From Acetivibrio ethanolgignens (GTDB lineage: Bacteria > Bacillota > Clostridia > Lachnospirales > Lachnospiraceae), in NCBI RefSeq assembly GCF_001461035.1, contig NZ_LNAM01000153.1:1-64000 (forward strand): 64,000 nucleotides of DNA, given 5' to 3'. Shown here one piece after another: positions 1 to 64,000 of the stretch (position 1 is its first letter; each line of letters opens with the position of its first letter). The notes beneath the pieces are model-generated. The model was not told the origin of the DNA. It did not search any database and saw nothing but the letters and a program-made list of their open reading frames with translations. Position numbers and translations under genes: made by a program.

Positions 1-2
1 AT

Positions 3-119
3 TATATCAAAAATCTGGACGGGGGTGTTCATAATTTATTCATTCATGCGTTTGTCGTGCTGATTCAGTTTGCAGGAGTGGAATATATTCGAATTGGTAC
101 AAATGAGAATCAGATATAA
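3..119 (+). CDS. C-terminal end of an unidentified protein (partial)
   Basis: An open frame enters from the left edge and runs 38 codons to a TAA at 117-119. It reads as a plausible globular C-terminus ending in IGTNENQI. No family is recognised. The stop lies just before the terminator hairpin at 146-187, which could serve genes on both sides. The stretch is short enough to be chance, so this is a tentative call. Confidence 0.3.
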   Translation, partial: YIKNLDGGVHNLFIHAFVVLIQFAGVEYIRIGTNENQI

Positions 120-145
120 CAAGTACAATCACATTTTGCCACAAA

Positions 146-187
146 AAAGACAGTATAAAAAGCATATTTGCCTTCTACACTGTCTTT
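146..187 (-). terminator. Intrinsic terminator of the sulfur operon
   Basis: AAAGACAGT (146-154) pairs with ACTGTCTTT (179-187). Read on the minus strand, the hairpin is followed by a run of T (A tract at 143-148). It lies 7 bases past the stop of the TrxB-like gene, where the leftward operon should end. Confidence 0.7.
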
Positions 188-193
188 CCTATT

Positions 194-1423
194 TTAAATT
201 CCTAACAGCTTCTCCAGTGCTTCTACACAAATACCTTCTGTCAGCTTGCCAATAATCTCGCCATCCTTAATCGCTACAGCACATGGAACCTCAGATACAC
301 CAAGTCTTACCGCCAGACCGTTGGACTTGTAAACATCAATACGGTTTACCTTTACCTTACCCTGGTGCTTCTTTTCAAATTCCTCAAAAACAGGAAGAAG
401 CTCCCGGCTCTTAGGAATAACTGCATTCCAGATATAGGAAATACCCGGCATGGATTTATCCATAATCTGGTTTTCAAATACTTCACTCTCAGCAATGTAC
501 TTCTCCGCTGCATAACCAGCGATTGCACCATCGCCAACTGCAGTAGAAACCTGCTTTAAGAACTTCTCTCTTACATCTCCAGCAGAAAATACACCAGGAA
601 TATTGGTTTCCATCCTCTCATTTGTCAGAATATAGCCCTGACGGGTCATATCTATCATACCCTCGAATATTTCGGTATTTGGTACATAACCAATAAACAT
701 AAAACAGGTATCTACAGGTACATCGATGATTTCCTCTGTCTTTGTATTCTTAAGAGCAACACTTCTAAGATGCTCTGCATCACCGCGGAACTCATACGGC
801 ATGGTATTCCAGATAAACTCCATCTTAGGATTAGCCAGAGCTTCACCCTTTGCAATTTCATTGCAATCCATCTTGCCCTCTTCATGCATAACACTCACAA
901 TAACTCTGCTTGCAAATTTTGTCAGGAACATACCCTCTTCAATCGCTGCATCACCGGAACCAATCACCATAACGGTCTTATCTGTATTAGCTGCTGCATC
1001 ACAGGTTGCACAGAAGGAAATACCCTTGTCATACAGGAAATCAGCCTCTCCTGGAGCACCGGTAAGTCTCGGCTTTCCACCGGAAGCAATGATAACTGCC
1101 CTACACTCATAGTTTGTACGGAAGGTTTCAACCACCTTAGTATCTCCCTCCAGCTTTACGCCACGCACATCGGTTAATTTAAACTTAACACCAAACTTCT
1201 TTGCCTGCTTATGAAACAGCTCCATAAGACCAAGGCCGGTAGAACCTTCCGGAAAACCCGGATAATTTTCAATTTCATTCGTATAGGTAGCCAGACCGCC
1301 TACTAAAGCCTTTTCGATTACCAGAGTATTTAGTCTTGCACGGCCACAGTAAATTGCCGCTGTTAGACCTGCAGCACCACCACCAATAATAACAACGTCA
1401 TACTTTTCTATTTTTTTCTTCAT
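194..1423 (-). CDS. Thioredoxin-reductase-like flavoprotein with C-terminal thioredoxin-fold domain
   Basis: This 409-residue cytosolic FAD/NAD(P)H disulfide oxidoreductase shows the FAD motif GGGAAG at residues 14-19. The redox-active pair CATC sits at 138-141 and an NAD(P)H-site GSGDAA at 155-160. Ordinary TrxB ends near residue 310; here about 85 extra residues form a thioredoxin-like domain. In that domain the usual WCxxC position reads IWNAVIPKS and has no cysteine, so it may bind a partner rather than do redox chemistry. It is the last gene of a leftward operon with two YeeE halves and TusA, which suggests electrons for sulfur (thiosulfate, persulfide or possibly selenium) handling. Calling it the housekeeping TrxB would be less certain. 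ATG with an upstream GGCGGGTTTC ribosome site. Confidence 0.85.
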   Translation of the reverse strand: MKKKIEKYDVVIIGGGAAGLTAAIYCGRARLNTLVIEKALVGGLATYTNEIENYPGFPEGSTGLGLMELFHKQAKKFGVKFKLTDVRGVKLEGDTKVVETFRTNYECRAVIIASGGKPRLTGAPGEADFLYDKGISFCATCDAAANTDKTVMVIGSGDAAIEEGMFLTKFASRVIVSVMHEEGKMDCNEIAKGEALANPKMEFIWNTMPYEFRGDAEHLRSVALKNTKTEEIIDVPVDTCFMFIGYVPNTEIFEGMIDMTRQGYILTNERMETNIPGVFSAGDVREKFLKQVSTAVGDGAIAGYAAEKYIAESEVFENQIMDKSMPGISYIWNAVIPKSRELLPVFEEFEKKHQGKVKVNRIDVYKSNGLAVRLGVSEVPCAVAIKDGEIIGKLTEGICVEALEKLLGI

Positions 1424-1444
1424 TATGAAACCCGCCTTTTAACT

Positions 1445-1993
1445 TTACATAAAGAATTTTGCCAGCAGCCTACTTCCGATAAATGCTCCGATAAGCAAGA
1501 AGAAAGCAAATACCCAGCCAGACAGAGAAAGCGAAGCAATACCAGAATACAATGCTCCGATATTACATCCACCTGCCAGTCTTGCACCATAGCCCATTAA
1601 AAGTCCACCTAAAACAGCAGCTACAACCTGCTTTAGGGATTTAATCTTTTTAAACTTGAACTGAGAGGCTAAAAGTGTTGCCAGCAACGCTCCTGCGATA
1701 ATACCAAAGTTCAGCCAGGAGCCGGTGTGGTTTAAAATTCCGTTATTTAAGGTTGCCTGTGCTCCCTCGCTGGAAAAATAATACCACTTATCTACATTGC
1801 CGCCTACAAGCCGGTAAAGCCACGCACCCCAGTTTGCAAAGGTTCCGGATACTCCCCAAGGAGAACCTGTACTCGCAAAAATCGCAATCTGGAAAATAGA
1901 TAACAATACCGCTCCGGTTACATATGTAAATGGATTTTTGAAAATTTTAATATAGTAAGGATTCTTACTTACCTTATCCCAAAAAGCCTTCAA
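1445..1993 (-). CDS. YeeE/YedE-family sulfur transport protein, C-terminal half type
   Basis: This 182-residue membrane protein has several hydrophobic segments and the family signature GGCNIG at residues 141-146, preceded by GARLA. The family (DUF395, YeeE/TsuA) imports thiosulfate through conserved cysteines. Full-length YeeE has about 350 residues in two pseudo-repeats. Here the repeats are encoded by two genes, this one and the 234-residue gene at 2277-2981, with TusA between them. The two are inferred to assemble into one channel. Selenium compounds are an alternative cargo. Confidence 0.8.
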   Translation of the reverse strand: MKAFWDKVSKNPYYIKIFKNPFTYVTGAVLLSIFQIAIFASTGSPWGVSGTFANWGAWLYRLVGGNVDKWYYFSSEGAQATLNNGILNHTGSWLNFGIIAGALLATLLASQFKFKKIKSLKQVVAAVLGGLLMGYGARLAGGCNIGALYSGIASLSLSGWVFAFFLLIGAFIGSRLLAKFFM

Positions 1994-2020
1994 CTTATGA
2001 ACACCTGCTTTCAGATTCTA

Positions 2021-2248
2021 TTAATTTGTTTTCTCAATAACGATTTCCCATTCACCGTCATCAACTTCTTCAATTTCAACGTTATGTCCGTTATTTCTTG
2101 CCCATTCAGGGATATTTTTCATAGCACAGCTGTGGTCAATCTGAGCAATGATAACATCACCAACTGCTGCCTTTTCCATCTGTTTCTGAACCTTCATCAA
2201 AGGTACCGGACAGGCTTCTCCTAAACAATCAATTGTAAATTCTGCCAT
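2021..2248 (-). CDS. TusA-family sulfur carrier
   Basis: This 75-residue protein has the TusA signature: Cys8, then CPVP with Cys13 as the persulfide-carrying residue. TusA-like proteins accept sulfur and pass it on; YeeD/TsuB partners the YeeE thiosulfate channel. The ATG at 2248 was chosen because AGGAGG lies 9 bases upstream and the CxxE...CPxP motif begins at once; longer readings add an unrelated leader. It lies between the two YeeE halves, fitting a channel-plus-acceptor unit. Confidence 0.88.
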   Translation of the reverse strand: MAEFTIDCLGEACPVPLMKVQKQMEKAAVGDVIIAQIDHSCAMKNIPEWARNNGHNVEIEEVDDGEWEIVIEKTN

Positions 2249-2276
2249 AATTTTTTTCCTCCTAAATTTAAACTTA

Positions 2277-2981
2277 TTATTCGTTATTTCCCATACGTTT
2301 CTTTTCATATAAATCTGCCGCAATATATAAAAGGCCAATAATAGCAAGCTGTAGAATCACAGCTCCAGCCCAGCCAAATACATCCGGCAGGAAAATCTTA
2401 GGTGCTGTTGCATTAAAATGAAGTGTCCACCAGCCCATATGGTTTGCACCAATCAGAGAACCAATGACAAAAAAGAACAGACTTAAAATCTGCATACCAA
2501 AGCCTTCACCTACACGCATCAGGGTACCCGAAGCACAACCTCCTGCGATAACCATACCGATACCGAACATAATACCGCCTACTGCTGTTGCAAGACTAAT
2601 TGGCATAATATAGCTCTGTCCCGGAATTGTCCCGCTGTTTATAAATGCTCCATATTTAATTGCGGTAAATCCAATGGTTGTAATGGCCAATGCAATCAAT
2701 ACTGCTCTGGTAACGGAAGTTGATCCGGTAATGCAAGGGTCTCTTAAAGAGGCAGTAAAACAAAAACGAGACTTCTGCAAAATAAATCCGAAACAGCATC
2801 CAAAGGTCCAGTACAGTGCCAAAGTACCATTCTTTAAACCAAGAAAAATACCAAGAGCTACAATCAGCACAAAGACAGCAAAGCCAATCGGAAGCTGATT
2901 TTTCTTCTTTTTCCGTTTACTATTGCTTCTGCGGATTGTAGATGTCTGTGTAGTTTGTGTTTCACCTACATTTTCTGGCAT
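2277..2981 (-). CDS. YeeE/YedE-family sulfur transport protein, N-terminal half type
   Basis: This 234-residue membrane protein opens with a basic, Ser/Thr-rich cytosolic tail (about 30 residues with KRKKKK). Membrane segments follow, with the YeeE marks SRFC at 71-74 and GGCASG at 147-152. It is the promoter-proximal gene of the operon and corresponds to the first repeat of a full YeeE. It likely pairs with the 182-residue protein two genes downstream. The charged N-terminal extension is unusual for the family. Confidence 0.8.
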   Translation of the reverse strand: MPENVGETQTTQTSTIRRSNSKRKKKKNQLPIGFAVFVLIVALGIFLGLKNGTLALYWTFGCCFGFILQKSRFCFTASLRDPCITGSTSVTRAVLIALAITTIGFTAIKYGAFINSGTIPGQSYIMPISLATAVGGIMFGIGMVIAGGCASGTLMRVGEGFGMQILSLFFFVIGSLIGANHMGWWTLHFNATAPKIFLPDVFGWAGAVILQLAIIGLLYIAADLYEKKRMGNNE

Positions 2982-3114
2982 TAAGATACCTCCTTATTTT
3001 GCTTTTTAAGGATTATAACGCTTCACTACTAGCTTAAGTATATCATATTGTTATTTTTTTGACTATTTAACATTCTAATACTGTATACCTTTTCAATATA
3101 AAGGTTTTGAATAG

Positions 3115-3143
3115 TTGTATAAAGTTTTGTAATCTTGTATAAT
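3115..3143 (+). promoter_or_regulatory. Sigma-A promoter of the LysR gene
   Basis: TTGTAT (3115-3120), 17 bases, TATAAT (3138-3143), about 35 bases ahead of the ATG. It lies in the 197-base AT-rich gap between the divergent YeeE operon and LysR, where LysR proteins usually bind and autoregulate. The leftward promoter is not obvious. Confidence 0.6.
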
Positions 3144-3178
3144 GAGAAATAATAGGAATATAAAGAGAGGGGTAAATC

Positions 3179-4078
3179 ATGTTATTAGAGCATGTTATAA
3201 TGTTTTGCAAAATAGCAAATGAAAAGAGTATTTCTAAGGTCGCACAAGCAAATCATATATCCCAGCCTGCTTTAAGTCTTCAAATGCAACGACTGGAGGA
3301 AGAGCTGGGGGTTAAGCTGTTTGAACGCTCTAACCGTGGTATCCAGCTTACAAAGGCTGGCATAATTATGCAAAAATACGGCCTCCAGTTTATGCAAAGC
3401 TATGATAATCTCCGCGAAGAACTTGACAATCTGAAATCCAGCAAGGTTACCTTTCGTATTGCCGCCTCTCCAGTTATCTGTGATTATGCTCTGCCTTGCA
3501 TTTTGTATAAAGCAAACCAGAAGTTCCCGGACTATTCTTTTACCTTAAATGGTTTTCCGTCCAATGAGGTCATCGCCCAGATACGCAATGAGCAGGCAGA
3601 TTTAGGCTTTATTGTAGGAAACTGCAGGGATGATGACATTGTATGTAATGATGCTTTTGTAGATAAGATTTATCTGGTTGCCAAAACCGGTTATAATATC
3701 AAATCCATTCATTCCCTTGACGATTTAAAAAGGTATCCTCTGATTATGCTGAATGAAAATTTCAGCTCTTACCGACTGGTGTACAATTATTTAAAGCAGA
3801 AGGGCTGTACAACAGAGAATTTTAAAATCAATTATCACTTAAATACAACCGAAGCCGTAAAAAGTGCCGTTATTGCCGGTCACGGTCTGGCTTTTTTACC
3901 TTATATGGCAATAAAAAAAGAAGTTTATATGAAGGAGCTCCAGATTATAGAGTTTCCTGATTTTAATTTAAATTATGATGTCCATTCCATTTACCGGACA
4001 AAGGAGGGTTCTCTGGGAACCACACAAAAAGAAATTATCCAGTATCTTATTCACAACGTAAATAAGAATATCTGTTAG
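3179..4078 (+). CDS. LysR-family transcriptional regulator
   Basis: A 299-residue DNA-binding protein. Residues 1-60 form the winged HTH, with the typical SISKVAQANHISQPALS run and LFERSNRGIQLT. Residues 90-295 are the periplasmic-binding-like effector domain. It is divergent from the YeeE/TusA/TrxB operon, so it probably controls sulfur uptake, as CysB/CysL/CymR-type LysR proteins do; the effector is unknown. GAGAGGGG precedes the ATG. Its last four bases overlap the end of the convergent TusA gene. Confidence 0.92.
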   Translation: MLLEHVIMFCKIANEKSISKVAQANHISQPALSLQMQRLEEELGVKLFERSNRGIQLTKAGIIMQKYGLQFMQSYDNLREELDNLKSSKVTFRIAASPVICDYALPCILYKANQKFPDYSFTLNGFPSNEVIAQIRNEQADLGFIVGNCRDDDIVCNDAFVDKIYLVAKTGYNIKSIHSLDDLKRYPLIMLNENFSSYRLVYNYLKQKGCTTENFKINYHLNTTEAVKSAVIAGHGLAFLPYMAIKKEVYMKELQIIEFPDFNLNYDVHSIYRTKEGSLGTTQKEIIQYLIHNVNKNIC

Positions 4079-4290
4079 ATTCTTTTTACATACAGCTCCC
4101 AGATACCATTCATAGGCTCTACAATCTCGAATCTGAGACCGCTTTTTTTACAATACTCGGTAATAGATTCCACAACACAGCAATGGTCTGTAATCAGCTT
4201 AAGCTCCTCACCGGCTTTAAACTCCTTACACTGCTTAAGCTTCATAATCGGTATAGGACACATATCACCCAAACAGTTTAATTCTTTCAA
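4075..4290 (-). CDS. Second TusA-family sulfur carrier
   Basis: A 71-residue TusA-like protein with CLGDMCPIP: Cys6 and Cys11, the latter in CPIP as the likely persulfide site. Unlike the other copy it has further cysteines (a CC pair near residue 38 and one near 47). It stands alone, convergent with the LysR gene (4-base overlap), so it is probably a monocistronic member of the same sulfur network. AGGAG precedes the ATG. Confidence 0.85.
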   Translation of the reverse strand: MKELNCLGDMCPIPIMKLKQCKEFKAGEELKLITDHCCVVESITEYCKKSGLRFEIVEPMNGIWELYVKRI

Positions 4291-4381
4291 AAAATCACTC
4301 CTCTTCCCAATATAGTTTTATTTTAACACGGAAGGGAAGCTACAGCAATAAACTTTCTGCAAAGGCAAGGGGAAACATCCT

Positions 4382-5515
4382 ATGAGAATTCCATTTTACA
4401 GTCCATTTCACGGAAAAAATGAAACAGCTTACATAACAGCTTGTCTAAAAAGCTCTCTGGCAACCGGCGGTAACTTCTCCCGTCAAGCCCTGGGGGCTTT
4501 AAAGCAGTTGTTTTGCAGAGAAAATCTCCTTCTTGTTCCAACCTGCTCTTCTGCATTAGAGCTTTCTATAGCTCTAATGCCTCTGGAGTCTGGCGACAAA
4601 GTTCTCCTTCCCTCCTTTAATTTCCCATCTGCCGCTAATGCCGTTCTGCAAAAAGGGTTGACTCCCGTTTTTTGCGATATTGACCCAGCGACCCAGAATA
4701 TTACTTTGAATGAAATAAAAAACCAAATGACTAACCGGACAAAGGCTGTAATTACTGTAGATTATGCAGGAATTGCCTGCGATTATGACACCCTATATCC
4801 CTTTACCAAAGACAACGGACTTTTTCTTATTGAAGATGCTGCTCAAAGTCTTGGTTCTTTTTATAAAAATGAGCCCTTGGGAATCCAGGGTGATTTATCC
4901 GGAATCAGTTTTCATTCTACCAAAAATATTATATGTGGCGAAGGCGGCCTTTTTTTCTGCCAGGATTCGGAACTTTTTGAAAAAGCATGCATCTACCAGA
5001 TGCACGGCACAAACCGCCAGGCCTTTCTAAACGGCCTGTGTGACCGCTATACCTGGCGGCAGGAGGGTACTAGCTTTCCTTTAAATGAGCTGTCCTGTGC
5101 TCTTTTACTTTCCCAGCTGGAAGAACTAGAAGCCATCTCTGATTACCGGCGGGAACGGCTTTTTTCCTATATTTCTCTATTAAAGCCACTGGAAGAAAAG
5201 GGACTCGCAAAACAGATGAAAATACCGGATTACTGTACGCCTAACGGTCATTTGTATTACCTACGGTTTTCTACTCCTGCCTTAATGGAGGAGGTACGCC
5301 TTCTTTTAGCCAGAAAGGGCATAGATGCCAGAACTCACTATGTTCCTCTTCACGCTTCTCCGATGGGGCAAAAGCTTGGCTATCATCCAGAGGAGCTTCC
5401 CGAAAGTATGCGTACCTATGAAACCCTTCTTCGCCTTCCTCTCCATACGGCTCTTACCCCGATGGAGCAGGAGGAGATATGTGACATCCTTTTAAACTGG
5501 GGGAAGAAGCGATGA
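4382..5515 (+). CDS. DegT/DnrJ/EryC1-type sugar aminotransferase (ArnB/WecE-like)
   Basis: A 377-residue PLP enzyme that would transaminate a nucleotide keto-sugar. EDAAQ at 151-155 holds the PLP-contacting Asp, and the Schiff-base Lys181 sits in FHSTKNIICGEGG, where the G(E/D)GG run is typical. Length fits the family. Its stop overlaps the start of the next gene (ATGA), so the two are translationally coupled. Together with the ArnC-like glycosyltransferase domain next door it recalls ArnB-ArnC, making a lipid-linked 4-amino sugar. The actual sugar cannot be read from sequence. Confidence 0.88.
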   Translation: MRIPFYSPFHGKNETAYITACLKSSLATGGNFSRQALGALKQLFCRENLLLVPTCSSALELSIALMPLESGDKVLLPSFNFPSAANAVLQKGLTPVFCDIDPATQNITLNEIKNQMTNRTKAVITVDYAGIACDYDTLYPFTKDNGLFLIEDAAQSLGSFYKNEPLGIQGDLSGISFHSTKNIICGEGGLFFCQDSELFEKACIYQMHGTNRQAFLNGLCDRYTWRQEGTSFPLNELSCALLLSQLEELEAISDYRRERLFSYISLLKPLEEKGLAKQMKIPDYCTPNGHLYYLRFSTPALMEEVRLLLARKGIDARTHYVPLHASPMGQKLGYHPEELPESMRTYETLLRLPLHTALTPMEQEEICDILLNWGKKR

Positions 5516-7512
5516 ACAATACACCCAAAATAGAAACCCTGGGAATTGTCATCCCTGTCTATCGCTCTACTGAGACCGTCCGGCTTTTACTGGAGCAGCT
5601 CTCAATAATTTTAGCTCCGCTTTGCTCTTACCATGTTTATCTGGTAGATGACAGTGCTGATTTTAACATCTCTGCCTATTTAAAGGAGCGTTGTTCAGGA
5701 AAACAGGTCACGCTTATTACTTTGACCAAAAATTCAGGCCAGCAAAATGCCGTTTTGTGTGGTCTTCGTTTTGCCTGCCGTCATCCGGCAGTTCTCACCA
5801 TGGATGACGACCTGCAACACCCGCCAGAGATTGTTCCGGCTCTATACCGAAAGCTTTCCGAGGGGTTTGACCTCGTCTATGCTCTACCGGAAAATCATGA
5901 CAAAAGCCTGCTTCGATGTTTGGGAAGTCGTCTTCGTGATTTTTTCTTTCCCACAGCAAAGGTGTCAAGCTTTCGTATTATGACTGGTGAGGTAGCAAAA
6001 AAAGCAGCTTCCTTTCATGGTTGTTTTTTCTATTTTTCTGCAGAAGTTTTTAAAAATCCTGCAAACGGCAGAGACCTGCAGACAGGAAATCTATTTTATC
6101 AAAAGCCTGCTCGTTGCTTTGGTAAAAGCGGCTATAGCTTAAAAAAACTTATTATTTTATATGGAAAGCTGCTTGTATACTATACACCCCTTTCCGCTCT
6201 GACTACTTTTTTAAAAAAGGAGTGTAACAATTTGTATGAAATAAAAGAAATCTCGCCAAAACTTATGGTTCTGGGTGGCTCCAACTGCCAGCTTCATGCC
6301 CTTGAGCGGGCAAGAGAACGCTCCATAGTCACAATCCTGGCTGATTATACAAAAAATCCGCCAGCAAAAGAGCTTGCCGATATACATGAACCAGTCAGCA
6401 CTTTTGATGCTCCAGCCTGTATCGAAGCGGCAAAGCACCATCACATCCAGGGCGTCATGACCTTAGGTACTGACCAGCCGGTATTAACTGCTGCCCTGAC
6501 AGCTAAGGCTCTTGGTCTTCCCAGTTTTTTAACAGAAGCTAAAGCACGTTCTGTTACCAATAAAAAACAAATGAAACAACTTCTTTCGCAAAACAATATA
6601 AAAACTGCCAGATACCTGTTTCTTTCCAAAGAAGGCACTTTTTACGATACCGCAGGAAATCCGGCAGAATTTACCTTAAAGCCGCCTTATGTTTTAAAGC
6701 CTCTGGATTCCCAGGGACAACGGGGTATTTTTAAACTATACACAAAGGAAGCCGTCCTTGAAAGGCTCCCTGAAACCCTTTCCTTTTCAAGAGAGGATAT
6801 GGCTCTGGTAGAGGAATTTTACGAAAGTGATGAAATTACGGTAAGCGGCTGGATAAAGAACCGTGCCCTTACTATTTTAACAATAACAGACCGGCTTTTA
6901 TATCCAGATACTACCCATATTGGTGTCTGTATTGGTCACCGCTTTCCTTCCATACATATAAACCGCTATGAGGAAATCAAGACTGTATGCGATCAGCTTA
7001 CCCATGTATTTTCTTTGGAAAACGGTCCCTTTTATCTCCAGCTTCTGGTTGGTGGACAGGGAATTTTCGTAAATGAACTGGCCTGCCGTATCGGTGGTGC
7101 CTTTGAGGATGTAACAATTCCGTATCTTACAGGCTTTTCCATCCTGGATGCCGTAATCGACGGAGCTTTAGGCTATCCTGTTTCCTTTCCGCTGACACCG
7201 GATTTTCGTTGTGATACTGGGAAAAAAGCTTCTTTTGTTCTACTGCTATTCTGCCATCCAGGAAGGATTGCACATATTACAGATAAAGACAAGCTTTTAT
7301 CCCTTCCTTACGTTTTGGACTGTGGCTTTAACTACGCAGAAGGCAGTCAGATTCCTGTAATGGAAAATGCAACCGCCCGCTTTGGACACGCTGTCCTTGT
7401 CGGTACGAAAGAGAGCCTCGCCCGGGATATCAAGGACTTTTACAAGCAGCTTCAGGTATTAGATGAAAATGGAAAAAATCTTATCCAAACCTTTAATGAA
7501 ATACAAATTTAG
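5512..7512 (+). CDS. Fusion of GT2 (polyprenyl-phosphate type) glycosyltransferase and ATP-grasp ligase
   Basis: A 666-residue two-domain protein. Residues 8-235 are a GT-A fold GT2 domain: VIPVYRS start, metal-binding DDD at 98-100, and RCFGKSGYSLKK at 201-212 as in ArnC/dolichol-phosphate-mannose-synthase-like enzymes. The membrane helices that normally follow are absent. Residues about 250-600 are an ATP-grasp domain with KPLDSQGQRG (Lys396), VEEF at 433-436 and metal-binding Asn521-Glu522 in VNELACRIGG. The ATP-grasp part should form an amide or peptide-type bond to a carboxylate. Inference: it decorates the amino group installed by the upstream aminotransferase. This domain pairing is unusual. 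Confidence 0.82.
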   Translation: MNNTPKIETLGIVIPVYRSTETVRLLLEQLSIILAPLCSYHVYLVDDSADFNISAYLKERCSGKQVTLITLTKNSGQQNAVLCGLRFACRHPAVLTMDDDLQHPPEIVPALYRKLSEGFDLVYALPENHDKSLLRCLGSRLRDFFFPTAKVSSFRIMTGEVAKKAASFHGCFFYFSAEVFKNPANGRDLQTGNLFYQKPARCFGKSGYSLKKLIILYGKLLVYYTPLSALTTFLKKECNNLYEIKEISPKLMVLGGSNCQLHALERARERSIVTILADYTKNPPAKELADIHEPVSTFDAPACIEAAKHHHIQGVMTLGTDQPVLTAALTAKALGLPSFLTEAKARSVTNKKQMKQLLSQNNIKTARYLFLSKEGTFYDTAGNPAEFTLKPPYVLKPLDSQGQRGIFKLYTKEAVLERLPETLSFSREDMALVEEFYESDEITVSGWIKNRALTILTITDRLLYPDTTHIGVCIGHRFPSIHINRYEEIKTVCDQLTHVFSLENGPFYLQLLVGGQGIFVNELACRIGGAFEDVTIPYLTGFSILDAVIDGALGYPVSFPLTPDFRCDTGKKASFVLLLFCHPGRIAHITDKDKLLSLPYVLDCGFNYAEGSQIPVMENATARFGHAVLVGTKESLARDIKDFYKQLQVLDENGKNLIQTFNEIQI

Positions 7513-7525
7513 GAGATTTGCGACT

Positions 7526-8482
7526 ATGAAAAAACGTACATTTTTACTTTTTATTGTTTTTGCCCTGGGAGTATTTTCTCTCAGTGGCTGCTCCTCTAAG
7601 GATGCCAAGGAGGAAACCTTCACCATCGCCGAGCAGTTTGGCATTGCTTATGCTCCCTTAAATATTATGAAGGAGCTGGGCATACTGGAAAAAAAGCTTC
7701 CCGGTGTTTCTATCGAATGGAAGCAGTTTGGCGGTCCGACCGCCATTCGTGAAGGCATGCTAAACGGTGAAATCGATTTTGGTTTTATGGGTATCAGTCC
7801 TGTTTTAGTTGGCATTGACAACGGCATGGACTGGAAATATGCAACAGGCATCAGCTCCAACCAGGTAGCCATCGTTACTGACCGTCCTGAGCTTAACAGC
7901 CTTGCAGACTTTACTCCGGAAGATAAGATTGCCATTCTTTCTCCTGGCTGCACCCAGCATGTTCTTCTCTGCATGCTGGCTAAAAAGGAGCTTTCTGATG
8001 CTCACTGCCTTGATAACCAGACCGTATCGATGTCACATCCGGATGCGGCCAATGCTCTGATTTCCGATACAGAAATTGCTGCTCACGTCGCAACCCCTCC
8101 TTATATTCAGGAGGAGCTCTCCCATGGTATGCATATCATTGCCGACGGGGAGGATATTATGGGTGAACCTTTTACCTTTATCAGCGGCGTTGCCATGACA
8201 AAATTCCATGAAACCCATCGGGACTGGTATGATGCTTTTATAGAAACCCTGGAAGAATCTATCGCTTATATTAACAACAACAAAAAAGAAACAGCAGCTC
8301 TTTTAGCCCCTGTTTACGGTATTAGCGAGGAGGAGCTTTTAGAGCAGATGAACTATAATGGTACCATCTATTCTACGAAGCTTTCCGGTATTGAAAAAAT
8401 GAGTCAGGCTATGGCAGAAACCGGATTTATAAAAAGGGCACCCGCCTTTGAAGATATTATTTTTGACAATGTAAACCAGTAA
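7526..8482 (+). CDS. ABC transporter substrate-binding lipoprotein (SsuA/NMT1-like)
   Basis: A 318-residue exported lipoprotein. A signal peptide with lipobox LSGC gives lipid-anchored Cys22. The body starts FTIAEQFGIAYAPLNIMKELG and resembles the nitrate/sulfonate/taurine/thiamine-precursor binding family. The start at 7526 is preferred over the longer frame because AGGAG lies 10 bases upstream and the signal peptide begins there. It follows the GT2/ATP-grasp gene by 13 bases and leads the permease and ATPase genes. The ligand is unknown; sulfonates would fit the sulfur genes nearby. Confidence 0.85.
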   Translation: MKKRTFLLFIVFALGVFSLSGCSSKDAKEETFTIAEQFGIAYAPLNIMKELGILEKKLPGVSIEWKQFGGPTAIREGMLNGEIDFGFMGISPVLVGIDNGMDWKYATGISSNQVAIVTDRPELNSLADFTPEDKIAILSPGCTQHVLLCMLAKKELSDAHCLDNQTVSMSHPDAANALISDTEIAAHVATPPYIQEELSHGMHIIADGEDIMGEPFTFISGVAMTKFHETHRDWYDAFIETLEESIAYINNNKKETAALLAPVYGISEEELLEQMNYNGTIYSTKLSGIEKMSQAMAETGFIKRAPAFEDIIFDNVNQ

Positions 8483-8494
8483 GGAGGAACACCT

Positions 8495-9253
8495 ATGAAA
8501 AAGAAAAGACTCCTTTGGGCAGCCATTTTATTAGCAGTCTGGGAGATTAGTGTAAAATTGTCTCATATTTCACCCTTATTATTTCCCAGTGTAGAAGAGG
8601 TATTAAAAACACTGTATCAGGATCTTTTTCACGGAGACCTTCTAATACAGACCCTTTCCTCCCTGGAAATCATCGGCATTGGAATGCTTCTTGCCGCTTT
8701 TTTTGCCATTGTACTAAGCCTTTTCTCCCTTTTTCATCCCCTGGCAGAAGGGCTGATTGATACCATTACAACCATTGCCCATCCTCTGCCTGGGCTGGCA
8801 CTTTTGCCTCTTATTATTATCTGGTTTGGCACTGGTGATTCGGCTATTATCGCCATAATCGTTCACTCTGCCCTTTGGCCTCTTTTACTAAATCTTCTGA
8901 CTGGTTTTTCCAATACCCCTTCTCTCTATACCGATATTGGAAAAAATCTCTCCATGAGCAATACCGCCATTACTCTGGAAATTCGGCTTCGTTATGCTCT
9001 TCCTTATCTTATCTCCGGCCTTAAAATCGGCTGGGCAAGAGCATGGCGTGCTTTTATCAGTGCTGAGATGGTATTTGGTGCTGTAGGGAAAAAGGGAGGT
9101 CTGGGATTTTACATTTTAACTAAACGTACCTTTATGGATACTGCAGGGCTTTTTGCCGGAATTATTTTAATTGTTATTATCGGAATTTTAGTTGAGGATA
9201 TATTCTTTTCTCTAATTGAAAAAAGAACAACCAGAAAGTGGGGAATGAATTGA
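8495..9253 (+). CDS. ABC transporter permease (SsuC/TauC type)
   Basis: A 252-residue inner-membrane permease with about six hydrophobic helices. It has the binding-protein-dependent loop near residues 165-190 (RLRYALPYLISGLKIGWARA), where the EAA motif is conserved. It follows the binding protein by 12 bases with AGGAGG ahead of the ATG. Its TGA overlaps the ATG of the ATPase gene, indicating coupled translation of the importer. Confidence 0.87.
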   Translation: MKKKRLLWAAILLAVWEISVKLSHISPLLFPSVEEVLKTLYQDLFHGDLLIQTLSSLEIIGIGMLLAAFFAIVLSLFSLFHPLAEGLIDTITTIAHPLPGLALLPLIIIWFGTGDSAIIAIIVHSALWPLLLNLLTGFSNTPSLYTDIGKNLSMSNTAITLEIRLRYALPYLISGLKIGWARAWRAFISAEMVFGAVGKKGGLGFYILTKRTFMDTAGLFAGIILIVIIGILVEDIFFSLIEKRTTRKWGMN

Positions 9254-9966
9254 TGTTTGAAGTAAAAGATTTATCAGTAAGCTTCCAAAGGGATGGCGAA
9301 GCTTTCTGTGTACTGGATAACCTGTCTCTTTCCATTCCCTCTGGACAATTTTTTGTCCTCCTTGGAAAAAGCGGTTGCGGAAAAACTACACTTTTAAGAA
9401 CCTTGGGAGGCTTTTTAAAGCCCGACTCCGGTTCTATTCAAATTGATGGGAAAACCGTAACGACCCCTTCCAAAGAACGAGTGATGGTTTTTCAAAGCTT
9501 TGATCAGCTGTTTCCCTGGTTTACCCTGGAAGAAAATCTTCTTTATGCCCTAAAAAAGTGTGACATTTCCAAATCGGAGGGTAAGACTATTGCAAAAGAA
9601 TGTCTGGCTATGACCGGGCTTTCCGGCTTTGAAAACCAATATCCTTCAGCCCTTTCCGGCGGCATGAAGCAGCGTGGAGCCCTGGCACGAGCCCTTTCCT
9701 TAAAACCCTCCATTCTTTTAATGGATGAGCCCTTTTCCAGCCTTGACTACCTAACCCGCCAAAGTATACAGAGCCTTGTAAGAGAGCTTACGAAAAAAAC
9801 AGGCTGCACCGTTCTTTTAGTTACTCACGATATTGAAGAAGCAATTACTTTAGGTGACCGCATTGGAATTTTAGATAAAACAACAAAAAAAATCTCTTCC
9901 TTCTATCTTCCGTCAGAGCATACAAAAAAAGAACTTCTTGAATGCTTAATCAAAGAGCTGGCCTAA
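9253..9966 (+). CDS. ABC transporter ATPase (SsuB/TauB type)
   Basis: The ATPase of the importer, 237 residues from the ATG that overlaps the permease stop (TGATG). It shows Walker A GKSGCGKTT, Q-loop VFQSFDQLFPW, signature LSGGMKQR, Walker B ILLMDEPFSSLD and the switch His in LLVTHD. A start 15 bases upstream is also open but lies inside the permease end. It is convergent with the GT-C gene, with a 4-base overlap of the two ends. Confidence 0.9.
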   Translation: MFEVKDLSVSFQRDGEAFCVLDNLSLSIPSGQFFVLLGKSGCGKTTLLRTLGGFLKPDSGSIQIDGKTVTTPSKERVMVFQSFDQLFPWFTLEENLLYALKKCDISKSEGKTIAKECLAMTGLSGFENQYPSALSGGMKQRGALARALSLKPSILLMDEPFSSLDYLTRQSIQSLVRELTKKTGCTVLLVTHDIEEAITLGDRIGILDKTTKKISSFYLPSEHTKKELLECLIKELA

Positions 9967-11549
9967 GTATCCAGCTCTTTTAATTTATACACCAGTACAT
10001 GGCTATATTTTTCCTGTCCCATCACTCCGATAACTCTGCTGCCATAGACTGTATCGGTAAACTCTCCTATCAGCTCCCCCTTTTCCTCACATAGCCTTTT
10101 AAGCTCCGGTACAAAACGAATATCTCCGTAAATTACATTAAAATACGGCCTGTGTTCATGTAGATAGTCAAGCTCAGTAGAATAAAGAATATACTCTATT
10201 CCATTTTCTTTGATATATGCCTCTATTCCCTTTTCCCTCCATACATAAGGAAGGTTCCGATAATCTCTTAAACAGCCCTGCGAAAAATAAAATTCTGTAT
10301 TCAGATTGGCAATTACTGTGGAATCCTTCGGTACCAGTTCTTCTATCTGTTCCAGGTATGCTGCATGGCTCCCCTTTGAAAGCCATGGTCTTATCTGCTC
10401 TATAGATATCAAAACTGTTACGGCCAATATTAACGCATAAATAAACCTTTTTCCTTTCTCCTCCTGCTCTGCTAAAAACAAGGCCAATAAAAGATATCCA
10501 AAGGGAAAGAAAAAGAATACACTGGTCTGGTTATATCTTCCGATAAAAATCATTCCACCAAGCAGTCCCATTGTCCCTGAAATCAAAGCTCCAGGAAGCC
10601 TCCTTTTCATAACCAGAGCATAAATCCCCATAAACACCATAAGGAAAGCAAATAACAAAAGGGAAAATCTAAGCTCTGTCACATAATAGGTTCCGCTTTG
10701 TCCTGTAAATAGCCGTTCAAAAAATCCCCTCAGTTCACTGACTTTTGCAGCCAGAGAAGCATCAACATCAAATTCCATGGCACCATTCTGAAAATAATGC
10801 TTTAAAAATTGCGAATCAAAAGAATAGCTGATTAAAACAAAAACTGCCGCAAAGGCTCCCGTTACTCCAATGTAAGTCACCAAAGGAAGAATATCCTTTT
10901 TTATCTGTAAAAACAGATAAAAAAGGATAGCTCCAAAGGAGCAGGCCAGAAGAAAACTGTTGGGATGAATCCCTATGGAAATCCCTGTTATTACCGCCGT
11001 CAGCACGACCTTCATTACACCAGGCTCTCGTTGTCCCAGCAGTAAAAAAAGTCCTGCTATAAAAGCTACCCCAAGCAGGATTTCCTGCCTTGCAAAATGA
11101 GAAGCATAAATAAACTCGACATCCAGACTAAACAATACCGTTACAGCCAGGGCAAGCTTTTCTCTTTTTGTTATTCTTTTAATAAGAAAGTAGAATATTA
11201 TCAAAAATACAATTCCTGCTGCTAGAGATAACAAACGGACACTTTCAATAGAGTATCCGAATATTCGGATAAATCCCATTTGTAATAGGTGAAATAAGCT
11301 CTTTATTGCATGGGGATATCTTGGGCGGGCATCGAAAAAATGCTCCGTTACTGACAGACTTTTTTCTGTCAACATATCTCTCGACAATCCCGCCAGCCAG
11401 CTCTCGTCCGAATGTACAAAAGGAAACTGTGTCAGAAATGCAGAAGAAAAAAAGCCGTATGCCAATATATACAGAAAAAACAGTTTATCTACAAGTCCTC
11501 TTTTTTTCTCCTTCACTTTCCCCACTTCCTTACTGATTATTTCTTTCAT
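9963..11549 (-). CDS. GT-C family membrane glycosyltransferase (ArnT/PMT-like)
   Basis: A 528-residue polytopic membrane protein with about 10-12 hydrophobic helices and a soluble C-terminal part of some 120 residues. The first loop has HSDESW (Asp48-Glu49), matching the acidic DD/DE motif that GT-C enzymes use with polyprenyl-phosphate sugars. This start has GGAGGGA 11 bases upstream; the longer frame has no such site. It is convergent with the aminotransferase/GT2-ATP-grasp/ABC cluster and is a candidate to use its lipid-linked sugar outside the membrane. The acceptor is unknown. Confidence 0.75.
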   Translation of the reverse strand: MKEIISKEVGKVKEKKRGLVDKLFFLYILAYGFFSSAFLTQFPFVHSDESWLAGLSRDMLTEKSLSVTEHFFDARPRYPHAIKSLFHLLQMGFIRIFGYSIESVRLLSLAAGIVFLIIFYFLIKRITKREKLALAVTVLFSLDVEFIYASHFARQEILLGVAFIAGLFLLLGQREPGVMKVVLTAVITGISIGIHPNSFLLACSFGAILFYLFLQIKKDILPLVTYIGVTGAFAAVFVLISYSFDSQFLKHYFQNGAMEFDVDASLAAKVSELRGFFERLFTGQSGTYYVTELRFSLLLFAFLMVFMGIYALVMKRRLPGALISGTMGLLGGMIFIGRYNQTSVFFFFPFGYLLLALFLAEQEEKGKRFIYALILAVTVLISIEQIRPWLSKGSHAAYLEQIEELVPKDSTVIANLNTEFYFSQGCLRDYRNLPYVWREKGIEAYIKENGIEYILYSTELDYLHEHRPYFNVIYGDIRFVPELKRLCEEKGELIGEFTDTVYGSRVIGVMGQEKYSHVLVYKLKELDT

Positions 11550-11720
11550 TCTAGCAGAAATCCCTCCTTCCCACAAGGCAACACTTCTTGTTATTGCTTT
11601 AACATATATAATATAACAAAATGCTATAACTCTATTTGTAAAAACTAAAGTACAATAGTAAATAGATAACGCATTACTACTACAAGAATGATACATACCA
11701 ACAACTAAAGGAGGTTTTTT

Positions 11721-12638
11721 ATGAGCTCTTTTGCTAAAAAAATAACAATCTTTTTGGTATTAGCTCTGTTTACCACCTGCTTAACGGGCTGCAATTCCCA
11801 CACCTTTGCAGAAACGGAAAATTCACTCATTGTTTCTGCAAAAGAACTTACGGACTACATGGGAAAGGAAAATGTTGTCCTGGTCGATATGCAGTCTCCA
11901 GAGGATTATGGAAAAGAACATCTTGAGGGGGCAGTAAATATTCCCGCTGAGAGCATTGTAATTAATGTTCCTGTTAAGAATATGCTGACATCAAAGAAAA
12001 AAATGGAAAGCATCATGAGTGCCAGCGGCATTTCCAATGACACTCTGGTAATCGCTTACGATACAGATAAAATGAGTGCTTCCCGGCTTCTTTGGTCGCT
12101 CTTCATGTACGGTCACGAAAATGTAAAGGTCGTTGATGGTGGTTTTGAAACTATTAAGGCAGCCGGACTTTCCATCACGGACCAGGTTCCTTCTGTAACA
12201 GAAGCCGTCTTTACTGCTGGAGAACCATCCAGCGAATGGTTGGTAGATTCCTCCCGGGTATTAGAGCAGGTAAACAGCCCACGGGACAACGTAATTCTTC
12301 TAGATGTTCGTTCTGATGAAGAATACTATACGGAAGGCAAGATTCCTACATCTGTTATGATGAACTTTACGGGAAACTTTTTCGCGGATGGAACCTTTAA
12401 AACAACAGAAATCACAAAAATTAATTATCTGGAAAATAAAATCTATCCTGAAGATGAAATCATTATTTATTGTAAAACTTCTTTCCGTGCAGCACCAGTT
12501 TTTGTACAACTGTATGAAGCCGGTTATCGGAATATCAAGCTATATGATGGAGCCTTTTTAGAATGGTCCTCTAATTCTGACAATCCTGTTGAAATGCCAG
12601 ATGGAGCAGCTGCACCTTCTAAAAAAGATGCTTCCTGA
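11721..12638 (+). CDS. Tandem-rhodanese lipoprotein
   Basis: A 305-residue exported lipoprotein with lipobox LTGC and two rhodanese domains. In the first (about 45-150) the active-site loop reads AYDTDKMSASR and lacks the cysteine. The second (about 175-290) keeps it in YCKTSFRAAP. One inactive plus one active domain is the layout of thiosulfate/mercaptopyruvate sulfurtransferases, which normally act in the cytosol; here the enzyme is on the outer face of the membrane. AGGAGG precedes the ATG. It probably shares a transcript or regulon with the next rhodanese gene. Confidence 0.85.
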   Translation: MSSFAKKITIFLVLALFTTCLTGCNSHTFAETENSLIVSAKELTDYMGKENVVLVDMQSPEDYGKEHLEGAVNIPAESIVINVPVKNMLTSKKKMESIMSASGISNDTLVIAYDTDKMSASRLLWSLFMYGHENVKVVDGGFETIKAAGLSITDQVPSVTEAVFTAGEPSSEWLVDSSRVLEQVNSPRDNVILLDVRSDEEYYTEGKIPTSVMMNFTGNFFADGTFKTTEITKINYLENKIYPEDEIIIYCKTSFRAAPVFVQLYEAGYRNIKLYDGAFLEWSSNSDNPVEMPDGAAAPSKKDAS

Positions 12639-12692
12639 TACTTAATTTTAACGCCGCTTTGCGGTAGTATCCAAAGAAAGGATGAATTGTTT

Positions 12693-13652
12693 ATGAAAAA
12701 ATTACTTGCTTTATCACTTACCTTTGTTTTGACCTGTGGTCTTATCACAGGCTGTGGCAACAAAACAGAGGCTCCTGCTGAGACTCAGACTCCAGTAGTA
12801 GAAACTTCTGCTCCTGAGACCGAAGCCCCTGAAGCCGAGGTTCCTGAAACCGATGTAGTAGCAGAGGCTGCTATGGGTTATTTTGCAAACTTCCCGGAAG
12901 ACAGACACATGATTGGTGTTCCTGATTTATTTGCGAAGATGGATGCCGGTGAGGATATGCTTATTATTGATATTCGTGCTGCTGAAGATTATGCTGCCGG
13001 CCACTTAAAGGGTGCAGTTAATGTACCTTACGCTACTGTTGGTGAATCCTTAGATATCATCCCGGATGACATTCCAATTTTCGTAAACTGCTATTCCGGA
13101 CAGACCTCTTCCCAGACAGTTGCTTTATTAAATGTTGCAGGAAAATATGCTACCAATATTCAGGGTGGCTTCAATAATGGTATTTCTACTGCTGAAAACT
13201 ATGAAAATTACATCACTACTGAAGAAGCAACTCTTTCTGGTGACGAATATCCTGTTGACCCGGCAATTAAGGCTGCCATTGTTGATTACTATGCAAAGGC
13301 AACCTCTGATACCTTCAAGTCCTTTAACTTCCCTGTGGAAAGCTTAGGAGAGCTTGTGGAAGCTGAGAGTGATGATTATACCATTCTCTCTATCCGTTCC
13401 GCAGAGGATTATGCTAAGGGTCATATTGCTGGTGCTATGAATATTCCTTTTGGTAAGGGTATGCAGGAGTCCTTCTCCACTATCCCTACTGACAAGCCAG
13501 TAATCGTATACTGCTACTCCGGACAGACCTCTTCCCAGACTATGACTATCCTTCGTATGTTAGGCTATGAAGCATACAGCCTTGCAGGTGGTATGGGTAC
13601 TGAAGGAAAAGGCGGCTGGTTAGGTGCAGGCCTTCCTGTAGTTACAGAATAA
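12693..13652 (+). CDS. Lipoprotein with two active rhodanese domains
   Basis: A 319-residue lipoprotein with lipobox ITGC followed by a Pro/Glu/Thr-rich tether of about 40 residues and two rhodanese domains. Both keep the catalytic cysteine in the same loop, NCYSGQTSSQT and YCYSGQTSSQT, so they are probably an internal duplication. ATG at 12693 is preferred to the TTG six bases earlier. It lies 54 bases after the first rhodanese gene. Inferred role: extracytoplasmic sulfane-sulfur transfer feeding the YeeE/TusA system. The substrate is not known. Confidence 0.85.
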   Translation: MKKLLALSLTFVLTCGLITGCGNKTEAPAETQTPVVETSAPETEAPEAEVPETDVVAEAAMGYFANFPEDRHMIGVPDLFAKMDAGEDMLIIDIRAAEDYAAGHLKGAVNVPYATVGESLDIIPDDIPIFVNCYSGQTSSQTVALLNVAGKYATNIQGGFNNGISTAENYENYITTEEATLSGDEYPVDPAIKAAIVDYYAKATSDTFKSFNFPVESLGELVEAESDDYTILSIRSAEDYAKGHIAGAMNIPFGKGMQESFSTIPTDKPVIVYCYSGQTSSQTMTILRMLGYEAYSLAGGMGTEGKGGWLGAGLPVVTE

Positions 13653-13665
13653 TTCATTTTCTATT

Positions 13666-13721
13666 TATAAGGGAGTGTCGCAAAATAACTAAAATCTAGT
13701 TATGAAGCGATGCTCCTTATA
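13666..13721. repeat. Long imperfect inverted repeat between convergent genes
   Basis: TATAAGGGAGTGTCGC at 13666-13681 pairs imperfectly with GCGATGCTCCTTATA at 13707-13721, with an inner ATAACT/AGTTAT pair. It lies between the rhodanese gene and the convergent regulator. It lacks a T run, so it is a weak terminator; a small non-autonomous mobile element is possible. Confidence 0.5.
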
Positions 13722-13760
13722 TAGAACAAGGACACCATTCAATCTTCTAATTTGGTGATT

Positions 13761-15482
13761 TTACTCTTTTCCAGATAGGTATGAAATTTTTCCCTTTCTC
13801 GCTTTTTTTACCTGTAAATGATATTCTTTTAACTTTCTATATAGGGTTGTTCTTGATATCTGCAGGATTTCTTCCATCTCCTGCCGTGTGTACCCAAGCT
13901 CTACCATCCTCCGTATCTGCTGCTCTTCCATTTCTTTTACAGAAGCCATCCTTGGGCGAAATTCCTTATCATAAAAATTGATTTCTTTTCCCTTATAGCT
14001 TCCATCCCGCACGATACACTCAAGAATCGTTTCCAGCATCCCTAAAGGAACACTTCGGCAATCCGACCAGATCCTTTCCATCAAAGACACGTTCACAATA
14101 TCCTTCTTCCTGCGGGTGCAATAGATTTTGTTATAGTACCGAAGTCCGGCGGCACAGTATTTCATAAAAAACTGTTTATTATTGTGGATGGTTGTTTCTG
14201 GACAAAGTATATGCTCTGATATTATCTGATAAAGTTTTTTACTGAAAGTATTTTCTTTTGCGAACACTCCTAAATCCATAATTGTACAGAATATAAACCT
14301 TACATTCACCGCTATAAAGCGTCCGCTTGAAATTTCCAGCTTTCCAGTCCGCATTATCTCTGCAAATTTATCCTGTAGATAAAGAGGCATCTGTTCCGGC
14401 TGTACAATCACCAGAATCCCACCATCCATATTTCTTACAACACCATACTCTCCTAATAAATAACTGTCCATCAAATCCCTGTATACATTTTGCATATAAA
14501 TAATTTTAATTGCATTCAGTCTGCGGTTTGAGTGGTTGGCAATTCCCTTTGCCAGCAATTCATTCATCGCCTGTTCTTCTCCGCAAATCAACAAATGTGA
14601 ATCCAGCTCTGCATATTTTGCAGCAATCTCCGTCCACTCACTTTCCATAAATTTTTCCAGCCATGGCAGTGTTACGATGGTTCCTGGTACAAAAGTCAGC
14701 GAATTGGTACTTATATTTTTATGAGGACGCAAACTGAAAATTAGGCCGTATTGGCCTTCGGTAATACTTACCTGTTTCCGATTCAGCAGCCCATAAAAAT
14801 TTTGTCCGTAATGATTGATGGTAACCTTTAAATTTTCTACGCTATAGCTTTCATCGATCCATTGGATAAATTCCGGATACACTTTGCAGATATTTTTTCC
14901 AATGAGTCCTGCATCAACGTAAAATTCTTCTTTAAAAGAATGATTTATATAAATAACATTTCCGTAAATATCCGTATAAAGAACCGCATCTTCCATCAGA
15001 TCCAGAATTGATTCAATCTGCAAAATTTTCTGACGTAGCCCTTTTTTTTCAATATGATTTATCATTCGCACAGCTACCAGATCCGCCATATTTTCCATAA
15101 ATGTAATAGTGGAATCTATGGTTTCAAACAGTGTTTTTACTCTGCTTTTCGGAAGAATCAAAGCAATCACACCCAGCACCTGTTTTTCATATCGGATGGG
15201 TACACCTACAAATCCCTGTATTTTACAGCTTTCAAACTGCTCACATTCCCGGCAGCTTGGAATCTGCCTTTTATTTTCTATCAGGAGATTATGATTATTG
15301 ATAAGCACATCTGATATTAAAGATCCGATCTTAATATCTTTATAAAGGGAAAAATATTTGAATTTACTTCCAACAATATCCATGTTAGAATCTGTGATAA
15401 TCACATCTGTATCCACTATGTCAGAAATTACAACTGCAAAATTATCCACAAAGCTTCTAATTTTTCCCAGTAAACTACTCAT
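13761..15482 (-). CDS. GAF-PAS-Fis regulator with degenerate AAA+ core
   Basis: This 573-residue cytosolic regulator has a GAF-like domain (about 15-150) with a cysteine triad at residues 77, 80 and 86. A PAS domain spans about 160-260, a region shaped like a sigma-54 AAA+ domain about 280-450, and a Fis-type HTH lies near the end (TRQEMEEILQISRTTLYRKL). Where Walker A should be the text is LLICGEEQAM, and no GAFTGA loop is seen, so it should not drive sigma-54. DhaR-type activators share this layout. It lies at the end of the liv-dha operon, on the same strand. ATG at 15482 follows GGAGGTC. Confidence 0.82.
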   Translation of the reverse strand: MSSLLGKIRSFVDNFAVVISDIVDTDVIITDSNMDIVGSKFKYFSLYKDIKIGSLISDVLINNHNLLIENKRQIPSCRECEQFESCKIQGFVGVPIRYEKQVLGVIALILPKSRVKTLFETIDSTITFMENMADLVAVRMINHIEKKGLRQKILQIESILDLMEDAVLYTDIYGNVIYINHSFKEEFYVDAGLIGKNICKVYPEFIQWIDESYSVENLKVTINHYGQNFYGLLNRKQVSITEGQYGLIFSLRPHKNISTNSLTFVPGTIVTLPWLEKFMESEWTEIAAKYAELDSHLLICGEEQAMNELLAKGIANHSNRRLNAIKIIYMQNVYRDLMDSYLLGEYGVVRNMDGGILVIVQPEQMPLYLQDKFAEIMRTGKLEISSGRFIAVNVRFIFCTIMDLGVFAKENTFSKKLYQIISEHILCPETTIHNNKQFFMKYCAAGLRYYNKIYCTRRKKDIVNVSLMERIWSDCRSVPLGMLETILECIVRDGSYKGKEINFYDKEFRPRMASVKEMEEQQIRRMVELGYTRQEMEEILQISRTTLYRKLKEYHLQVKKARKGKISYLSGKE

Positions 15483-15546
15483 ATTAAGACCTCCGCTTAT
15501 AAAGAAATAGGCTATCATAAGTTTTACTCATAATAGCCGATATCTC

Positions 15547-16023
15547 TTATTTCTTGCTAATTCTCACTTCGCAGACATCTTCACCATTTGCAATTGTTTT
15601 TCCAAGGTAGAAATCATAGTTCATTTTTTCACAGATTCCCCGGTCGCCATCCATGGCAATGTCACAAAGTACAGAACACTCTTCATCAGTTGCACCGAGT
15701 TTTTTCCATGCTGCAACCAATGGACAATAATGAAAGTCTACACTAAGTTTATCATCTGTGCAAGTATCTTCCATTTGGAAAATTTCTTTTACATTATCAT
15801 TGATGAATTCTTTATGGAATACATGAAGGTCATCTGTATGCGTATATTTTGTTTCCCCATGGAAACGGCCACATTCTAAAATTGCTTTATGTGCAAATTC
15901 ATCACTTAATCCTGCTTTTTTGCCTTCCTTGTACATAAGATACATCCATGTCGCTCTATGCTCAAAAGCTCCTCTCATATCCTTGATGTGCTGGCTTTTT
16001 GTTTCTGGTACATTCTTAATCAT
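15547..16023 (-). CDS. L-2-amino-thiazoline-4-carboxylate hydrolase-family protein
   Basis: A 158-residue protein resembling the ATC hydrolase family: a helical N-terminus, then VDFHYCPLVAAWKKLG and ECSVLCDIAMDGDRG, both family landmarks. The family name comes from an enzyme of L-cysteine formation from ATC, but most members have no proven reaction. It has several cysteines and histidines that could bind metal. ATG at 16023 follows AGGAGG; the longer frame would overlap dhaL. It closes the liv-dhaKL operon, hinting that the imported compound needs hydrolysis as well as phosphorylation. Confidence 0.72.
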   Translation of the reverse strand: MIKNVPETKSQHIKDMRGAFEHRATWMYLMYKEGKKAGLSDEFAHKAILECGRFHGETKYTHTDDLHVFHKEFINDNVKEIFQMEDTCTDDKLSVDFHYCPLVAAWKKLGATDEECSVLCDIAMDGDRGICEKMNYDFYLGKTIANGEDVCEVRISKK

Positions 16024-16060
16024 TTGTTTTTCCTCCTGAAAATATAATAATATTAAAACA

Positions 16061-16708
16061 CTACATAAGCTTTTCTGCCACATAATCCATTAATGTACTG
16101 ATTTGATAAGACATTGTAATAGCACCTGGATCCAGATGGCCTACCCCTTTATTTGCCTGGTAAGTTGCTCTTCCTCGGACGGCTTTCATATTTTTTGTAT
16201 TTTCTGCCCCATCTATTGCAGCTTTTTTTACAACTTCACATAAGGTTTTTTCGTTGCTTCCGTTTTCAATACAGCTTTTGTATGCTTTTACTGCTGGTGC
16301 CAAGCTGTCAATCATTGTTTTAAAACCTTCCTGCGCCTGCCCCCTGGAAATAATTGCATTTAACATTGCTTCCAAAACATCATACAACTCCTGTTTTCCC
16401 AGTACCTCTTTTCCCTTCACTGCTTTTGCAGCAGCAAGGTATGCACTGCCATATAAAACTCCCGAAGATCCGCCAATAACCGCCATCATACTTTTTCCAA
16501 TGGCTTTCAGCTCATCACTGATATTCATGGAGGCAAGTGCTTCTATATCTGCCACGAGCTTTTCAAATCCCATATTAATATTAGACCAATGATCTCCATC
16601 GCCAGTTGCAAGGTCAAGCTCTGTTACATAATCACCATTCACACGAATTACTTCATAAGTACGTTTAACATATTCTGCATAATCTGCAGCTGTCAGTACA
16701 AATCCCAT
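16061..16708 (-). CDS. dhaL: Dihydroxyacetone kinase subunit DhaL (nucleotide-binding)
   Basis: A 215-residue all-helical nucleotide-binding subunit. Residues DLATGDGDH (Asp32, Asp37, Asp39) form the Mg/ADP site, and GGSSGVLYG at about 84-92 is typical. The motif reads GDGDHWSN rather than the usual GDGDHGTN. It follows dhaK by 17 bases. No dhaM (the PTS phosphodonor partner) is present in the window, so the phosphoryl source is either ATP or a PTS protein encoded elsewhere. ATG at 16708 is preceded by GGAGATGG. Confidence 0.88.
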   Translation of the reverse strand: MGFVLTAADYAEYVKRTYEVIRVNGDYVTELDLATGDGDHWSNINMGFEKLVADIEALASMNISDELKAIGKSMMAVIGGSSGVLYGSAYLAAAKAVKGKEVLGKQELYDVLEAMLNAIISRGQAQEGFKTMIDSLAPAVKAYKSCIENGSNEKTLCEVVKKAAIDGAENTKNMKAVRGRATYQANKGVGHLDPGAITMSYQISTLMDYVAEKLM

Positions 16709-16725
16709 GTTCCCATCTCCTTTAT

Positions 16726-17712
16726 TTAAAGTTTGAATGCCGGTGTGTCGCACGGTGCGTCCAAAAGCTCTTTTAGTTCATCATCCAGCTTCATCAATGT
16801 AAGAGAGCACCCCGTCATATCTAAAGCAGTTGTATAATTTCCCACAAATGTTTTGTATGCTTTGATCCCTTTTTCTTCCAAAACCTTCTGAACCTCTCCA
16901 TTTAAGATATATAATTCCATCAACGGAGTTCCGCCCAGTCCGTTTACAAGTACTGCGACCTCACTGTCTGAATAATCGTAATCTTCAAGAATTTTACCAA
17001 GAAGAATTTCTGCAATTTCTTTTGCTGTTTTCACCGTTGTTTTTTCCACACCCGGCTCCCCATGAATTCCCATACCTATTTCGATTTCATTGTCTCCTAG
17101 TACAAATCCAGACTTCCCTACTGCTGGAAGAATGCATGGCGTCATTGCCATACCCATGCTTCTGATATTTGCAATGGCATGCTCTGCCGCCGCCTTTACT
17201 TCCTGCAAGGAAGCACCTGCCTCAGCTTTTGCACCTGCAATTTTATGTACAAATACAGTTCCGGCGATTCCCCGCCTTCCCGTAGAATACGTGCTGTCCG
17301 GAACTGCTACGTCATCTTTTACCACAACAGTTTCTACTTCAATATCGTCTGCATCTGCAAGATCAGCTGCTAGCCCAAAATTCATGATGTCGCCAGAATA
17401 GTTTTTAATTACAAGTAAAACACCTTTTCCTGTTTCCATTTTTTCAATGGCTACACCGATTCGATCCGGGCTAGGAGAAGAGAACACATTTCCCGAAACT
17501 GCCGCATCCAGCATACCAGTTCCGACAAAGCCTGCATGAAGGGGCTCATGTCCAGCACCGCCGCCAGAAATAATTGCAACCTTCGTTCCTTTTTCTTTGC
17601 GGGAAATCACTTCTGCTCCCGGTGTGTAATCCAATTTGTCTGCATAAGCAAACTGCATTCCCTTCAGTGCCTCGCTTACTACATCTGCCGGATGATTGAT
17701 AATTTTTTTCAT
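16726..17712 (-). CDS. dhaK: Dihydroxyacetone kinase subunit DhaK
   Basis: A 328-residue substrate-binding subunit that holds dihydroxyacetone as a hemiaminal on histidine. GGGAGHEPLHAGF at 50-62 holds the substrate-contact histidines, NYSGD at 104-108 lines the pocket and His217 in MGIHGEPG is the covalent site. Length matches the family. It lies 17 bases downstream of livF, so it is transcribed with the importer; a link between Liv-type transport and DhaKL suggests a triose or polyol derivative rather than amino acids as cargo. AAAGGAA precedes the ATG. Confidence 0.92.
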   Translation of the reverse strand: MKKIINHPADVVSEALKGMQFAYADKLDYTPGAEVISRKEKGTKVAIISGGGAGHEPLHAGFVGTGMLDAAVSGNVFSSPSPDRIGVAIEKMETGKGVLLVIKNYSGDIMNFGLAADLADADDIEVETVVVKDDVAVPDSTYSTGRRGIAGTVFVHKIAGAKAEAGASLQEVKAAAEHAIANIRSMGMAMTPCILPAVGKSGFVLGDNEIEIGMGIHGEPGVEKTTVKTAKEIAEILLGKILEDYDYSDSEVAVLVNGLGGTPLMELYILNGEVQKVLEEKGIKAYKTFVGNYTTALDMTGCSLTLMKLDDELKELLDAPCDTPAFKL

Positions 17713-17729
17713 TTTATCGATTCCTTTCT

Positions 17730-18440
17730 TTAACCAATTCCCAGATAAGCTCTTTTAATCTGCGGATCCGATGCGATTTTTTTTGCATCACCACTCATTG
17801 TAACTTTTCCATTTTCAATTACATAAGCACGATCAGATGCTGAAAGTGCTATATTTGCATTCTGTTCGATTAACAAAATGGTAACGCCCTGTTTGTTAAT
17901 CTCCTTAATCATATCAAAAATCATTAAAACGAAATTTGGTGCAAGCCCCAATGAAGGTTCATCCAAAAGCAGTAGCTCCGGACTGGACATCAAGGCTCTT
18001 CCTACTGCAAGCATCTGCTGTTCACCGCCGGAAAGCGTTCCCGCCTGCTGTTTATAGCGTTCCTTCAATCTTGGGAACAGATTATAAACTCTGTCGTAAC
18101 CCGTAGCAATCTCACCTTTATTTTTTACAATATAAGCCCCCAACCTTAAATTTTCCTCTACAGTCAACTCCGGGAATACTTCTCGTCCTTCTGGAGAAAT
18201 ACTAATCTTCATCTTCGTCATGGAATGGGTCGGTGCCTGCGTAATTTCTTTTCCATTAAAAACAATCGCGCCCTGCTTTGCTCTCGTTACTCCGATGATT
18301 GAAGTTAAAAGTGTTGTTTTTCCAGCACCATTGCTTCCAATTAAAGAAACAACCTCACCTTTTTCCACTTCCATATTAATTCCCTTCAGAGCGTGAATTG
18401 CACCATAATAGGTATGTAAATCATTAATTTTCAGCATCAT
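17730..18440 (-). CDS. livF: LivF-type ABC ATPase
   Basis: The second cytosolic ATPase of a branched-chain-amino-acid-type importer, about 236 residues. Walker A is GSNGAGKTT, signature LSGGEQQM, Walker B LLLLDEPSLGL. Two adjacent ATGs exist at 18440 and 18437; the first has better spacing from GGGAGGGG. Its start overlaps the end of livG by 17 bases, indicating coupling. Confidence 0.9.
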   Translation of the reverse strand: MMLKINDLHTYYGAIHALKGINMEVEKGEVVSLIGSNGAGKTTLLTSIIGVTRAKQGAIVFNGKEITQAPTHSMTKMKISISPEGREVFPELTVEENLRLGAYIVKNKGEIATGYDRVYNLFPRLKERYKQQAGTLSGGEQQMLAVGRALMSSPELLLLDEPSLGLAPNFVLMIFDMIKEINKQGVTILLIEQNANIALSASDRAYVIENGKVTMSGDAKKIASDPQIKRAYLGIG

Positions 18441-19212
18441 TTTGTACCCCTCCCAAATATGCCTCGATAACCTTCGGATTATTTGCAATTTCAATCGGAA
18501 GCCCCTGAGCAATTGGTTTTCCATGATCAATTACATAAATTCTGTCTGAAATGTTCATAACCACACTCATGTCATGTTCAATCATCAAAATGGTGTATCC
18601 CTGATTTTTCAATTTATTAATAAATTCCATCAATTCTGCGGATTCCTGCGGATTCATTCCCGCAGCTGGTTCATCCAATAAAATCAACTGTGCACCAGTA
18701 GCAATCGCTCTGGTAATTTCAAGCTTCCTCTGCTCTCCATAAGGAAGGTTTGCTGCATAATCATCTCTTCTGGAATCCAGATCGATGGCTTTTAACAATT
18801 GGATTGCTTCCGCTGTTTTCTGGTCTTCCTCTTCCCTGAATTTCTTTGTTCTAAAAATAGAATCCCAAAATCCATACTTTGTTTTAATATGTGCACCAAC
18901 CAGTACATTTTCTATCACTCTTAAGTCCAAAAATAATCGAATATTCTGAAAAGTCCTGGAAATTCCTGCTTCTACAATATGTTTCGGTTTTTTATTTTGA
19001 ATTTCTTCACCTTGGAATACAATGCTTCCTTCATCTACTTCATATACACCTGTCAACATATTAAAGACGGTTGTTTTTCCTGCACCATTAGGGCCGATAA
19101 TACTTATTACTTCTCCACAGTTTACTTCGAAGCTTACATGATCAACTGCGACAATACCACCAAAGCGTTTGGTTATATTTTTTACCTCTAATAATAATTT
19201 TTTCTCAGCCAT
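18424..19212 (-). CDS. livG: LivG-type ABC ATPase
   Basis: The first ATPase of the importer, 262 residues: Walker A GPNGAGKTT, a Q-loop in ISRTFQNIRLF, signature LPYGEQRK (the non-canonical form normal for LivG) and Walker B LILLDEPAAGMNP. It follows livM with a 4-base gap and has GGAGTGATGAG before its ATG. Confidence 0.92.
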   Translation of the reverse strand: MAEKKLLLEVKNITKRFGGIVAVDHVSFEVNCGEVISIIGPNGAGKTTVFNMLTGVYEVDEGSIVFQGEEIQNKKPKHIVEAGISRTFQNIRLFLDLRVIENVLVGAHIKTKYGFWDSIFRTKKFREEEDQKTAEAIQLLKAIDLDSRRDDYAANLPYGEQRKLEITRAIATGAQLILLDEPAAGMNPQESAELMEFINKLKNQGYTILMIEHDMSVVMNISDRIYVIDHGKPIAQGLPIEIANNPKVIEAYLGGVQNDAEN

Positions 19213-19216
19213 CTCA

Positions 19217-20272
19217 TCACTCCTCTGTTTCCTGCCATAATTTCAAAGGTGCATTCTCATCCATTGCATTGATTTTTTCCTGCACATTTTTTGTCAGGCG
19301 ATATGGCAAGGTCGATTTCCATCCCAAAATACCCTGTGGCCGAAACCTCATCATAACGACAAGAATGATTCCATAAAGTACAAATCGATATTCCATCAAA
19401 AAACGGGAAACTTCCGGAAGAGCAATCAAAATGCCTGCACCGACAAACATACCGCGGATAGTCCCCATCCCACCTAAAATAACCACACTGAGAATCATTG
19501 TAGAAACATCAAAGTTAAAGGTATTCGGATCAATATATCCAATCAGACTTGCATATAAGGAACCGCCCAGTGCACAAATACATGCTGAAATAACAAATGC
19601 AAAAATCTTATAGTTTGTAATATTAATCCCCATCATGGTACTTGCCATTTCGTCTCCACGAATTGCCTGCAATGCCCGTCCCAATTTTGAACGAACAATC
19701 GCAAGACAAAATATCGCAACCAAAACTACAAATACTAGTGTTAAATAATACATTCCCTTATTTGAGATTGTAAATGGAACTCCAAACAGGGATGCCTTCG
19801 GAATATTTTTTATTCCGAGGGTACCGTTTGTCACACTGCTCCAGTTCATTGCAACCATTTTTATAATTTCTCCAAATCCAAGGGTAATAATTGAAAGATA
19901 CGTTCCCGACACCCGTAATGTCGGTAATCCAAGTACTACACCAATCAAACCTGCAACTGCCATTCCGCATAGTGTTGCTGCAAAAAAATTCAGCTCAAGC
20001 CTTACTGCACACAAGGATGCTGTATAAGCTCCAATCGCTACGAATCCCGCATGTCCTAAAGATACCAGGCCCGTGTACCCAGTTAACATATTTAACCCCA
20101 TTGCAAAGATTGCATAAATCCCGATTTTCACAATCACTGTCAGCAGATACTGGTTGTTTAAAATAAACGGAAGGGCAAGCAGTACGGCTGTTAAAGCAAG
20201 CGAAATTATTTTTTTATACTTTTCTGTAAAAACTTCAAATTCATGTAAAAAACTTTTATTTTTATTTTTCAT
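19217..20272 (-). CDS. livM: LivM-type ABC permease
   Basis: A 351-residue membrane permease. It has about nine hydrophobic helices, the family stretch LNMLTGYTGLVSLGHAGF near residues 60-77 and the ATPase-contact loop near RALQAIRGDE (about 220-230). The start lies 5 bases downstream of livH. It has a longer, charged N-terminus (about 18 residues) than typical E. coli LivM helix 1. Confidence 0.92.
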   Translation of the reverse strand: MKNKNKSFLHEFEVFTEKYKKIISLALTAVLLALPFILNNQYLLTVIVKIGIYAIFAMGLNMLTGYTGLVSLGHAGFVAIGAYTASLCAVRLELNFFAATLCGMAVAGLIGVVLGLPTLRVSGTYLSIITLGFGEIIKMVAMNWSSVTNGTLGIKNIPKASLFGVPFTISNKGMYYLTLVFVVLVAIFCLAIVRSKLGRALQAIRGDEMASTMMGINITNYKIFAFVISACICALGGSLYASLIGYIDPNTFNFDVSTMILSVVILGGMGTIRGMFVGAGILIALPEVSRFLMEYRFVLYGIILVVMMRFRPQGILGWKSTLPYRLTKNVQEKINAMDENAPLKLWQETEE

Positions 20273-20277
20273 TGACC

Positions 20278-21153
20278 TTACACCTTTGTAATTCCTTTCC
20301 GTCCAAAGAGACCACGAGGTCTTACAATCAGAACAATAATTAAAATTACAAATGCAATGGAATCACGGTAAGTAGAGCCTAAAAAGGTAGCCGCCATACT
20401 TTCTGATACTCCGATAATCAGACCTCCCAAAAGTGCTCCCGGTAAACTTCCGATTCCTCCAAGCACTGCTGCTGCGAATGCTTTTAAACCAGCCATAAAT
20501 CCCATATTCGGATATACAATCTGATAGTACCCGCCCACCAACACACCTGCAATTGTTGCAGAAATCCCTGCCAGGAAGAAAGTAAAAGAAATTACAAAAT
20601 TTACATTCACACCCATCATATTTGCTGCTTTTGCATTCTGTTCACTTGCACGCATTGCCAAACCAATTTTTGTCTTATATACGATGAACACCAGGAGCAG
20701 CATGAGGCTTAAGGATACTACACACATTATAATCTGTGTGTAAGAAATCGTGATGCTCCCAAGTTGAACAGCTCCCTGTCTAAATAATTTCGGAAAGCTT
20801 CTTTTTTCCGAACCTAGAAAAACAATCATCAGGTTTGTTACGATATTTGAAATACCAATTGTAGTAATCAAAGAAGCAATCGGCAAAGATTTCTTTTTTC
20901 GTAACGGCTCAAGTGCCATTTTATCAATGGTAACCCCCAAGATTCCAGTTAAAATCATACTGGCTAAAATTCCTGGAACAATCCCAAATTTCATTCCGAT
21001 AAACACCATAGCCATCTCAGCACCGAAAGCGTAAATTGCACCATGGGAAAAGTTAACCAGTCTTAAAATACCAAATACCAATGAATAACCAACTGCAATT
21101 AGGGCATATCCCATTCCCAGAGCCAAACCATTAAAAAATTGTTGTATTAACAT
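20278..21153 (-). CDS. livH: LivH-type ABC permease
   Basis: A 291-residue membrane permease with the typical start FFNGLALGMGYALIAVGYSLVFGILRLVNFSHG and the AMRASEQN loop (about 170-177) that contacts the ATPases. It pairs with LivM and lies 67 bases downstream of the binding protein gene. AAAGGATATCTC precedes the ATG. Confidence 0.92.
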   Translation of the reverse strand: MLIQQFFNGLALGMGYALIAVGYSLVFGILRLVNFSHGAIYAFGAEMAMVFIGMKFGIVPGILASMILTGILGVTIDKMALEPLRKKKSLPIASLITTIGISNIVTNLMIVFLGSEKRSFPKLFRQGAVQLGSITISYTQIIMCVVSLSLMLLLVFIVYKTKIGLAMRASEQNAKAANMMGVNVNFVISFTFFLAGISATIAGVLVGGYYQIVYPNMGFMAGLKAFAAAVLGGIGSLPGALLGGLIIGVSESMAATFLGSTYRDSIAFVILIIVLIVRPRGLFGRKGITKV

Positions 21154-21220
21154 GAGATATCCTTTCTCCTGGCATCTTACAAAAGATACCCGGTTTTCAA
21201 CTTACTTCTTTTGCATCAGA

Positions 21221-22378
21221 TCAATTCATTTTTACAAATTTTCCATTTTGAATTGTTACTTTTACGAATTCCTTATCGACGTCACCAATGGAGTCAAATT
21301 TTGTAAATCCTGTTACGCCTTCGTATTCGATTTCATATAATTTAGCCTTCACTACTTCGGAGTCTGTGGAGCCTGTTTCCTCAATTGCTGTTAAGAGCAT
21401 TCCCACAGAATCATAAGCCTGGGAGGTTAATGCAGATGGTGCTGAGCCATATTCTGCGGTATAAGCTTCTACATAATTTCTTACATTCTCATCTTCTGAT
21501 TCAGAGAAGAAGATTACCGGGAACCGAACACCTTCAACTGCTTCTCCGCCAAGTTCAATCAACTGCTGGCTATAAGCATTGGAGAATGCAACAATTTCTA
21601 TTTCCGGGTTAATCTGTTTGTACTGTTTTGCAACCGGTGCAACTAAGTTGTACATCCCACAGCAAATTACAACATCTGCACCTGCTTCATCAAGCTTTGT
21701 AATGGCTGATGTATAATCATCCGATCCTTCCATAACCTCTTCATGAGCAACTACCTTCGCCTCTGCATCACCGCTGTCTGCAATCAAGCCTTTTACGATT
21801 TCTGCTGTATTGGTTCCCCAGTCTGTCATGATAGAGATAATGCCTATGTTCTTTTTTTCTAAATCGTTAATTGCAATATCTACAGATGCTGCACCTTCTT
21901 TTGCAATAACTGTATTGTTCCTGAAAATGTAATCACCGATTCCTGAATAGTCCGCATGAGAAGAGGATGGAGAGATTTCAATAATCTGATTTTCCTGATA
22001 AATCGGAGCGGCTGTCATACATACGCCCGATGCGAAATGTCCAATTACACCTGCTACTTTTTTATCAGAAACAATTTTCTGTGCAATTGTAGTTGCTTCT
22101 TCTGACGTGTTCTTGTCATCAAATTTTACGATTTCAATCTGTTTTCCTAATACTCCACCCTTTTCATTCCATTCCTTTGCCATTAATTCTGCTGCATTTG
22201 CAAATCCTATGCCGTATTCTGCGTTATCTCCGGTCATCGGTCCTGCCACTGCAATTTGAATCGTTTCTCCTGAATTTCTTTCCGAAGATCCCTCTTCCTT
22301 TTCTGTTTCTCCGCATCCGGACAGACAGCTAATCACCAGAGCTGTCGTAAGCACTGCACTTAAAAGTTTCTTTTTCAT
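21221..22378 (-). CDS. livK: LivK/LivJ-type substrate-binding lipoprotein
   Basis: A 385-residue lipoprotein with lipobox CLSGC and a Glu/Ser-rich tether, followed by a two-lobed type I periplasmic-binding fold that starts QIAVAGPMTGDNAEYG. It captures the solute for LivHMGF. It leads an eight-gene transcription unit with dhaK, dhaL and the ATC-hydrolase-family gene, so its ligand may be something other than leucine or valine. The promoter TTGAAA-N18-TATAAT lies 39 bases upstream; AAAGGAAAT precedes the ATG. Confidence 0.88.
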   Translation of the reverse strand: MKKKLLSAVLTTALVISCLSGCGETEKEEGSSERNSGETIQIAVAGPMTGDNAEYGIGFANAAELMAKEWNEKGGVLGKQIEIVKFDDKNTSEEATTIAQKIVSDKKVAGVIGHFASGVCMTAAPIYQENQIIEISPSSSHADYSGIGDYIFRNNTVIAKEGAASVDIAINDLEKKNIGIISIMTDWGTNTAEIVKGLIADSGDAEAKVVAHEEVMEGSDDYTSAITKLDEAGADVVICCGMYNLVAPVAKQYKQINPEIEIVAFSNAYSQQLIELGGEAVEGVRFPVIFFSESEDENVRNYVEAYTAEYGSAPSALTSQAYDSVGMLLTAIEETGSTDSEVVKAKLYEIEYEGVTGFTKFDSIGDVDKEFVKVTIQNGKFVKMN

Positions 22379-22416
22379 AGTTTTTTATTTCCTTTCTTAC
22401 GTATTTTGATAATTGA

Positions 22417-22446
22417 ATTATAGCATTCTATTTATTAAGTTTTCAA
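22417..22446 (-). promoter_or_regulatory. Sigma-A promoter of the liv-dha operon
   Basis: On the minus strand TTGAAA (22446-22441), 18 bases, TATAAT (22422-22417), 39 bases ahead of livK. It is near-consensus for sigma-A, agreeing with a regulator that lacks the sigma-54-activating motifs. Confidence 0.75.
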
Positions 22447-22557
22447 TCTGTTTTATGCATTTTGTATATTTTCGTTACTTTATTATATTATTTTTTAAGC
22501 TTTTATTACAAAAATATTTGGTTTTTATGCATAACTCACAACATTTCCATATACTAT

Positions 22558-22574
22558 TGTTTCATTCTGAAACA
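22558..22574. promoter_or_regulatory. Perfect palindrome, candidate operator for the Fis-type regulator
   Basis: TGTTTCATTCTGAAACA is two 7-base arms around TTC, with TGT...ACA ends as used by Fis-HTH activators. It lies about 112 bases upstream of the liv-dha -35 box and about 120 bases upstream of the peptide gene on the other strand, so it could act on either. The rest of 22,447-22,697 is AT-rich and has no gene. Confidence 0.5.
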
Positions 22575-22697
22575 TTTCATTTTTTAACAATATGTGAATT
22601 CCATCTTAAGCAGCAAAAAGGACGATCCTCCCTCACTTCTTTTTTAAGTATGGAAAATACTGTAATTTTATGTTATATTATACATAGCGAGGGTTTT

Positions 22698-22874
22698 ATG
22701 TTGGCAGCTGCAACAGAAAAGAAGCGTTTGCAAGACTGGAGCAGTTACGCAGGAAAGAAAAAGTTCATTGATGCCGGATCGAAAAATAATATTGCATTGT
22801 CTAAGACGGCGAATGGGACATTACAATGCAGTGTTATTGATCCGTTTGGTATTTGCTTTACTATGTTATGTTAA
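22698..22874 (+). CDS. 58-residue Cys-containing peptide, possible exported peptide precursor
   Basis: A short gene with GAGGG 5 bases before its ATG and a TATATT-type -10 about 25 bases upstream. The product is charged and hydrophilic for about 25 residues (EKKRLQDW, GKKKF). It ends in a hydrophobic, Ser/Thr/Cys-bearing tail with three cysteines (C-x8-C-x4-C) whose last residue is Cys. It lies 9 bases ahead of two ABC exporter genes. That layout (leader plus Cys-rich core plus exporter) is what a ribosomal peptide would show, but no modification enzyme is present and it matches no family known to me; it could be a chance or decayed frame. Confidence 0.45.
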   Translation: MLAAATEKKRLQDWSSYAGKKKFIDAGSKNNIALSKTANGTLQCSVIDPFGICFTMLC

Positions 22875-22883
22875 TAAAGGGGA

Positions 22884-24689
22884 ATGGTTTTGAAAACAGA
22901 TAAAAGATATACCGCTTGGGAAATGGCAGCTTTCTTTTTGTCAAAGATATGGGAGAACAATCGAAAACTTTTGATTATTTCATTGCTTCAAATTCCGATT
23001 TTGGTATTCTCGCCTTATCTCAATCTGCTTATGCAGAAGTTAATTATTAAGGGAATTACGGAACATTATGAAATTCTTAGCTTTCTCTTAGTTATCATAA
23101 TAGGATATACGGTATTGATTGTGGTACAGGCATTGTCGGAATGGCTGGCGGGACGTTCCGAATGGTACAATCGAGTTTTAGTCAACACCTTGTTAAAGTT
23201 TATTGATGAAAAAACATTAAATTCGGATTACATAAATATAGAAAGTGCTATTGGCCAGGAAAAACGTCAAAAAGCGTTAAATTCGGTATATAACGGTGGT
23301 CAACGGCTATTTTCGGTATGCGTTTCTTTAGCGGTTAATTTTTCGGGCTTTCTTCTTTATGGAATTACCGTATGCTCTTATAAAGAGGAGCTTTTTGTAA
23401 TTGTTGTTATTACTGCACTTTTAGGATATTTTTTTACTACAGGGCAGCATAAATATGAGCAGAATCAAAAGGATGGGATAGCAAAAGAAGACAGAAAATT
23501 AAAGTATTTGGAAGCGGAATCGGTTTCTACAAGGGCGGGGAGAGAAATTCGCCTTTATCAAATGCAGGATATGCTACTAGGAATCTATCATAAAGCTGTT
23601 ATGGGAAGACTCAATATAGAAGAACGGATTGCTAAAGGTAGGCTATTTGCTGATATGAAAATTCATTTTATATCTTTGTTAAGAAATAGCTGTGCTTATG
23701 TTTTTCTAATTATTATGGTAGATAAGAGAGAAATTCGGGTAGAAGATTTTGTACTTTTAATTGGTATGGTATCAGGATTATCTGCATGGATTTCCAATTT
23801 TATGATGAATTTTGCCGATTTACGCAAAATGTTTCTATTTTTTCAGGACTTTTTTGAATATATTGAGATGTCTGATGAATACGATAATTTAGCGGAAGAG
23901 CAAAGAATGAAATCCTCATTTTGTGTCAGGTTTAAGGATGTATGTTTTTCTTATAATGGTTTAGAGGAGGACACCTTACATCATATTAATCTTACCATTC
24001 ATTCCGGTGAAAAATTAGCACTTGTCGGAAACAATGGAGCAGGAAAAACGACATTGGTTAAGCTTATGACGGGGCTTTACAGACCTACAAGAGGTCAGAT
24101 TTTAGTCAATGATATCGACATTTCAAAATATAGCAAGGAAGAATATTATAAATGTCTTTCTGCCGTTTTTCAGGAGATTTTAATTTTGCCTGTCAGTATT
24201 GCACAGAATATATCTTCGAGAACAGTTGAAAAGACGGATATTGATAAAGTGCTTCATTGCCTGAAAAGAGTAAATTTGGCAGAACGGATGGAAGCGCTGC
24301 CGAAGTCTTTAGATACTTTACTTAACACGCAGGTAAGAAGTGAAGCTATTGATTTATCCGGCGGAGAGGGACAGCGTTTAATGATTGCAAAGGCTTTCTA
24401 TAAAGATAGTAATTTTATTGTTTTAGATGAACCTACCGCAGCACTGGATCCGATTGCTGAGAGCAAAATTTATGAGGAATATAATCGTTTGGCAGACACT
24501 AAAACATCGTTGTTTATCTCTCATCGTCTTGCCAGCACTCGTTTTTGTGACCGAATCATTCTGCTTGATGGTGGCAGAATCGTAGAGGAGGGGAACCATA
24601 GCTTTCTCTTAGAACAAAAAGGATTGTATTACAGAATGTTTACAGAGCAAAGTAAATATTATAGAGAGGATGAGATTTCCGGTTTATGA
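22884..24689 (+). CDS. ABC exporter half-transporter 1
   Basis: A 601-residue half-transporter with a six-helix membrane domain (about 1-320) and an ATPase domain with Walker A GNNGAGKTT, signature LSGGEGQR, Walker B FIVLDEPTAALD and switch His in SHR. There is no N-terminal C39 peptidase domain. It overlaps the next ABC gene by 4 bases (ATGA), so the two are probably a heterodimer. GGGGA precedes the ATG. The upstream 58-codon gene suggests a peptide cargo; lipid or drug export is an alternative. Confidence 0.85.
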   Translation: MVLKTDKRYTAWEMAAFFLSKIWENNRKLLIISLLQIPILVFSPYLNLLMQKLIIKGITEHYEILSFLLVIIIGYTVLIVVQALSEWLAGRSEWYNRVLVNTLLKFIDEKTLNSDYINIESAIGQEKRQKALNSVYNGGQRLFSVCVSLAVNFSGFLLYGITVCSYKEELFVIVVITALLGYFFTTGQHKYEQNQKDGIAKEDRKLKYLEAESVSTRAGREIRLYQMQDMLLGIYHKAVMGRLNIEERIAKGRLFADMKIHFISLLRNSCAYVFLIIMVDKREIRVEDFVLLIGMVSGLSAWISNFMMNFADLRKMFLFFQDFFEYIEMSDEYDNLAEEQRMKSSFCVRFKDVCFSYNGLEEDTLHHINLTIHSGEKLALVGNNGAGKTTLVKLMTGLYRPTRGQILVNDIDISKYSKEEYYKCLSAVFQEILILPVSIAQNISSRTVEKTDIDKVLHCLKRVNLAERMEALPKSLDTLLNTQVRSEAIDLSGGEGQRLMIAKAFYKDSNFIVLDEPTAALDPIAESKIYEEYNRLADTKTSLFISHRLASTRFCDRIILLDGGRIVEEGNHSFLLEQKGLYYRMFTEQSKYYREDEISGL

Positions 24690-26527
24690 ATATTACGATA
24701 AGAACAATAAAAATGATACAAAAACAAGTACCGCTTCTGCTTCCTTTAACGTTGATTTATTCTCTTTTTTTCATAATGAAACCATTCGTTATTTTTCAGT
24801 TTTCAGGGATGATTGTAAACGAGTTATATGAAAGTAGAGAATTAAGAAAGGTATTCATCACTGTCGGAATATTTGTTTTAGTAGTGCTTGTGAATGATTT
24901 GATAATTGCTTTTCTTGCTGGCAGAAAAAATGTTTTAATTGCTACATTGACATATAAACAGGATCTCATGCTTGCGAAAACGGCAATGAATATAGATTAT
25001 GATAAGCTGGAAAACAGTGATATACAGACACTTTTAGAAAATATAAAGCAAAGTAAATTTCAGCGTGGGGATTTTTTCTTAACAGAAATTCATTTGATCG
25101 AAAAGTTTCTCATAGGCATTTTTACAATAACGGCAGCACTGATTCAGATTCCGAAAATCATATTGATTGATACGAGTGTTCTTGGGATTCCTTCTTTGGT
25201 AATGACAATGATGCTCTTTGCTTTATTTAGTATTTTATCATGGTTATCCATTCTATCTGCTAAAAATAGTATCCGTCACAGTAAGAATATTTTTGCCAGA
25301 TTTGGAGAGGTGGCGGGAGTTAATCGGATTTTTGGCTTTTATCGTAAAGAAATTTTTCAGAATTATCGATATGGAAAAGATATTCGTATTTTTGGAGAAC
25401 AGGAACTTATCAATCATGAATTTGATGAATGCAAAAATACAGTAAGAAAATTTATGGAGGGATTGGGAGATGAAGAAGGTAGGTTCCGTGTCAAGAATAC
25501 AATCATTACAACATCGGTGATTGGGATTGTTTATCTGTTTGTCGGGCTTGAGGCTTATTATGGAATGATTCGTATTGGCGATGTTGTAAAATATGTGGGA
25601 ATCATCTCGCAGTTTCTGATTGGAATTAATGATAATGTTCGTGCAGTTATTGATTTGGAGTTAAACAGAAAATTTCTTGAACAGTATTATAAATTTCTTG
25701 ATATGAATGGTGAACATAATAAAAATAACTTTTCCATAAATACAATTAAGGAAGTGTTAAATAGCGACTTTGAAATAGAGTTTCATGATGTTTCTTTTCA
25801 ATATCCGAATGCTGAAAAATGGGCAATTCGCAATCTTTCTTTCCGTATGAGAAAGGGAGAGCATATAGGGGTTGTCGGGGAGAACGGTTCGGGAAAAACA
25901 ACCTGTATTCGTCTTTTATGCCGCCTTTATAAACCGACAAGTGGAATGATAACAATCAATGGAATTGATATTCAGACTTATCCGTTTGAGGATTATGTTC
26001 ATCTGCTTTCTGTGGTTTTTCAGGATTTTAAACTCTTTTCTATTAAACTTTCTGAAAATCTTACCGTAAGTGATAATGTAGATAGAAAGAAAGTCATGGA
26101 GGTATTAGAAGATACCGATATGTTATCCCGTATTAATTCCATGCAGGGCGGAATAGATACTTATTTATATTATGATTTCTCCTCAAACGGAGTTGAATTG
26201 TCCGGTGGAGAAGCACAAAAAATTGCGATAGCAAAAGCATTATATAAGAACGCACCGTTGTTTATTATGGACGAGCCGACTGCTGCACTTGATGCTATGG
26301 CAGAAGCTGAAATATATAGAGGGTTTCATACGATGATGGTAGATAAAACCTTCCTTGTTATTTCACATAGATTATCGAGTTGTATCTTCTGTGACCGTAT
26401 TTTAGTATTTTGCGAGGGGGAATTGGTAGAGAATGGAAGTCACACTCAATTATTATTGGAAGAAGGAATATATAAAAAATTGTGGCATGCTCAGGCTGAA
26501 AATTATAAAGAGAGGGTAACTATTTAG
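24686..26527 (+). CDS. ABC exporter half-transporter 2
   Basis: A 613-residue half-transporter, translationally coupled to the first. It has a membrane domain of about 330 residues, then Walker A GENGSGKTT, signature LSGGEAQK and Walker B LFIMDEPTAALD. Both ATPase domains look catalytically competent. The 150 bases after its stop hold no gene, and the IS66 remnant begins there, so any further operon genes may have been lost. Confidence 0.85.
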   Translation: MNITIRTIKMIQKQVPLLLPLTLIYSLFFIMKPFVIFQFSGMIVNELYESRELRKVFITVGIFVLVVLVNDLIIAFLAGRKNVLIATLTYKQDLMLAKTAMNIDYDKLENSDIQTLLENIKQSKFQRGDFFLTEIHLIEKFLIGIFTITAALIQIPKIILIDTSVLGIPSLVMTMMLFALFSILSWLSILSAKNSIRHSKNIFARFGEVAGVNRIFGFYRKEIFQNYRYGKDIRIFGEQELINHEFDECKNTVRKFMEGLGDEEGRFRVKNTIITTSVIGIVYLFVGLEAYYGMIRIGDVVKYVGIISQFLIGINDNVRAVIDLELNRKFLEQYYKFLDMNGEHNKNNFSINTIKEVLNSDFEIEFHDVSFQYPNAEKWAIRNLSFRMRKGEHIGVVGENGSGKTTCIRLLCRLYKPTSGMITINGIDIQTYPFEDYVHLLSVVFQDFKLFSIKLSENLTVSDNVDRKKVMEVLEDTDMLSRINSMQGGIDTYLYYDFSSNGVELSGGEAQKIAIAKALYKNAPLFIMDEPTAALDAMAEAEIYRGFHTMMVDKTFLVISHRLSSCIFCDRILVFCEGELVENGSHTQLLLEEGIYKKLWHAQAENYKERVTI

Positions 26528-26678
26528 TCTATATCGTTGTATTAAACTATACTTAATTAATCATCTTGTATAAAAAATTAAGGATAACTGCAAAAGTAGA
26601 CAAGATTGTTAGCCGTACATTAATGGACGTCAAAAATTGGGGATATTGTTTTTGGTTCAAACTTTTAAAAGTTCATCT

Positions 26679-27445
26679 GTAAGCGTCAAGTCAAGCACGC
26701 CTACCAAACCTCTTTGTATAGATATATAATCCTCTCCATAGGAGGTATTTATAAATGCGAACAAGAAAAACCAAAGAAGAGAAATTCAGATTAATAGCCG
26801 ATTACAAGGCAAGTGGTCTGTCAATGGCTAAATGGTGCGATGCTAATGGCATTCCTGCTTCAACATTAGCCGGCTGGCTTCGTGGTAAAAATACTAATAC
26901 CACAAAGCCTAAAAACAAAGCCAAATTTGTTGAAGTATTATTTTGGATTACTTGAAAATACTTTGAGGGTGGTGAGCCAGCTTAATGTTTGAATACAGCG
27001 ATTATAAAATCATTCTCTGCTGTGGAGCCACTGACATGAGAAAAAGTTAAAGGCTGGAAAACATAACATTATGTGGATGTCTGGTTCATGCAAAGAGAAA
27101 ATTCCACGAGGCATTGATAGCAAGTCCTGATAATGAGATTGCAAAGAAGGGAGAAAACTACATTCTTAAACTTTTTGCCGTAGAAGACTTTGCTGATAAA
27201 GAACAGAGCAGAATAAATCCAGAGCTATATTTGATGAATTTTATGAAATCCAGCTAAGTAACAATCTTGCTGAGCAAAGTGTGAAACCATTTGTGATAGG
27301 CCTGAAAAACTGACTGTTTTCCAATACTGCCAATGGAGCAACATCATCAACCATCATATATAGTATCATACAGACAGGCATAGCTAATGATCTGATACCC
27401 CAGAAGTATCCGGAGTTTTCTATGCGTGCTTGAATTGACGCTTAC
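26679..27445 (+). mobile_element. IS66-family remnant, internally deleted, both inverted repeats kept
   Basis: Terminal repeats starting GTAAGCGTCAA lie at 26679-26700 and, inverted, at 27424-27445, identical at 21 of 22 positions; a further GTTCAT/ATGAAC pair extends the symmetry outward. Inside are a TnpA-like frame, the start of TnpB (from 26985: MFEYSDYKIILCCGATDMRKS, then stop) and two TnpC pieces (HAKRKFHEALIASPD near 27,100; NNLAEQSVKPFVIG near 27,250) with stops. At 767 bases it is about a third of a full IS66. No matching target duplication is seen. It could still be moved by a related transposase. Confidence 0.85.
26755..26955 (+). pseudogene. IS66 accessory TnpA-like protein, truncated
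   Basis: A 66-residue frame with an HTH of the IS66 first-orf type: TKEEKFRLIADYKASGLSMAKWC, then PASTLAGWLRG. After KFVEVL it ends in FWIT and a stop where the family continues, so the end is damaged. AGGAGG precedes the ATG. Confidence 0.7.
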
Positions 27446-27716
27446 TTATGAACTAAGCAACACCTTGTATTATTCGGTAGAGACGACAACGGAATATCTG
27501 AGCCTGGAAAAAGATCGGGCGGACCGTGGTGAAATCGGAAAGCATCCTCCCTGCACAACATCTTGCTTTATCTGAAATACTTTCACATATTTCTAAAAGA
27601 AGTGGATGTTCCGGCTCCGGATTGCATCGATCTGTTTTCATATGAAGAAAAATCAAGAGTTTCTATAAGATTCGGTATAATCTATTTTTCGGTATAACCA
27701 CTTTGTAAAAATACTT
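27446..27716. other. Gap without an intact gene between IS66 remnant and DUF3791 gene
   Basis: Two short open stretches on the plus strand (about 27,470-27,530 and 27,540-27,690, the second ending DLFSYEEKSRVSIRFG) lie in different frames and have no start. They may be one frame-shifted gene fragment. No family is recognised. Confidence 0.35.
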
Positions 27717-27926
27717 TTATTGTCTTCTGTATTCAGAAATTAGTTCCTCTGTCAAATATTCATCACTCATACAGTGCAGATCAGATACCCCTTCACTGAT
27801 TAGACGATAAATAGTTGAGCGATAGAAAAAACTGAGAGCATCGTCTAAAGAAAGATTTTCTTTTTCTGAAAAATGCACGATAATTCTGGCATATTTTTTT
27901 TGTAATAAAATAGGATTGGCGATCAA
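27717..27926 (-). CDS. DUF3791-family protein (possible antitoxin)
   Basis: A 69-residue, mostly helical protein that matches the small DUF3791 family: ARIIVHFSEKENLSLDDALSFFYRST and a Glu-rich end. Its start overlaps the stop of the DUF3990 gene by 4 bases. In this family context it is likely a partner of the DUF3990 protein. A second DUF3791 gene precedes the DUF3990 gene, so the toxin-like gene is flanked on both sides. Confidence 0.75.
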   Translation of the reverse strand: MIANPILLQKKYARIIVHFSEKENLSLDDALSFFYRSTIYRLISEGVSDLHCMSDEYLTEELISEYRRQ

Positions 27927-28396
27927 ATCTGTTCACTCCCCTCATAGTGTAGGTACTTGCTAAGTGCTTTCTGTGTCCGGAAACATATTTGCAAATTCGG
28001 CTTTTCATAGCGCAGGCGGCGGATGGCTTCTCTCTTGTCGATCAGGTTGTCAAAGTAAAGCTCAACAGTATTAAATACCTTGTCGTTTGCGACACCGCCA
28101 ATTACTATATCATAATCTGCCGCATCATTTCCCGTTCTGCACTTCAGTATGAAATCAAGCCATTCTTCAGAGTAGCTGTCAAACTTTAGAACCTTGAGTT
28201 CCAGCAATGCGTTTTCATCAAGGTTGTAACGAGAAACAATTCCGCTTTTTCCACGGCGCTTAAATTTTTCACACCACTTTACCGCCTGATTGTAAATAGG
28301 GGTAGTGTAAAAGCCATGCCCAAAATCCAAATTAGCTCTGGAATGTACTAAATCCGGAGTTTGAATCTCCAGATAGGAGCCGTGATATAAAATCAT
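27923..28396 (-). CDS. DUF3990-family protein, ADP-ribosyltransferase-like
   Basis: A 157-residue protein with the DUF3990 pattern: MILYHGSYLEI, then LDFGHGFYTTP..QAVKW. The His in YHGS, the FYTT strand and a later acidic segment (VELYFDN) are the landmarks of the H-Y-E group of ART folds. Predicted to modify a host target, with the DUF3791 proteins as antitoxins; this is inference from family context. It overlaps both neighbours by 4 bases (ATGA). Confidence 0.75.
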   Translation of the reverse strand: MILYHGSYLEIQTPDLVHSRANLDFGHGFYTTPIYNQAVKWCEKFKRRGKSGIVSRYNLDENALLELKVLKFDSYSEEWLDFILKCRTGNDAADYDIVIGGVANDKVFNTVELYFDNLIDKREAIRRLRYEKPNLQICFRTQKALSKYLHYEGSEQI

Positions 28397-28632
28397 AATT
28401 GTATACCCCTTTCTTCCATCATGCTGATAATATCATCAACGATGTAATCTTTACTTTGGGTATGCAGCATCTCATACTCTGGTATGATATAACTGCTCAA
28501 AATATCGCTTTTCTCAGTCAACGTCTGATAAATTTCTTCGGCATTTTTCCCAAGTCTGATAGCAATATTTTCAATACAGTATACAGCAAATTCCAGCTCA
28601 TCTGCATTCCTTATTTTAGCGTTATCCAACAT
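28393..28632 (-). CDS. DUF3791-family protein (possible antitoxin)
   Basis: A 79-residue helical protein: FAVYCIENIAIRLGKNAEEIYQTL followed by SDILSSYIIPEYEMLHTQSKDYIVDDI. It is first in the three-gene unit, its stop overlapping the DUF3990 ATG. It is diverged from the 69-residue DUF3791 partner at the other end. GGAGGTGCTCC lies ahead of the ATG. Confidence 0.75.
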   Translation of the reverse strand: MLDNAKIRNADELEFAVYCIENIAIRLGKNAEEIYQTLTEKSDILSSYIIPEYEMLHTQSKDYIVDDIISMMEERGIQL

Positions 28633-28689
28633 GGTTGGAGCACCTCCTGTTATTGATATTCAAGATAATCTTGTGAACTACCCATTGTC

Positions 28690-29170
28690 TAAAGCCAATG
28701 GGCTTCCTGCTTCATCGACTTCGCAACCTACTATCTCCACAGGCGTTAATTCGGGCAGTCCCTGCCCTATATATTTCTTTATGTGCTAACTGTCTTTGCA
28801 GTTTTTTAGCTTCCTTTCCTGTTTTGCCAGTATTCTTGGATTATCATATTTCCGTCCATCGGATGTGATACATAATATTTTCCACTTGCCACCTGTGATA
28901 CGGTTGCTGATTTTATCTGACCAGAAAATTCTCTGTGCAGTTTTGACTTTACTTCTTTTAACTTGGGTACAAAATCTACTGCTATAATTCCCTGTTGCAG
29001 TAATTATTGCAGTCTGTTTTTCCGGCAGACTTTTTCTCTTTCTCATATTTTTCCTTCCTGTATACCAAAGTCTGATTATAAACAAAACGGCAACAGCCAA
29101 ATGTTTTTGCTATCTGTACTTTCTGCTCATTATTCGGATATATTCTGTATTTATATGCTTTTAACATCAA
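28690..29170 (-). pseudogene. TnpB (RNA-guided nuclease family) remnant
   Basis: From 29170 the frame gives the classic TnpB start MLKAYKYRIYPNNEQKVQIAKTFGCCRFVYNQTL. It then shifts frame and jumps to an internal piece (SDGRKYDNPRILAKQERKL) and to the extreme C-terminus. The RuvC catalytic region is missing, so about 250 residues have been deleted. The omega-RNA region would have lain by the 28,690 end. Confidence 0.75.
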
Positions 29171-29177
29171 CTATCAC

Positions 29178-29372
29178 CGCCTTACCTGTTGCTATCCCTG
29201 ATTTTCTATGTATTTTCGGAACATTTCTTCTGTAACATTCCCCACACTACACGCAAAATATCCGTCTGCCCAAAAAGATATGGTCTTTATCTGTCCCATA
29301 TATCTAATAATGACTTTGTGCTTTTGACATATCTCATAAGAAAACCATGTTTCCATAGTACAAGTATATCAT
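29178..29372 (-). pseudogene. IS200 TnpA C-terminal fragment
   Basis: On the minus strand SFWADGYFACSVGNVTEEMFRKYIENQG matches the final part of the Y1 transposase, past the catalytic Tyr helix start. The HUH-containing N-terminal half is absent. Confidence 0.65.
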
Positions 29373-29527
29373 GAAACTCTACTTTTGGCTACCTTTACCC
29401 ATCGTCTAATGCCAGTGGGATTACGGTAGCCCTTTTTCAAATGCTTTGAAACGGCTTATTCAGCAACGACTTGATTATTTTTAATAGTTGTAAAGTGGTG
29501 TATCTAAATAGTACAAAACAAAATAAG

Positions 29528-29625
29528 CATGTGACTGCTGTAACTCAAGATCGTGCCTCTGCCTATGCGAAAGTCGTTGAAGAAATTCTTCCTGACTGTA
29601 TGCAGATTGCGGATCGGATAATTGC
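29528..29625 (+). pseudogene. ISL3-family transposase fragment
   Basis: About 30 codons, VTQDRASAYAKVVEEILPDCMQIADR, match the DDE core of ISL3 transposases, where RDRASAYA...PDCMQIADRFHL is conserved. Both flanks are unrelated, so this is an internal scrap. Confidence 0.7.
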
Positions 29626-29814
29626 GGAAGACCCAATGAGGGCCGGAATACTCACTCTGCACGATGGCCTGCCAAGGCTGTGGCACAGTTTTTTCTCTTC
29701 CTAAATCAAAAAGCAGTGGAAACCAAGTCCTGCAAGTAGTATTGTTAGGTCACCACCCTCAACCTTTATAATTCTGCCATCCGCTTTTATATGCATGATT
29801 GTAATCGAATATTT

Positions 29815-29887
29815 TGAATCTGTTTAACCATTTTCTTTTGATGAGTGCGTGAAAGGCCTCTATGCATGCATTATCTCATGGATATGC
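29815..29887 (-). pseudogene. IS3-family transposase C-terminal fragment
   Basis: On the minus strand the frame reads DNACIEAFHALIKRKWLNR after an in-frame stop, the conserved end region of IS3-type integrase-fold transposases (YDNACIESFHA). Only about 24 codons remain. Confidence 0.65.
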
Positions 29888-29926
29888 CTTTTTCGCTGTA
29901 TAGGAAATTCCAATTTCTTATACAGT

Positions 29927-29964
29927 AAAAAAGCCGAAAGTCCTTGAAAACAAAGGCTTTCGGC
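29927..29964 (-). terminator. Intrinsic terminator downstream of the tRNA fragment
   Basis: GCCGAAAGTCCTTG pairs with CAAAGGCTTTCGGC (29933-29964), followed on the minus strand by six T. It lies 10 bases past the tRNA 3' end and would be the chromosomal terminator of the original tRNA gene. Confidence 0.8.
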
Positions 29965-29973
29965 GTTGCTTGC

Positions 29974-30018
29974 TGGCGTCGCTAAGAGGATTTGAACCTC
30001 CGGCCTACCGCTTAGGAG
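29974..30018 (-). other. Attachment site: 3' part of tRNA-Arg(CCT)
   Basis: On the minus strand the sequence starts in an anticodon loop CTCCTAA (30018-30012). It continues through a variable loop and a T arm (GGAGG TTCAAAT CCTCT), a 3' acceptor strand, and encoded CCA (29976-29974). The bases upstream do not pair with the anticodon stem, so the 5' half is missing. A tyrosine integrase gene starts 430 bases away. This is the displaced tRNA end at one boundary of the integrated element; the intact tRNA should be at the far end, beyond 64,000. Confidence 0.75.
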
Positions 30019-30395
30019 TAGACCCGATTCGACATCGGGGAGTGACATCTGATGCTAAAAAATGCTTGGAAATACAGGCTTTTTCAGCATTTTCAATCCC
30101 ACCTGATACCACGCTGTGATAGCTGATTCAGAGGGATTTCACGTCGTCCGATTGGTTCGATTTTAGCAAGCCGTTCGATTTTTGGCGGACGTTGCGAGTA
30201 CAATCTAATGTCACTATGTATCTGCTCGTTATGCGAAGTAATAGGAAATCCAAATCATTCAGGCACTACCGCAAGGTGATTCTTGCGGAGAATTAAGTGC
30301 TGTTACTATAGCATCTCAGCCCCATTTTTTCAAGCAGAAATCACTTGAAATTCAGCATATTTTTTCGGACTGAATCGCTATGTAAAAACAAAAAA

Positions 30396-30441
30396 GCAAG
30401 GGCAGAACCTTCTACGATTATGTAAAAGGATCTGCCCTTGC
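30396..30441 (-). terminator. Intrinsic terminator of the integrase gene
   Basis: GCAAGGGCAGA pairs with TCTGCCCTTGC; on the minus strand it is followed by TTTTTTGTTTT. It lies 6 bases past the integrase stop. The 350 bases between it and the tRNA fragment hold no gene and are expected to contain integrase arm sites. Confidence 0.8.
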
Positions 30442-30446
30442 GGTTG

Positions 30447-31820
30447 TTATAAGGTCTTTGCCAGTGACTTCAAGAGTGCTGCCATTTCCGGATTTTGCAG
30501 GAGCTTCAGGAGCAACTCTTTATCATCTGTGGAGCTTTCCTGTGCAGCTGTCTGTACGGGTTCCGGTGCAGCCTGTCTGCCAGAGTAAAATGCAGCTTCC
30601 AGTCTTTCAGCGTTCAGCCTGCGGTCATCGTCGATGATATGGGAGTAAACATCCGCTACCATCTTGACCTGTGCGTGACCGGAATCACCCTGAACGGATT
30701 TCATATCGCCGCCGTTCAACTTCAGCTTATAGGTGATACTGGAGTGTCGGAGACTGTGGAAAACTACCTTCGGAAGTCCGTTCTCCTCAATCAGTTTGTT
30801 GAAGGCACGATTGATAGCCTGCCCCTCAATCGGCCTTCCGTTGGAAGAACAGAACACCAGATTGAAGTCGGTGAACTCGTCACCGAAAAGGTCTTTCAGT
30901 TCTTCGATTTCTGCCTTGCGCTGAACCAGCATTTCTGCCACAGTTCTCGGCAAAAAGACCTTGCGGACACTGGTTTTCGTTTTCGGGGTCTTGAGAACTA
31001 ACGCCGTGTGAGTGTTTGCAAAGGTTGGTGGGAACTTGAACATGATGTCCTTTCCGTTCAGATCTGCCATCGCTTCACGATTTACTCTCTGCAACTCCTT
31101 TTCAACGAAGATGCTTGCCTGACCAAGTTCGATACTCGCAGGAGAAATGTCTACACAGTCCCAGGTCAGCCCCAGAAGCTCACCCATTCGCAGAGAACAG
31201 GAGAAAGCAAGGTTGATTGCCAGACGGAGAATATCATCGTCGCAGGCTTCCAGAGCCTTCAAAAGAACTTCCGCTGTCCAGATGTCTCTGGTCTTATGTT
31301 CTTCTTTCGGCAGCGTAGCGTGTTCTACGGGGTTTCTGGTCATCAATTCCCACTTCACCGCCTGATTGAATGCATTACGCAGAACCTTGTGAATCTCTCT
31401 GACCGTATGCGGTGTTAGATACTCGTTACGAGCTTTCACATACTTCGTAGACACAGCTTTTACAGTAAGCAAATCTCTGTAATACTTGTCCATAATTCTC
31501 GGAGAAACATCCTCCAGTTTCATATCACCGATAAGCGGACGAATATAATTGGCAATCAGGCTCTTTCTGCTTTCATAAGTAGACATCGCCCAGGTGTTTA
31601 CACCATAGATGGACATATATTCTTCCAGAAGATCGTTTACAGTCTTGGCAGAGGGTGGAATAAAGGTTCCCGACTCCTGCTCATATTCGACCTGCAACTT
31701 TCTTTTCTTTGCTTCAACATTGGTGTCAAAGGTTTCCCATTTCTGACGCTTATTGCCGTTCTCATCGGTGTATGCATAGACCACAGAATACTTCTTTTTT
31801 CTCTTAACGATGGATGCCAT
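30447..31820 (-). CDS. int: Tyrosine recombinase (ICE integrase)
   Basis: A phage-type site-specific integrase, about 457 residues from the ATG at 31820 (AAAGGAGAT 7 bases upstream). It has an N-terminal AP2-like arm-binding segment, an SAM-like core-binding domain (about 60-175) and a catalytic domain with Arg in CSLRMGELLGL, HSLRH, a third-box GHAQ and the nucleophile Tyr in VADVYSHI. All catalytic positions are visible, so it should be active. It lies next to the tRNA-Arg fragment it presumably recognises, and beside a broken multi-HTH gene that may have been its directionality factor. Confidence 0.92.
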   Translation of the reverse strand: MASIVKRKKKYSVVYAYTDENGNKRQKWETFDTNVEAKKRKLQVEYEQESGTFIPPSAKTVNDLLEEYMSIYGVNTWAMSTYESRKSLIANYIRPLIGDMKLEDVSPRIMDKYYRDLLTVKAVSTKYVKARNEYLTPHTVREIHKVLRNAFNQAVKWELMTRNPVEHATLPKEEHKTRDIWTAEVLLKALEACDDDILRLAINLAFSCSLRMGELLGLTWDCVDISPASIELGQASIFVEKELQRVNREAMADLNGKDIMFKFPPTFANTHTALVLKTPKTKTSVRKVFLPRTVAEMLVQRKAEIEELKDLFGDEFTDFNLVFCSSNGRPIEGQAINRAFNKLIEENGLPKVVFHSLRHSSITYKLKLNGGDMKSVQGDSGHAQVKMVADVYSHIIDDDRRLNAERLEAAFYSGRQAAPEPVQTAAQESSTDDKELLLKLLQNPEMAALLKSLAKTL

Positions 31821-31824
31821 GTAA

Positions 31825-32451
31825 TCATCTCCTTTCCTGTCCATCCTCCGCTACTAATCTGTAGCGGGTCTGATTCTGATACCATTTTTCAAAACTCTCT
31901 TTGGTAGCTCGCTTATATCTGCCAACCTTGATAAGCTCAAAATCGCCATTGGCAACAATATAGTAGATGGTCTGACGATGTACTCCAAGCATTCTTGCCA
32001 TTTCCGGCAGACCGTAGGTGGATGCCACAATGTCTGCATCCAGTTTTTGATCCTCTACCGTGCGATAATCGCTCTGGGATGCATACCATCTTTCAAAGCC
32101 CGCCTTGGTCACTCTACGCTTTCCCAGGGCTTCGACAATTTCAAAATGCCCTTTGGCAACCAGTTCTTAGGCAGTTGCTTCTTTCAGCCCAAGACGCTGA
32201 CCAAGCTCCTCTACAGAATATGTAGTTTTCTTCAGTTCCTCACCGGGAGGGGTTCCATCGACCTTCTGGTATTTGAACTAGTTAGCATACCATTCCTCAA
32301 AACTGTCGATCATCACCCTCATGGTGTTGCCGACAAGAATGGTCTTGAAGTAATTTTTCTTAATGAGCCAGTAAGACTCAGTTTTGCAAAGGCCAAGCAT
32401 CCTGCCCATTTCAGGGACAGACATACTCGTGCGTTTTCTTGTTTCTGCCAT
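31825..32451 (-). pseudogene. Triple helix-turn-helix protein (excisionase-like) with two in-frame stops
   Basis: Three similar modules of about 60 residues, each a helix-turn-helix followed by (F)E(R/K/E)WY, are in one frame. The first (from ATG 32451, after GGAGG) ends WYAN, then TAG at 32280-32278. The second is interrupted by TAA near 32168-32166 (EATA-stop-ELVAKG). The third runs clean to 31825. Restoring Gln and Tyr codons would give about 208 residues. Single-base changes explain both stops. Internal restart at 32112 could still make the last module. It directly precedes the integrase gene. Confidence 0.75.
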
Positions 32452-32499
32452 CGCACAACCTCCTAGTATAATAATGGTGTAGTCAATCAAGACTACTTA

Positions 32500-32815
32500 G
32501 TTTACAAGTTTCTATATATCAGATAACAGAAGAAGGTATTCTCCCTTCATCAGATGTTATCCTTAATAATTATCATGTCTGACGGTTCCTGATAGACACC
32601 AGATAAATCATACGGTATTATCCTTAAGGATAGGACAAAGAATGTAATTCTCCTTGGGAAGCTGATTCTTCAGCTGATACCTGTAAAAAAGTCAATTAGT
32701 CCATTCGACAGGGTTTTATGTTTTAGCTGGTTGGGAGCCGGATGGCTATACCTGTATAACACGCTAGGTTGTGTACCTGCCAGATTGGAAATGGATTCCT
32801 ATCAGAAAGGAGCTT
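32500..32815 (+). ncRNA. IS110 5' non-coding region, candidate bridge RNA
   Basis: About 320 bases without a frame lie ahead of the IS110 transposase and contain several potential stem-loops (GATAACA/TGTTATC across 32522-32571; AGCTGATTCTTCAGCT near 32,661). IS110-group elements carry their target-specifying bridge RNA in this position. The location is strong, but the loops have not been matched to target and donor sequence, so the limits are approximate. Confidence 0.5.
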
Positions 32816-32821
32816 TCGCTC

Positions 32822-34138
32822 ATGTCAAACAATGTTATTTTTAATCTTGATGAATTATTCATCTCTGTTGGTATTGATGTTGGGGCAGACTTCTCTTGGA
32901 TGTCTATTGCACTCCCAAACCAGCAGTTCGTAGGAAAACCTTATAAAATCCTACATAGCAGTATGGATTCCCTTACAACCGCTGTTTCCAAAATAAAAGA
33001 AGCAGAAGAGTTGTATTCTTTGGAAAGCCGCATTTTCCTTGAATCCACGGGAATTTATCATTACCCACTCTTCTGCTATCTTCGTGATAAGGGTTTTAAC
33101 TGCTCAGTTATTAATCCTATCATCACTAAGAATAGCACAAATATAAATATACGAAAAGTACATAATGACCGTTTTGATTCAAAAAAGGCTGCTTTAGTTG
33201 GTTTGAAATCTGATTTGAAGGTTTCTCTTATGCCATCCGACCTTGCTCTCAACTGCAGAAATCTTTGTCGTGAATACTATGACTTAATGGATAACCGCAG
33301 TGCTTATGTGAATAAGTTACAAGGTGAATTACGTATGGCATTCCCACAGTACCTTGGCATTTTTTCCAAAGTTACAACCAATACATCTCTTACATTATTG
33401 GAAACTTATACTTCTCCATCTGCTTTCCTTAAGGCAGACAAACAGGAGATTATTGATACCATTCGGTCTACTGCCCGATTTGGACTCACATATGCTGAGA
33501 AAAAGTATAATGCTATTATTCAGGCTGCGGTTGAAGCCAATGAATTTGGTTATATCATTGACAGCAATATCAAGCGTATTCGCTTATACATAAGCTTCAT
33601 CCGTAAATTCGATGAAGAAATCCAAGGTGTACTCGAATCACTACGCGAGCTTGTAGATGCCAATGAAGATACGGATTTTGTTAATCAAATCCATCTGATT
33701 GAAACATTCAAAGGTGCCGGTTTCCTATCAGCTGTATCTCTCATGGGAGAGATTGGTGACTTTTCTGCATTCTCAAAGCCAAAGCAGCTTTTTGCTTACT
33801 TCGGTCTTGATCCAGCAGTAAAGCAGTCTGGTAAATTTGAAGGAACTAAAGTTCAAATGTCAAAAAGAGGTTCTGCCATCGCAAGAAGAGTAATCCATAT
33901 ACTAGCTTTACAAAGCATAAGTACTTCCCGTACCGGGGAAGCTAAAAATCCTGTTTTACGTGATTTCTATCTCAAAAAATGTGAATCAAAAGCAAAACTC
34001 GTTGCAATGGGTGCTGTATCTCATAAGGTATGCAACATGATATTTGCAATACTTAGAGACAACAAACCCTTTGAAATCATTATGCCACAGGAGCACATCA
34101 GACAATACAATGCGGCTAAATGCGACGTTGCCGCATAA
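32822..34138 (+). CDS. IS110-family transposase
   Basis: A 438-residue DEDD-type recombinase. The N-terminal RuvC-like domain starts VGIDVGADFSWMSIAL (first Asp) and includes FLESTGIYHYPL and VHNDRFDSKKAALVG. A C-terminal Transposase_20 domain follows (ETFKGAGFLSAVSLMGEIGDFSAF..KQLFAYFGLDP). ATG at 32822 follows AAAGGAGC. Length is normal and no stops occur, so it is probably active. It lies upstream of the multi-HTH gene and transcribes away from it. Confidence 0.92.
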   Translation: MSNNVIFNLDELFISVGIDVGADFSWMSIALPNQQFVGKPYKILHSSMDSLTTAVSKIKEAEELYSLESRIFLESTGIYHYPLFCYLRDKGFNCSVINPIITKNSTNINIRKVHNDRFDSKKAALVGLKSDLKVSLMPSDLALNCRNLCREYYDLMDNRSAYVNKLQGELRMAFPQYLGIFSKVTTNTSLTLLETYTSPSAFLKADKQEIIDTIRSTARFGLTYAEKKYNAIIQAAVEANEFGYIIDSNIKRIRLYISFIRKFDEEIQGVLESLRELVDANEDTDFVNQIHLIETFKGAGFLSAVSLMGEIGDFSAFSKPKQLFAYFGLDPAVKQSGKFEGTKVQMSKRGSAIARRVIHILALQSISTSRTGEAKNPVLRDFYLKKCESKAKLVAMGAVSHKVCNMIFAILRDNKPFEIIMPQEHIRQYNAAKCDVAA

Positions 34139-34278
34139 AATACTGTAACATTAACGAAACAATATCTTTGAAAAAATGATATTTTCACCAAGGGGTAAGT
34201 GCGCCCTTTTTTAGTTCAAAAATGAAATCAAATTTTTTTCATTTTCCTATTGACATTTATTAGCTGGACTATGTAAAA

Positions 34279-34313
34279 AATGTAGCCATGTGTTTTCTTG
34301 TCATGGCTACATT
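34279..34313. terminator. Bidirectional hairpin terminator
   Basis: AATGTAGCCATG pairs with CATGGCTACATT, flanked by an A run and TTTTA. It lies between the IS110 copy and the leftward HTH gene and could end transcription from either side. The 100 bases on its left probably contain the IS110 right end. Confidence 0.7.
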
Positions 34314-34375
34314 TTATCGAACTCTTGATTTATTTTGAAGTTTGTCGCCGGGTAGCACGACATCCTTGACAAATA

Positions 34376-34612
34376 TCAGATTTGCTGATCCAGCCACTCA
34401 TCGAAACTCTTTTTAGAGATTCGGATGCTGCCGCCGATTCGGACACTGTGAAAGGCTTTCTTCTTCACAAGGTTATATGCGCTTGTTCTGCTGATACCCA
34501 GGATGTCCTGAATCTCATCAACGGTATATGTTCTCTTATCGAACTGGCCTGCAGAGGCAGTCATAACTTCTTCGGTACGCTGATTCATAGCAGCGATTCT
34601 TTCTTCAAACAT
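34376..34612 (-). CDS. Small helix-turn-helix protein (excisionase/MerR-like)
   Basis: A 78-residue protein whose second half is an HTH_17-type domain: YTVDEIQDILGISRTSAYNLVKKKAF, then IRISKKSFDEWL. It follows the mazF gene with a 6-base gap, so it is cotranscribed. It may be the element excisionase or a DNA-binding partner of MazF. Not similar to MazE. Confidence 0.75.
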   Translation of the reverse strand: MFEERIAAMNQRTEEVMTASAGQFDKRTYTVDEIQDILGISRTSAYNLVKKKAFHSVRIGGSIRISKKSFDEWLDQQI

Positions 34613-34618
34613 CTATGT

Positions 34619-35026
34619 TCACTCCTTTTCTTTCTTCGGTTTATGTTTTGTGGAACGCTTTTTCAGCTGTTCCATTGCCAAGCTGATGGATAAGGCTTTC
34701 TCGATCGCTACCATTTCACGGGACGTAACCTTACCTAAGTAATTATCAATTCTGCACTTATCAATGGTACGAATCTGTTCCAGCTGCACCACAGATGCTT
34801 CTCTAAACGCAGGATTGTCTTTGATTAAAAGATGGGTCGGCATATTCTCCTTCTTGCGGATTTTCGTTGTGACCGTTGCCACAATCAACGTGGGAGAGTG
34901 CTTATTGCCGGTATCGTTCTGAATCACAATCACCGGTCTGACACCACCTTGTTCAGACCCAACTACCGGGTCCAGATCAGCGCAATAAATATCGCCACGG
35001 CGATATACCCAATTTTCTTTCATCAT
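34619..35026 (-). CDS. MazF/PemK-type endoribonuclease
   Basis: A 135-residue toxin-fold protein: RRGDIYCADLDPVVGSEQGGVRPVIVIQND is the MazF signature, with the catalytic Arg in GGVRP. QLEQIRTIDKCRI and a Lys-rich tail follow. Predicted to cleave mRNA at short sequence motifs. No recognisable MazE is next to it; the adjoining 78-residue HTH protein is the only candidate antitoxin. Two ATG codons lie together at the start, with GGAGG ahead. Confidence 0.88.
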   Translation of the reverse strand: MMKENWVYRRGDIYCADLDPVVGSEQGGVRPVIVIQNDTGNKHSPTLIVATVTTKIRKKENMPTHLLIKDNPAFREASVVQLEQIRTIDKCRIDNYLGKVTSREMVAIEKALSISLAMEQLKKRSTKHKPKKEKE

Positions 35027-35034
35027 GTGCCATG

Positions 35035-35533
35035 ACCTCCTTTCGTTGGGTATGTAACAAACAACTGCCCGAAATGAATCGGGCAGTCATTCCAAAGTCT
35101 ATGTGTCCCATATTTGCCACGCACCCCTGGGAAAGAGAACAGTCGTCTTCAGGGAATCATCGAACGGCTGATTGCGAATCAGCGCCATAGGAATCTAACC
35201 TCTGCCGGGTTCTCCGCCAGCTCCGTAGAGAAGTATCATTAACTCTGACTGTTTTCATTGCCGTATTGGTAGCAATCCAATATTTACGAGCCGGTATTGA
35301 TCGCTGGCACCGGATGAGAGACAACTGCGTCAATATAAGAAAAAGTCGTTCTATTTCTCTTTCCGATACGTCACGGCGTACCGCTGATGTGGCTGATGCT
35401 CTCGCACCGACAGCAGGAACGTATTCGATGATTGTCTATTCAGTTTTCAAGGAACAATCAGCCGTTTTTCTTTGGCTGTGTCTAAATTGTACTGTTTTCA
35501 CGATTCGTTTTTTATGACCTCTCACGGCGGATT
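35035..35533. other. 500-base region without a protein gene
   Basis: No convincing frame on either strand. It holds a hairpin CTGCCCG-N8-CGGGCAG (35066-35087), a T-loop-like GGTTAGATTCC on the minus strand near 35,200 and an AGCC-N10-GGCT hairpin near 35,470. Such length in a compact element suggests an RNA or control region, but nothing definite can be said. Confidence 0.4.
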
Positions 35534-35821
35534 TTATAGTTTCTGCTTCAGTGCAGTCAGCTGAGCAATAACAGAATCAAGCTCTGCCTTAGCAGCATTA
35601 GGCTGGATTTCACATCCAAGCAATATGTAGTCGGTTGACACACCGAAAAATATCCCGATTTCGATCAGCAGGTCGATGGACATTCCTTGAAGACCTCTTT
35701 CGAGTTTTCCAAGGTTGCTTGTGCTGATGTTCAGTTTTTCTGCAAGTTGTTCTTGCGTCAGTCCTTTTTTCTTTCTTAAATTGGCAATTCTCATGCCGCT
35801 ATCTTTAGGGTTGTAATACAT
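35534..35821 (-). CDS. XRE-family repressor
   Basis: A 95-residue Cro/CI-like protein. The HTH is at about 10-65 (IANLRKKKGLTQEQLAEKLNISTSNLGKLERG), followed by a helical tail (about 70-95) probably for dimerisation. It lies directly downstream of the palindromes at 35838-35957, which are likely operators for it or its neighbours. Probably a lysis/transfer-type switch of the element. Confidence 0.85.
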   Translation of the reverse strand: MYYNPKDSGMRIANLRKKKGLTQEQLAEKLNISTSNLGKLERGLQGMSIDLLIEIGIFFGVSTDYILLGCEIQPNAAKAELDSVIAQLTALKQKL

Positions 35822-35837
35822 ATTGATTTCCTCCGAT

Positions 35838-35957
35838 TTCTTGAAATTTTGAAAATGAAAATCTCAAGAAGCCGGGAGGAGAATGGTTGCGGGGAGTATC
35901 CCCTGAAATAAAAGAAGCGCACCCAATCTCACAATTTCTTGCAAGAACAGGTGCGCT
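35838..35957. promoter_or_regulatory. Cluster of TTCTTG palindromes, candidate operator region
   Basis: TTCTTGA (35838-35844) faces TCAAGAA (35864-35870). TTCTTGCAAGAA is a perfect 12-base palindrome at 35936-35947, inside a wider AGCGCACC/GGTGCGCT pair (35916-35923, 35950-35957). The shared TTCTTG half-site suggests one repressor, most simply the adjacent XRE protein. Confidence 0.55.
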
Positions 35958-36046
35958 GTTGGGCTGTTTATGATTCAAAAAAATACCCCCGCCAGTTACA
36001 TTTTCTAAGGCAATTTTGCTCTTGCCCTGAAAACATAACTGGCGAG

Positions 36047-36163
36047 GGTGTTATAACCGGTGTTATGCCGGTTCGTATCGGTGTTTTGACGGTGTTATAA
36101 TGGTGTTATGGGAAAAATCGGGTGTTATGATGGTTTTTATTGGTGTTACGCCGGTGTTATGCC
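36047..36163. repeat. Iteron-like array of GGTGTTAT repeats
   Basis: About ten copies of an 11-base unit with core GGTGTTAT follow one another: starts at 36047, 36059, 36070 (diverged), 36080, 36091, 36102, 36121, 36132 (diverged), 36142, 36153. The period is close to one helical turn. A CGCCAGTTA/TAACTGGCG inverted pair (35990-35998, 36036-36044) borders it on the left. Such arrays bind initiators or relaxosome/partition proteins. Its right end runs into the stop of the next gene. Confidence 0.75.
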
Positions 36164-36445
36164 ATAGCACCGAGAAAAACCGGCCATTTTCAATCTTTCA
36201 ATTAGCTCGTCATATTCCTCCTCTAAGAGATTGCGCTGTGCCATCCGTAGCTCTCCCCGTGCCATCTCTGGATGATTCAACTTAAACATTGCGTAAATCA
36301 TCCAAAAGTAGCCGTCAATGCTGTGTGGTGCAATTAGAAGCACCTTAGAAGCATAGTGTTGGATACAGACGTAATCACGTCCCTGATCAAACGTTTTCAT
36401 CAGTTCACATACAACGCCCAGATAACGGTACTCAAAAGCTACCAC
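36146..36445 (-). CDS. Small helical protein, BTAD/TPR-like
   Basis: A 99-residue protein: CELMKTFDQGRDYVCIQHYASKVL, then FWMIYAMFKLNHPEMARGELRMAQR. The alternation resembles a bacterial transcriptional activator (BTAD) or TPR pair. It overlaps the upstream GAF-like gene by 7 bases in another frame, so the two are coupled and might derive from one regulator. Its last codons lie in the iteron array. Function unknown. Confidence 0.6.
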   Translation of the reverse strand: MVAFEYRYLGVVCELMKTFDQGRDYVCIQHYASKVLLIAPHSIDGYFWMIYAMFKLNHPEMARGELRMAQRNLLEEEYDELIERLKMAGFSRCYGITPA

Positions 36446-36732
36446 TTGGTCTGCGCCATTTCTCCAAATTCTCTGTCATACCACCAGATTGGTGTCCAGA
36501 CGCCAATCTCCATATCCACATCAAGAATGCCGCACCAATCTGCATCGTAAAGTTCTGTTGCGACACGCATGATGAGCATGGCTGCTTTTCTGGGATCAAT
36601 GCAGGTATTTAATTCCTTTTGCATATTATGCAGAGTACGCTCAATCTCTATTGCATATTGAACGTACTCACACCTGTCTCCGATATTATACGTTTCAAAT
36701 CCGTTATTCCCACAATTCCTGTTTTGTTCCAT
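36439..36732 (-). CDS. Short GAF-like domain protein
   Basis: A 97-residue protein from ATG 36732 (GGAGGGATTC upstream). The segment AAMLIMRVATELYDADWCGILDVDMEIGVWTPIWWYD resembles the first strands of a GAF sensor domain. The protein stops after about 60 residues of that domain, so it is half a GAF. A split of a longer GAF-BTAD regulator into two coupled genes is possible. Confidence 0.55.
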   Translation of the reverse strand: MEQNRNCGNNGFETYNIGDRCEYVQYAIEIERTLHNMQKELNTCIDPRKAAMLIMRVATELYDADWCGILDVDMEIGVWTPIWWYDREFGEMAQTKW

Positions 36733-37008
36733 AACGAATCCCTCCTTATGCTGAATATAGAAAAAAGCCGCAAAGCACCACTGACCCATTACGGATCATG
36801 ACAGCTCTGCGGCTTGCTTAATCTGTTTTTTTGGTTTTGGCTGTCATATCAGTTTGATATCGGCAGTCAAGACAACTTGCTATATGAAATGCAATCTGTA
36901 TTCAGTTATTTCTGATATACTCAATGGACATTCACAGGAGTTGACCTGTTTGCACAGGTTAGCTGGTGTGTCTTGCTCAGAAGCAGTAATTCCAAGATGC
37001 CTTTATTA

Positions 37009-37374
37009 TTAAGGTGCATAGGTGACTTTTCGATTCTTGCGAATCACAGTCTTTGTTGTATGTATAATTTCCAGCATCGCTTGCAGCTCTGCGGCATCGC
37101 AGTCTGCCAGTTCCTCTGCAATTTTCTTGTCGTAGACAGGCTTCACCTGTTCCAGACTATCACACAACAGTTCATCAATAGAAACAGATAATGTATTAGC
37201 AATCTTTACGATAGTCGGTAGAGCCACTTTGGTTTGTCCCGTTTCGATATGGCTCATATGAGAAGTAGTCAGACCTGTACGAAAAGCAACCTCTGCCTGT
37301 TGCCAGCCCAATTTTGTTCGAGCTGCTCTGATACGTTGCCCAATTTTGATATAATCCACTTCATTTACGTCCAT
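37009..37374 (-). CDS. XRE-family regulator
   Basis: A 121-residue protein with HTH at about 10-65 (IGQRIRAARTKLGWQQAEVAFRTGLTTSHMSHIETG) and a C-terminal helical extension rich in Glu/Lys. ATG at 37374; a GTG 12 bases upstream is also possible. It is separate from the XRE gene at 35534. The 36,790-37,008 stretch after it has no gene. Confidence 0.85.
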   Translation of the reverse strand: MDVNEVDYIKIGQRIRAARTKLGWQQAEVAFRTGLTTSHMSHIETGQTKVALPTIVKIANTLSVSIDELLCDSLEQVKPVYDKKIAEELADCDAAELQAMLEIIHTTKTVIRKNRKVTYAP

Positions 37375-37520
37375 CGCTCCGATCACCTCCCATCCGAGTC
37401 TGTGGTTTTTATTCTATGGGCTAATTGCCTAAATGTCGATTTTGTATAGAGCGATAATGCCTATACAGACAAATTCCGGCAGAATAAATTTAATTGTATG
37501 GTCACTGATTGTCTCAAAAA

Positions 37521-37568
37521 AAGGAAGTCCACGCACCGATATATCAGACCGGTTTTGTGGACTTCCTT
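37521..37568 (-). terminator. Intrinsic terminator after the YolD gene
   Basis: GGAAGTCCAC pairs with GTGGACTTCC; on the minus strand TTTTTTT follows. It ends the long leftward transcript that includes the defence island and the YolD-like gene. Confidence 0.8.
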
Positions 37569-37585
37569 ATTAACTGCTTCTCTTT

Positions 37586-38035
37586 CTATATTATGTTTCC
37601 ATCTAACTGATTGAATAAGTCTCCTTCGATACCAATTATTTCGTCGATTGAGATGTGTGTGCCGCTTCGCATAATGACGGTACGTTCATAATAGTCAATT
37701 TTTTTGATGATTCCTGTTTCCGTACAATATGCACCACCAGACTTTCTTTCATCCGGGACAAAATACGTAATGGAGATTACCGGAGTATTCGACAGCCTTT
37801 CCTGCAAGATCTGAAGCCGATCATTCAGAGCTGATTTCTGATACTCATCCAACTCAACCCGATCCTCGGTCAGTCTGGCTGTTTCCTTGACCGCTGCATC
37901 ATATCCAGTCAGAGCAGCAAACGGAGAGAATTGAGCCGCACGGTCAATCATCGCCATACGTGACCTTGTGGGTGAAGTATGGTGCGGTAGATTGATTATA
38001 TCATCATATTTGTGGTTGTCGTTTGATTTGTTCAC
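37586..38035 (-). CDS. YolD-like protein
   Basis: About 149 residues, matching YolD-like proteins: MAMIDRAAQFSPFAALTGYDAAVKETAR is the family hallmark, followed by helices and an SH3-like beta end. The GTG at 38035 is taken as start because GAGGAGG lies 7 bases upstream. In Clostridia elements yolD is paired with a umuC-type polymerase gene; here the only umuC piece is at 44,067-44,780, with seven unrelated genes between. Confidence 0.8.
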   Translation of the reverse strand: MNKSNDNHKYDDIINLPHHTSPTRSRMAMIDRAAQFSPFAALTGYDAAVKETARLTEDRVELDEYQKSALNDRLQILQERLSNTPVISITYFVPDERKSGGAYCTETGIIKKIDYYERTVIMRSGTHISIDEIIGIEGDLFNQLDGNII

Positions 38036-38093
38036 TCCGCACCTCCTCATGTTTGACAACTTCTTTTTTGATCTCAAAAAAAACAGAATTTAT

Positions 38094-38507
38094 CTACATC
38101 ACCCACTTCAACCGAACAGGGTATATTTCAATAACGAAATGAGCTTCATTTATCTGTGTTGACGGATGAGCACCAGCGACATCCACATTTACAGAACCTA
38201 TGGCTGTTTTGATAAAATCATCAGGCTCTCCACAAACGATATATTGGGCAGATATATACTCGATATACCCTGTTTCATCTGGTTCAAGAGGCATTGTTTC
38301 AAACGGTTTTTCTATATCAACTCCTAACGAAAAAAGATATCCAGCAATTTCCGGATAGGTGGCTTTGATTTCACGGACATAGTTTTGACAATATGCACAG
38401 CCGCATAAGTCATGATTGCTTATCTGCTCATAATACGATTTTGTTCCTTCAATATCCAAATTCAACACCTCCACCAAATTCCGATTTTCTGTTTTGTCAT
38501 GATTCAC
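38094..38507 (-). CDS. Uncharacterised CxxC protein
   Basis: A 137-residue acidic protein with a CGCAYCQNY metal-type knuckle near residue 35 (Cys33, Cys35 and Cys38 by count) and many Glu/Asp. It lies 2 bases downstream of the 509-residue GGADGPT-motif gene, hence is cotranscribed. Compact acidic proteins in this setting are often immunity proteins; no family can be named. Confidence 0.65.
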   Translation of the reverse strand: MNHDKTENRNLVEVLNLDIEGTKSYYEQISNHDLCGCAYCQNYVREIKATYPEIAGYLFSLGVDIEKPFETMPLEPDETGYIEYISAQYIVCGEPDDFIKTAIGSVNVDVAGAHPSTQINEAHFVIEIYPVRLKWVM

Positions 38508-38509
38508 TT

Positions 38510-40039
38510 CTAAGTTAGTGTACAGGTAAAATCAGCAAATCTTTTTTCATGAAATGTAATACGCCACTCAATGTCATGCTGCACAAGTTCAAAATGTAAT
38601 GCAGAACAAGCAGTACAGAGCTTTCCTTGTGAACTTGCTCCAAATACAACCGCTGTTGGTCCGTCTGCTCCGCCGATGCTTCCAATACAGGCGGCATTGC
38701 TGCTTGCAGAGGGTGCAAACGAATCATGGTCGGGCATGATTTCAAACGGTTTGTCGCTATCATCACAATCGCTGACTGTAATTCGCTCTGATGCTTCCGG
38801 TGAAAGCGTGTAGCGCATTTCGACAAAATGCGTCGGATAAATCCAGCGACCAGAGCCAAAGCTGTTCTTCTGCAAAGTCTGTTGCTCCAATTCCTGTACG
38901 GTGAGCGTGTATTCTGTCCCGTTCGCAGGATGGACAAAATGGAAAGAATCGCCGGGCGCTTTCACCGTGAAATGCGGACCGAGGACGGAAACCAGTTGTT
39001 GTTCCATGATCAGAGAAAGCGTCCTTATTTCCGGTCGGTGCTTGCTCACCCACGGAAAGGCATCTCTGCAAATGACCCATCCATATGATGTGTCCAGGCT
39101 ATAATGCTCCACAGCCCATTTTGCTTCCAACTCAATGCCCATTCCATCCGGCAAACAGGGATTATATGTCACAGCACAGCCGTGAGATGCCCGCAGCTCA
39201 TGCCCATTCAGATCCAGTCGTGGATTGAAATGAAGACACAAAGGATTGTCCAGTTCCAGTTCCATCTGCTGCTCCTGTGTAAAGTTTTCAAATGAGTCAT
39301 TCTCATAAGTGAGATTCCACCTTCTCATGAAAGCAAGGATTTCATCTGGCTCAACACGCATACAGAAATCAATCACCAAGCCCTTGCTACATGAGTAAGC
39401 TGTAGGAATCAACCAATGGTGTCCCGCCCACTCAAACTGCTTTCCAACGGGAATCTCCTTTCCGGCGTGATCCTTTCCCTGATGTCCCCAGAAGTTGCCT
39501 TCAAAATAGACCTTCCATTCTGGGACAGTGGGTTCCGCAGCCGGGTTCATATCTATGTCGTAATACTCTTCCGTGTATGTGATCTTGCTGTAATCAAAGG
39601 ACGATTGCAGTGATTTGATATATTCCCACGGCTGCTCCATAGCCGTCAAACTCATCTTTTCGGCAATCTCGGAGAGAGTTTTCTTCTGTTGTTCGGTTGC
39701 AGGATTCTCCTTCAAAAAAGTCTCAAACTGAGTTTTATCCCACATCCATGCCTGTTCCAAAACGGCAGCATCTCCACACGCCAGCAGCAAACGCAGAAAG
39801 TCCGTAAAGTTCTCTGCCAGAGGGTGAACAAAATCAGGGGCAATATTCATGGGGCTGACCGCAAAAACCATTTCCCCGAAACCACGAATGAAGCAGAAGT
39901 GGATACCGTCTACTCCAGCCCAGCCAATGATAGAAGCTCCCTTGGGTGTGCAAAAGTATAATACCTCATCGTTCCTTGTTTCAATTCCAATCGGCGCAAG
40001 ACTAATGCCAAGCCGTAATAATTTTTGATATGTTTTCAT
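38510..40039 (-). CDS. Uncharacterised 509-residue protein with a GSIGGADGPTAVVFG motif
   Basis: A large soluble protein with no membrane segments, several Trp-rich beta stretches (FEGNFWGHQGKDHAGKEIPVGKQFEWAGHHW) and, near residue 455, the string CIGSIGGADGPTAVVFG. That string is otherwise known as the conserved cation/active-site stretch of the beta subunit of Na+-translocating decarboxylases (OadB/GcdB), a polytopic membrane protein. Here it sits just before a CTAC pair at the end of a soluble protein. ATG at 40039 follows AGGAAT. Function unknown. Confidence 0.7.
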   Translation of the reverse strand: MKTYQKLLRLGISLAPIGIETRNDEVLYFCTPKGASIIGWAGVDGIHFCFIRGFGEMVFAVSPMNIAPDFVHPLAENFTDFLRLLLACGDAAVLEQAWMWDKTQFETFLKENPATEQQKKTLSEIAEKMSLTAMEQPWEYIKSLQSSFDYSKITYTEEYYDIDMNPAAEPTVPEWKVYFEGNFWGHQGKDHAGKEIPVGKQFEWAGHHWLIPTAYSCSKGLVIDFCMRVEPDEILAFMRRWNLTYENDSFENFTQEQQMELELDNPLCLHFNPRLDLNGHELRASHGCAVTYNPCLPDGMGIELEAKWAVEHYSLDTSYGWVICRDAFPWVSKHRPEIRTLSLIMEQQLVSVLGPHFTVKAPGDSFHFVHPANGTEYTLTVQELEQQTLQKNSFGSGRWIYPTHFVEMRYTLSPEASERITVSDCDDSDKPFEIMPDHDSFAPSASSNAACIGSIGGADGPTAVVFGASSQGKLCTACSALHFELVQHDIEWRITFHEKRFADFTCTLT

Positions 40040-40135
40040 TGAATTTATTCCTATGATCCTCAAATACCGCAGACAAGCATTCACAAATTCATTGGAACTT
40101 CTATTCGTTCTACTACTTGGCTCGGTATCACACTG

Positions 40136-40571
40136 TTATACTACACCATATTGTTTAAGCAACTCTTGCTCATTTCCAGAGATCCACCCAAATATTCGGA
40201 GTTTCCCATTTAACTCCTGCATAAGATAATGGACATCAAAGTCAATATCAACCTGTTGTTTATTCGGCACTTCATATGATGCCGTCCAAGCTACATTGGC
40301 TACGCAATGGAATTCATCTATCCGTGACATATCTACAGTTCGAACACGCATCCCTTTCGTTCCGATTCTACGATATTGCTCATAGCCTTCGGATAGTGCT
40401 TGCTGGAAGTCAATATCATTTTTTCCTGCCAGTACTCCAAGGGGGGGAAGCCGCAATGAATTCCGGGGCATATAGCTCTGCGATCTCATTACCATCAATT
40501 TCTCCACTGAGTGACTGCATAAAAAAACTTTCGTACCGCTGAAAGAACTTTTCAAGTGTGTCTTTAGTCAT
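40136..40571 (-). pseudogene. SnoaL/NTF2-like protein with a frameshift at a G7 tract
   Basis: From ATG 40571 the frame reads TLEKFFQRYESFFMQSLSGEIDGNEIAELYAPEFIAAS. At a run of seven G (40441-40447 on the plus strand) it shifts, and the rest (PLGVLAGKNDIDFQQAL... to 40136) is in the next frame. Removing one G restores 144 residues with the shape of an NTF2/SnoaL-fold protein (DUF4440-like). Sequencing error or slippage switching are both possible. Confidence 0.7.
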
Positions 40572-40606
40572 ATCGTTTCCTCTCCATATTACGCTTATCT
40601 ATTGCA

Positions 40607-42145
40607 TCATTCTTTGGATAATTCAAAATCATCCTCCGTACATTTCCGGATAATATGCTTTGTCTTTTCCATCGGCAGCGGTACTTCGTCCGCTGCAAAA
40701 TATTCTTTCTTCACTACTTCAACAACAGCTTCATGGTTGTCTTTACCGGCAGGAACAATCACATAATCACCAACCTCGATTGAATCGTCATCGGCTATGT
40801 AATAATAGCTCTTATATCCTTCATCAAAGGTCACACTGCAATAGATGATGTCGTTGCCACACCGCCGCACCTTTCCGTAGACGGATGGGTTCATAATTTC
40901 GCCCCAGCCATAGAAAGTAATGAAATCAAACACGGACTCCATGAACTCAGCCCAATCATCCGGTAAACCTTTCTTGTCGTAGGTTCCTTGGATTACTTTT
41001 TCAACACCCTTTTTTGTGACCACCTTGATGGTGTAGTCTTTGCTTTCAAGTGGATTTTCAACTACATCAGGTGGATTTCCTTCAATATGTTCAAACAGGG
41101 TGTCTATGTCCAAATCATCGAGCAGGCTCTCAATACCGCCTTCTACTTTGTACCTGCGAGAGACAGAACAACCTGTGCCGATATTCTGGATGTGTTCAAT
41201 ACTTTCGCTGTTTCTGTCTACGATCAAAGATTCTGTGTAATCCCAGACGGCATATTCCGTATGCTCCGAGATTGGTTCCTTCGATTTTATCTTAGTGATG
41301 CGGTGATAGAACACTTCGATCCGATTCACAATGTCTGGCTTGTTGTTTCCATCAAAGACATACAAATCAGGCATATCCAAACTTTGACGAAGTAAATCTG
41401 AAAGGTCAACACCTTGAACTACAAACTCAGAACACAAGGAACCACGAAATTTATAGGTCTTGCCCTCCGTATTCGTAAGTTCCATATTCCAGTCACCGAT
41501 GTCTGTTGCAAATACCTCTGTATATTCGTTGCTGAAATATGCTGAAAATGCGGACATAATTCTTTCAGCAACAGCTTTATCCACTTTCAGGTTTTGTGTT
41601 CTGGCCTTTTCATAATGCCCATCTCGGCGCTGTCCGAACGCATACGCTGAAAACCACATCCGACCTTCCGAATTGATAATAATGTGTTGCTCGACTTCTT
41701 CATCCGGTTCCGGGCATGGACCATAGCCAAGGTGATTAGAAACAATACGAATTTTCTTCAACTCACCGGTGAATATAAAAGGGTTCTCGCCGGAAAGCAC
41801 CGCCAGACGGCTCAGTGCAAGAATAAACCAGGAACGATTCTCGAACTCCAAAATGGAAACGGCATCATACGCCCAATGGTTGAAGTATCTCCATTGTGAG
41901 TAGATTGCAGAGCCAAGCAAACGGATGTCTGTTATCTCGTCAATCACTCGATTCAATTCATCGTATTTGCTCGCAGCATTCCCGTACTTCTCTGAAAATG
42001 CGTGACCGCAATCCATTTGAAACCCAAGCGATTCACAGTCATCAGCCATGTAATGATCGACAAGCTCTATGTAGTTGATTTTTTGATCTCTGAATTTATC
42101 AATCCATTTTGTGGCGAAATCATGGACTTGCTTCAAATATTCCAT
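40607..42145 (-). CDS. Uncharacterised 512-residue protein
   Basis: A soluble acidic protein starting at ATG 42145, 9 bases after AGGAGGTGAC. The first 100 residues are helical (WIDKFRDQKINYIELVDHYMADDCESLGFQMD). The middle is mixed, and the last 60 form a small beta domain (YYYIADDDSIEVGDYVIVPAGK) like a translation-protein SH3 barrel. No enzyme motif is recognised. It follows the PD-(D/E)XK gene by 22 bases on the same transcript. Confidence 0.65.
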   Translation of the reverse strand: MEYLKQVHDFATKWIDKFRDQKINYIELVDHYMADDCESLGFQMDCGHAFSEKYGNAASKYDELNRVIDEITDIRLLGSAIYSQWRYFNHWAYDAVSILEFENRSWFILALSRLAVLSGENPFIFTGELKKIRIVSNHLGYGPCPEPDEEVEQHIIINSEGRMWFSAYAFGQRRDGHYEKARTQNLKVDKAVAERIMSAFSAYFSNEYTEVFATDIGDWNMELTNTEGKTYKFRGSLCSEFVVQGVDLSDLLRQSLDMPDLYVFDGNNKPDIVNRIEVFYHRITKIKSKEPISEHTEYAVWDYTESLIVDRNSESIEHIQNIGTGCSVSRRYKVEGGIESLLDDLDIDTLFEHIEGNPPDVVENPLESKDYTIKVVTKKGVEKVIQGTYDKKGLPDDWAEFMESVFDFITFYGWGEIMNPSVYGKVRRCGNDIIYCSVTFDEGYKSYYYIADDDSIEVGDYVIVPAGKDNHEAVVEVVKKEYFAADEVPLPMEKTKHIIRKCTEDDFELSKE

Positions 42146-42167
42146 TGCAGTCACCTCCTAAAAACAA

Positions 42168-43196
42168 TTAAAACTCCTCCCAGGTTCTGCCGTTTAGATC
42201 AGCTGCAATCTTTTCAGTATCAGGCATCGTTTTGTACTCAAACATATCCGCAAGGTTGAAGAACTTGCTTTTCTGAATGGGATTCTTGCTGCTTTTTCTA
42301 AAATCAATCGGGTAGAACTTCTCGACCATAAAGTATCTGTGACTAATCGTGCGGAGGTTATAGCCGTAGTTCTCTGCACGGTGGATTGCTTCGTTAATGC
42401 GGCAAATCTCATCCGGCGTTGGCGCTTCGCCGCTTTCTGACCGGTATGTCATTTTTCCCTCAACTTCAACCGCAATAATGGTCTTTTTCAGCTTGCCGAT
42501 CGCACGGATGCTCTTATCTTTGTAGAGTCCAATATATCCATGCTCTGAAAACTTTCGGGATTCCTGATCGTAGAATAAATTCAAATCCATGTTGTCCTGG
42601 AACGTTGTTCCTGCCACAATCGCTCGCATCCACTTATGACCATCCGGTATCAGCTTTTCATCAAAACAATATTTTTTGAAATCATCCAGCACAGAAATAA
42701 TCTCCGTGTCTCTGTCATCAATAATATCTTCCATCGCCTCCACAAGCTGTTCAAAAGTCAGATTAACGTGCTTAATCGGGTGGATCAGGCGCTCCATGTT
42801 TTCGCTGTTATACTTTTTCAGTTCAACAGTCATTTCATCAAATAACTGCTGCTTCATTGGTCTGGGGTCGATAGTCAGCAGAACCTTGATGTCCTCTGCA
42901 CCAAACTGCTCCAGATGATTTACAAGCTGCTGCTTATCGAACTGATTATAGAGCTTTGTCTCGACAACGATCTTAAAGCTCTTTTGGCTGATTACAGCAT
43001 CCGGAACGCTTTCGTCACCGGCAACCTGCAAGTCAAATGTAATTTCAGGACTTTCATCCTCTCCGAGAATAAGGCTATTCAACATAGAGAAGAATTTATC
43101 TGCATTGTAATTATATAAACGGGAAAGCATCAACATGGTGTTGGATGTATCCACATTCTCTTTTGAATGGTATCTCTGAAGGTAATGTATCTGCAT
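42168..43196 (-). CDS. PD-(D/E)XK nuclease-fold protein
   Basis: A 342-residue protein. Residues about 50-85 form the nuclease core: an acidic strand (PEITFDLQ), then VPDAVI and KIVVETKLYNQF, giving the PD...ExK triad. The rest contains no known targeting domain. It lies 17 bases downstream of an uncharacterised 278-residue gene and upstream of the 512-residue gene. In an island with BREX genes, a restriction or phage-DNA-cleaving role is likely, by inference. Confidence 0.72.
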   Translation of the reverse strand: MQIHYLQRYHSKENVDTSNTMLMLSRLYNYNADKFFSMLNSLILGEDESPEITFDLQVAGDESVPDAVISQKSFKIVVETKLYNQFDKQQLVNHLEQFGAEDIKVLLTIDPRPMKQQLFDEMTVELKKYNSENMERLIHPIKHVNLTFEQLVEAMEDIIDDRDTEIISVLDDFKKYCFDEKLIPDGHKWMRAIVAGTTFQDNMDLNLFYDQESRKFSEHGYIGLYKDKSIRAIGKLKKTIIAVEVEGKMTYRSESGEAPTPDEICRINEAIHRAENYGYNLRTISHRYFMVEKFYPIDFRKSSKNPIQKSKFFNLADMFEYKTMPDTEKIAADLNGRTWEEF

Positions 43197-43213
43197 AGCG
43201 CACCTCCTGAAAA

Positions 43214-44050
43214 CTATCTGCCTTTCTCGACTTTCTGCTTGCGAGCCGATTCAACCCATTTTGCAAACTCCCAATCCAAAGGCACTTCATCAATCACTTC
43301 CATCAGCATTTCCTCATAATCAAGATAATCCTGATAATCCGATATTCTGCTCCATGCGCAGGGCAGAGAAGGGATGCCATACTGCTTCTTTGCAATGTCG
43401 ATGATGTAGTTGTCCAGCGGAATATGTAAAAAACGGTAAAACGGTTCTACAACATCAGGAACCAACACATACAAGTATTTCAAAGTCATATTGACCCATT
43501 TCTGCGCTTGTCCAATATAAAACTCGATTCCTTCCGATTCATACATCGAAACAATTTCTTCGCAAATGGAGTGGTGCCATTTTGTAAAATCCTCAGCATC
43601 ATTCACAGCTACAAGCTCAGGGATTCTTTCTTCCAAAAGTGCATCTACCGCTTTTCTCAACATATCCCCATTCTTGCCATTAAATCGAATCGTTCTGCAC
43701 ATATCCGTATATGCGCTCCTGCTGGCAGCTTCAAAGGGGTTGTCCGTAACGCCAAAGTAGAGCATCTTCAAAAAGTCAAGAATCTTGCTATCCACAGAAA
43801 CCATACTGGACGGGGCGGAATCTTCTTTTTTCGCAAGAATCCGTCTGCAAAACTCATCCATCTTGTCTTTGCCATAGAAGGAGAAAGGATCGTCAACAGC
43901 GTTTTCGTCCACATTATTCCAAGGGTCAAAAACCACGTTCCCCTTGTGATAGAAGAAAACGCAGTCTTTCATCAGAAAGTATCCGTTGCTGTGAGCAATC
44001 CAGTCGGCCTGTTCCCATGCGTATTGCTTTGCCTTTTCAATATCGTACAT
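43214..44050 (-). CDS. Uncharacterised 278-residue protein
   Basis: A soluble protein with aromatic-rich N-terminus (YAWEQADWIAHSNGYFLMKDCVFFYHKGN) and a helical middle. Near residue 190 a segment reads WVNMTLKYLYVLVPDVVEPFYRFLHIPLDN. ATG at 44050 follows GAGGG. It starts 16 bases after the UmuC remnant and is cotranscribed with the PD-(D/E)XK gene. No family recognised. Confidence 0.6.
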   Translation of the reverse strand: MYDIEKAKQYAWEQADWIAHSNGYFLMKDCVFFYHKGNVVFDPWNNVDENAVDDPFSFYGKDKMDEFCRRILAKKEDSAPSSMVSVDSKILDFLKMLYFGVTDNPFEAASRSAYTDMCRTIRFNGKNGDMLRKAVDALLEERIPELVAVNDAEDFTKWHHSICEEIVSMYESEGIEFYIGQAQKWVNMTLKYLYVLVPDVVEPFYRFLHIPLDNYIIDIAKKQYGIPSLPCAWSRISDYQDYLDYEEMLMEVIDEVPLDWEFAKWVESARKQKVEKGR

Positions 44051-44066
44051 CGTATCCCTCTTTTCG

Positions 44067-44780
44067 CTATGCTTTATGACCGCCAATCTGTGCATTGCGG
44101 TCTTTAGCGGTTGCACCTTCCTGAAGATTCATTCCCTTCAAAATGGCGTTCTTTCCAAATTTTTTCTTTATCGTCAATACTGCCTGTTGCATTTTCTTTT
44201 CACGCTCCAGCGCAGCATCTTCTTTCTCTTTTTCCTTCTCCAAAGCAGCATAATCAGTGAATAAATCCAGCTGCTCCACTTTATTTTCTTTCGGCACATC
44301 TGCTTCACAAATCACATGATTTGCGGATATGTTGAGTCTGCGTACCAAAAGAGATTTATCTACAATCCGGTCATATAGTTCCAAAACTGCATCTGTTACC
44401 AAGCGGGTAGAGGAAGTATATCTGCCTATATTGGCAGTTCCATGTGCGTGTTTTGGCACTTGCCGCCCATAACGGTCAGTAGTTATTTGATCTTTATATG
44501 CCTTGCGGCGCACAGGGTCAGACAGATTTTCAATATCATAGCCAACTGTCAACACAACCTGGTCAGTAACCAATCCCTTGTCCACCAAATCCAGCACAAG
44601 AAGATCCATCATCTCTCGAACAACCAGTCTTGCTTTTTCAAAATCATAGGGGCAATGCAGCACTTGGCCGGAGCCGACGCTATTACTTTCGGGCTTATAT
44701 TGCTTCACTTCCGCAATCGTGCATGGCTCCCATCCCCAGGCATGATCTATCAGCAATTCAGCATTGATGCCGAATAGTCT
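44067..44780 (-). pseudogene. UmuC/DinB-type Y-family polymerase, C-terminal remnant
   Basis: The frame opens with RLFGINAELLIDHAWGWEPCTI and runs through SGQVLHCPYDFEKARLVVREMMDLLVLDLVDKGLVTDQVVL to a Lys/Glu-rich end. This is the thumb/little-finger part of the Y-family polymerase found next to yolD in Clostridia elements. The catalytic palm is absent. The 5' end runs straight into the truncated pglX in another frame, with the changeover near 44,770-44,790. If translated, it would start inside the pglX end. Confidence 0.78.
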
Positions 44781-45277
44781 GCAATCCGTTGGAACATTCC
44801 CGGCAGGATCTTATTCAGCGCATTGCACTGAACAATGAGAAGGTAACGGTACAGCTCGTCCGTCTTTTCAGCATCCTTTAAGGCGTAGACCTTCTCCATA
44901 TCCATTCCGTCAAGCTCCAGATGGATTGCTTCGGCAAGGATCTGGGGCTTAAACCGGTTTTCTACATCTGTAAACACACGGACGTGAGAGGGCAGATAGC
45001 CGTTGACCTCCATAAAACGCAGGGCAGAAAAGCGGTTGAACCATGTGTAGGCAACCTCCTCCATAACCTGCTGGTATCCTTTATCCTGAATCTGGGCAAT
45101 CAGTGCCTGACGCTGTTTTTTTTCGTCAGCGGACAGAACCTTGCCATTCACACTGTCGGCAGAAGCATTTACCATGTTATCCTCGGCAATGCCATACTGT
45201 TCCGCTTTCATGGAAACACGGGCGATCAGCTCTGTCCGTGCCCAGACAGCATATTTTTTTATCGCATTTTTATCCAT
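44750..45277 (-). pseudogene. pglX: PglX (BREX methyltransferase) N-terminal remnant
   Basis: 175 residues that match the start of BREX-1 PglX: MDKNAIKKYAVWARTELIARV, YTWFNRFSALRFMEVNGYLPSHVRVFTD, LLIVQCNALNKILPGMFQRIADY. After that it turns into a UmuC-derived tail (SASMLNC) and stops. Full PglX has about 1,100-1,200 residues, so the methyltransferase core (NPPY) and the DNA-recognition part are gone. It follows the SEFIR gene at once, with GGAGG before its ATG. It cannot methylate DNA. Confidence 0.85.
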
Positions 45278-45280
45278 ACA

Positions 45281-46390
45281 TTATTCCTCCGGACTCATAA
45301 GAACTGCCTTGCAGGGATTCTCTTCCGTTATTTTTACCCCAGCTGTAACAGTTATTTCTTTCATTGGAATTGCATATTCAAAATCAAATTTCATATTCTC
45401 TATCGTAGCTCCCATAGATGGGATCTTTAATCCAACAGGAACTAAATAATATTTTCCAGCTTTGTTATACATATTCAAGAACTGATCTCTATTACCCGAA
45501 CCATTATTTTCATCCATCCATTGATAACGAGAAACCGTTGCCAAAAGCAGCTCTTGCATTTCTATTCCAGAACTACTTGCTCGACTAATGCTTGCGTCAA
45601 TATTTGCACCTATGTGCAGAAAATATCCTTTTCCATAATTTCTATCATAAGATTTATATACCCAGCATGTCTCAGGAAATGGCGGTACAATATAATCAAC
45701 TTTCAAAAAAGTATCTGCAAACTCCATATCTTTATAGTTTTTCTTCCACTCTTTGAAAATTTCTTTACCTGCCGAGTAATTTGCAAAGAATAATCCTATT
45801 GCAGGTGCATCGCCACCCCAAAGATATACTGTTCCTCTCCACTTTGCAGCGTTCCATTTTTCAAGGTTAATTGGCGAAGAAAAGAACATTGTTTTTCGCT
45901 TCTTTTCTGGTAATGGTTTTAATTCACCCAATGGAGGTTTTTTACTATTGGTAACACCTCTAAAACGCCAATACAGTCTTTCATATTGCTTTTCATCCGA
46001 AAGATTATAGTATGTGTACGGTTTCAACGGCGTAGGTATATACTGCTGATCATCCTCGTCGAAAAATGCCGCAATAAATTTATTTGTTTCTGCTGCTGAA
46101 TCATACAACATTTGATAAACAATATTTGCTTCCCAAACCACTCCTTTACCTTTTTTCTCCGAATAGAGTTTTTGATTATATGTTTCTTCGCACAGAACAA
46201 GAACAAATTCCGACTCAATTATTTGATGTTCCATCCATCGTGGCCATCCTTCAGAAGGTGCTTCCTCATACTGATCTATCATCGCATCAATACCTTCTGA
46301 GCGTAATCTATTTGCCAATTTTAATACTTTATCTTCATATGCTTGATTTTTATGTGCATACGAAATAAACACTTTTGGGTTATGATCCAT
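45281..46390 (-). CDS. SEFIR/TIR-like domain protein in the BREX locus
   Basis: A 369-residue protein. Residues 1-155 form a SEFIR domain: PKVFISYAHKNQAYEDKVLKLANRLRSEGIDAMIDQYE, then WPRWMEHQIIESEFVLVLCEETY and VVWEANIVYQMLY, with the conserved Glu of the TIR/SEFIR active region. Residues 160-369 are an unknown, mostly beta domain. Such proteins are NAD-consuming abortive-infection effectors in bacteria. It occupies the slot after brxC, with pglX' directly downstream. AGGAG precedes the ATG. The C-terminal part may be a sensor. Confidence 0.82.
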   Translation of the reverse strand: MDHNPKVFISYAHKNQAYEDKVLKLANRLRSEGIDAMIDQYEEAPSEGWPRWMEHQIIESEFVLVLCEETYNQKLYSEKKGKGVVWEANIVYQMLYDSAAETNKFIAAFFDEDDQQYIPTPLKPYTYYNLSDEKQYERLYWRFRGVTNSKKPPLGELKPLPEKKRKTMFFSSPINLEKWNAAKWRGTVYLWGGDAPAIGLFFANYSAGKEIFKEWKKNYKDMEFADTFLKVDYIVPPFPETCWVYKSYDRNYGKGYFLHIGANIDASISRASSSGIEMQELLLATVSRYQWMDENNGSGNRDQFLNMYNKAGKYYLVPVGLKIPSMGATIENMKFDFEYAIPMKEITVTAGVKITEENPCKAVLMSPEE

Positions 46391-46407
46391 ATTTATCTCC
46401 TAATCTT

Positions 46408-46890
46408 CTAAACTACCCACGCATCCCTGAAATTTGCCCGTATCGCAAACAGCGGAACAGGCAGCTTTCCTTTTGCCTTTTTTCCGTCAACGCTGTACGC
46501 TATAACTTTACATTCCTCGAAATGTTCTTTTTGACAATGCCATTGCATTGCATCCGCTTCCTGCTCCGATAGCGTATATATGGCATTGTGGTAGGGCAGA
46601 ATAATCCGGTTTTCTTCAGGCATATGGCAGTCTACTAATAGCCTTTTCTTGTAACAGATTTCAAAATTCTCCAACACAAAGGGCTTTTCTCCCATGTTAA
46701 AGATTTCGATTCCATGTTCCGAAGGGCTTGTTTTGACACGGTATTCTTTTTCTGTCAGCTCACTGTCTGGTGTAACCACCATCTGAAAGCAGAGCTTCGG
46801 TCGTTCTCGGATAACGGTTGTCAGTTCATTCAAAATCCATCCGATCACTACTCCAATAACGCCAATCAAAGCAGATATAAGTTCCATCAT
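46408..46890 (-). CDS. Membrane-anchored uncharacterised protein
   Basis: A 160-residue protein with one N-terminal membrane helix (LISALIGVIGVVIGWIL) and a soluble domain of about 135 residues with beta strands (HGIEIFNMGEKPFVLENFEI). It lies 17 bases upstream of the SEFIR gene and 21 bases downstream of brxC. Its position suggests it works with the SEFIR protein, perhaps as a membrane partner. No family recognised. Confidence 0.65.
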   Translation of the reverse strand: MMELISALIGVIGVVIGWILNELTTVIRERPKLCFQMVVTPDSELTEKEYRVKTSPSEHGIEIFNMGEKPFVLENFEICYKKRLLVDCHMPEENRIILPYHNAIYTLSEQEADAMQWHCQKEHFEECKVIAYSVDGKKAKGKLPVPLFAIRANFRDAWVV

Positions 46891-46911
46891 GGTTCGAGGT
46901 CTCCTTACGGG

Positions 46912-49900
46912 TTAATTCAGCTTGATACCATCACAATTTTTCAGCAATGCTTTCAGCTGGGCACGAATCTTCTCCACATACTCATCTACATCTGCTTCGC
47001 TCTCCAGCGTTTTCGCCTGAAATACAACCTGACGGTTATAAGCCTTAATCACTTTCTTCGGTACCGGTTTATCGCCTGCACCAGTGTTTACTGGCGGTTT
47101 CGGCGGAGCAGGAGGGGCAAGGAGGGATTCAATCCTGTCCACGGTATTGTCCTTGTATTGACACATCGGCAGGAACATACCATCCAGCAGAGCAAGGCTC
47201 TTGCAGTCGGCTATTTTCGTTTTGCATCCTGTAAAGTAGGTGTCAGATGTAGCAATCACGTTGGATGCCTTTGCATCACCATGAGCGGCAGTATGGGTTT
47301 CCTCCATACACTGACGAACGATTTCAAGAACCTCCAGACGTTTTTCGTCCAGCATTTTGTCATGGGCAGTCTGTACTGTTGCCATCAGGGCATTCAGCTC
47401 TGGAATCCGCTTATAGTTAAACTTAGAGCCGGACTGAACCATGATGATCAGCCGAATTGTATTCAAAGCCTTATGTGCTTCCTCGTCCTTTGCAATGTAA
47501 TCCAGGTCGGTACGCAGCTCCTGCTCAAAACGAACAGCAGAATCAAAGACCATAACCTGATTCTTGAAGAAGTTCTCCACACTGACCATCGCCTCTTTGC
47601 TGTCGTAAAGAGTGTCCTGTTTCTTTACGACACGCTCAACAAGGGCAAGATTGTCTTTTCTTTGAGAGAGAACATCATCCATCAGACTGATTGCAGTCTG
47701 TACCAGACCTCGATCCGGATACTTGCGATCTTCATACCGGTTATTTAACTGCGTGTAATGCTCTTTCTGAGCAGAAAATTTCTCAACGATAAATTTAATT
47801 AAACCATCCTCGTCATCCGGTACATCCATTACATCAAAGTAATCCCTCAGGAAGTCTTTGGCTTCCTTCATCATGGTTATGGAAACCATCTTGCGCTTAC
47901 TGATGGAGGTCTTACCAATCTCACTCTTTTTACGAAGCATATCGGGAAGCTTCGGATCATCGGGCTGAATGGTATTCCCAGCATATTTGATGGTTACTTT
48001 CTGGTCATAAATCAGACTGGCTGCGACTGCAGCAATGTCGATTTCTTTCCAGCCGTATGGAATGCCGCTGTAACGGCTCTGAATATCTGCCATTGAAGTA
48101 GGCAGGTTCTTCATTGCCTGCATTTCCAAAAACTCTTCCATTGCAGAAGCTGCATCCCGGTTCGGCTCTGTGCCGGGAATCATCTGTTCTGACCCATTCA
48201 GGATGGATACAATATCCGCATCAGAAGCGGCATTCTTTGTAATCAGATCGAGCTTGCTATACACATGGGAAACCAGATATTCCAAAGACTGGTCGATCTT
48301 GCTCCTGGCATTTCCAGCCTTAATTTCCAAATGTTCGCCATCCACATAGAACTGTGCGGATTCAATCGCTGATTTCAAATCATCCATTGCTGACAGTTCA
48401 TATTTGCTGGCTTCTTCCTGCTGGTCACGGATAATATCCTGCACAGACTTCGGCAGCTGACTGACATTGCGCTGTTTCACATACTTACGAATCTTCATAG
48501 CACTTTCCAGTGATTCGTAATAAGGCGTTTCTGCCAGAACAACAATCGCCTCGTTTCCCTTAGATTCTGTCATTAGATGCAGCTCGGACTTGTCAGAGGC
48601 ATCGGTCGCCACAGTCAGGAAACGCAGCCGCATTCCACCAGTTGCCACACCAACAGTAATGCCATCTACCATCTGATCAAATGGAAAGTCATAAATTCCA
48701 TATCGGAACTTTTTCGTGGTGAAAATATCACCGTAAATCATCTGAGCAATCCGCTCCACAATCGAAGCTGTGTCTACCGGTGTGTTCTTAATTTCACGCT
48801 GAATATCCTGCTCTTCATCCGTCAGGAAATTATAGGTGTCGCCTGTTCTGCCAATATAGTTCTGGCTCATCAAACGGTTGAGACATTCCCGGACAGCTTC
48901 TCTCATTGTGATTTTATCCATACGAATATCGTCTGCCATCAGAATGACGATGTTATCCAGATTCGCAGGAATATCATCAATGTAACGAATCAGATAAAGG
49001 AGCTTCAGCACATCCACATCCTGCTGTTCGATACCATCACCATTGTCCGCAGCTTTCTGGCAACGCTCAATTACCCGGCGAATCGAACCGTCCAGGAAGG
49101 TATGTACGGTATCATAGAAACGGAAGAAGGGTACAAGTGCATACTCATCCTTCTCCTGAACTTTCTGTGCTGCTTCCTGAAAGCCGGACAGCATGGAACG
49201 CTCACCGCCGGACAAATGCTTACCGGAATTTCCATGCTTACGGATTTCTGCAAACACCTTCTGCATGATAATAAACTGATATGGTACGAATGGAAAATTC
49301 TCAGAGAATTCCATCGGGCCGGAGTATCCTTTAATGTCCAGAATAGAGCCGCTGAAGCTGAACAGGTTGCGAAGAACAGAATCGTTCTGATCATAAACCC
49401 GTTCCAAAATTTGACCTGCCGGCGGTGTTTTTTTCAGAATACGTTTCTGAATCACTTCATCCACAGAGGAAGAAGAAAGGCTCAAACGAACTTTAAAGCG
49501 AGCCTGAATGCGGGAGAACTCATCCGCACGTACTTTGATGATCTCATCAATGACCTCCTGTCCAGTGCAAACGACCCAGATTTTGCCGCCACATTCACTT
49601 CCGATTTTTTCGGTCAGAGACTGGAGGTTCAACAGCATATCGGTGTCAGTACCGACATACTGACCAACTTCGTCAATCATAAACAGCAGACGGAAGTTTG
49701 CGGGTTTAGAATCCACATAGGCTTTCATATCTGCAACAAGCTGTGCTATGGAAAGGTCTGTAGCAGATTTATCATTAAACCAGGCCCGTGCATCTTCCTC
49801 GCTCATATCCAAAACTTCCATCAGAGTCGGAATAATGAACTTGCCATTAAAAGCAAAGGCACGGCGGGTTTCCATCCAGGTCTTGCCCTTCTTTTCTTCA

Positions 49901-50451
49901 AACACACGACGAAATTCCTCAGTCTTGCCCTGCTGATCAATATAGCGCTCAAGCATAGCAACTTTCAGATTTTCCCCGTAGTATCCAAGATGGGTATAGA
50001 ACATTTTTGCAAAAACACGAAGTACCGCCGTCTTATCCTTTGTAATGGAACCTTCGATGTCAATGTTAAACAGAATCGTTTCTGTCATTCCTTTTGTCGC
50101 ACGGTCAATCATCATAAAGGTAGCGGGATCGTCCTCAAACTTTTTTCGGAATCGCTCCACACTGCGAATACCTTTGACTTCTTTGTTCTCCAGCAAATAA
50201 GATAGCATTTTCAGGAAGTGAGATTTACCACTTCCAAAAAAGCCAGAAATCCAGACACCCATATCAGAGGTCGGCTGGTCAAAGGCGTCTCCGTAATAGT
50301 TGAAAAAAGTAATGAAGTGTTTCTTCAATTCCTTCGTAATCACGTATTCATTTAATTCCTGCTCAATGACATCATCGGCAGCCTGGTCAACCTTAATGAC
50401 TCCATTGATTTTGCGGTTGATGTCGTCCGCAAACATTTCACGAATGATCAT
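46912..50451 (-). CDS. brxC: BrxC, BREX P-loop ATPase
   Basis: A 1,179-residue AAA-type ATPase. Walker A is GFFGSGKS at 70-77, FLKMLSYLLE follows, and a Walker B-like LLFMIDEVGQYVGTD lies near residue 260. Starts MIIREMFADDINRKINGVIKVDQ, as BrxC proteins do. It is an essential BREX component; homologues form large assemblies with the methyltransferase and phosphatase. AAGGAGG precedes the ATG. It appears intact, although PglX and PglZ are missing here. Confidence 0.92.
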   Translation of the reverse strand: MIIREMFADDINRKINGVIKVDQAADDVIEQELNEYVITKELKKHFITFFNYYGDAFDQPTSDMGVWISGFFGSGKSHFLKMLSYLLENKEVKGIRSVERFRKKFEDDPATFMMIDRATKGMTETILFNIDIEGSITKDKTAVLRVFAKMFYTHLGYYGENLKVAMLERYIDQQGKTEEFRRVFEEKKGKTWMETRRAFAFNGKFIIPTLMEVLDMSEEDARAWFNDKSATDLSIAQLVADMKAYVDSKPANFRLLFMIDEVGQYVGTDTDMLLNLQSLTEKIGSECGGKIWVVCTGQEVIDEIIKVRADEFSRIQARFKVRLSLSSSSVDEVIQKRILKKTPPAGQILERVYDQNDSVLRNLFSFSGSILDIKGYSGPMEFSENFPFVPYQFIIMQKVFAEIRKHGNSGKHLSGGERSMLSGFQEAAQKVQEKDEYALVPFFRFYDTVHTFLDGSIRRVIERCQKAADNGDGIEQQDVDVLKLLYLIRYIDDIPANLDNIVILMADDIRMDKITMREAVRECLNRLMSQNYIGRTGDTYNFLTDEEQDIQREIKNTPVDTASIVERIAQMIYGDIFTTKKFRYGIYDFPFDQMVDGITVGVATGGMRLRFLTVATDASDKSELHLMTESKGNEAIVVLAETPYYESLESAMKIRKYVKQRNVSQLPKSVQDIIRDQQEEASKYELSAMDDLKSAIESAQFYVDGEHLEIKAGNARSKIDQSLEYLVSHVYSKLDLITKNAASDADIVSILNGSEQMIPGTEPNRDAASAMEEFLEMQAMKNLPTSMADIQSRYSGIPYGWKEIDIAAVAASLIYDQKVTIKYAGNTIQPDDPKLPDMLRKKSEIGKTSISKRKMVSITMMKEAKDFLRDYFDVMDVPDDEDGLIKFIVEKFSAQKEHYTQLNNRYEDRKYPDRGLVQTAISLMDDVLSQRKDNLALVERVVKKQDTLYDSKEAMVSVENFFKNQVMVFDSAVRFEQELRTDLDYIAKDEEAHKALNTIRLIIMVQSGSKFNYKRIPELNALMATVQTAHDKMLDEKRLEVLEIVRQCMEETHTAAHGDAKASNVIATSDTYFTGCKTKIADCKSLALLDGMFLPMCQYKDNTVDRIESLLAPPAPPKPPVNTGAGDKPVPKKVIKAYNRQVVFQAKTLESEADVDEYVEKIRAQLKALLKNCDGIKLN

Positions 50452-50463
50452 GGCTTTTCCTCC

Positions 50464-51021
50464 TTAGATTACATTAAATGCCCGATAATAGTCGTTGGGC
50501 TGAAGCCTGTTAAACAGTTTTACATGACGGCCATCAAATTCTCCCGGATACATAACAAGAATTGGGATATCCGAGAAATGCGGCTGCAGCGCTTCCAGAA
50601 GAGCATGGATTCTCATAAAAGGGAATACCTCGCCCACACCGGTCAGCATTAAAACATCACCAGGTTCGTGCGGCTCATACTGGATTTTCTCAATAAATTC
50701 TCCTTCTCCTACAGCAGAATGAAGCTGCTCCAGAAGATATCCACTTCCGTCCGCCACTTCCATATCTGGTATCTCGTCTGTGATGTCCATATCATCGCAA
50801 ATGGACAGGAAAATATCATAGAGATTACAAATTTTCAGATGACAGTTCAAGCTCTGGTCTGTTGTGAGTTGCTCGACAAAATGCCGGACTGTCATTTCTT
50901 TTTCAGGCTCATAGCAGAAAATACGTATATTTACTTCATTGCTTAATCCTTTTCCTTCCAGAAACTCAGGCTCCTGGATTAAAGCCCGGACTTTATCCAG
51001 GCGTTCCTTTATGTCACTCAT
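50464..51021 (-). CDS. brxB: BrxB (DUF1788)
   Basis: A 185-residue protein with the DUF1788 pattern: DIKERLDKVRALIQEPEFLEGKGLSNEVN, then GDVLMLTGVGEVFPFMRIHALLEAL and ILVMYPGEFDG. Length and position between brxA and brxC fit BREX type 1. The biochemical role of BrxB is not established. GGAGGGATC precedes the ATG. Confidence 0.92.
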   Translation of the reverse strand: MSDIKERLDKVRALIQEPEFLEGKGLSNEVNIRIFCYEPEKEMTVRHFVEQLTTDQSLNCHLKICNLYDIFLSICDDMDITDEIPDMEVADGSGYLLEQLHSAVGEGEFIEKIQYEPHEPGDVLMLTGVGEVFPFMRIHALLEALQPHFSDIPILVMYPGEFDGRHVKLFNRLQPNDYYRAFNVI

Positions 51022-51032
51022 AAAGATCCCTC

Positions 51033-51638
51033 CTATGAGAAGCAGTTGAATGCAGGCAAAGCGGATAAATCTCCATTGCTTCTGATGGCATTTTCTAAAA
51101 TCGGTTGCAGCCAGACAGGATTCAAATGATCTGATTTCAGGTTATCCAGATATTCTGTTTCTACCAGAACTCTCGCAAGAACCTGCTTCAATTTCGTAAT
51201 TGTATTATCGCTCCAGGTGGCAACAGTGTCATCCTGTTCCTGTAAACGCATAAAATAAGTATTCAAGTCTATCTTACCAAATGAGCTGTCCCTTAATCGG
51301 TACTTCTCACCAATCACCGTAATCATAAATTCCCAGACAAGGCGGCTTTGCTTCATCATTGCATACAGACAAATCTGTTTTGCCACATCTGCAGGCTGAA
51401 TAGAAATTGCCTGAATGAGTGATTCATCCTCCATTGCTCGAAGCCGTTTTATGCAGGCTCTGGCGATTCTTGAAATCGTCTTTTCTGTCGGATACTGAAA
51501 AAGGTTTTCCTCAGCAATCCTGCTAACTACTTCTGCGTCCTCCAGTCCTTCACATATCAGTTTTGCTGTTGTACGCATTTCATAAAACAGGAATGGTTCC
51601 CTGGTCAGAGAAGCGATATATGGGTATGTACTATCCAT
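51033..51638 (-). CDS. brxA: BrxA (DUF1819)
   Basis: A 201-residue, largely helical protein: YIASLTREPFLFYEMRTTAKLICEGL at the start, ISRIARACIKRL in the middle. Homologues are DNA-binding proteins related in fold to NusB. It follows the XRE gene by 12 bases and precedes brxB by 11, so the order XRE-brxA-brxB-brxC is one operon. AAGGAGG precedes the ATG. Confidence 0.92.
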   Translation of the reverse strand: MDSTYPYIASLTREPFLFYEMRTTAKLICEGLEDAEVVSRIAEENLFQYPTEKTISRIARACIKRLRAMEDESLIQAISIQPADVAKQICLYAMMKQSRLVWEFMITVIGEKYRLRDSSFGKIDLNTYFMRLQEQDDTVATWSDNTITKLKQVLARVLVETEYLDNLKSDHLNPVWLQPILENAIRSNGDLSALPAFNCFS

Positions 51639-51650
51639 GTTGAAGCCTCC

Positions 51651-51869
51651 TTATTCTTGCTCAGATGACTCCGAGACCACTTCCATGATGTCATCAAAAG
51701 AACAGTTCAGTGCACAACATATTTTTTCAAGTGTATCTGTGTTTACGTTGTCCCCACGGTTCAATTTGTTGATCGTATAAGAACTGATATTTGCTTTCTC
51801 CGCTAAATCTTTCTTTTTCATGTCTTTATCAATCAACAGTTTCCAAAGCCTCTTATAGCTGACAGCCAT
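51651..51869 (-). CDS. XRE-family regulator of the BREX operon
   Basis: A 72-residue single HTH protein: LWKLLIDKDMKKKDLAEKANISSYTINKLNRGDNVNTDTLEKICCAL. It leads the BREX operon, so it probably autoregulates it. This is not BrxR (a WYL-domain protein) but a small Cro-like repressor. ATG at 51869; a GTG 9 bases upstream is an alternative. Confidence 0.85.
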   Translation of the reverse strand: MAVSYKRLWKLLIDKDMKKKDLAEKANISSYTINKLNRGDNVNTDTLEKICCALNCSFDDIMEVVSESSEQE

Positions 51870-52016
51870 GTACTTCACCGATCCTTTCTTGTCAACTCTG
51901 CTAAGTATACTTGCACTATTTTACATTATACCACAAACTCGCTCATTTTCAATGGATAATGTTGTGATAGCTCTGTTTTCATTGAATATTTTAATGATTT
52001 CTTTGTTTATATGATC

Positions 52017-52202
52017 TTAATACTTTTTAGGAAGGTTTAAATACTCTCGGACCCGATTCACAAATTGGCAAGCAGTGTAAACCTGTACAGGTTCACTCAT
52101 TTTCTCGATTTTCCCTCTGGTGCAATCTTCGCAAATTTGCTTGTTGGGGCAGCATCCCCAATCCCCTTTGAACGGTATCTGCGATACCGGCTGCTCGTTC
52201 AT
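52017..52202 (-). CDS. Small Cys-rich protein
   Basis: A 61-residue protein with five cysteines (GDWGCCPNKQICEDCTRG, ACQFV), likely a zinc knuckle. It lies between the BREX operon and an XRE gene, on the same strand. A longer frame starts at 52244. The ribosome site is weak. Function unknown. Confidence 0.45.
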   Translation of the reverse strand: MNEQPVSQIPFKGDWGCCPNKQICEDCTRGKIEKMSEPVQVYTACQFVNRVREYLNLPKKY

Positions 52203-52278
52203 TCTGAACGCTTCAACATAAAAGAAAAGAACCCGGACTGCCATTTAGCATCCAGGTTCAAGAATCACTTTCATATAA

Positions 52279-52605
52279 TTAGTTTGTCTTTTCAATCCAG
52301 CCGATGAAGGTGATGACCTTTTCGAGATCTTCCTCACTCATGGTTCTCAGCTTCTCGCACAATTCACGATACGGAGTATTCGCATCGTCCAGCGGGGCGA
52401 AAAATTCTGCCGGTGTCATATCAAAATACGAGATGATATTGAACAGTTCCCTGAGAGACGGCAAGGCTGCTCCGCTGGTTATTCCACGAATGTACGAGCC
52501 ACTCTTATCCAAATCCAAGCTCATCTTGTGTTCGGAAATATTCTTTGCTATTCTCAGTTCAGTAATCCTGATACGAATAAATTCATCATACTGCGTGTTG
52601 GCCAT
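52279..52605 (-). CDS. XRE-family regulator
   Basis: A 108-residue Cro/CI-like protein: IRITELRIAKNISEHKMSLDLDKSGSYIRGITSGAALPSLRELFNIISYF, then a helical tail. It is divergent from the SLOG-domain gene at 52770, with 164 bases between them. GGAGGGAC precedes the ATG. Confidence 0.85.
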   Translation of the reverse strand: MANTQYDEFIRIRITELRIAKNISEHKMSLDLDKSGSYIRGITSGAALPSLRELFNIISYFDMTPAEFFAPLDDANTPYRELCEKLRTMSEEDLEKVITFIGWIEKTN

Positions 52606-52769
52606 TCCTGTCCCTCCTTCCCCGATTATTGTAGTATGAATTTGAAGGCGGCGTTGGTAGTGAGAAAATGAATTTTCTCTTTATCCTTTTCTGTATTGGT
52701 GATATAATTACCAATATCGGTTTTTGATTGGCGATACCAGTACCAAGCATCTCCAAAGGAGAGATTTTT

Positions 52770-53234
52770 ATGAATTTATTCGCTGTCAGTTTCTTTGGAC
52801 ACAGAGAAGTTGATGATCCGTTTGTGACTGAGCGACAGTTGGAATCAATCATCTGTGAGCTGCTTCTTACCAAAGAATATGTCGAGTTCCTTGTTGGACG
52901 AGACGGAGAATTTGATCAGCTTGTTTCATCAACGGTCCGCAGATGCAAGCGAACCATCCGTGATGACAACAGTTCTCTCGTTCTTGTACTGCCATATATG
53001 ACGGCAGAATACCGGAATAATGAACAGTCATTTCATGAGTATTATGATGAAATTGAAATCTGTCTCGAATCCTCAAAAAAGCACTTCAAGTCCGCCCATC
53101 AAGTCAGAAATCGGTTCATGGTTGACCGGTCGGATTTGGTTATTTTCTGCGTAGAACACAATTCTGGCGGAGCTTATCAGACCATGCAATATGCAAAGAG
53201 TTGCCCGACAAATGGACAACCAATAGCACTTTGA
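52770..53234 (+). CDS. SLOG/DUF1273-type nucleotide-binding protein
   Basis: A 154-residue protein starting FAVSFFGHREVDDP, the GHR motif of YpsA/DUF1273 SLOG proteins, with DLVIFCVEHNSGGAYQTMQYAK near the end. SLOG domains bind nucleotides or derivatives and often serve as sensors in defence systems. AAAGGAGA precedes the ATG at 52770. The usual C-terminal strand is replaced by CPTNGQPIAL, so it may be cut by the IS-derived DNA that follows. Confidence 0.72.
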   Translation: MNLFAVSFFGHREVDDPFVTERQLESIICELLLTKEYVEFLVGRDGEFDQLVSSTVRRCKRTIRDDNSSLVLVLPYMTAEYRNNEQSFHEYYDEIEICLESSKKHFKSAHQVRNRFMVDRSDLVIFCVEHNSGGAYQTMQYAKSCPTNGQPIAL

Positions 53235-53238
53235 AAAC

Positions 53239-53268
53239 TTAACACATTAACCTCAAATATAGTATAAT
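53239..53268 (+). promoter_or_regulatory. Promoter of the IS-derived chimera
   Basis: TTAACA (53239-53244), 18 bases, TATAAT (53263-53268), about 33 bases ahead of the chimera start, with GAGGAG before the ATG. It most likely belongs to the captured transposase 5' end. Confidence 0.55.
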
Positions 53269-53301
53269 AGAGACAGATTTTAAACGAGGAGTGTACAACA
53301 A

Positions 53302-53847
53302 ATGTCATTTGCTACAAATCAATCACAACAGATTAGTCTCTTTGATGCTACTGCAAATCTTACGGATCGTGAAGATCGGTTGTTGGAGAAGTCCTGGGCG
53401 AAATATTTTGCAGAGAACATCTTTCCAGAAATAGAGGAGGAACCCTTTTCCGTGCTTTACAGTGACCGTCCGTCCAGACATAATACCCCAGTGAATCTCG
53501 CTACCGTTGGTCGTGACGGAAAAGCCAAGTGCCGTCCCTTCATGTTCTGCTTCGAGCAGGATGGCAAGCTCTGGTTCTGCACCAACAACACCAAGGATGT
53601 CTATCAGGATATGCAGGCCAACCCCTATGTGGAAGTGTCCGTCTCCAGCCCCAGCTACGCCTGGATTCGGCTGCATGGCAAGGCGGTGTTTGAGAACAAC
53701 ATGGCAGTTAAGGAAGGCTGCATGAACAATCCGATTGTCAAGGGTCAGTACCAGACCGCCGACAATCCTATCTTTGAGGTGTTCTATCTGGAAGAGCCTC
53801 ACGGCGTGATTGCTGACTTCTCCGGCAATCCTCCTTACGAGTTCTAA
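53302..53847 (+). CDS. Chimera: IS1182-type transposase N-terminus fused to a flavin-binding PNPOx-like domain
   Basis: A 181-residue protein in one frame. Residues 1-65 (LTDREDRLLEKSWAKYFAENIFPEIEEEPFSVLYSD, SRHNTPVN) match the start of an IS1182-group transposase. From residue 66 (LATVGRDGKAKCRPFMF) it is a pyridoxamine-5'-phosphate-oxidase-like FMN-binding domain to the end (EPHGVIADFSGN). Codon use changes to GC-rich at the joint. The oxidoreductase half is complete apart from its own start. It precedes an FMN riboswitch and ribU, so it probably gained a new promoter by IS deletion. Confidence 0.8.
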   Translation: MSFATNQSQQISLFDATANLTDREDRLLEKSWAKYFAENIFPEIEEEPFSVLYSDRPSRHNTPVNLATVGRDGKAKCRPFMFCFEQDGKLWFCTNNTKDVYQDMQANPYVEVSVSSPSYAWIRLHGKAVFENNMAVKEGCMNNPIVKGQYQTADNPIFEVFYLEEPHGVIADFSGNPPYEF

Positions 53848-53863
53848 GAAGAACCGTAATGAA

Positions 53864-53970
53864 ATCTTCGGGGCAAGGTGAAATCCCTGACCGGCAGTGA
53901 CAGCCTGCGAGCGGAAACGCTGATGCGGTGAAATCCCGCAGCCGACGGTATAGTCCGGATGAAAGAAGAT
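53864..53970 (+). ncRNA. FMN riboswitch (RFN element)
   Basis: The conserved core is plain: TCTTCGGGGCAAGGTGAAAT, CCGGCAGTGACAGCC, GCGAG, a variable hairpin, then CCGACGGTATAGTCCGGATG and closing GAAGAT, which pairs with ATCTTC at 53864-53869. It is followed by a terminator hairpin and ribU. High FMN should fold the aptamer and end transcription. Confidence 0.95.
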
Positions 53971-53983
53971 GTGATAAGACTCA

Positions 53984-54017
53984 CCCCGCAGATGCAAAAA
54001 GCAATCTGCGGGGTTTT
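53984..54017 (+). terminator. Riboswitch-controlled terminator
   Basis: CCCCGCAGAT (53984-53993) pairs with ATCTGCGGGG (54004-54013), followed by TTTT. It lies between the aptamer and ribU, as expected for transcriptional control by FMN. Confidence 0.85.
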
Positions 54018-54052
54018 GCCTTAAATCCAAATCATATCTCAAAAGGAGAATT

Positions 54053-54652
54053 ATGCGTACTGTTTCCGCAACCAAAATTACTGTCCGTACCATTACCATG
54101 ACTGCGCTTCTATCCGCAATCGCTTATATTCTGGCGTTTGCAGAGTTGCCGGTTCCGCTGTCACCCGCTTTTGCCAGAATGGATCTTTCCGATTTTCCGG
54201 CTTTGATCGGAACCTTTGCCTTTGGGCCTGTGGCGGGTTTATTGATTGAGCTTGTAAAGAATGCTCTACAGCTTTTCTCCACCTCAACAGGTGGAGTCGG
54301 CGAACTGGCAAACTTTCTGATGGGTGCTTCCTTTGTCTTTACCGCCGGGCTGATTTATGGGTGTCATAAAACGAAAAAAATGGCATGGATTGCTGGAATT
54401 GTCGGCAGCATTGTGATAGGCGTTGTTGCGGCTGTCGCAAACTATTTCATTCTCCTGCCGCTGTTTGAGCAGTTTATGCCTTTGGAACAACTTATCGCTT
54501 CCTTTGGAGAGTTCATCCCATTTATTCATACGAAATTGGATGTGGTTCTTTACAATGCGTTTCCTTTCAATCTTTTGAAGGGACTTGTAATCAGCGGTGT
54601 TACGATGTTAGTTTATAAACGACTGCGCCCGGTACTGAAGGGTGCTGTTTAA
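54053..54652 (+). CDS. ribU: RibU, riboflavin ECF transporter S component
   Basis: A 199-residue membrane protein with six hydrophobic segments, starting ITMTALLSAIAYILAFAELPVPLSPAFARMDLSDFPALIG. The PLSP...DLSDFPAL stretch is the riboflavin-type S-component hallmark. It needs the shared EcfAA'T module, not in this window. Its FMN riboswitch confirms the cargo. AAAGGAG precedes the ATG. It sits as cargo inside the integrative element. Confidence 0.92.
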   Translation: MRTVSATKITVRTITMTALLSAIAYILAFAELPVPLSPAFARMDLSDFPALIGTFAFGPVAGLLIELVKNALQLFSTSTGGVGELANFLMGASFVFTAGLIYGCHKTKKMAWIAGIVGSIVIGVVAAVANYFILLPLFEQFMPLEQLIASFGEFIPFIHTKLDVVLYNAFPFNLLKGLVISGVTMLVYKRLRPVLKGAV

Positions 54653-54668
54653 GAAAGAGAGGTTCAAA

Positions 54669-54902
54669 ATGGAAAGCAAGGATTATCTGGCATATTTTGT
54701 CGAGGAAATTCATACCACGGTTGTAGCAACAGTGGATGATGCCGGTCAGCCAGTTACGGCTGCCATTGATATGATGGATACTGATGAGAACGGCATCTAT
54801 TTCCTGACTGCAAGAGGAAAAGGGTTCTATGACCGACTGAAAAAGCGTGGAGTCCTTGCGTTGACCAGCATGAAGGGCGAGGACACCATGCGTTTCAGCT
54901 GA
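54669..54902 (+). pseudogene. Pyridoxamine-oxidase-like protein, truncated
   Basis: 77 residues from ATG 54669 (GAGAGG upstream): DYLAYFVEEIHTTVVATVDDAGQPVTAAIDMMDTDENGIYFLT. This is the first half of a flavin-binding split-barrel protein. It ends abruptly at TMRFS just where a leftward gene fragment begins, so both are cut at about 54,900. It follows ribU by 16 bases, hence a former flavin operon. Confidence 0.75.
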
Positions 54903-55000
54903 AGGACTGCGTAAGAGTCGATGGAGCTTTCCAAGAAAGCTACCATTGGTTCATCAGGAGTGGTGTTTCCGTGAACATCATTCCATTTTTCGATTTTCAT
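54903..55000 (-). pseudogene. Conjugative-element gene, N-terminal fragment
   Basis: From ATG 55000 about 33 codons read KIEKWNDVHGNTTPD, MVAFLESSIDSYAVLQLKR, which I recognise as the start of a YodL/DUF4316-type protein common in Tn1549-like elements. The frame is lost at about 54,900 in the flavin-gene segment. It marks the right-hand joint of the insertion into the element backbone. Confidence 0.6.
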
Positions 55001-55011
55001 AGGCTTCCTCC

Positions 55012-55857
55012 TTATCGTTCAGGTTCTTTGCGTTTGGGAGAGTGACTGGCAGGCACAGCCTTTTCTGCGGCCTGCGCCAGTTTTTCTATGACCGATTCAC
55101 GCTTCGAAGGTTCGATCTTGTCCAGCTGACTTCTCAGCACCTTTGCAACCTCTACGGCAGTTTCATCACGAGACTCTGCAATGGCCGTATCCAGAAATTC
55201 ACGGTATGGTGCAGTTTTGCCTACGGCAAGGTCTGCCTTGATTTGCTGGATATGCGCCTGCATATCATCGACCTGATCCATATATTCATAGGGGTCGAAG
55301 TTCTCAGCAAAACGGTCGAGCTTGAACGCAAGCTCTGCGATAGGGTCATTCACCACAACCGCCTGCCTGCCAACCTCAAAAGCCTGTTCCATCACCTCCT
55401 CATAGACCATGGCACGAAGCTCCCTGTGTTCCAGACCAAAGGATTCCAGAATTTCTTTTCTGGCTTCGATCATGGACAAATCCGGGTTATCCAGCTGACC
55501 GCCATCTATCTCGTTGTAGTTCTCATCAAGCAGAGTATAGTCGTAGCCATCCTCACAGGTCTGCACCGCCAGGATTCTGTCACGCCCAACTTTCCATGCC
55601 GCTTCATCCCCCATAATCTCAGGCTCTGCCATGTAGGTTGCGCCGTTACGTTCCATGATTTCTGCGAACTGGCAGATGTGGAACACATTGTAGCCAACCT
55701 GGGTGTGGTACTCGTCGATGAATTTGCAGGGTTTCACGACAGTTTCATCAGGATAGTGAATCTGGACACAGCCGCCGTCAGGAATACGGAATAAGTCCTT
55801 ATAGTGGCTGTCAATAAATCGGATGTCCTTGCCATCCGGGTTAAACTCATTTCTCAT
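55012..55857 (-). CDS. Conserved conjugative-element protein (LPD-domain type)
   Basis: A 281-residue acidic soluble protein starting MRNEFNPDGKDIRFIDSHYKDLFRIPDGG. It is widely seen in Tn1549-like elements next to topB, of the large-polyvalent-protein-associated class. The C-terminal 80 residues are charged helices. It overlaps the topB stop by 4 bases (ATGA). Precise role in transfer unknown. Confidence 0.7.
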   Translation of the reverse strand: MRNEFNPDGKDIRFIDSHYKDLFRIPDGGCVQIHYPDETVVKPCKFIDEYHTQVGYNVFHICQFAEIMERNGATYMAEPEIMGDEAAWKVGRDRILAVQTCEDGYDYTLLDENYNEIDGGQLDNPDLSMIEARKEILESFGLEHRELRAMVYEEVMEQAFEVGRQAVVVNDPIAELAFKLDRFAENFDPYEYMDQVDDMQAHIQQIKADLAVGKTAPYREFLDTAIAESRDETAVEVAKVLRSQLDKIEPSKRESVIEKLAQAAEKAVPASHSPKRKEPER

Positions 55858-57632
55858 TTGCGTTTTCCTCCGTTATCAAATTCCATCGTGAACTGTGTCT
55901 TTCCGTCATCCGAGACGGACATATACACCGTGGCGTCAAAGGTGTTTCCGGTTTTGGCTGATTTACAGCCTTTCAGTTTGATTTTCCCGGAGCCGAGCAG
56001 CTTTTGTGCCGTGGCACTGGTCATGTTCTTGCCGATACTCTCGAAGTAACGGTTGTTTTTCCAGAGGGCAAACTTACAGCTCCGGTTGGAACAGAAAAAT
56101 GCCTTGGCTTTGTCCTCTACGGCGCTACCGCAGACAGGGCATTTACCAATGGCATTTGCTTTTTTTGACAGAAGAACCTCAGAATCACGGATCACCTCAT
56201 AATTCTGAATCAGACCGGCAATCACATCTTTGATCTCATCCATAAAGTCCTCGCTGGCGTATTCGCCTTTCTCAATGAGAAGCAGCTTTTCTTCCCAATC
56301 TGCTGTCATAGATGGGGACTGAATCTGTTCGGGCATAACTGTTACCAAAGCTGTACCCTTGTGGGTCGGAATCAGGTACTTGGTTTTCTTGTCGCCTTTA
56401 CGCTCCAAGAAACCGATACGCACCAGTTTCTCAATGATACCGGCACGGGTTGCAGGTGTTCCCAGACCTTTGCGCTCCACCTCATCGGACATTTCATCCG
56501 CACCAGCAGTTTCCATACTCTGCAGGAGCGTATCTTCGGTGTAGTGCTTCGGAGGGGATGTTTTTCCTTCCTTGATTTCCGTGCTGTTAACAGCCATATC
56601 ATCGCCAACGGAAACAGAAGGGAGAGCCTGTTCCTTTTCATCAGATTTTGTCGAACTGCTTTTCCTGGCAAGAGCTTTCCAGCCATTATGCAGGATGGTT
56701 TTTCCCTTGGCGGAGAACGCTGTGCCGCCGTAGTCCAGCTCAATGACTGTCTCTGCGTATCGGTGCGGATCTCCGACAGCCACACACAGGCGGGTGGAAA
56801 TCAGTTGCAAAATTGCAAGCTCGCCCTTGGGAAGCTCGCTCAGATTGCATTTCTGCAATTCTCTGGTAGGGATAATGGCATGGTGGTCTGTGACCTTTTT
56901 GTTATTCACAACCTGTACTGCATGGACAGGTACATTATCCACACCATCCACGGGGAATGTGTTGAAAGCCATCTTCACAAGGTCAGACAGGCTGTGCGCC
57001 ATATCATCCGTCAAGAACCTGCTGTCGGTTCGGGGATAAGTGACCAATTTCTTTTCATAGAGGTTCTGGGTGTAATCCAAGGTCTGCTGCGCCGTGTAGC
57101 CCAGCACACGGTTGGCATCTCTCTGTAAACTGGTCAGATCATAGAGCGCAGGCGGCTTTTCACTTTTCTCTTTGCGTTCCGCTTTTGTGACCGCAGCGAC
57201 AGAGCAGCCTCTGCTGACTGCTTCGGCATCCGACTTCTTTTTGAAGCGTTCGCTTGCTGCCGTAAATCCATCCAGTCCAATCTGAACCGTATAGAAGGGT
57301 TCCGGTTTGAAAGCGGCAATGGCTGCTTCACGCATGACTGCCATCGCAAGGGTGGGAGTCATGACTCGACCAACATTCAGGGTTTGCCCATAGAGGGTAG
57401 AAAAAAGCCGAGTAGCGTTAATGCCAACAATCCAGTCGGCTCGCTCTCGACACAGGGCTGCTTCATACAAAGCATCATATTCAGTTCCAGGCCTAAGATT
57501 TTCAAAGCCCTCCCGGATAGCGGAATCTTCCATGGAAGAAATCCAAAGTCGCTCAAATGGCTTTCTGCACCCGGCTTCGTGATACACCAGACGGAAAATC
57601 AGTTCACCCTCACGACCGGCATCTGTTGGTTA
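55854..57632 (-). pseudogene. topB: DNA topoisomerase III, N-terminally truncated
   Basis: The frame opens at TDAGREGELIFR (57632) and continues through the topoisomerase IA core: catalytic Tyr region LVTYPRTDSRFLTDDM, then a C-terminal zinc-type segment (CPVCGSAVEDKAKAFFCSNRSCKF). About 100 N-terminal residues with most of the Toprim domain are missing; an in-frame stop precedes the opening. The break coincides with the end of a serine-recombinase gene, so a TnpX-type element was inserted in topB. A shorter product could start at 57587 but would lack the Toprim acidic residues. Confidence 0.85.
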
Positions 57633-57663
57633 GTTTTTGTAGGTGAGTTACTACTAGATTTCA

Positions 57664-59205
57664 CTACTCAATCATGCCTAATGCACCGATGAACTTGTAG
57701 TGAATTTGAATTTTTTGGACTTTCTCGCCGTCAATCTCTTCGGCGGGAAATACTAGAATTTTGTCGATAAGCTGATGAAGCATTTTGAAATTCAACTCCG
57801 TAATGCCCGCATACTCACTGACCTCATCAATGAAGTCTTGGATGTTTGCCAACTGCTCTTTCCCACTATTTTTCTCGTTCTCGTACTGTTCAAGCTTCTC
57901 CGACAGCTCTTCCTGCTCTTTATCCAGTCTGTCGGTCATCATCTTGAACCTACGCTCGGGAATAAGCCCCTTTGACAAATCCTCGTATAACTGTGCATAC
58001 AAGTCATCTATCTCGTTAATTCTCGCTTTACACTGCTTTATGGCTCTCTTATGCTTCGCCTTGCCCTCTGACAGCTTAATATCCAAGCTCTTGGCAATAT
58101 GCCTGACCATTTCCTCTCTATCCGTAACAGCAAGCTCTGCGTGTCTCTGAATGTCTGCAAGGACAGCTTCATGTAGCATTCTCGCTTCAAGATTATGCGC
58201 TCCGCAGGCATTTCTTCCGTACTTGCGGTAGGTACTGCAACAATAAAAGGTCTTATCCAGCACATTATCCCTAATCCGCCTATATTCCACCTTTACAAGC
58301 ATTGTCCTCCCACAATCCGCACACCTTAGCAGACCACGAAAAATATTGTCATACTCTGTTCTTTCAGTGTTAAAACTGTTACTGCGACTGGATATGATTT
58401 TCTGCACCCTGTCCCATTGCTCCTGCTGAATAATGGCTTCATGCGTATTTCTTATGATTTCCCTGTCAGCAAATGCAATGTACTTCCGTTTCTTGGTTTT
58501 CATGGATATTGTCGGCTTGCACTCCACCGTAAGATGTCCTGCATATGTGGGACTGTGCAACAGCTGACTGACATACGCATTATCCCAGTCATATATTCTG
58601 TCATCATCCATGAACCGCTCAAACATTTCCTTCTTGTGACAGCTTGGTTTAAGGATTTTTTCATCATGCAGTCTTTTACAGATGCTGTGCAGTCCCAGTC
58701 CCTCATCTGCCAAATCAAAAATGTACCGAACCACTGGAGCAACCTCTTCATCAATTATCAGATGAGTGCTGTCTGACGGGTCTTTCTTGTAGCCATAGGG
58801 AGCTGTTGAACATAGATACTTTCCCTGCATTCTCCTTGTATGCAATGCTGATTTGATTTTCTTTGAAGTATCTCTTGCATACATTTCATTCATGATGTTT
58901 CGGATAGGTGCCATCATTCCCAAATGGTCATCCTTATCGGAGTCATATCCATCGTTAATCGCAATGTATCTGACACCATGCTCGGGGAAAAAGATTTCCA
59001 TGTAAGTACCCGTTTCAATATAATTTCTTCCCAGTCTCGACTGGTCTTTGGTAATTACAATCGCGACCTTTCCATCACGAATATCATCCAGCATTTCTTG
59101 AAATGCTTCTCTGTCGGAATTAGTGCCACTGTAACCGTCATCCACATAATACTTGCAGTTCCTAAAACCATTCTTCCCTGCATAATCCATAAGCATTTCC
59201 TTCCA
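57664..59205 (-). pseudogene. Large serine recombinase (TnpX/TndX-like), N-terminus missing
   Basis: About 514 residues starting KEMLMDYAGKNGFRNCKYYVDDGYSGTN. They contain the rest of the resolvase domain (ITKDQSRLGRNYIETGTYME), the recombinase domain (APYGYKKDP, DNAYVSQLLHSPTYAGHL), a zinc ribbon (LLRCADCGRTM, CCSTYRKYGRNACGAH) and a coiled coil (about 390-460). The first 30 residues with the catalytic Ser (YxRxSxDD) are missing and the upstream DNA is unrelated, so it is inactive. It lies at the topB junction, as an element end. Confidence 0.82.
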
Positions 59206-59212
59206 AGAGCTA

Positions 59213-59248
59213 ATATGTAAAGGGTGGTTTCTGCCACCTAATACATAT
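59213..59248. repeat. Imperfect palindrome at the recombinase break
   Basis: ATATGTA..GGTGG pairs with CCACC..TACATAT around TTTCTG. It lies just beyond the point where the recombinase frame is lost and may be an end of the DNA that cut it. Confidence 0.45.
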
Positions 59249-59348
59249 GACTGCGGCTCATTTGTGGTGAATTGAAAAGCAGTTGTAGGAAAGGAGTTAA
59301 AAAGTCCGTATAACTGCTTGAAATCACACAGAAAGGAGCCTTTTGCCT

Positions 59349-59723
59349 ATGAAATCTATATTTGAAGAAATGGGCGGCACTTACCGTCAAGAGGGCGATT
59401 ATCTTATCCCCAACCTTGTTTTGCCGGACACCAGCGACTATAAAATCGGCAAATATGGCTGTCTGCGCCGCAGCTATCTGAAAGAACACCGTCCGTCCCT
59501 GTATAGCACTCTGGTTTTGGATGGAATACTGTTCAAACATTTGGCAGAGATCGACCAAGCTTGCAACGAGCGTATGGAAACTATCATCTCCGCTATGGTG
59601 AAGCAGGAGGGCGTAACCGAAGCCTTAAAAGCGGCTGACCAAATGGAATGGGTGCGTCGCAAAAACAGCATCCATAATCGAGCAGAGGAAATCGTGTTGA
59701 GCGAACTGGTATATGCCCTGTAA
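59349..59723 (+). CDS. tnpV: TnpV-family transposon protein
   Basis: A 124-residue protein: MKSIFEEMGGTYRQEGDYLIPNL, IGKYGCLRRSYLKEHRPSLYSTLVLDG, matching TnpV of Tn4451-like elements. The role is unknown; tnpV is carried beside tnpX recombinases. ATG at 59349 with AAAGGAGCC ahead; a TTG 6 bases upstream is less likely. Confidence 0.85.
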   Translation: MKSIFEEMGGTYRQEGDYLIPNLVLPDTSDYKIGKYGCLRRSYLKEHRPSLYSTLVLDGILFKHLAEIDQACNERMETIISAMVKQEGVTEALKAADQMEWVRRKNSIHNRAEEIVLSELVYAL

Positions 59724-59740
59724 ATGTAAATAGTATAACG

Positions 59741-59790
59741 CAAGCCCGTGCTTCCGGCAATATGAACTGGAGGCATGGGCTTGTTTTTTT
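59741..59790 (+). terminator. Intrinsic terminator of tnpV
   Basis: CAAGCCC..CTTCC pairs with GGAGG..GGGCTTG, followed by TTTTTTT. It lies 18 bases past the tnpV stop. Confidence 0.8.
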
Positions 59791-59906
59791 GTCTGCGCCA
59801 CGGCATTCTACCTTGGTAACACTTCCAAAGACAAATATCAAGGGTCTTCGATGAACGGCTATGCCGCCCTTGACATCTGCCTATGTCAGCGTTAGGCAGC
59901 AATCAA

Positions 59907-59934
59907 GGCGGCAACGGATAAAACCGCTGCCGCC
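59907..59934 (-). terminator. Hairpin after the RhuM gene
   Basis: GGCGGCAACGG pairs with CCGCTGCCGCC (one mismatch) 11 bases past the RhuM stop. No T run follows, so termination is uncertain. Confidence 0.4.
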
Positions 59935-59944
59935 TTCCCTCAAT

Positions 59945-60988
59945 TTATTTTGTTTCGTCTGTTGTATTAGCAATCAGTCGGTCAAAATCGCTCTGATACA
60001 GCCTATCTTGGATAACACGATATTGCTCAAACTCGCTCTCGGCAAAGGCTTTTGCTATAGCTGCTGTAACCTTGCCTTTGTTCTGCAATATTTCCGCATC
60101 GTTGAATTGTAGAAACGCATCCAGCTTTGTAGCCCAATCCGTCATTGTCATGGGAATATGCCGCCGTGCCTGACGGGTGGCATAGTCCAGATACATCGTG
60201 ACAATTTCATTCAGCTCCTGCATTTCATCTTTGGACAAGTAATTTTTTGCAATAGAAACATCCGCCTTTACAATCTTGCCGTCGGGGGCGTTGCGCCATG
60301 AGGTCAAACCCATATGCTCCTTTGTGTGGTTGGCTCTTGCCATAATCACCTCGGCAGCGGTATTGCCGTGGACAGCGTAGTGCATTTTATTCTGTACGGT
60401 TGCAAAGAAATCTTTCGTGATTTGGCTGTCCAGAGAGTAATCCACTGCTGTTGCATAAATGTCCGTGATTTTCTGATAGAACCGCCGTTCACTGGCACGA
60501 ATCTCCTGAATCTCAGAAATCAGGTGGTCAAAATAATCCTCATCGAAAATCTGACCGTTGATCAGTCTGCTCTTGTCCAGAACATATCCCTGTTTGGTAA
60601 AGGTGTTCAGTACCTTTGTTGCCCACTGCCGGAACTGCGTTGCTCTGTCAGAATTGATGCGGTAGCCAACGGCAATGATGGCAGACAGTGAGTAGAATTT
60701 ATATTGGTAGGTTTTTCCGTCGTCCGCAGTTTGTGCAAATTTTGCACAAACTGAATTTTCGTCTAATTCACCGCTTTCAAAAATGTTCTTCAGATGTTTG
60801 GTAACAACACTTCTGTCCACATCGAAAAGCTGCCCGATGGCTTTCTGTGTCAGCCATACATCGTGATTCTGCACACGGACTTCAATACCTTCTTCGTGGG
60901 CATCTCGTGTAAACACAAGGAAATCAACGGTGCTGTTTCGTATCTGCAATTTATTGCTGCCCTGCGTGGGCTTTTTCTTTTCTGCCAT
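59945..60988 (-). CDS. RhuM-family protein
   Basis: A 347-residue protein of the virulence RhuM family: VWLTQKAIGQLFDVDRSVVTKHLKNIFESGEL is the N-terminal HTH-like part, FYSLSAIIAVGYRINSDRATQFRQWATKVL the central signature. The C-terminal half is helical. RhuM proteins occur on islands and mobile elements and can be linked to Fic/DOC proteins; the function is not settled. It is the last of a leftward set with the next two genes. Confidence 0.88.
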   Translation of the reverse strand: MAEKKKPTQGSNKLQIRNSTVDFLVFTRDAHEEGIEVRVQNHDVWLTQKAIGQLFDVDRSVVTKHLKNIFESGELDENSVCAKFAQTADDGKTYQYKFYSLSAIIAVGYRINSDRATQFRQWATKVLNTFTKQGYVLDKSRLINGQIFDEDYFDHLISEIQEIRASERRFYQKITDIYATAVDYSLDSQITKDFFATVQNKMHYAVHGNTAAEVIMARANHTKEHMGLTSWRNAPDGKIVKADVSIAKNYLSKDEMQELNEIVTMYLDYATRQARRHIPMTMTDWATKLDAFLQFNDAEILQNKGKVTAAIAKAFAESEFEQYRVIQDRLYQSDFDRLIANTTDETK

Positions 60989-61004
60989 TTTCTATCCCTT
61001 CCTA

Positions 61005-61907
61005 TCATTCCTTCTTATCCTTCGCTCTGCTCTTGTAGACATTGTGCTTATTTTTGCACTGGGGGCTGCAAAATACGGCGCTGGGTCTGCTGGCAACAAA
61101 AGGCTTCGAACAATGTTTGCACAGGCGAATGGGATTATCTTTATCTGTCAGCATGAAGCTGAACATCATCTGCACTCCAAGCATCAGGGAATGAAAATCC
61201 CAAATGATAGTGGGCTTATCCAGGAGGGCGATTCTGTAAGTCGGGGCGATGCCGCCAAAGGCTTCCATACCCTGCTGAAGCAGCATTCTGTGATCCGGCG
61301 TTATCATATCATAATCCTCGTAGTAAATCACAGAGGTCATGTAAGTAAACGCCAGATCGTTAAACTGCTGTTTAATCCATTCGTATCGCTCGGCGTATTC
61401 TCTCTGGAAGCTCATATTCACCGCCATCGGCTTATCGCTCATGGTCATAGCCAGTGCCATCATAATGCGGTCATTGTTGATATTCCACATGGACTCCACG
61501 CCACGCTTGACCACTTCCGGCTTATCAAAGGGGAAGAACAGATCCAGATACTTTTTCGTGGACATGGTTTCTTCCTTAATGAAATGGTTTTTCGGAAGAT
61601 AAACCGCTTCATAGTCCATGAAGTTAGGTGTGGTAGGCAGTGCAGTCATCAATCCAAGCAGACCGTATTTCAGCGCAAACTGCTGAATTGCTTTCTGAAT
61701 TTCCTTATCGTTTTTATTCTGCGCTTCCATGCGACCGATGCTGATGGCATCCAGAACGATACTCTGATATTCTGCCAGCGGGTCATAGATGCTGGGCTGA
61801 GCCGTTTTTGTGGGGGCCAGATACATCGTACCGTCTGCCGCCGCTTTCCATTCGTATTCACTATATCGCACCCAGTTGGAGCTGGTGCGTTCAAACAGGC
61901 TTTTCAT
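61005..61907 (-). CDS. Element protein with C-terminal zinc ribbon
   Basis: A 300-residue protein with a mixed N-terminal domain and a C-terminal four-Cys zinc ribbon (RLCKHCSKPFVASRPSAVFCSPQCKNKHNVYKSR), as in CGNR-like/FCS-type proteins. It probably binds nucleic acid. It lies 16 bases upstream of the RhuM gene on the same strand. The family is not named with confidence. Confidence 0.65.
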   Translation of the reverse strand: MKSLFERTSSNWVRYSEYEWKAAADGTMYLAPTKTAQPSIYDPLAEYQSIVLDAISIGRMEAQNKNDKEIQKAIQQFALKYGLLGLMTALPTTPNFMDYEAVYLPKNHFIKEETMSTKKYLDLFFPFDKPEVVKRGVESMWNINNDRIMMALAMTMSDKPMAVNMSFQREYAERYEWIKQQFNDLAFTYMTSVIYYEDYDMITPDHRMLLQQGMEAFGGIAPTYRIALLDKPTIIWDFHSLMLGVQMMFSFMLTDKDNPIRLCKHCSKPFVASRPSAVFCSPQCKNKHNVYKSRAKDKKE

Positions 61908-61966
61908 TTCAAAAACCTCCGCTATGTATTGTAACCCAAATAACTTGAAATTATATTAACATTATA

Positions 61967-62893
61967 CTATTTCTTCTTTGCTGTTTCAACTGCTTCACTG
62001 TTATCTGCTAAAAATTCTTTTTCCAATAAAGTCATTGGCTGCTTTCCGTGCTTATCCATGAGTGCGGCAAGCAGCTTTTTTCGTATCTTTTTGAACATAG
62101 TCGCCCGTACTTTTCGGATGTTGCGGTCACTCTGTCCCCGGATAGCGGCAATCCTTGTGGAGCTGAACAGACGGACAGCGCACAGGAAAAGCAGCTCCTT
62201 ATGATTTTCATCCAGATCACTGAGAATTTGACTCAGATATTCATCTGTCACCAACTCGTGTATATCATAGGGGCAGTTGAAGATGGTGTCAATAAAATCT
62301 CCCTTGCGCATCTGCCGTTCCAGTACATCATTCAGGTAATCCGGGAAGTACAGCTCGTTAGCGGAAGCGCCGTAGTCCAGTGGAACATCGTCTCCGCTAC
62401 GACTTAATTCGTGATGGCGTTCCCTTCGCTCCCGGTTGGCATCCAGCTTGTCCCACCATGCGATCACCTTTTCAAAATCTCTGGTAGTTCTGGCGGCGTC
62501 CTCCAAGCGGGCAAGTGCTTCTGCCCGCAGCTCCCGCTGGAGCTTCTTGCGTTCCGGTTCTTCATCACTGGCGTCATCCTCAATGGGATGTTCCTCGGCA
62601 TCGGCTTCCACTCTGTCGATGATACTCTGCTCAAGAGCGACCTGCCGCTGCACCTGTTCGCTATGCTCAGCTTCCGCTTCATCGGGATCGCCTGTATCGC
62701 TGACGTCCTCGGAATCCTTCTTCCTTCTTTTTCGTTTCGGCTTGTCGGGAGAATCGTCTGCTTCTGCGTCAGAGGAATCCTCGTCATCCCAAAGGGCATT
62801 TTCATCTTCATCCTCGTCATCGTCTATATCGTCATCATCACGAATTTCATATTCTTCTTCATATTCATAGTCATCATCGAACACCGCAGACAC
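61967..62893 (-). CDS. Acidic element protein with sigma-70 region 4-like end
   Basis: A 308-residue protein. The first 75 residues are almost all Asp/Glu with a basic patch (KPKRKRRKKDSED). The last 90 look like a helix-turn-helix of the sigma region 4 type (HKELLFLCAVRLFSSTRIAAIRGQSDRNIRKVRATMFKKIRKKLL). Such proteins in Clostridia transposons probably regulate element genes. Upstream, GGAGGTG precedes the ATG. Confidence 0.65.
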   Translation of the reverse strand: MSAVFDDDYEYEEEYEIRDDDDIDDDEDEDENALWDDEDSSDAEADDSPDKPKRKRRKKDSEDVSDTGDPDEAEAEHSEQVQRQVALEQSIIDRVEADAEEHPIEDDASDEEPERKKLQRELRAEALARLEDAARTTRDFEKVIAWWDKLDANRERRERHHELSRSGDDVPLDYGASANELYFPDYLNDVLERQMRKGDFIDTIFNCPYDIHELVTDEYLSQILSDLDENHKELLFLCAVRLFSSTRIAAIRGQSDRNIRKVRATMFKKIRKKLLAALMDKHGKQPMTLLEKEFLADNSEAVETAKKK

Positions 62894-63040
62894 CTCCCTT
62901 CAACAATATTTTTGAATTTTTCTTCAATTCTGCAAAAAACGGTTCCGCTAAGCACCCCGAATTTCTCCTATTAGTGAGGAGGTAATATAATTTGCCTGTT
63001 TTAATATTACTTCCGATACAAAAGAAAGGAGGAATCGTCT

Positions 63041-63415
63041 ATGACGCAAATCTATCGTGAGCTGACAGGTCGGGAGAAACAGCGAATCAAAAAGCTGATC
63101 ACTTCCCGCTGCGCCAACTATGACAAGGAATACGGATGTCTGCCGCTGGACTGTGAATGTCCCATGTTTGGTATCTGCTACACCAACAGCGCACTGTGCA
63201 GAAAATTTCGCAACGCACTTTTGCCAACAGCCCCGGAGCTGCAAGCCGTATTCCAGCCCATGCCGCTGACTGTCTGCAAGCAGTGCGGCAAGGTTTTCCC
63301 AAAAGAGGGAAAACGAGTCTATTGCTTAGAACGCTGTGCCGAAGAAGTCAGACGAGCGCAGACCGCAGCCAGAGTGCGGAAGCACAGAGCAAAGCAGAAA
63401 CAAGATACGGTGTAA
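63041..63415 (+). CDS. Cysteine-rich VLP protein
   Basis: A 124-residue protein with nine or more cysteines in two groups (CANYDKEYGCLPLDCECPMFGICY; CKQCGKVFPKEGKRVYCLERC) and a basic end. It matches the Cys-rich VLP family, found in Clostridia mobile elements, often before tnpX-type genes. The ends suggest a zinc ribbon. Divergent from the acidic protein; a GTAATAT/ATATTAC pair (62982-63010) between them could be an operator. AAAGGAGG precedes the ATG. Confidence 0.8.
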   Translation: MTQIYRELTGREKQRIKKLITSRCANYDKEYGCLPLDCECPMFGICYTNSALCRKFRNALLPTAPELQAVFQPMPLTVCKQCGKVFPKEGKRVYCLERCAEEVRRAQTAARVRKHRAKQKQDTV

Positions 63416-63593
63416 CCATTTTGCTCTTGGAAAGTCTTGTACCGCAAGGTTTTTTGAGGGCATTTCTGCGCCTGTAAGGTGTTTGCACACTTTGCTCGTT
63501 TTTATCCCCACAAATGGTTACACGCAGTCGGAACCAACAATGAAATTATACACGAAAAAGATGAATTTTTCAATCTATGGAGGTAATTTGCCT

Positions 63594-64000
<407 letters not shown>

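Follow-up and report, generated by a model that had tools for sequence, protein, structure and literature searches.

The aminotransferase and the fused GT2-ligase described here form one end of a conserved and apparently undescribed bacterial gene set, found in the window, by which we mean the whole 64,000-nucleotide stretch of Acetivibrio ethanolgignens DNA that was analysed. On balance, we favour the view that the products of this cassette assemble an N-acylated amino sugar on a membrane lipid and export it for the cell surface, and that the acyl acid is taken up by an importer encoded with it.

Gene order and conservation of the cassette

The putative transcription unit of the aminotransferase and the fusion runs on into an ABC importer (7526-9966; Table 1). 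In relatives the order is aminotransferase, GT2, ligase and importer, usually followed by a convergent GT-C gene and genes for secreted rhodaneses, and the cassette borders a sulfur module of LysR, TusA, YedE and thioredoxin reductase genes. Gene order of this type was found at 38 loci, which represent no fewer than 18 families of Bacillota, Clostridium citroniae being one named species that carries it, and since it recurs in dozens of genomes the arrangement is not due to chance. Among the 29 of these loci that have 5 kb on both sides (the full-context loci), 27 include an importer, and a sulfur gene is likewise present in 27. Homologues always encoded without the aminotransferase and among unrelated neighbours, the outcome that was to count against an earlier, sequence-only reading of this DNA, are not what we observe, as the aminotransferase lies inside 35/38 loci and, in the genomes of the other three, some 7-14 kb from the locus.

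That reading took the unit to consist of the aminotransferase, the fusion and possibly a GT-C enzyme, which is too small, as it overlooked the importer, the secreted rhodaneses and the YedE/TusA/TrxR/LysR module; these are the cassette's most informative part. We also considered and set aside a generic polysaccharide locus: related ATP-grasp enzymes outside the family (L098-L104) occupy such loci, which have neither the importer nor the sulfur genes. A literature search found no paper describing the cassette.

Table 1. Features of the cassette and the adjoining sulfur module, in window positions
Feature	Positions	Strand	Evidence and remarks
Thioredoxin-reductase-like flavoprotein with C-terminal extension	194-1423	-	TIGR01292, 320 bits; same cassette-side place in many genomes
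YedE/TsuA-type sulfur transporter, half-like gene	1445-1993	-	NF033796, 108 bits; PF04143
TusA-like sulfur carrier protein, first copy	2021-2248	-	NF041048, 44 bits
YedE/TsuA-type sulfur transporter, other half-like gene	2277-2981	-	NF033796, 109 bits; PF04143
LysR regulator, divergent from YedE module, upstream of cassette	3179-4078	+	PF03466, PF00126
Second TusA-like gene, between LysR and aminotransferase	4075-4290	-	Custom TusA profile, 102 bits; position conserved
WecE-type sugar aminotransferase, 377 aa	4382-5515	+	PF01041, PRK11706, invariant K181; predicted product dTDP-4-amino-4,6-dideoxygalactose (dTDP-Fuc4N)
GT2 part of fusion, ArnC/GtrB-like, no membrane helices	5512-6249	+	Acidic motifs D46-D47 and D98-D99-D100, R155 and S206 conserved
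ATP-grasp carboxylate-amine ligase part of fusion (predicted)	6250-7512	+	K396, E434, E522, R526 conserved
Substrate-binding lipoprotein (SBP), SsuA/TauA type	7526-8482	+	TIGR01728, AlphaFold2, Foldseek
ABC importer permease	8495-9253	+	PF00528; best NCBIfam matches SaoP, TauC, NtrB, SsuC
ABC importer ATPase	9238-9966	+	PF00005; in 24/29 full-context loci
GT-C (PMT/ArnT-like) membrane glycosyltransferase, DE motif	9963-11549; start possibly as early as 11696	-	PF02366, PF13231
Secreted tandem-rhodanese lipoprotein 1	11721-12638	+	PF00581; lipobox Cys24
Secreted tandem-rhodanese lipoprotein 2	12687-13652	+	PF00581; lipobox Cys23; in 26/29 full-context loci

The aminotransferase and the identity of the sugar

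The aminotransferase belongs to the DegT/DnrJ family (PF01041, 249 bits) and its best NCBIfam match is the WecE-type model PRK11706, which it covers at 372/375 positions with 363 bits (curated cut-off 375); against the other WecE model, TIGR02379, it scores 313 bits (cut-off 435). A cassette orthologue (L144) scores 523 and 465 bits, above both cut-offs, and the WecE models match all 31 orthologues tested, throughout which the PLP-binding lysine K181 is invariant. RmlB is encoded elsewhere in the source genome (G000:C154, 455 bits, above cut-off) and in 26 of the 28 cassette genomes tested, a clear RmlB not being found in two genomes of family f63. In several loci an RmlB-type gene adjoins the cassette, RmlA-type genes lie within two loci (L145 and L155), and by inspection the neighbouring genes of L173 resemble RmlD, RmlC and RmlA. 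There is thus a strong case that the sugar is probably Fuc4N or a derivative of it.

The GT2-ligase fusion

As the sequence-only reading had it, the aminotransferase gene is joined by an ATGA overlap to the gene for the GT2-ATP-grasp chain, both open reading frames (4382-5515 and 5512-7512) being present. The latter encodes 666 aa, with PF00535 at residues 12-180, a weak ATP-grasp_4 match at 392-530 and LAL_C2 (PF18603; 33 bits, cut-off 29.4) at 578-639, so that an ATP-grasp ligase of the L-amino-acid-ligase type does follow the GT2 part in the same chain. The best NCBIfam match of the whole protein is ArnC (residues 5-222), at 65 bits far below the cut-off of 529 bits. Two further claims about the GT2 part also held up: the ArnC-type motif RCFGKSGYSLKK is there in the sequence, and the membrane helices are gone, none passing a hydropathy scan. 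Most cassette GT2s are likewise without helices, and two orthologues (L155 and L156) retain two. As the GT2 part lacks them, a lipid acceptor is something that we infer.

Catalytic residues of the aminotransferase and of the fusion are conserved, and AlphaFold2 predicts the structure of the fusion with high confidence (mean pLDDT 93.2, pTM 0.87). The solved folds nearest to its ATP-grasp part are 4dim, the L-amino-acid ligase 3vot (TM 0.82 by target length) and RizA (4wd3), and from these the ligase part is predicted to be a carboxylate-amine ligase. We do not regard the fusion as the key novelty, because it arose only once, in the family of the window, and separate genes are the rule: elsewhere the GT2 and the ligase are neighbouring genes. 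A contig search with the whole fusion as a single query returned one locus only.

The GT-C enzyme and export

The GT-C enzyme, earlier proposed as a possible final transferase, belongs to the cassette, being present in 24/29 full-context loci. Its match to PF02366 (PMT) is weak, at 23.7 bits just over the cut-off of 22.7, and a PDB sequence search with it gave no match; D48, E49 and R57 are nearly invariant, D48-E49 being the DE motif near the N terminus. Enzymes of the GT-C class use lipid-linked donors. We considered whether it glycosylates the rhodanese lipoproteins through their Ser/Thr/Pro-rich linkers and rejected this, as the linkers are rich in these residues in the window and some relatives, not generally. 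No flippase gene was found in the window cassette; in family f118, small EamA/SMR genes whose best NCBIfam matches are ArnE and ArnF lie between the ligase and the SBP genes. Our confidence in a lipid carrier and a GT-C step is moderate.

The importer and its putative ligand

The SBP matches TIGR01728 at 96 bits, below the cut-off of 163.5, and its AlphaFold2 model (pLDDT 92.4) has SsuA or TauA as all of its top six Foldseek matches. Since the fold is nearest to SsuA/TauA, the acyl donor is likely to be an acid taken up from outside that is sulfonated or otherwise anionic. Sulfonate is bound by a glutamine in both proteins, Q30 in TauA and Q36 in SsuA (PMC6906117; PMC3839906). Q38 of the SBP is invariant and matches SsuA Q36 as aligned, and TauA Q30 only with a two-residue shift of the alignment; R76 is also invariant. 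The Ser/Thr that helps to bind sulfonate in SsuA/TauA is Ile in many SBP orthologues, and the ligand may therefore not be a sulfonate. Taurine itself is disfavoured: both acids that bind its amine in TauA (Glu106 and Asp205) are not conserved in the SBPs, where the site of the former holds Q, E, P or another residue and that of the latter has no Asp; taurine also lacks a carboxylate.

The importer lies after the ligase in 25/29 full-context loci. In family f63 exactly this place is occupied by an anion symporter of the DASS/CitMHS type (PF03600, PF00939, TIGR00785), and two loci without the cassette's own importer (L146 and L149) have another Ssu-like importer nearby. Because genes for small-anion import and for sulfur handling almost always accompany the cassette, the acid attached to the sugar may be a sulfur compound brought in from outside. 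We hold with moderate confidence that the importer supplies the acyl group, and with weak to moderate confidence that its ligand is sulfonated.

The sulfur module

LysR is present in 27/29 full-context loci, and its best NCBIfam match, below cut-off, is NF040786 (selenium-metabolism-associated LysR). YedE is present in 22/29; it was not seen near the cassettes L147, L150, L152, L155 and L156, and no clear sulfur gene turned up in the stretch read at L159 and L162. Eight YedE/TrxR modules without the cassette have neither this importer nor the rhodaneses, which therefore travel with the glycoconjugate genes. With LysR, YedE, TusA and thioredoxin reductase genes and the genes of the two secreted rhodaneses as neighbours, the cassette probably acts in the acquisition of sulfur or responds to it, although its regulation by sulfur is a weak proposal.

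Proposed pathway and alternative readings

That an amino sugar is transferred to a lipid carrier and its amine acylated, as originally put forward, is still the best reading, in keeping with the WecE matches of all 31 aminotransferases and with the RmlB, RmlA and ArnE/F-like genes in some cassettes. Given the RmlA/RmlB and ArnE/F-like genes, the pathway would probably run from dTDP-Fuc4N through lipid-linked Fuc4N, ATP-grasp acylation and export to GT-C transfer. RmlA and RmlB, encoded elsewhere in the genome, would provide dTDP-4-keto-6-deoxyglucose, which the aminotransferase would convert to dTDP-Fuc4N, and at the inner face of the membrane the GT2 domain would transfer Fuc4N to undecaprenyl phosphate. 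The fused ATP-grasp domain would then form an amide between the amine of the sugar and a small carboxylate imported by the SsuA-type ABC system; a sulfonated carboxylate (sulfoacetate, sulfolactate, sulfopropionate or cysteate) is the favoured candidate, with a thiol acid or plain dicarboxylate as alternatives. An ArnE/F-like or other flippase may turn the acylated product outward, and the GT-C enzyme would then pass the sugar with its acyl group on to an acceptor outside. More tentatively, the whole may be an undescribed surface system of Bacillota: an acid with a sulfonate or thiol group would be imported, attached to lipid-linked Fuc4N by the ATP-grasp enzyme and displayed on the cell, where it would take part in extracellular sulfur capture with the rhodaneses, YedE and TusA.

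The cassette could instead serve ordinary surface-glycan decoration, in which the acyl group comes from an amino acid or other acid common in the cell and the importer and sulfur genes are merely co-regulated neighbours that scavenge sulfur. L-amino-acid-ligase-type ATP-grasp enzymes do use common amino acids, the importer resembles a sulfonate scavenging system and LysR and YedE/TusA are sulfur genes; however, the position of the importer after the ligase (25/29), the fact that an unrelated anion symporter takes its place in f63, and the absence of importer and rhodaneses from YedE/TrxR/LysR modules without glycoconjugate genes make this unlikely. A surface thiol or persulfide carrier, in which the ligase would attach a thiol acid (e.g. 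cysteine or a mercapto acid) to Fuc4N and this conjugate would accept sulfane sulfur from the rhodanese lipoproteins, to be taken up via YedE and TusA, would account for the company of the second rhodanese lipoprotein (26/29) and YedE (22/29), and for cassette-free YedE modules having no rhodaneses. The SBP, however, resembles sulfonate binders and not thiol binders, and YedE was not seen near the five cassettes listed above, so that we consider such a carrier improbable. The absence of membrane helices from most cassette GT2s would also fit a pathway with no lipid carrier, where the GT2 glycosylates a soluble acceptor and the ATP-grasp enzyme acylates the nucleotide sugar first. Against this, the L155 and L156 orthologues retain two helices, GT-C, a lipid-linked-donor class, is conserved in 24/29 loci and ArnE/F-like flippases occur in f118; we regard it as likewise improbable.

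Comparison with known systems

By analogy, the nearest precedent for the predicted lipid-linked, acylated Fuc4N would be the taurine-capped Fuc3N of Clostridioides difficile type B flagellin, a sulfonated peptidylamido-glycan made by the locus CDR20291_0243-0247 (PMC5207245; PMC5207246). The likeness is one of gene families, as both have a DegT aminotransferase, a GT2-family transferase and an ATP-grasp enzyme, and that locus serves an amino-dideoxy sugar whose amine bears an acyl cap containing taurine, partly comparable to our prediction. However, its sugar is Fuc3N (FdtB) and that predicted for the cassette is Fuc4N (WecE), and it has ornithine-cyclodeaminase-like and FemAB-like genes and lies beside fliC, none of which was found around the window cassette or among the labelled recurring genes of cassette loci. 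Conversely, importer, GT-C, rhodanese and YedE/TusA genes are not reported for it. The earlier remark, that its author knew of no described pathway with this fusion, stands for the cassette itself, which we did not find in the literature, and has to be qualified by this partly comparable pathway.

The Arn (L-Ara4N) pathway, ArnB-ArnC-ArnE/F-ArnT, shares an aminotransferase, GT2 transfer to undecaprenyl phosphate, a flippase and GT-C transfer, whereas it uses a UDP-pentose and ArnA/ArnD formyl chemistry in place of a dTDP-hexose route and an ATP-grasp ligase; in the cassette the GT2 lacks membrane helices, and the importer and sulfur genes are added. WecE/RffA of enterobacterial common antigen has the same aminotransferase family and predicted product, dTDP-Fuc4N, but no WecD/WecF-like genes were seen in the cassette, where acylation is predicted to be by ATP-grasp and not acetyl-CoA. 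SsuABC/TauABC share the binding-protein fold, the conserved sulfonate-binding Gln and the ABC organisation; the cassette differs in having no SsuD/TauD oxygenase, in not conserving the TauA amine-binding acids and in its linkage to glycoconjugate genes. Finally, the L-amino-acid ligases BL00235 and RizA share the ATP-grasp fold and LAL_C2, and carboxylate-amine ligation is predicted here too, although the cassette ligase is linked or fused to a GT2 and its predicted amine substrate is an amino sugar.

The gene set, conserved across at least 18 families, links the assembly of envelope glycans with the uptake of sulfur. Should the predicted conjugate exist, this surface structure would be one not yet described, and it would give a broader context to the sulfonated amino sugar of C. 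difficile flagellin, a rare compound. Oxygen-dependent cleavage of sulfonates is not usable by anaerobes, and the conjugate would suggest a use for imported sulfonates in these organisms.

Genes and domains of the window

The window carries a cassette of aminotransferase, GT2, ligase and importer genes, in which the GT2 and ATP-grasp ligase form a single fusion protein of 666 residues, and with gaps of at most 13 bases the transcription unit of the aminotransferase and fusion genes probably extends into those of the importer. By Pfam, the fusion has a GT2 domain (residues 12-180), a weak ATP-grasp_4 match (392-530) and LAL_C2 (578-639); the motif RCFGKSGYSLKK is found in the GT2 part and no membrane helix was found there. 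The sequence-only reading, of a GT2 with an ArnC-type motif but without membrane helices, followed in the same chain by an ATP-grasp ligase and coupled by ATGA to an aminotransferase, is thus borne out. The nearest NCBIfam models are WecE for the aminotransferase (PRK11706, 363 bits against a cut-off of 375) and ArnC for the GT2 (65 bits, far under its cut-off).

Features of the window
Feature	Coordinates	Position or remark
YedE-TusA-YedE-thioredoxin-reductase module		upstream of aminotransferase, divergent
LysR regulator		upstream of aminotransferase
TusA-like gene	4075-4290	minus strand, upstream of aminotransferase
DegT/DnrJ aminotransferase	4382-5515	
GT2-ATP-grasp fusion	5512-7512	overlaps aminotransferase gene by ATGA
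Binding lipoprotein, permease, ATPase (SsuABC/TauABC type)	7526-9966	downstream of fusion
GT-C enzyme		after importer, opposite strand
Two secreted tandem-rhodanese lipoproteins		beyond GT-C
DhaR-like regulator, then DhaL- and DhaK-like (dihydroxyacetone kinase subunit) genes	13761-17712	
Low-GC stretch (0.34-0.36)	22413-31844	GC skew reversed at 22-28 kb
Pair of ABC exporter-like genes	22884-26527	inside low-GC stretch
Tyrosine-integrase-like gene	30447-31844	inside low-GC stretch

An AlphaFold2 model of the whole fusion, from an alignment of 39 rows, was confident (mean pLDDT 93.2, pTM 0.87), and the solved structures closest to it, 4dim and the L-amino-acid ligases 3vot and RizA, match its ATP-grasp part; ligases of this class join a carboxylate to an amine. 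Catalytic residues are conserved in the GT2 (D46, D47, D98-D100), ATP-grasp part (K396, E434, E522, R526), aminotransferase (K181) and GT-C (D48, E49). Elsewhere in the window, the low GC, reversed skew, exporter-like pair and integrase-like gene together indicate that the low-GC stretch is probably an integrated element.

Distribution of the cassette and history of the fusion

An ATP-grasp-domain profile was searched against three genome samples, from the family (397), the class (391) and the phylum (398), and as much as 20 kb of sequence context was annotated with profiles made for this analysis. Nearly all matches with E < ~1e-80 belong to the cassette family, although one match of this strength (L123) is a relative from a different context, and weaker matches (~1e-45 to 1e-66), where inspected, lie in other loci, often of polysaccharide type. 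Aminotransferase, GT2, ligase, binding protein, permease, ATPase and convergent GT-C recur, with order largely kept, in 38 loci from at least 18 families; Clostridium citroniae WAL-17108 (L031) has the entire locus, fused protein included. Of these loci, 29 extend 5 kb or more to both sides of the ligase; among them, importer, LysR and at least one sulfur gene are each present in 27, secreted rhodanese 2 and aminotransferase in 26, and GT-C in 24, and in three f77 genomes whose locus seemingly lacks the aminotransferase a close match lies ~7-14 kb away. Homologues consistently without the aminotransferase and beside unrelated genes, which would have spoken against the proposed new amino-sugar conjugate pathway, are therefore not what we observe.

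When ligase domains were compared in a maximum-likelihood tree, the four fused proteins included (window, C. citroniae, G314, G386) fell on a single branch with support of 100/100; G001 also has the fused form, split between contigs, and GT2 and ligase are separate genes in the remaining loci read. Two GT2 orthologues (L155, L156) retain two membrane helices, consistent with loss of a membrane anchor in the others.

Predicted sugar and lipid carrier

WecE models match all 31 of 31 cassette aminotransferases, one of which (L144) exceeds both WecE cut-offs, and an RmlB-type gene lies within or adjoining the cassette in several loci, with an RmlA-type gene in two; the cassette sugar is therefore likely to be dTDP-Fuc4N. 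RmlB was found in 26 of the 28 cassette genomes tested, both exceptions being of family f63, and in the window's genome it lies elsewhere (455 bits), apparently together with RmlD-, RmlC- and RmlA-like genes. The f118 loci have, between the ligase and binding-protein genes, small EamA/SMR genes that NCBIfam matches best to ArnE and ArnF; together with the GT-C, these point to a lipid-linked intermediate. The Arn pathway follows the same logic, but without a ligase. At the f118 locus L160 (6270-7705), a NapC/NirT-type multihaem cytochrome and a C_GCAxxG_C_C redox protein adjoin the cassette.

We read a locus in the window's own family (L037 in G027, 6719-14991) as a parallel Fuc4N-type pathway: it holds RmlB- and RmlA-like genes, two SMR-type genes, two GT2s, an aminotransferase over the WecE cut-offs and a distant ATP-grasp (26% identity), with no importer or sulfur genes in the locus.

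The importer and the acyl group

The importer genes lie 3' of the ligase, a position that in f63 is filled exactly by an unrelated DASS/CitMHS anion symporter (L116, L118 and L119 have the symporter and no ABC importer). Importer and rhodaneses are moreover absent from YedE/TrxR modules without glycoconjugate genes (n=8 loci). The importer therefore belongs with the glycoconjugate genes and is the probable source of the acyl donor. With no clear RmlB in the two f63 genomes tested (G537, G644), f63 cassettes may use a different sugar or ligand.

The six best solved matches of the binding-protein model (pLDDT 92.4) are all SsuA or TauA, whose sulfonate-binding glutamine is Q36 and Q30, respectively (PMC6906117, PMC3839906). 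The invariant Q38 corresponds to this residue, as aligned in SsuA and only with a two-residue shift in TauA; the taurine-amine-binding residues of TauA are not conserved in cassette binding proteins, and R76 is invariant among them but not shared with SsuA or TauA. These residues weakly favour an acid carrying either a sulfonate or a second anionic group over taurine, the suggestion staying weak because many cassette orthologues have Ile in place of the Ser/Thr that contributes to sulfonate binding.

Relation to known systems and to sulfur

The closest described chemistry is that of Clostridium difficile type B flagellin, in which Fuc3N is acylated by a taurine-Ala-Gly cap and the terminal moiety is lost in mutants of the ATP-grasp gene CDR20291_0245, GT3 and CDR20291_0246 (PMC5207245, PMC5207246); however, sugar, accessory genes and context all differ from the cassette. 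Separately, locus L038 (G010, 7074-10535) has a DegT aminotransferase gene and an octopine-dehydrogenase-family gene flanking an ATP-grasp that is a distant member of the same superfamily, an arrangement reminiscent of the opine-like cap (N-alkylated alanine-taurine) of that flagellin. In the open-access papers searched, we found no description of the cassette.

In the class sample (n=391), 18 genomes have the cassette, 18 a YedE-linked thioredoxin reductase and 9 both, far above expectation (hypergeometric 4e-9, genome kinship ignored), and PF04143 genes in the window's genome are confined to two places, one being the cassette neighbourhood. Six loci (L109, L110, L111, L113, L146, L149) have a rhodanese-bearing CoA-disulfide-reductase-like gene where thioredoxin reductase would stand, and a second Ssu-like importer close to the cassette. 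In sulfur handling the conjugate may serve for display or for capture, or the genes may simply be co-regulated.
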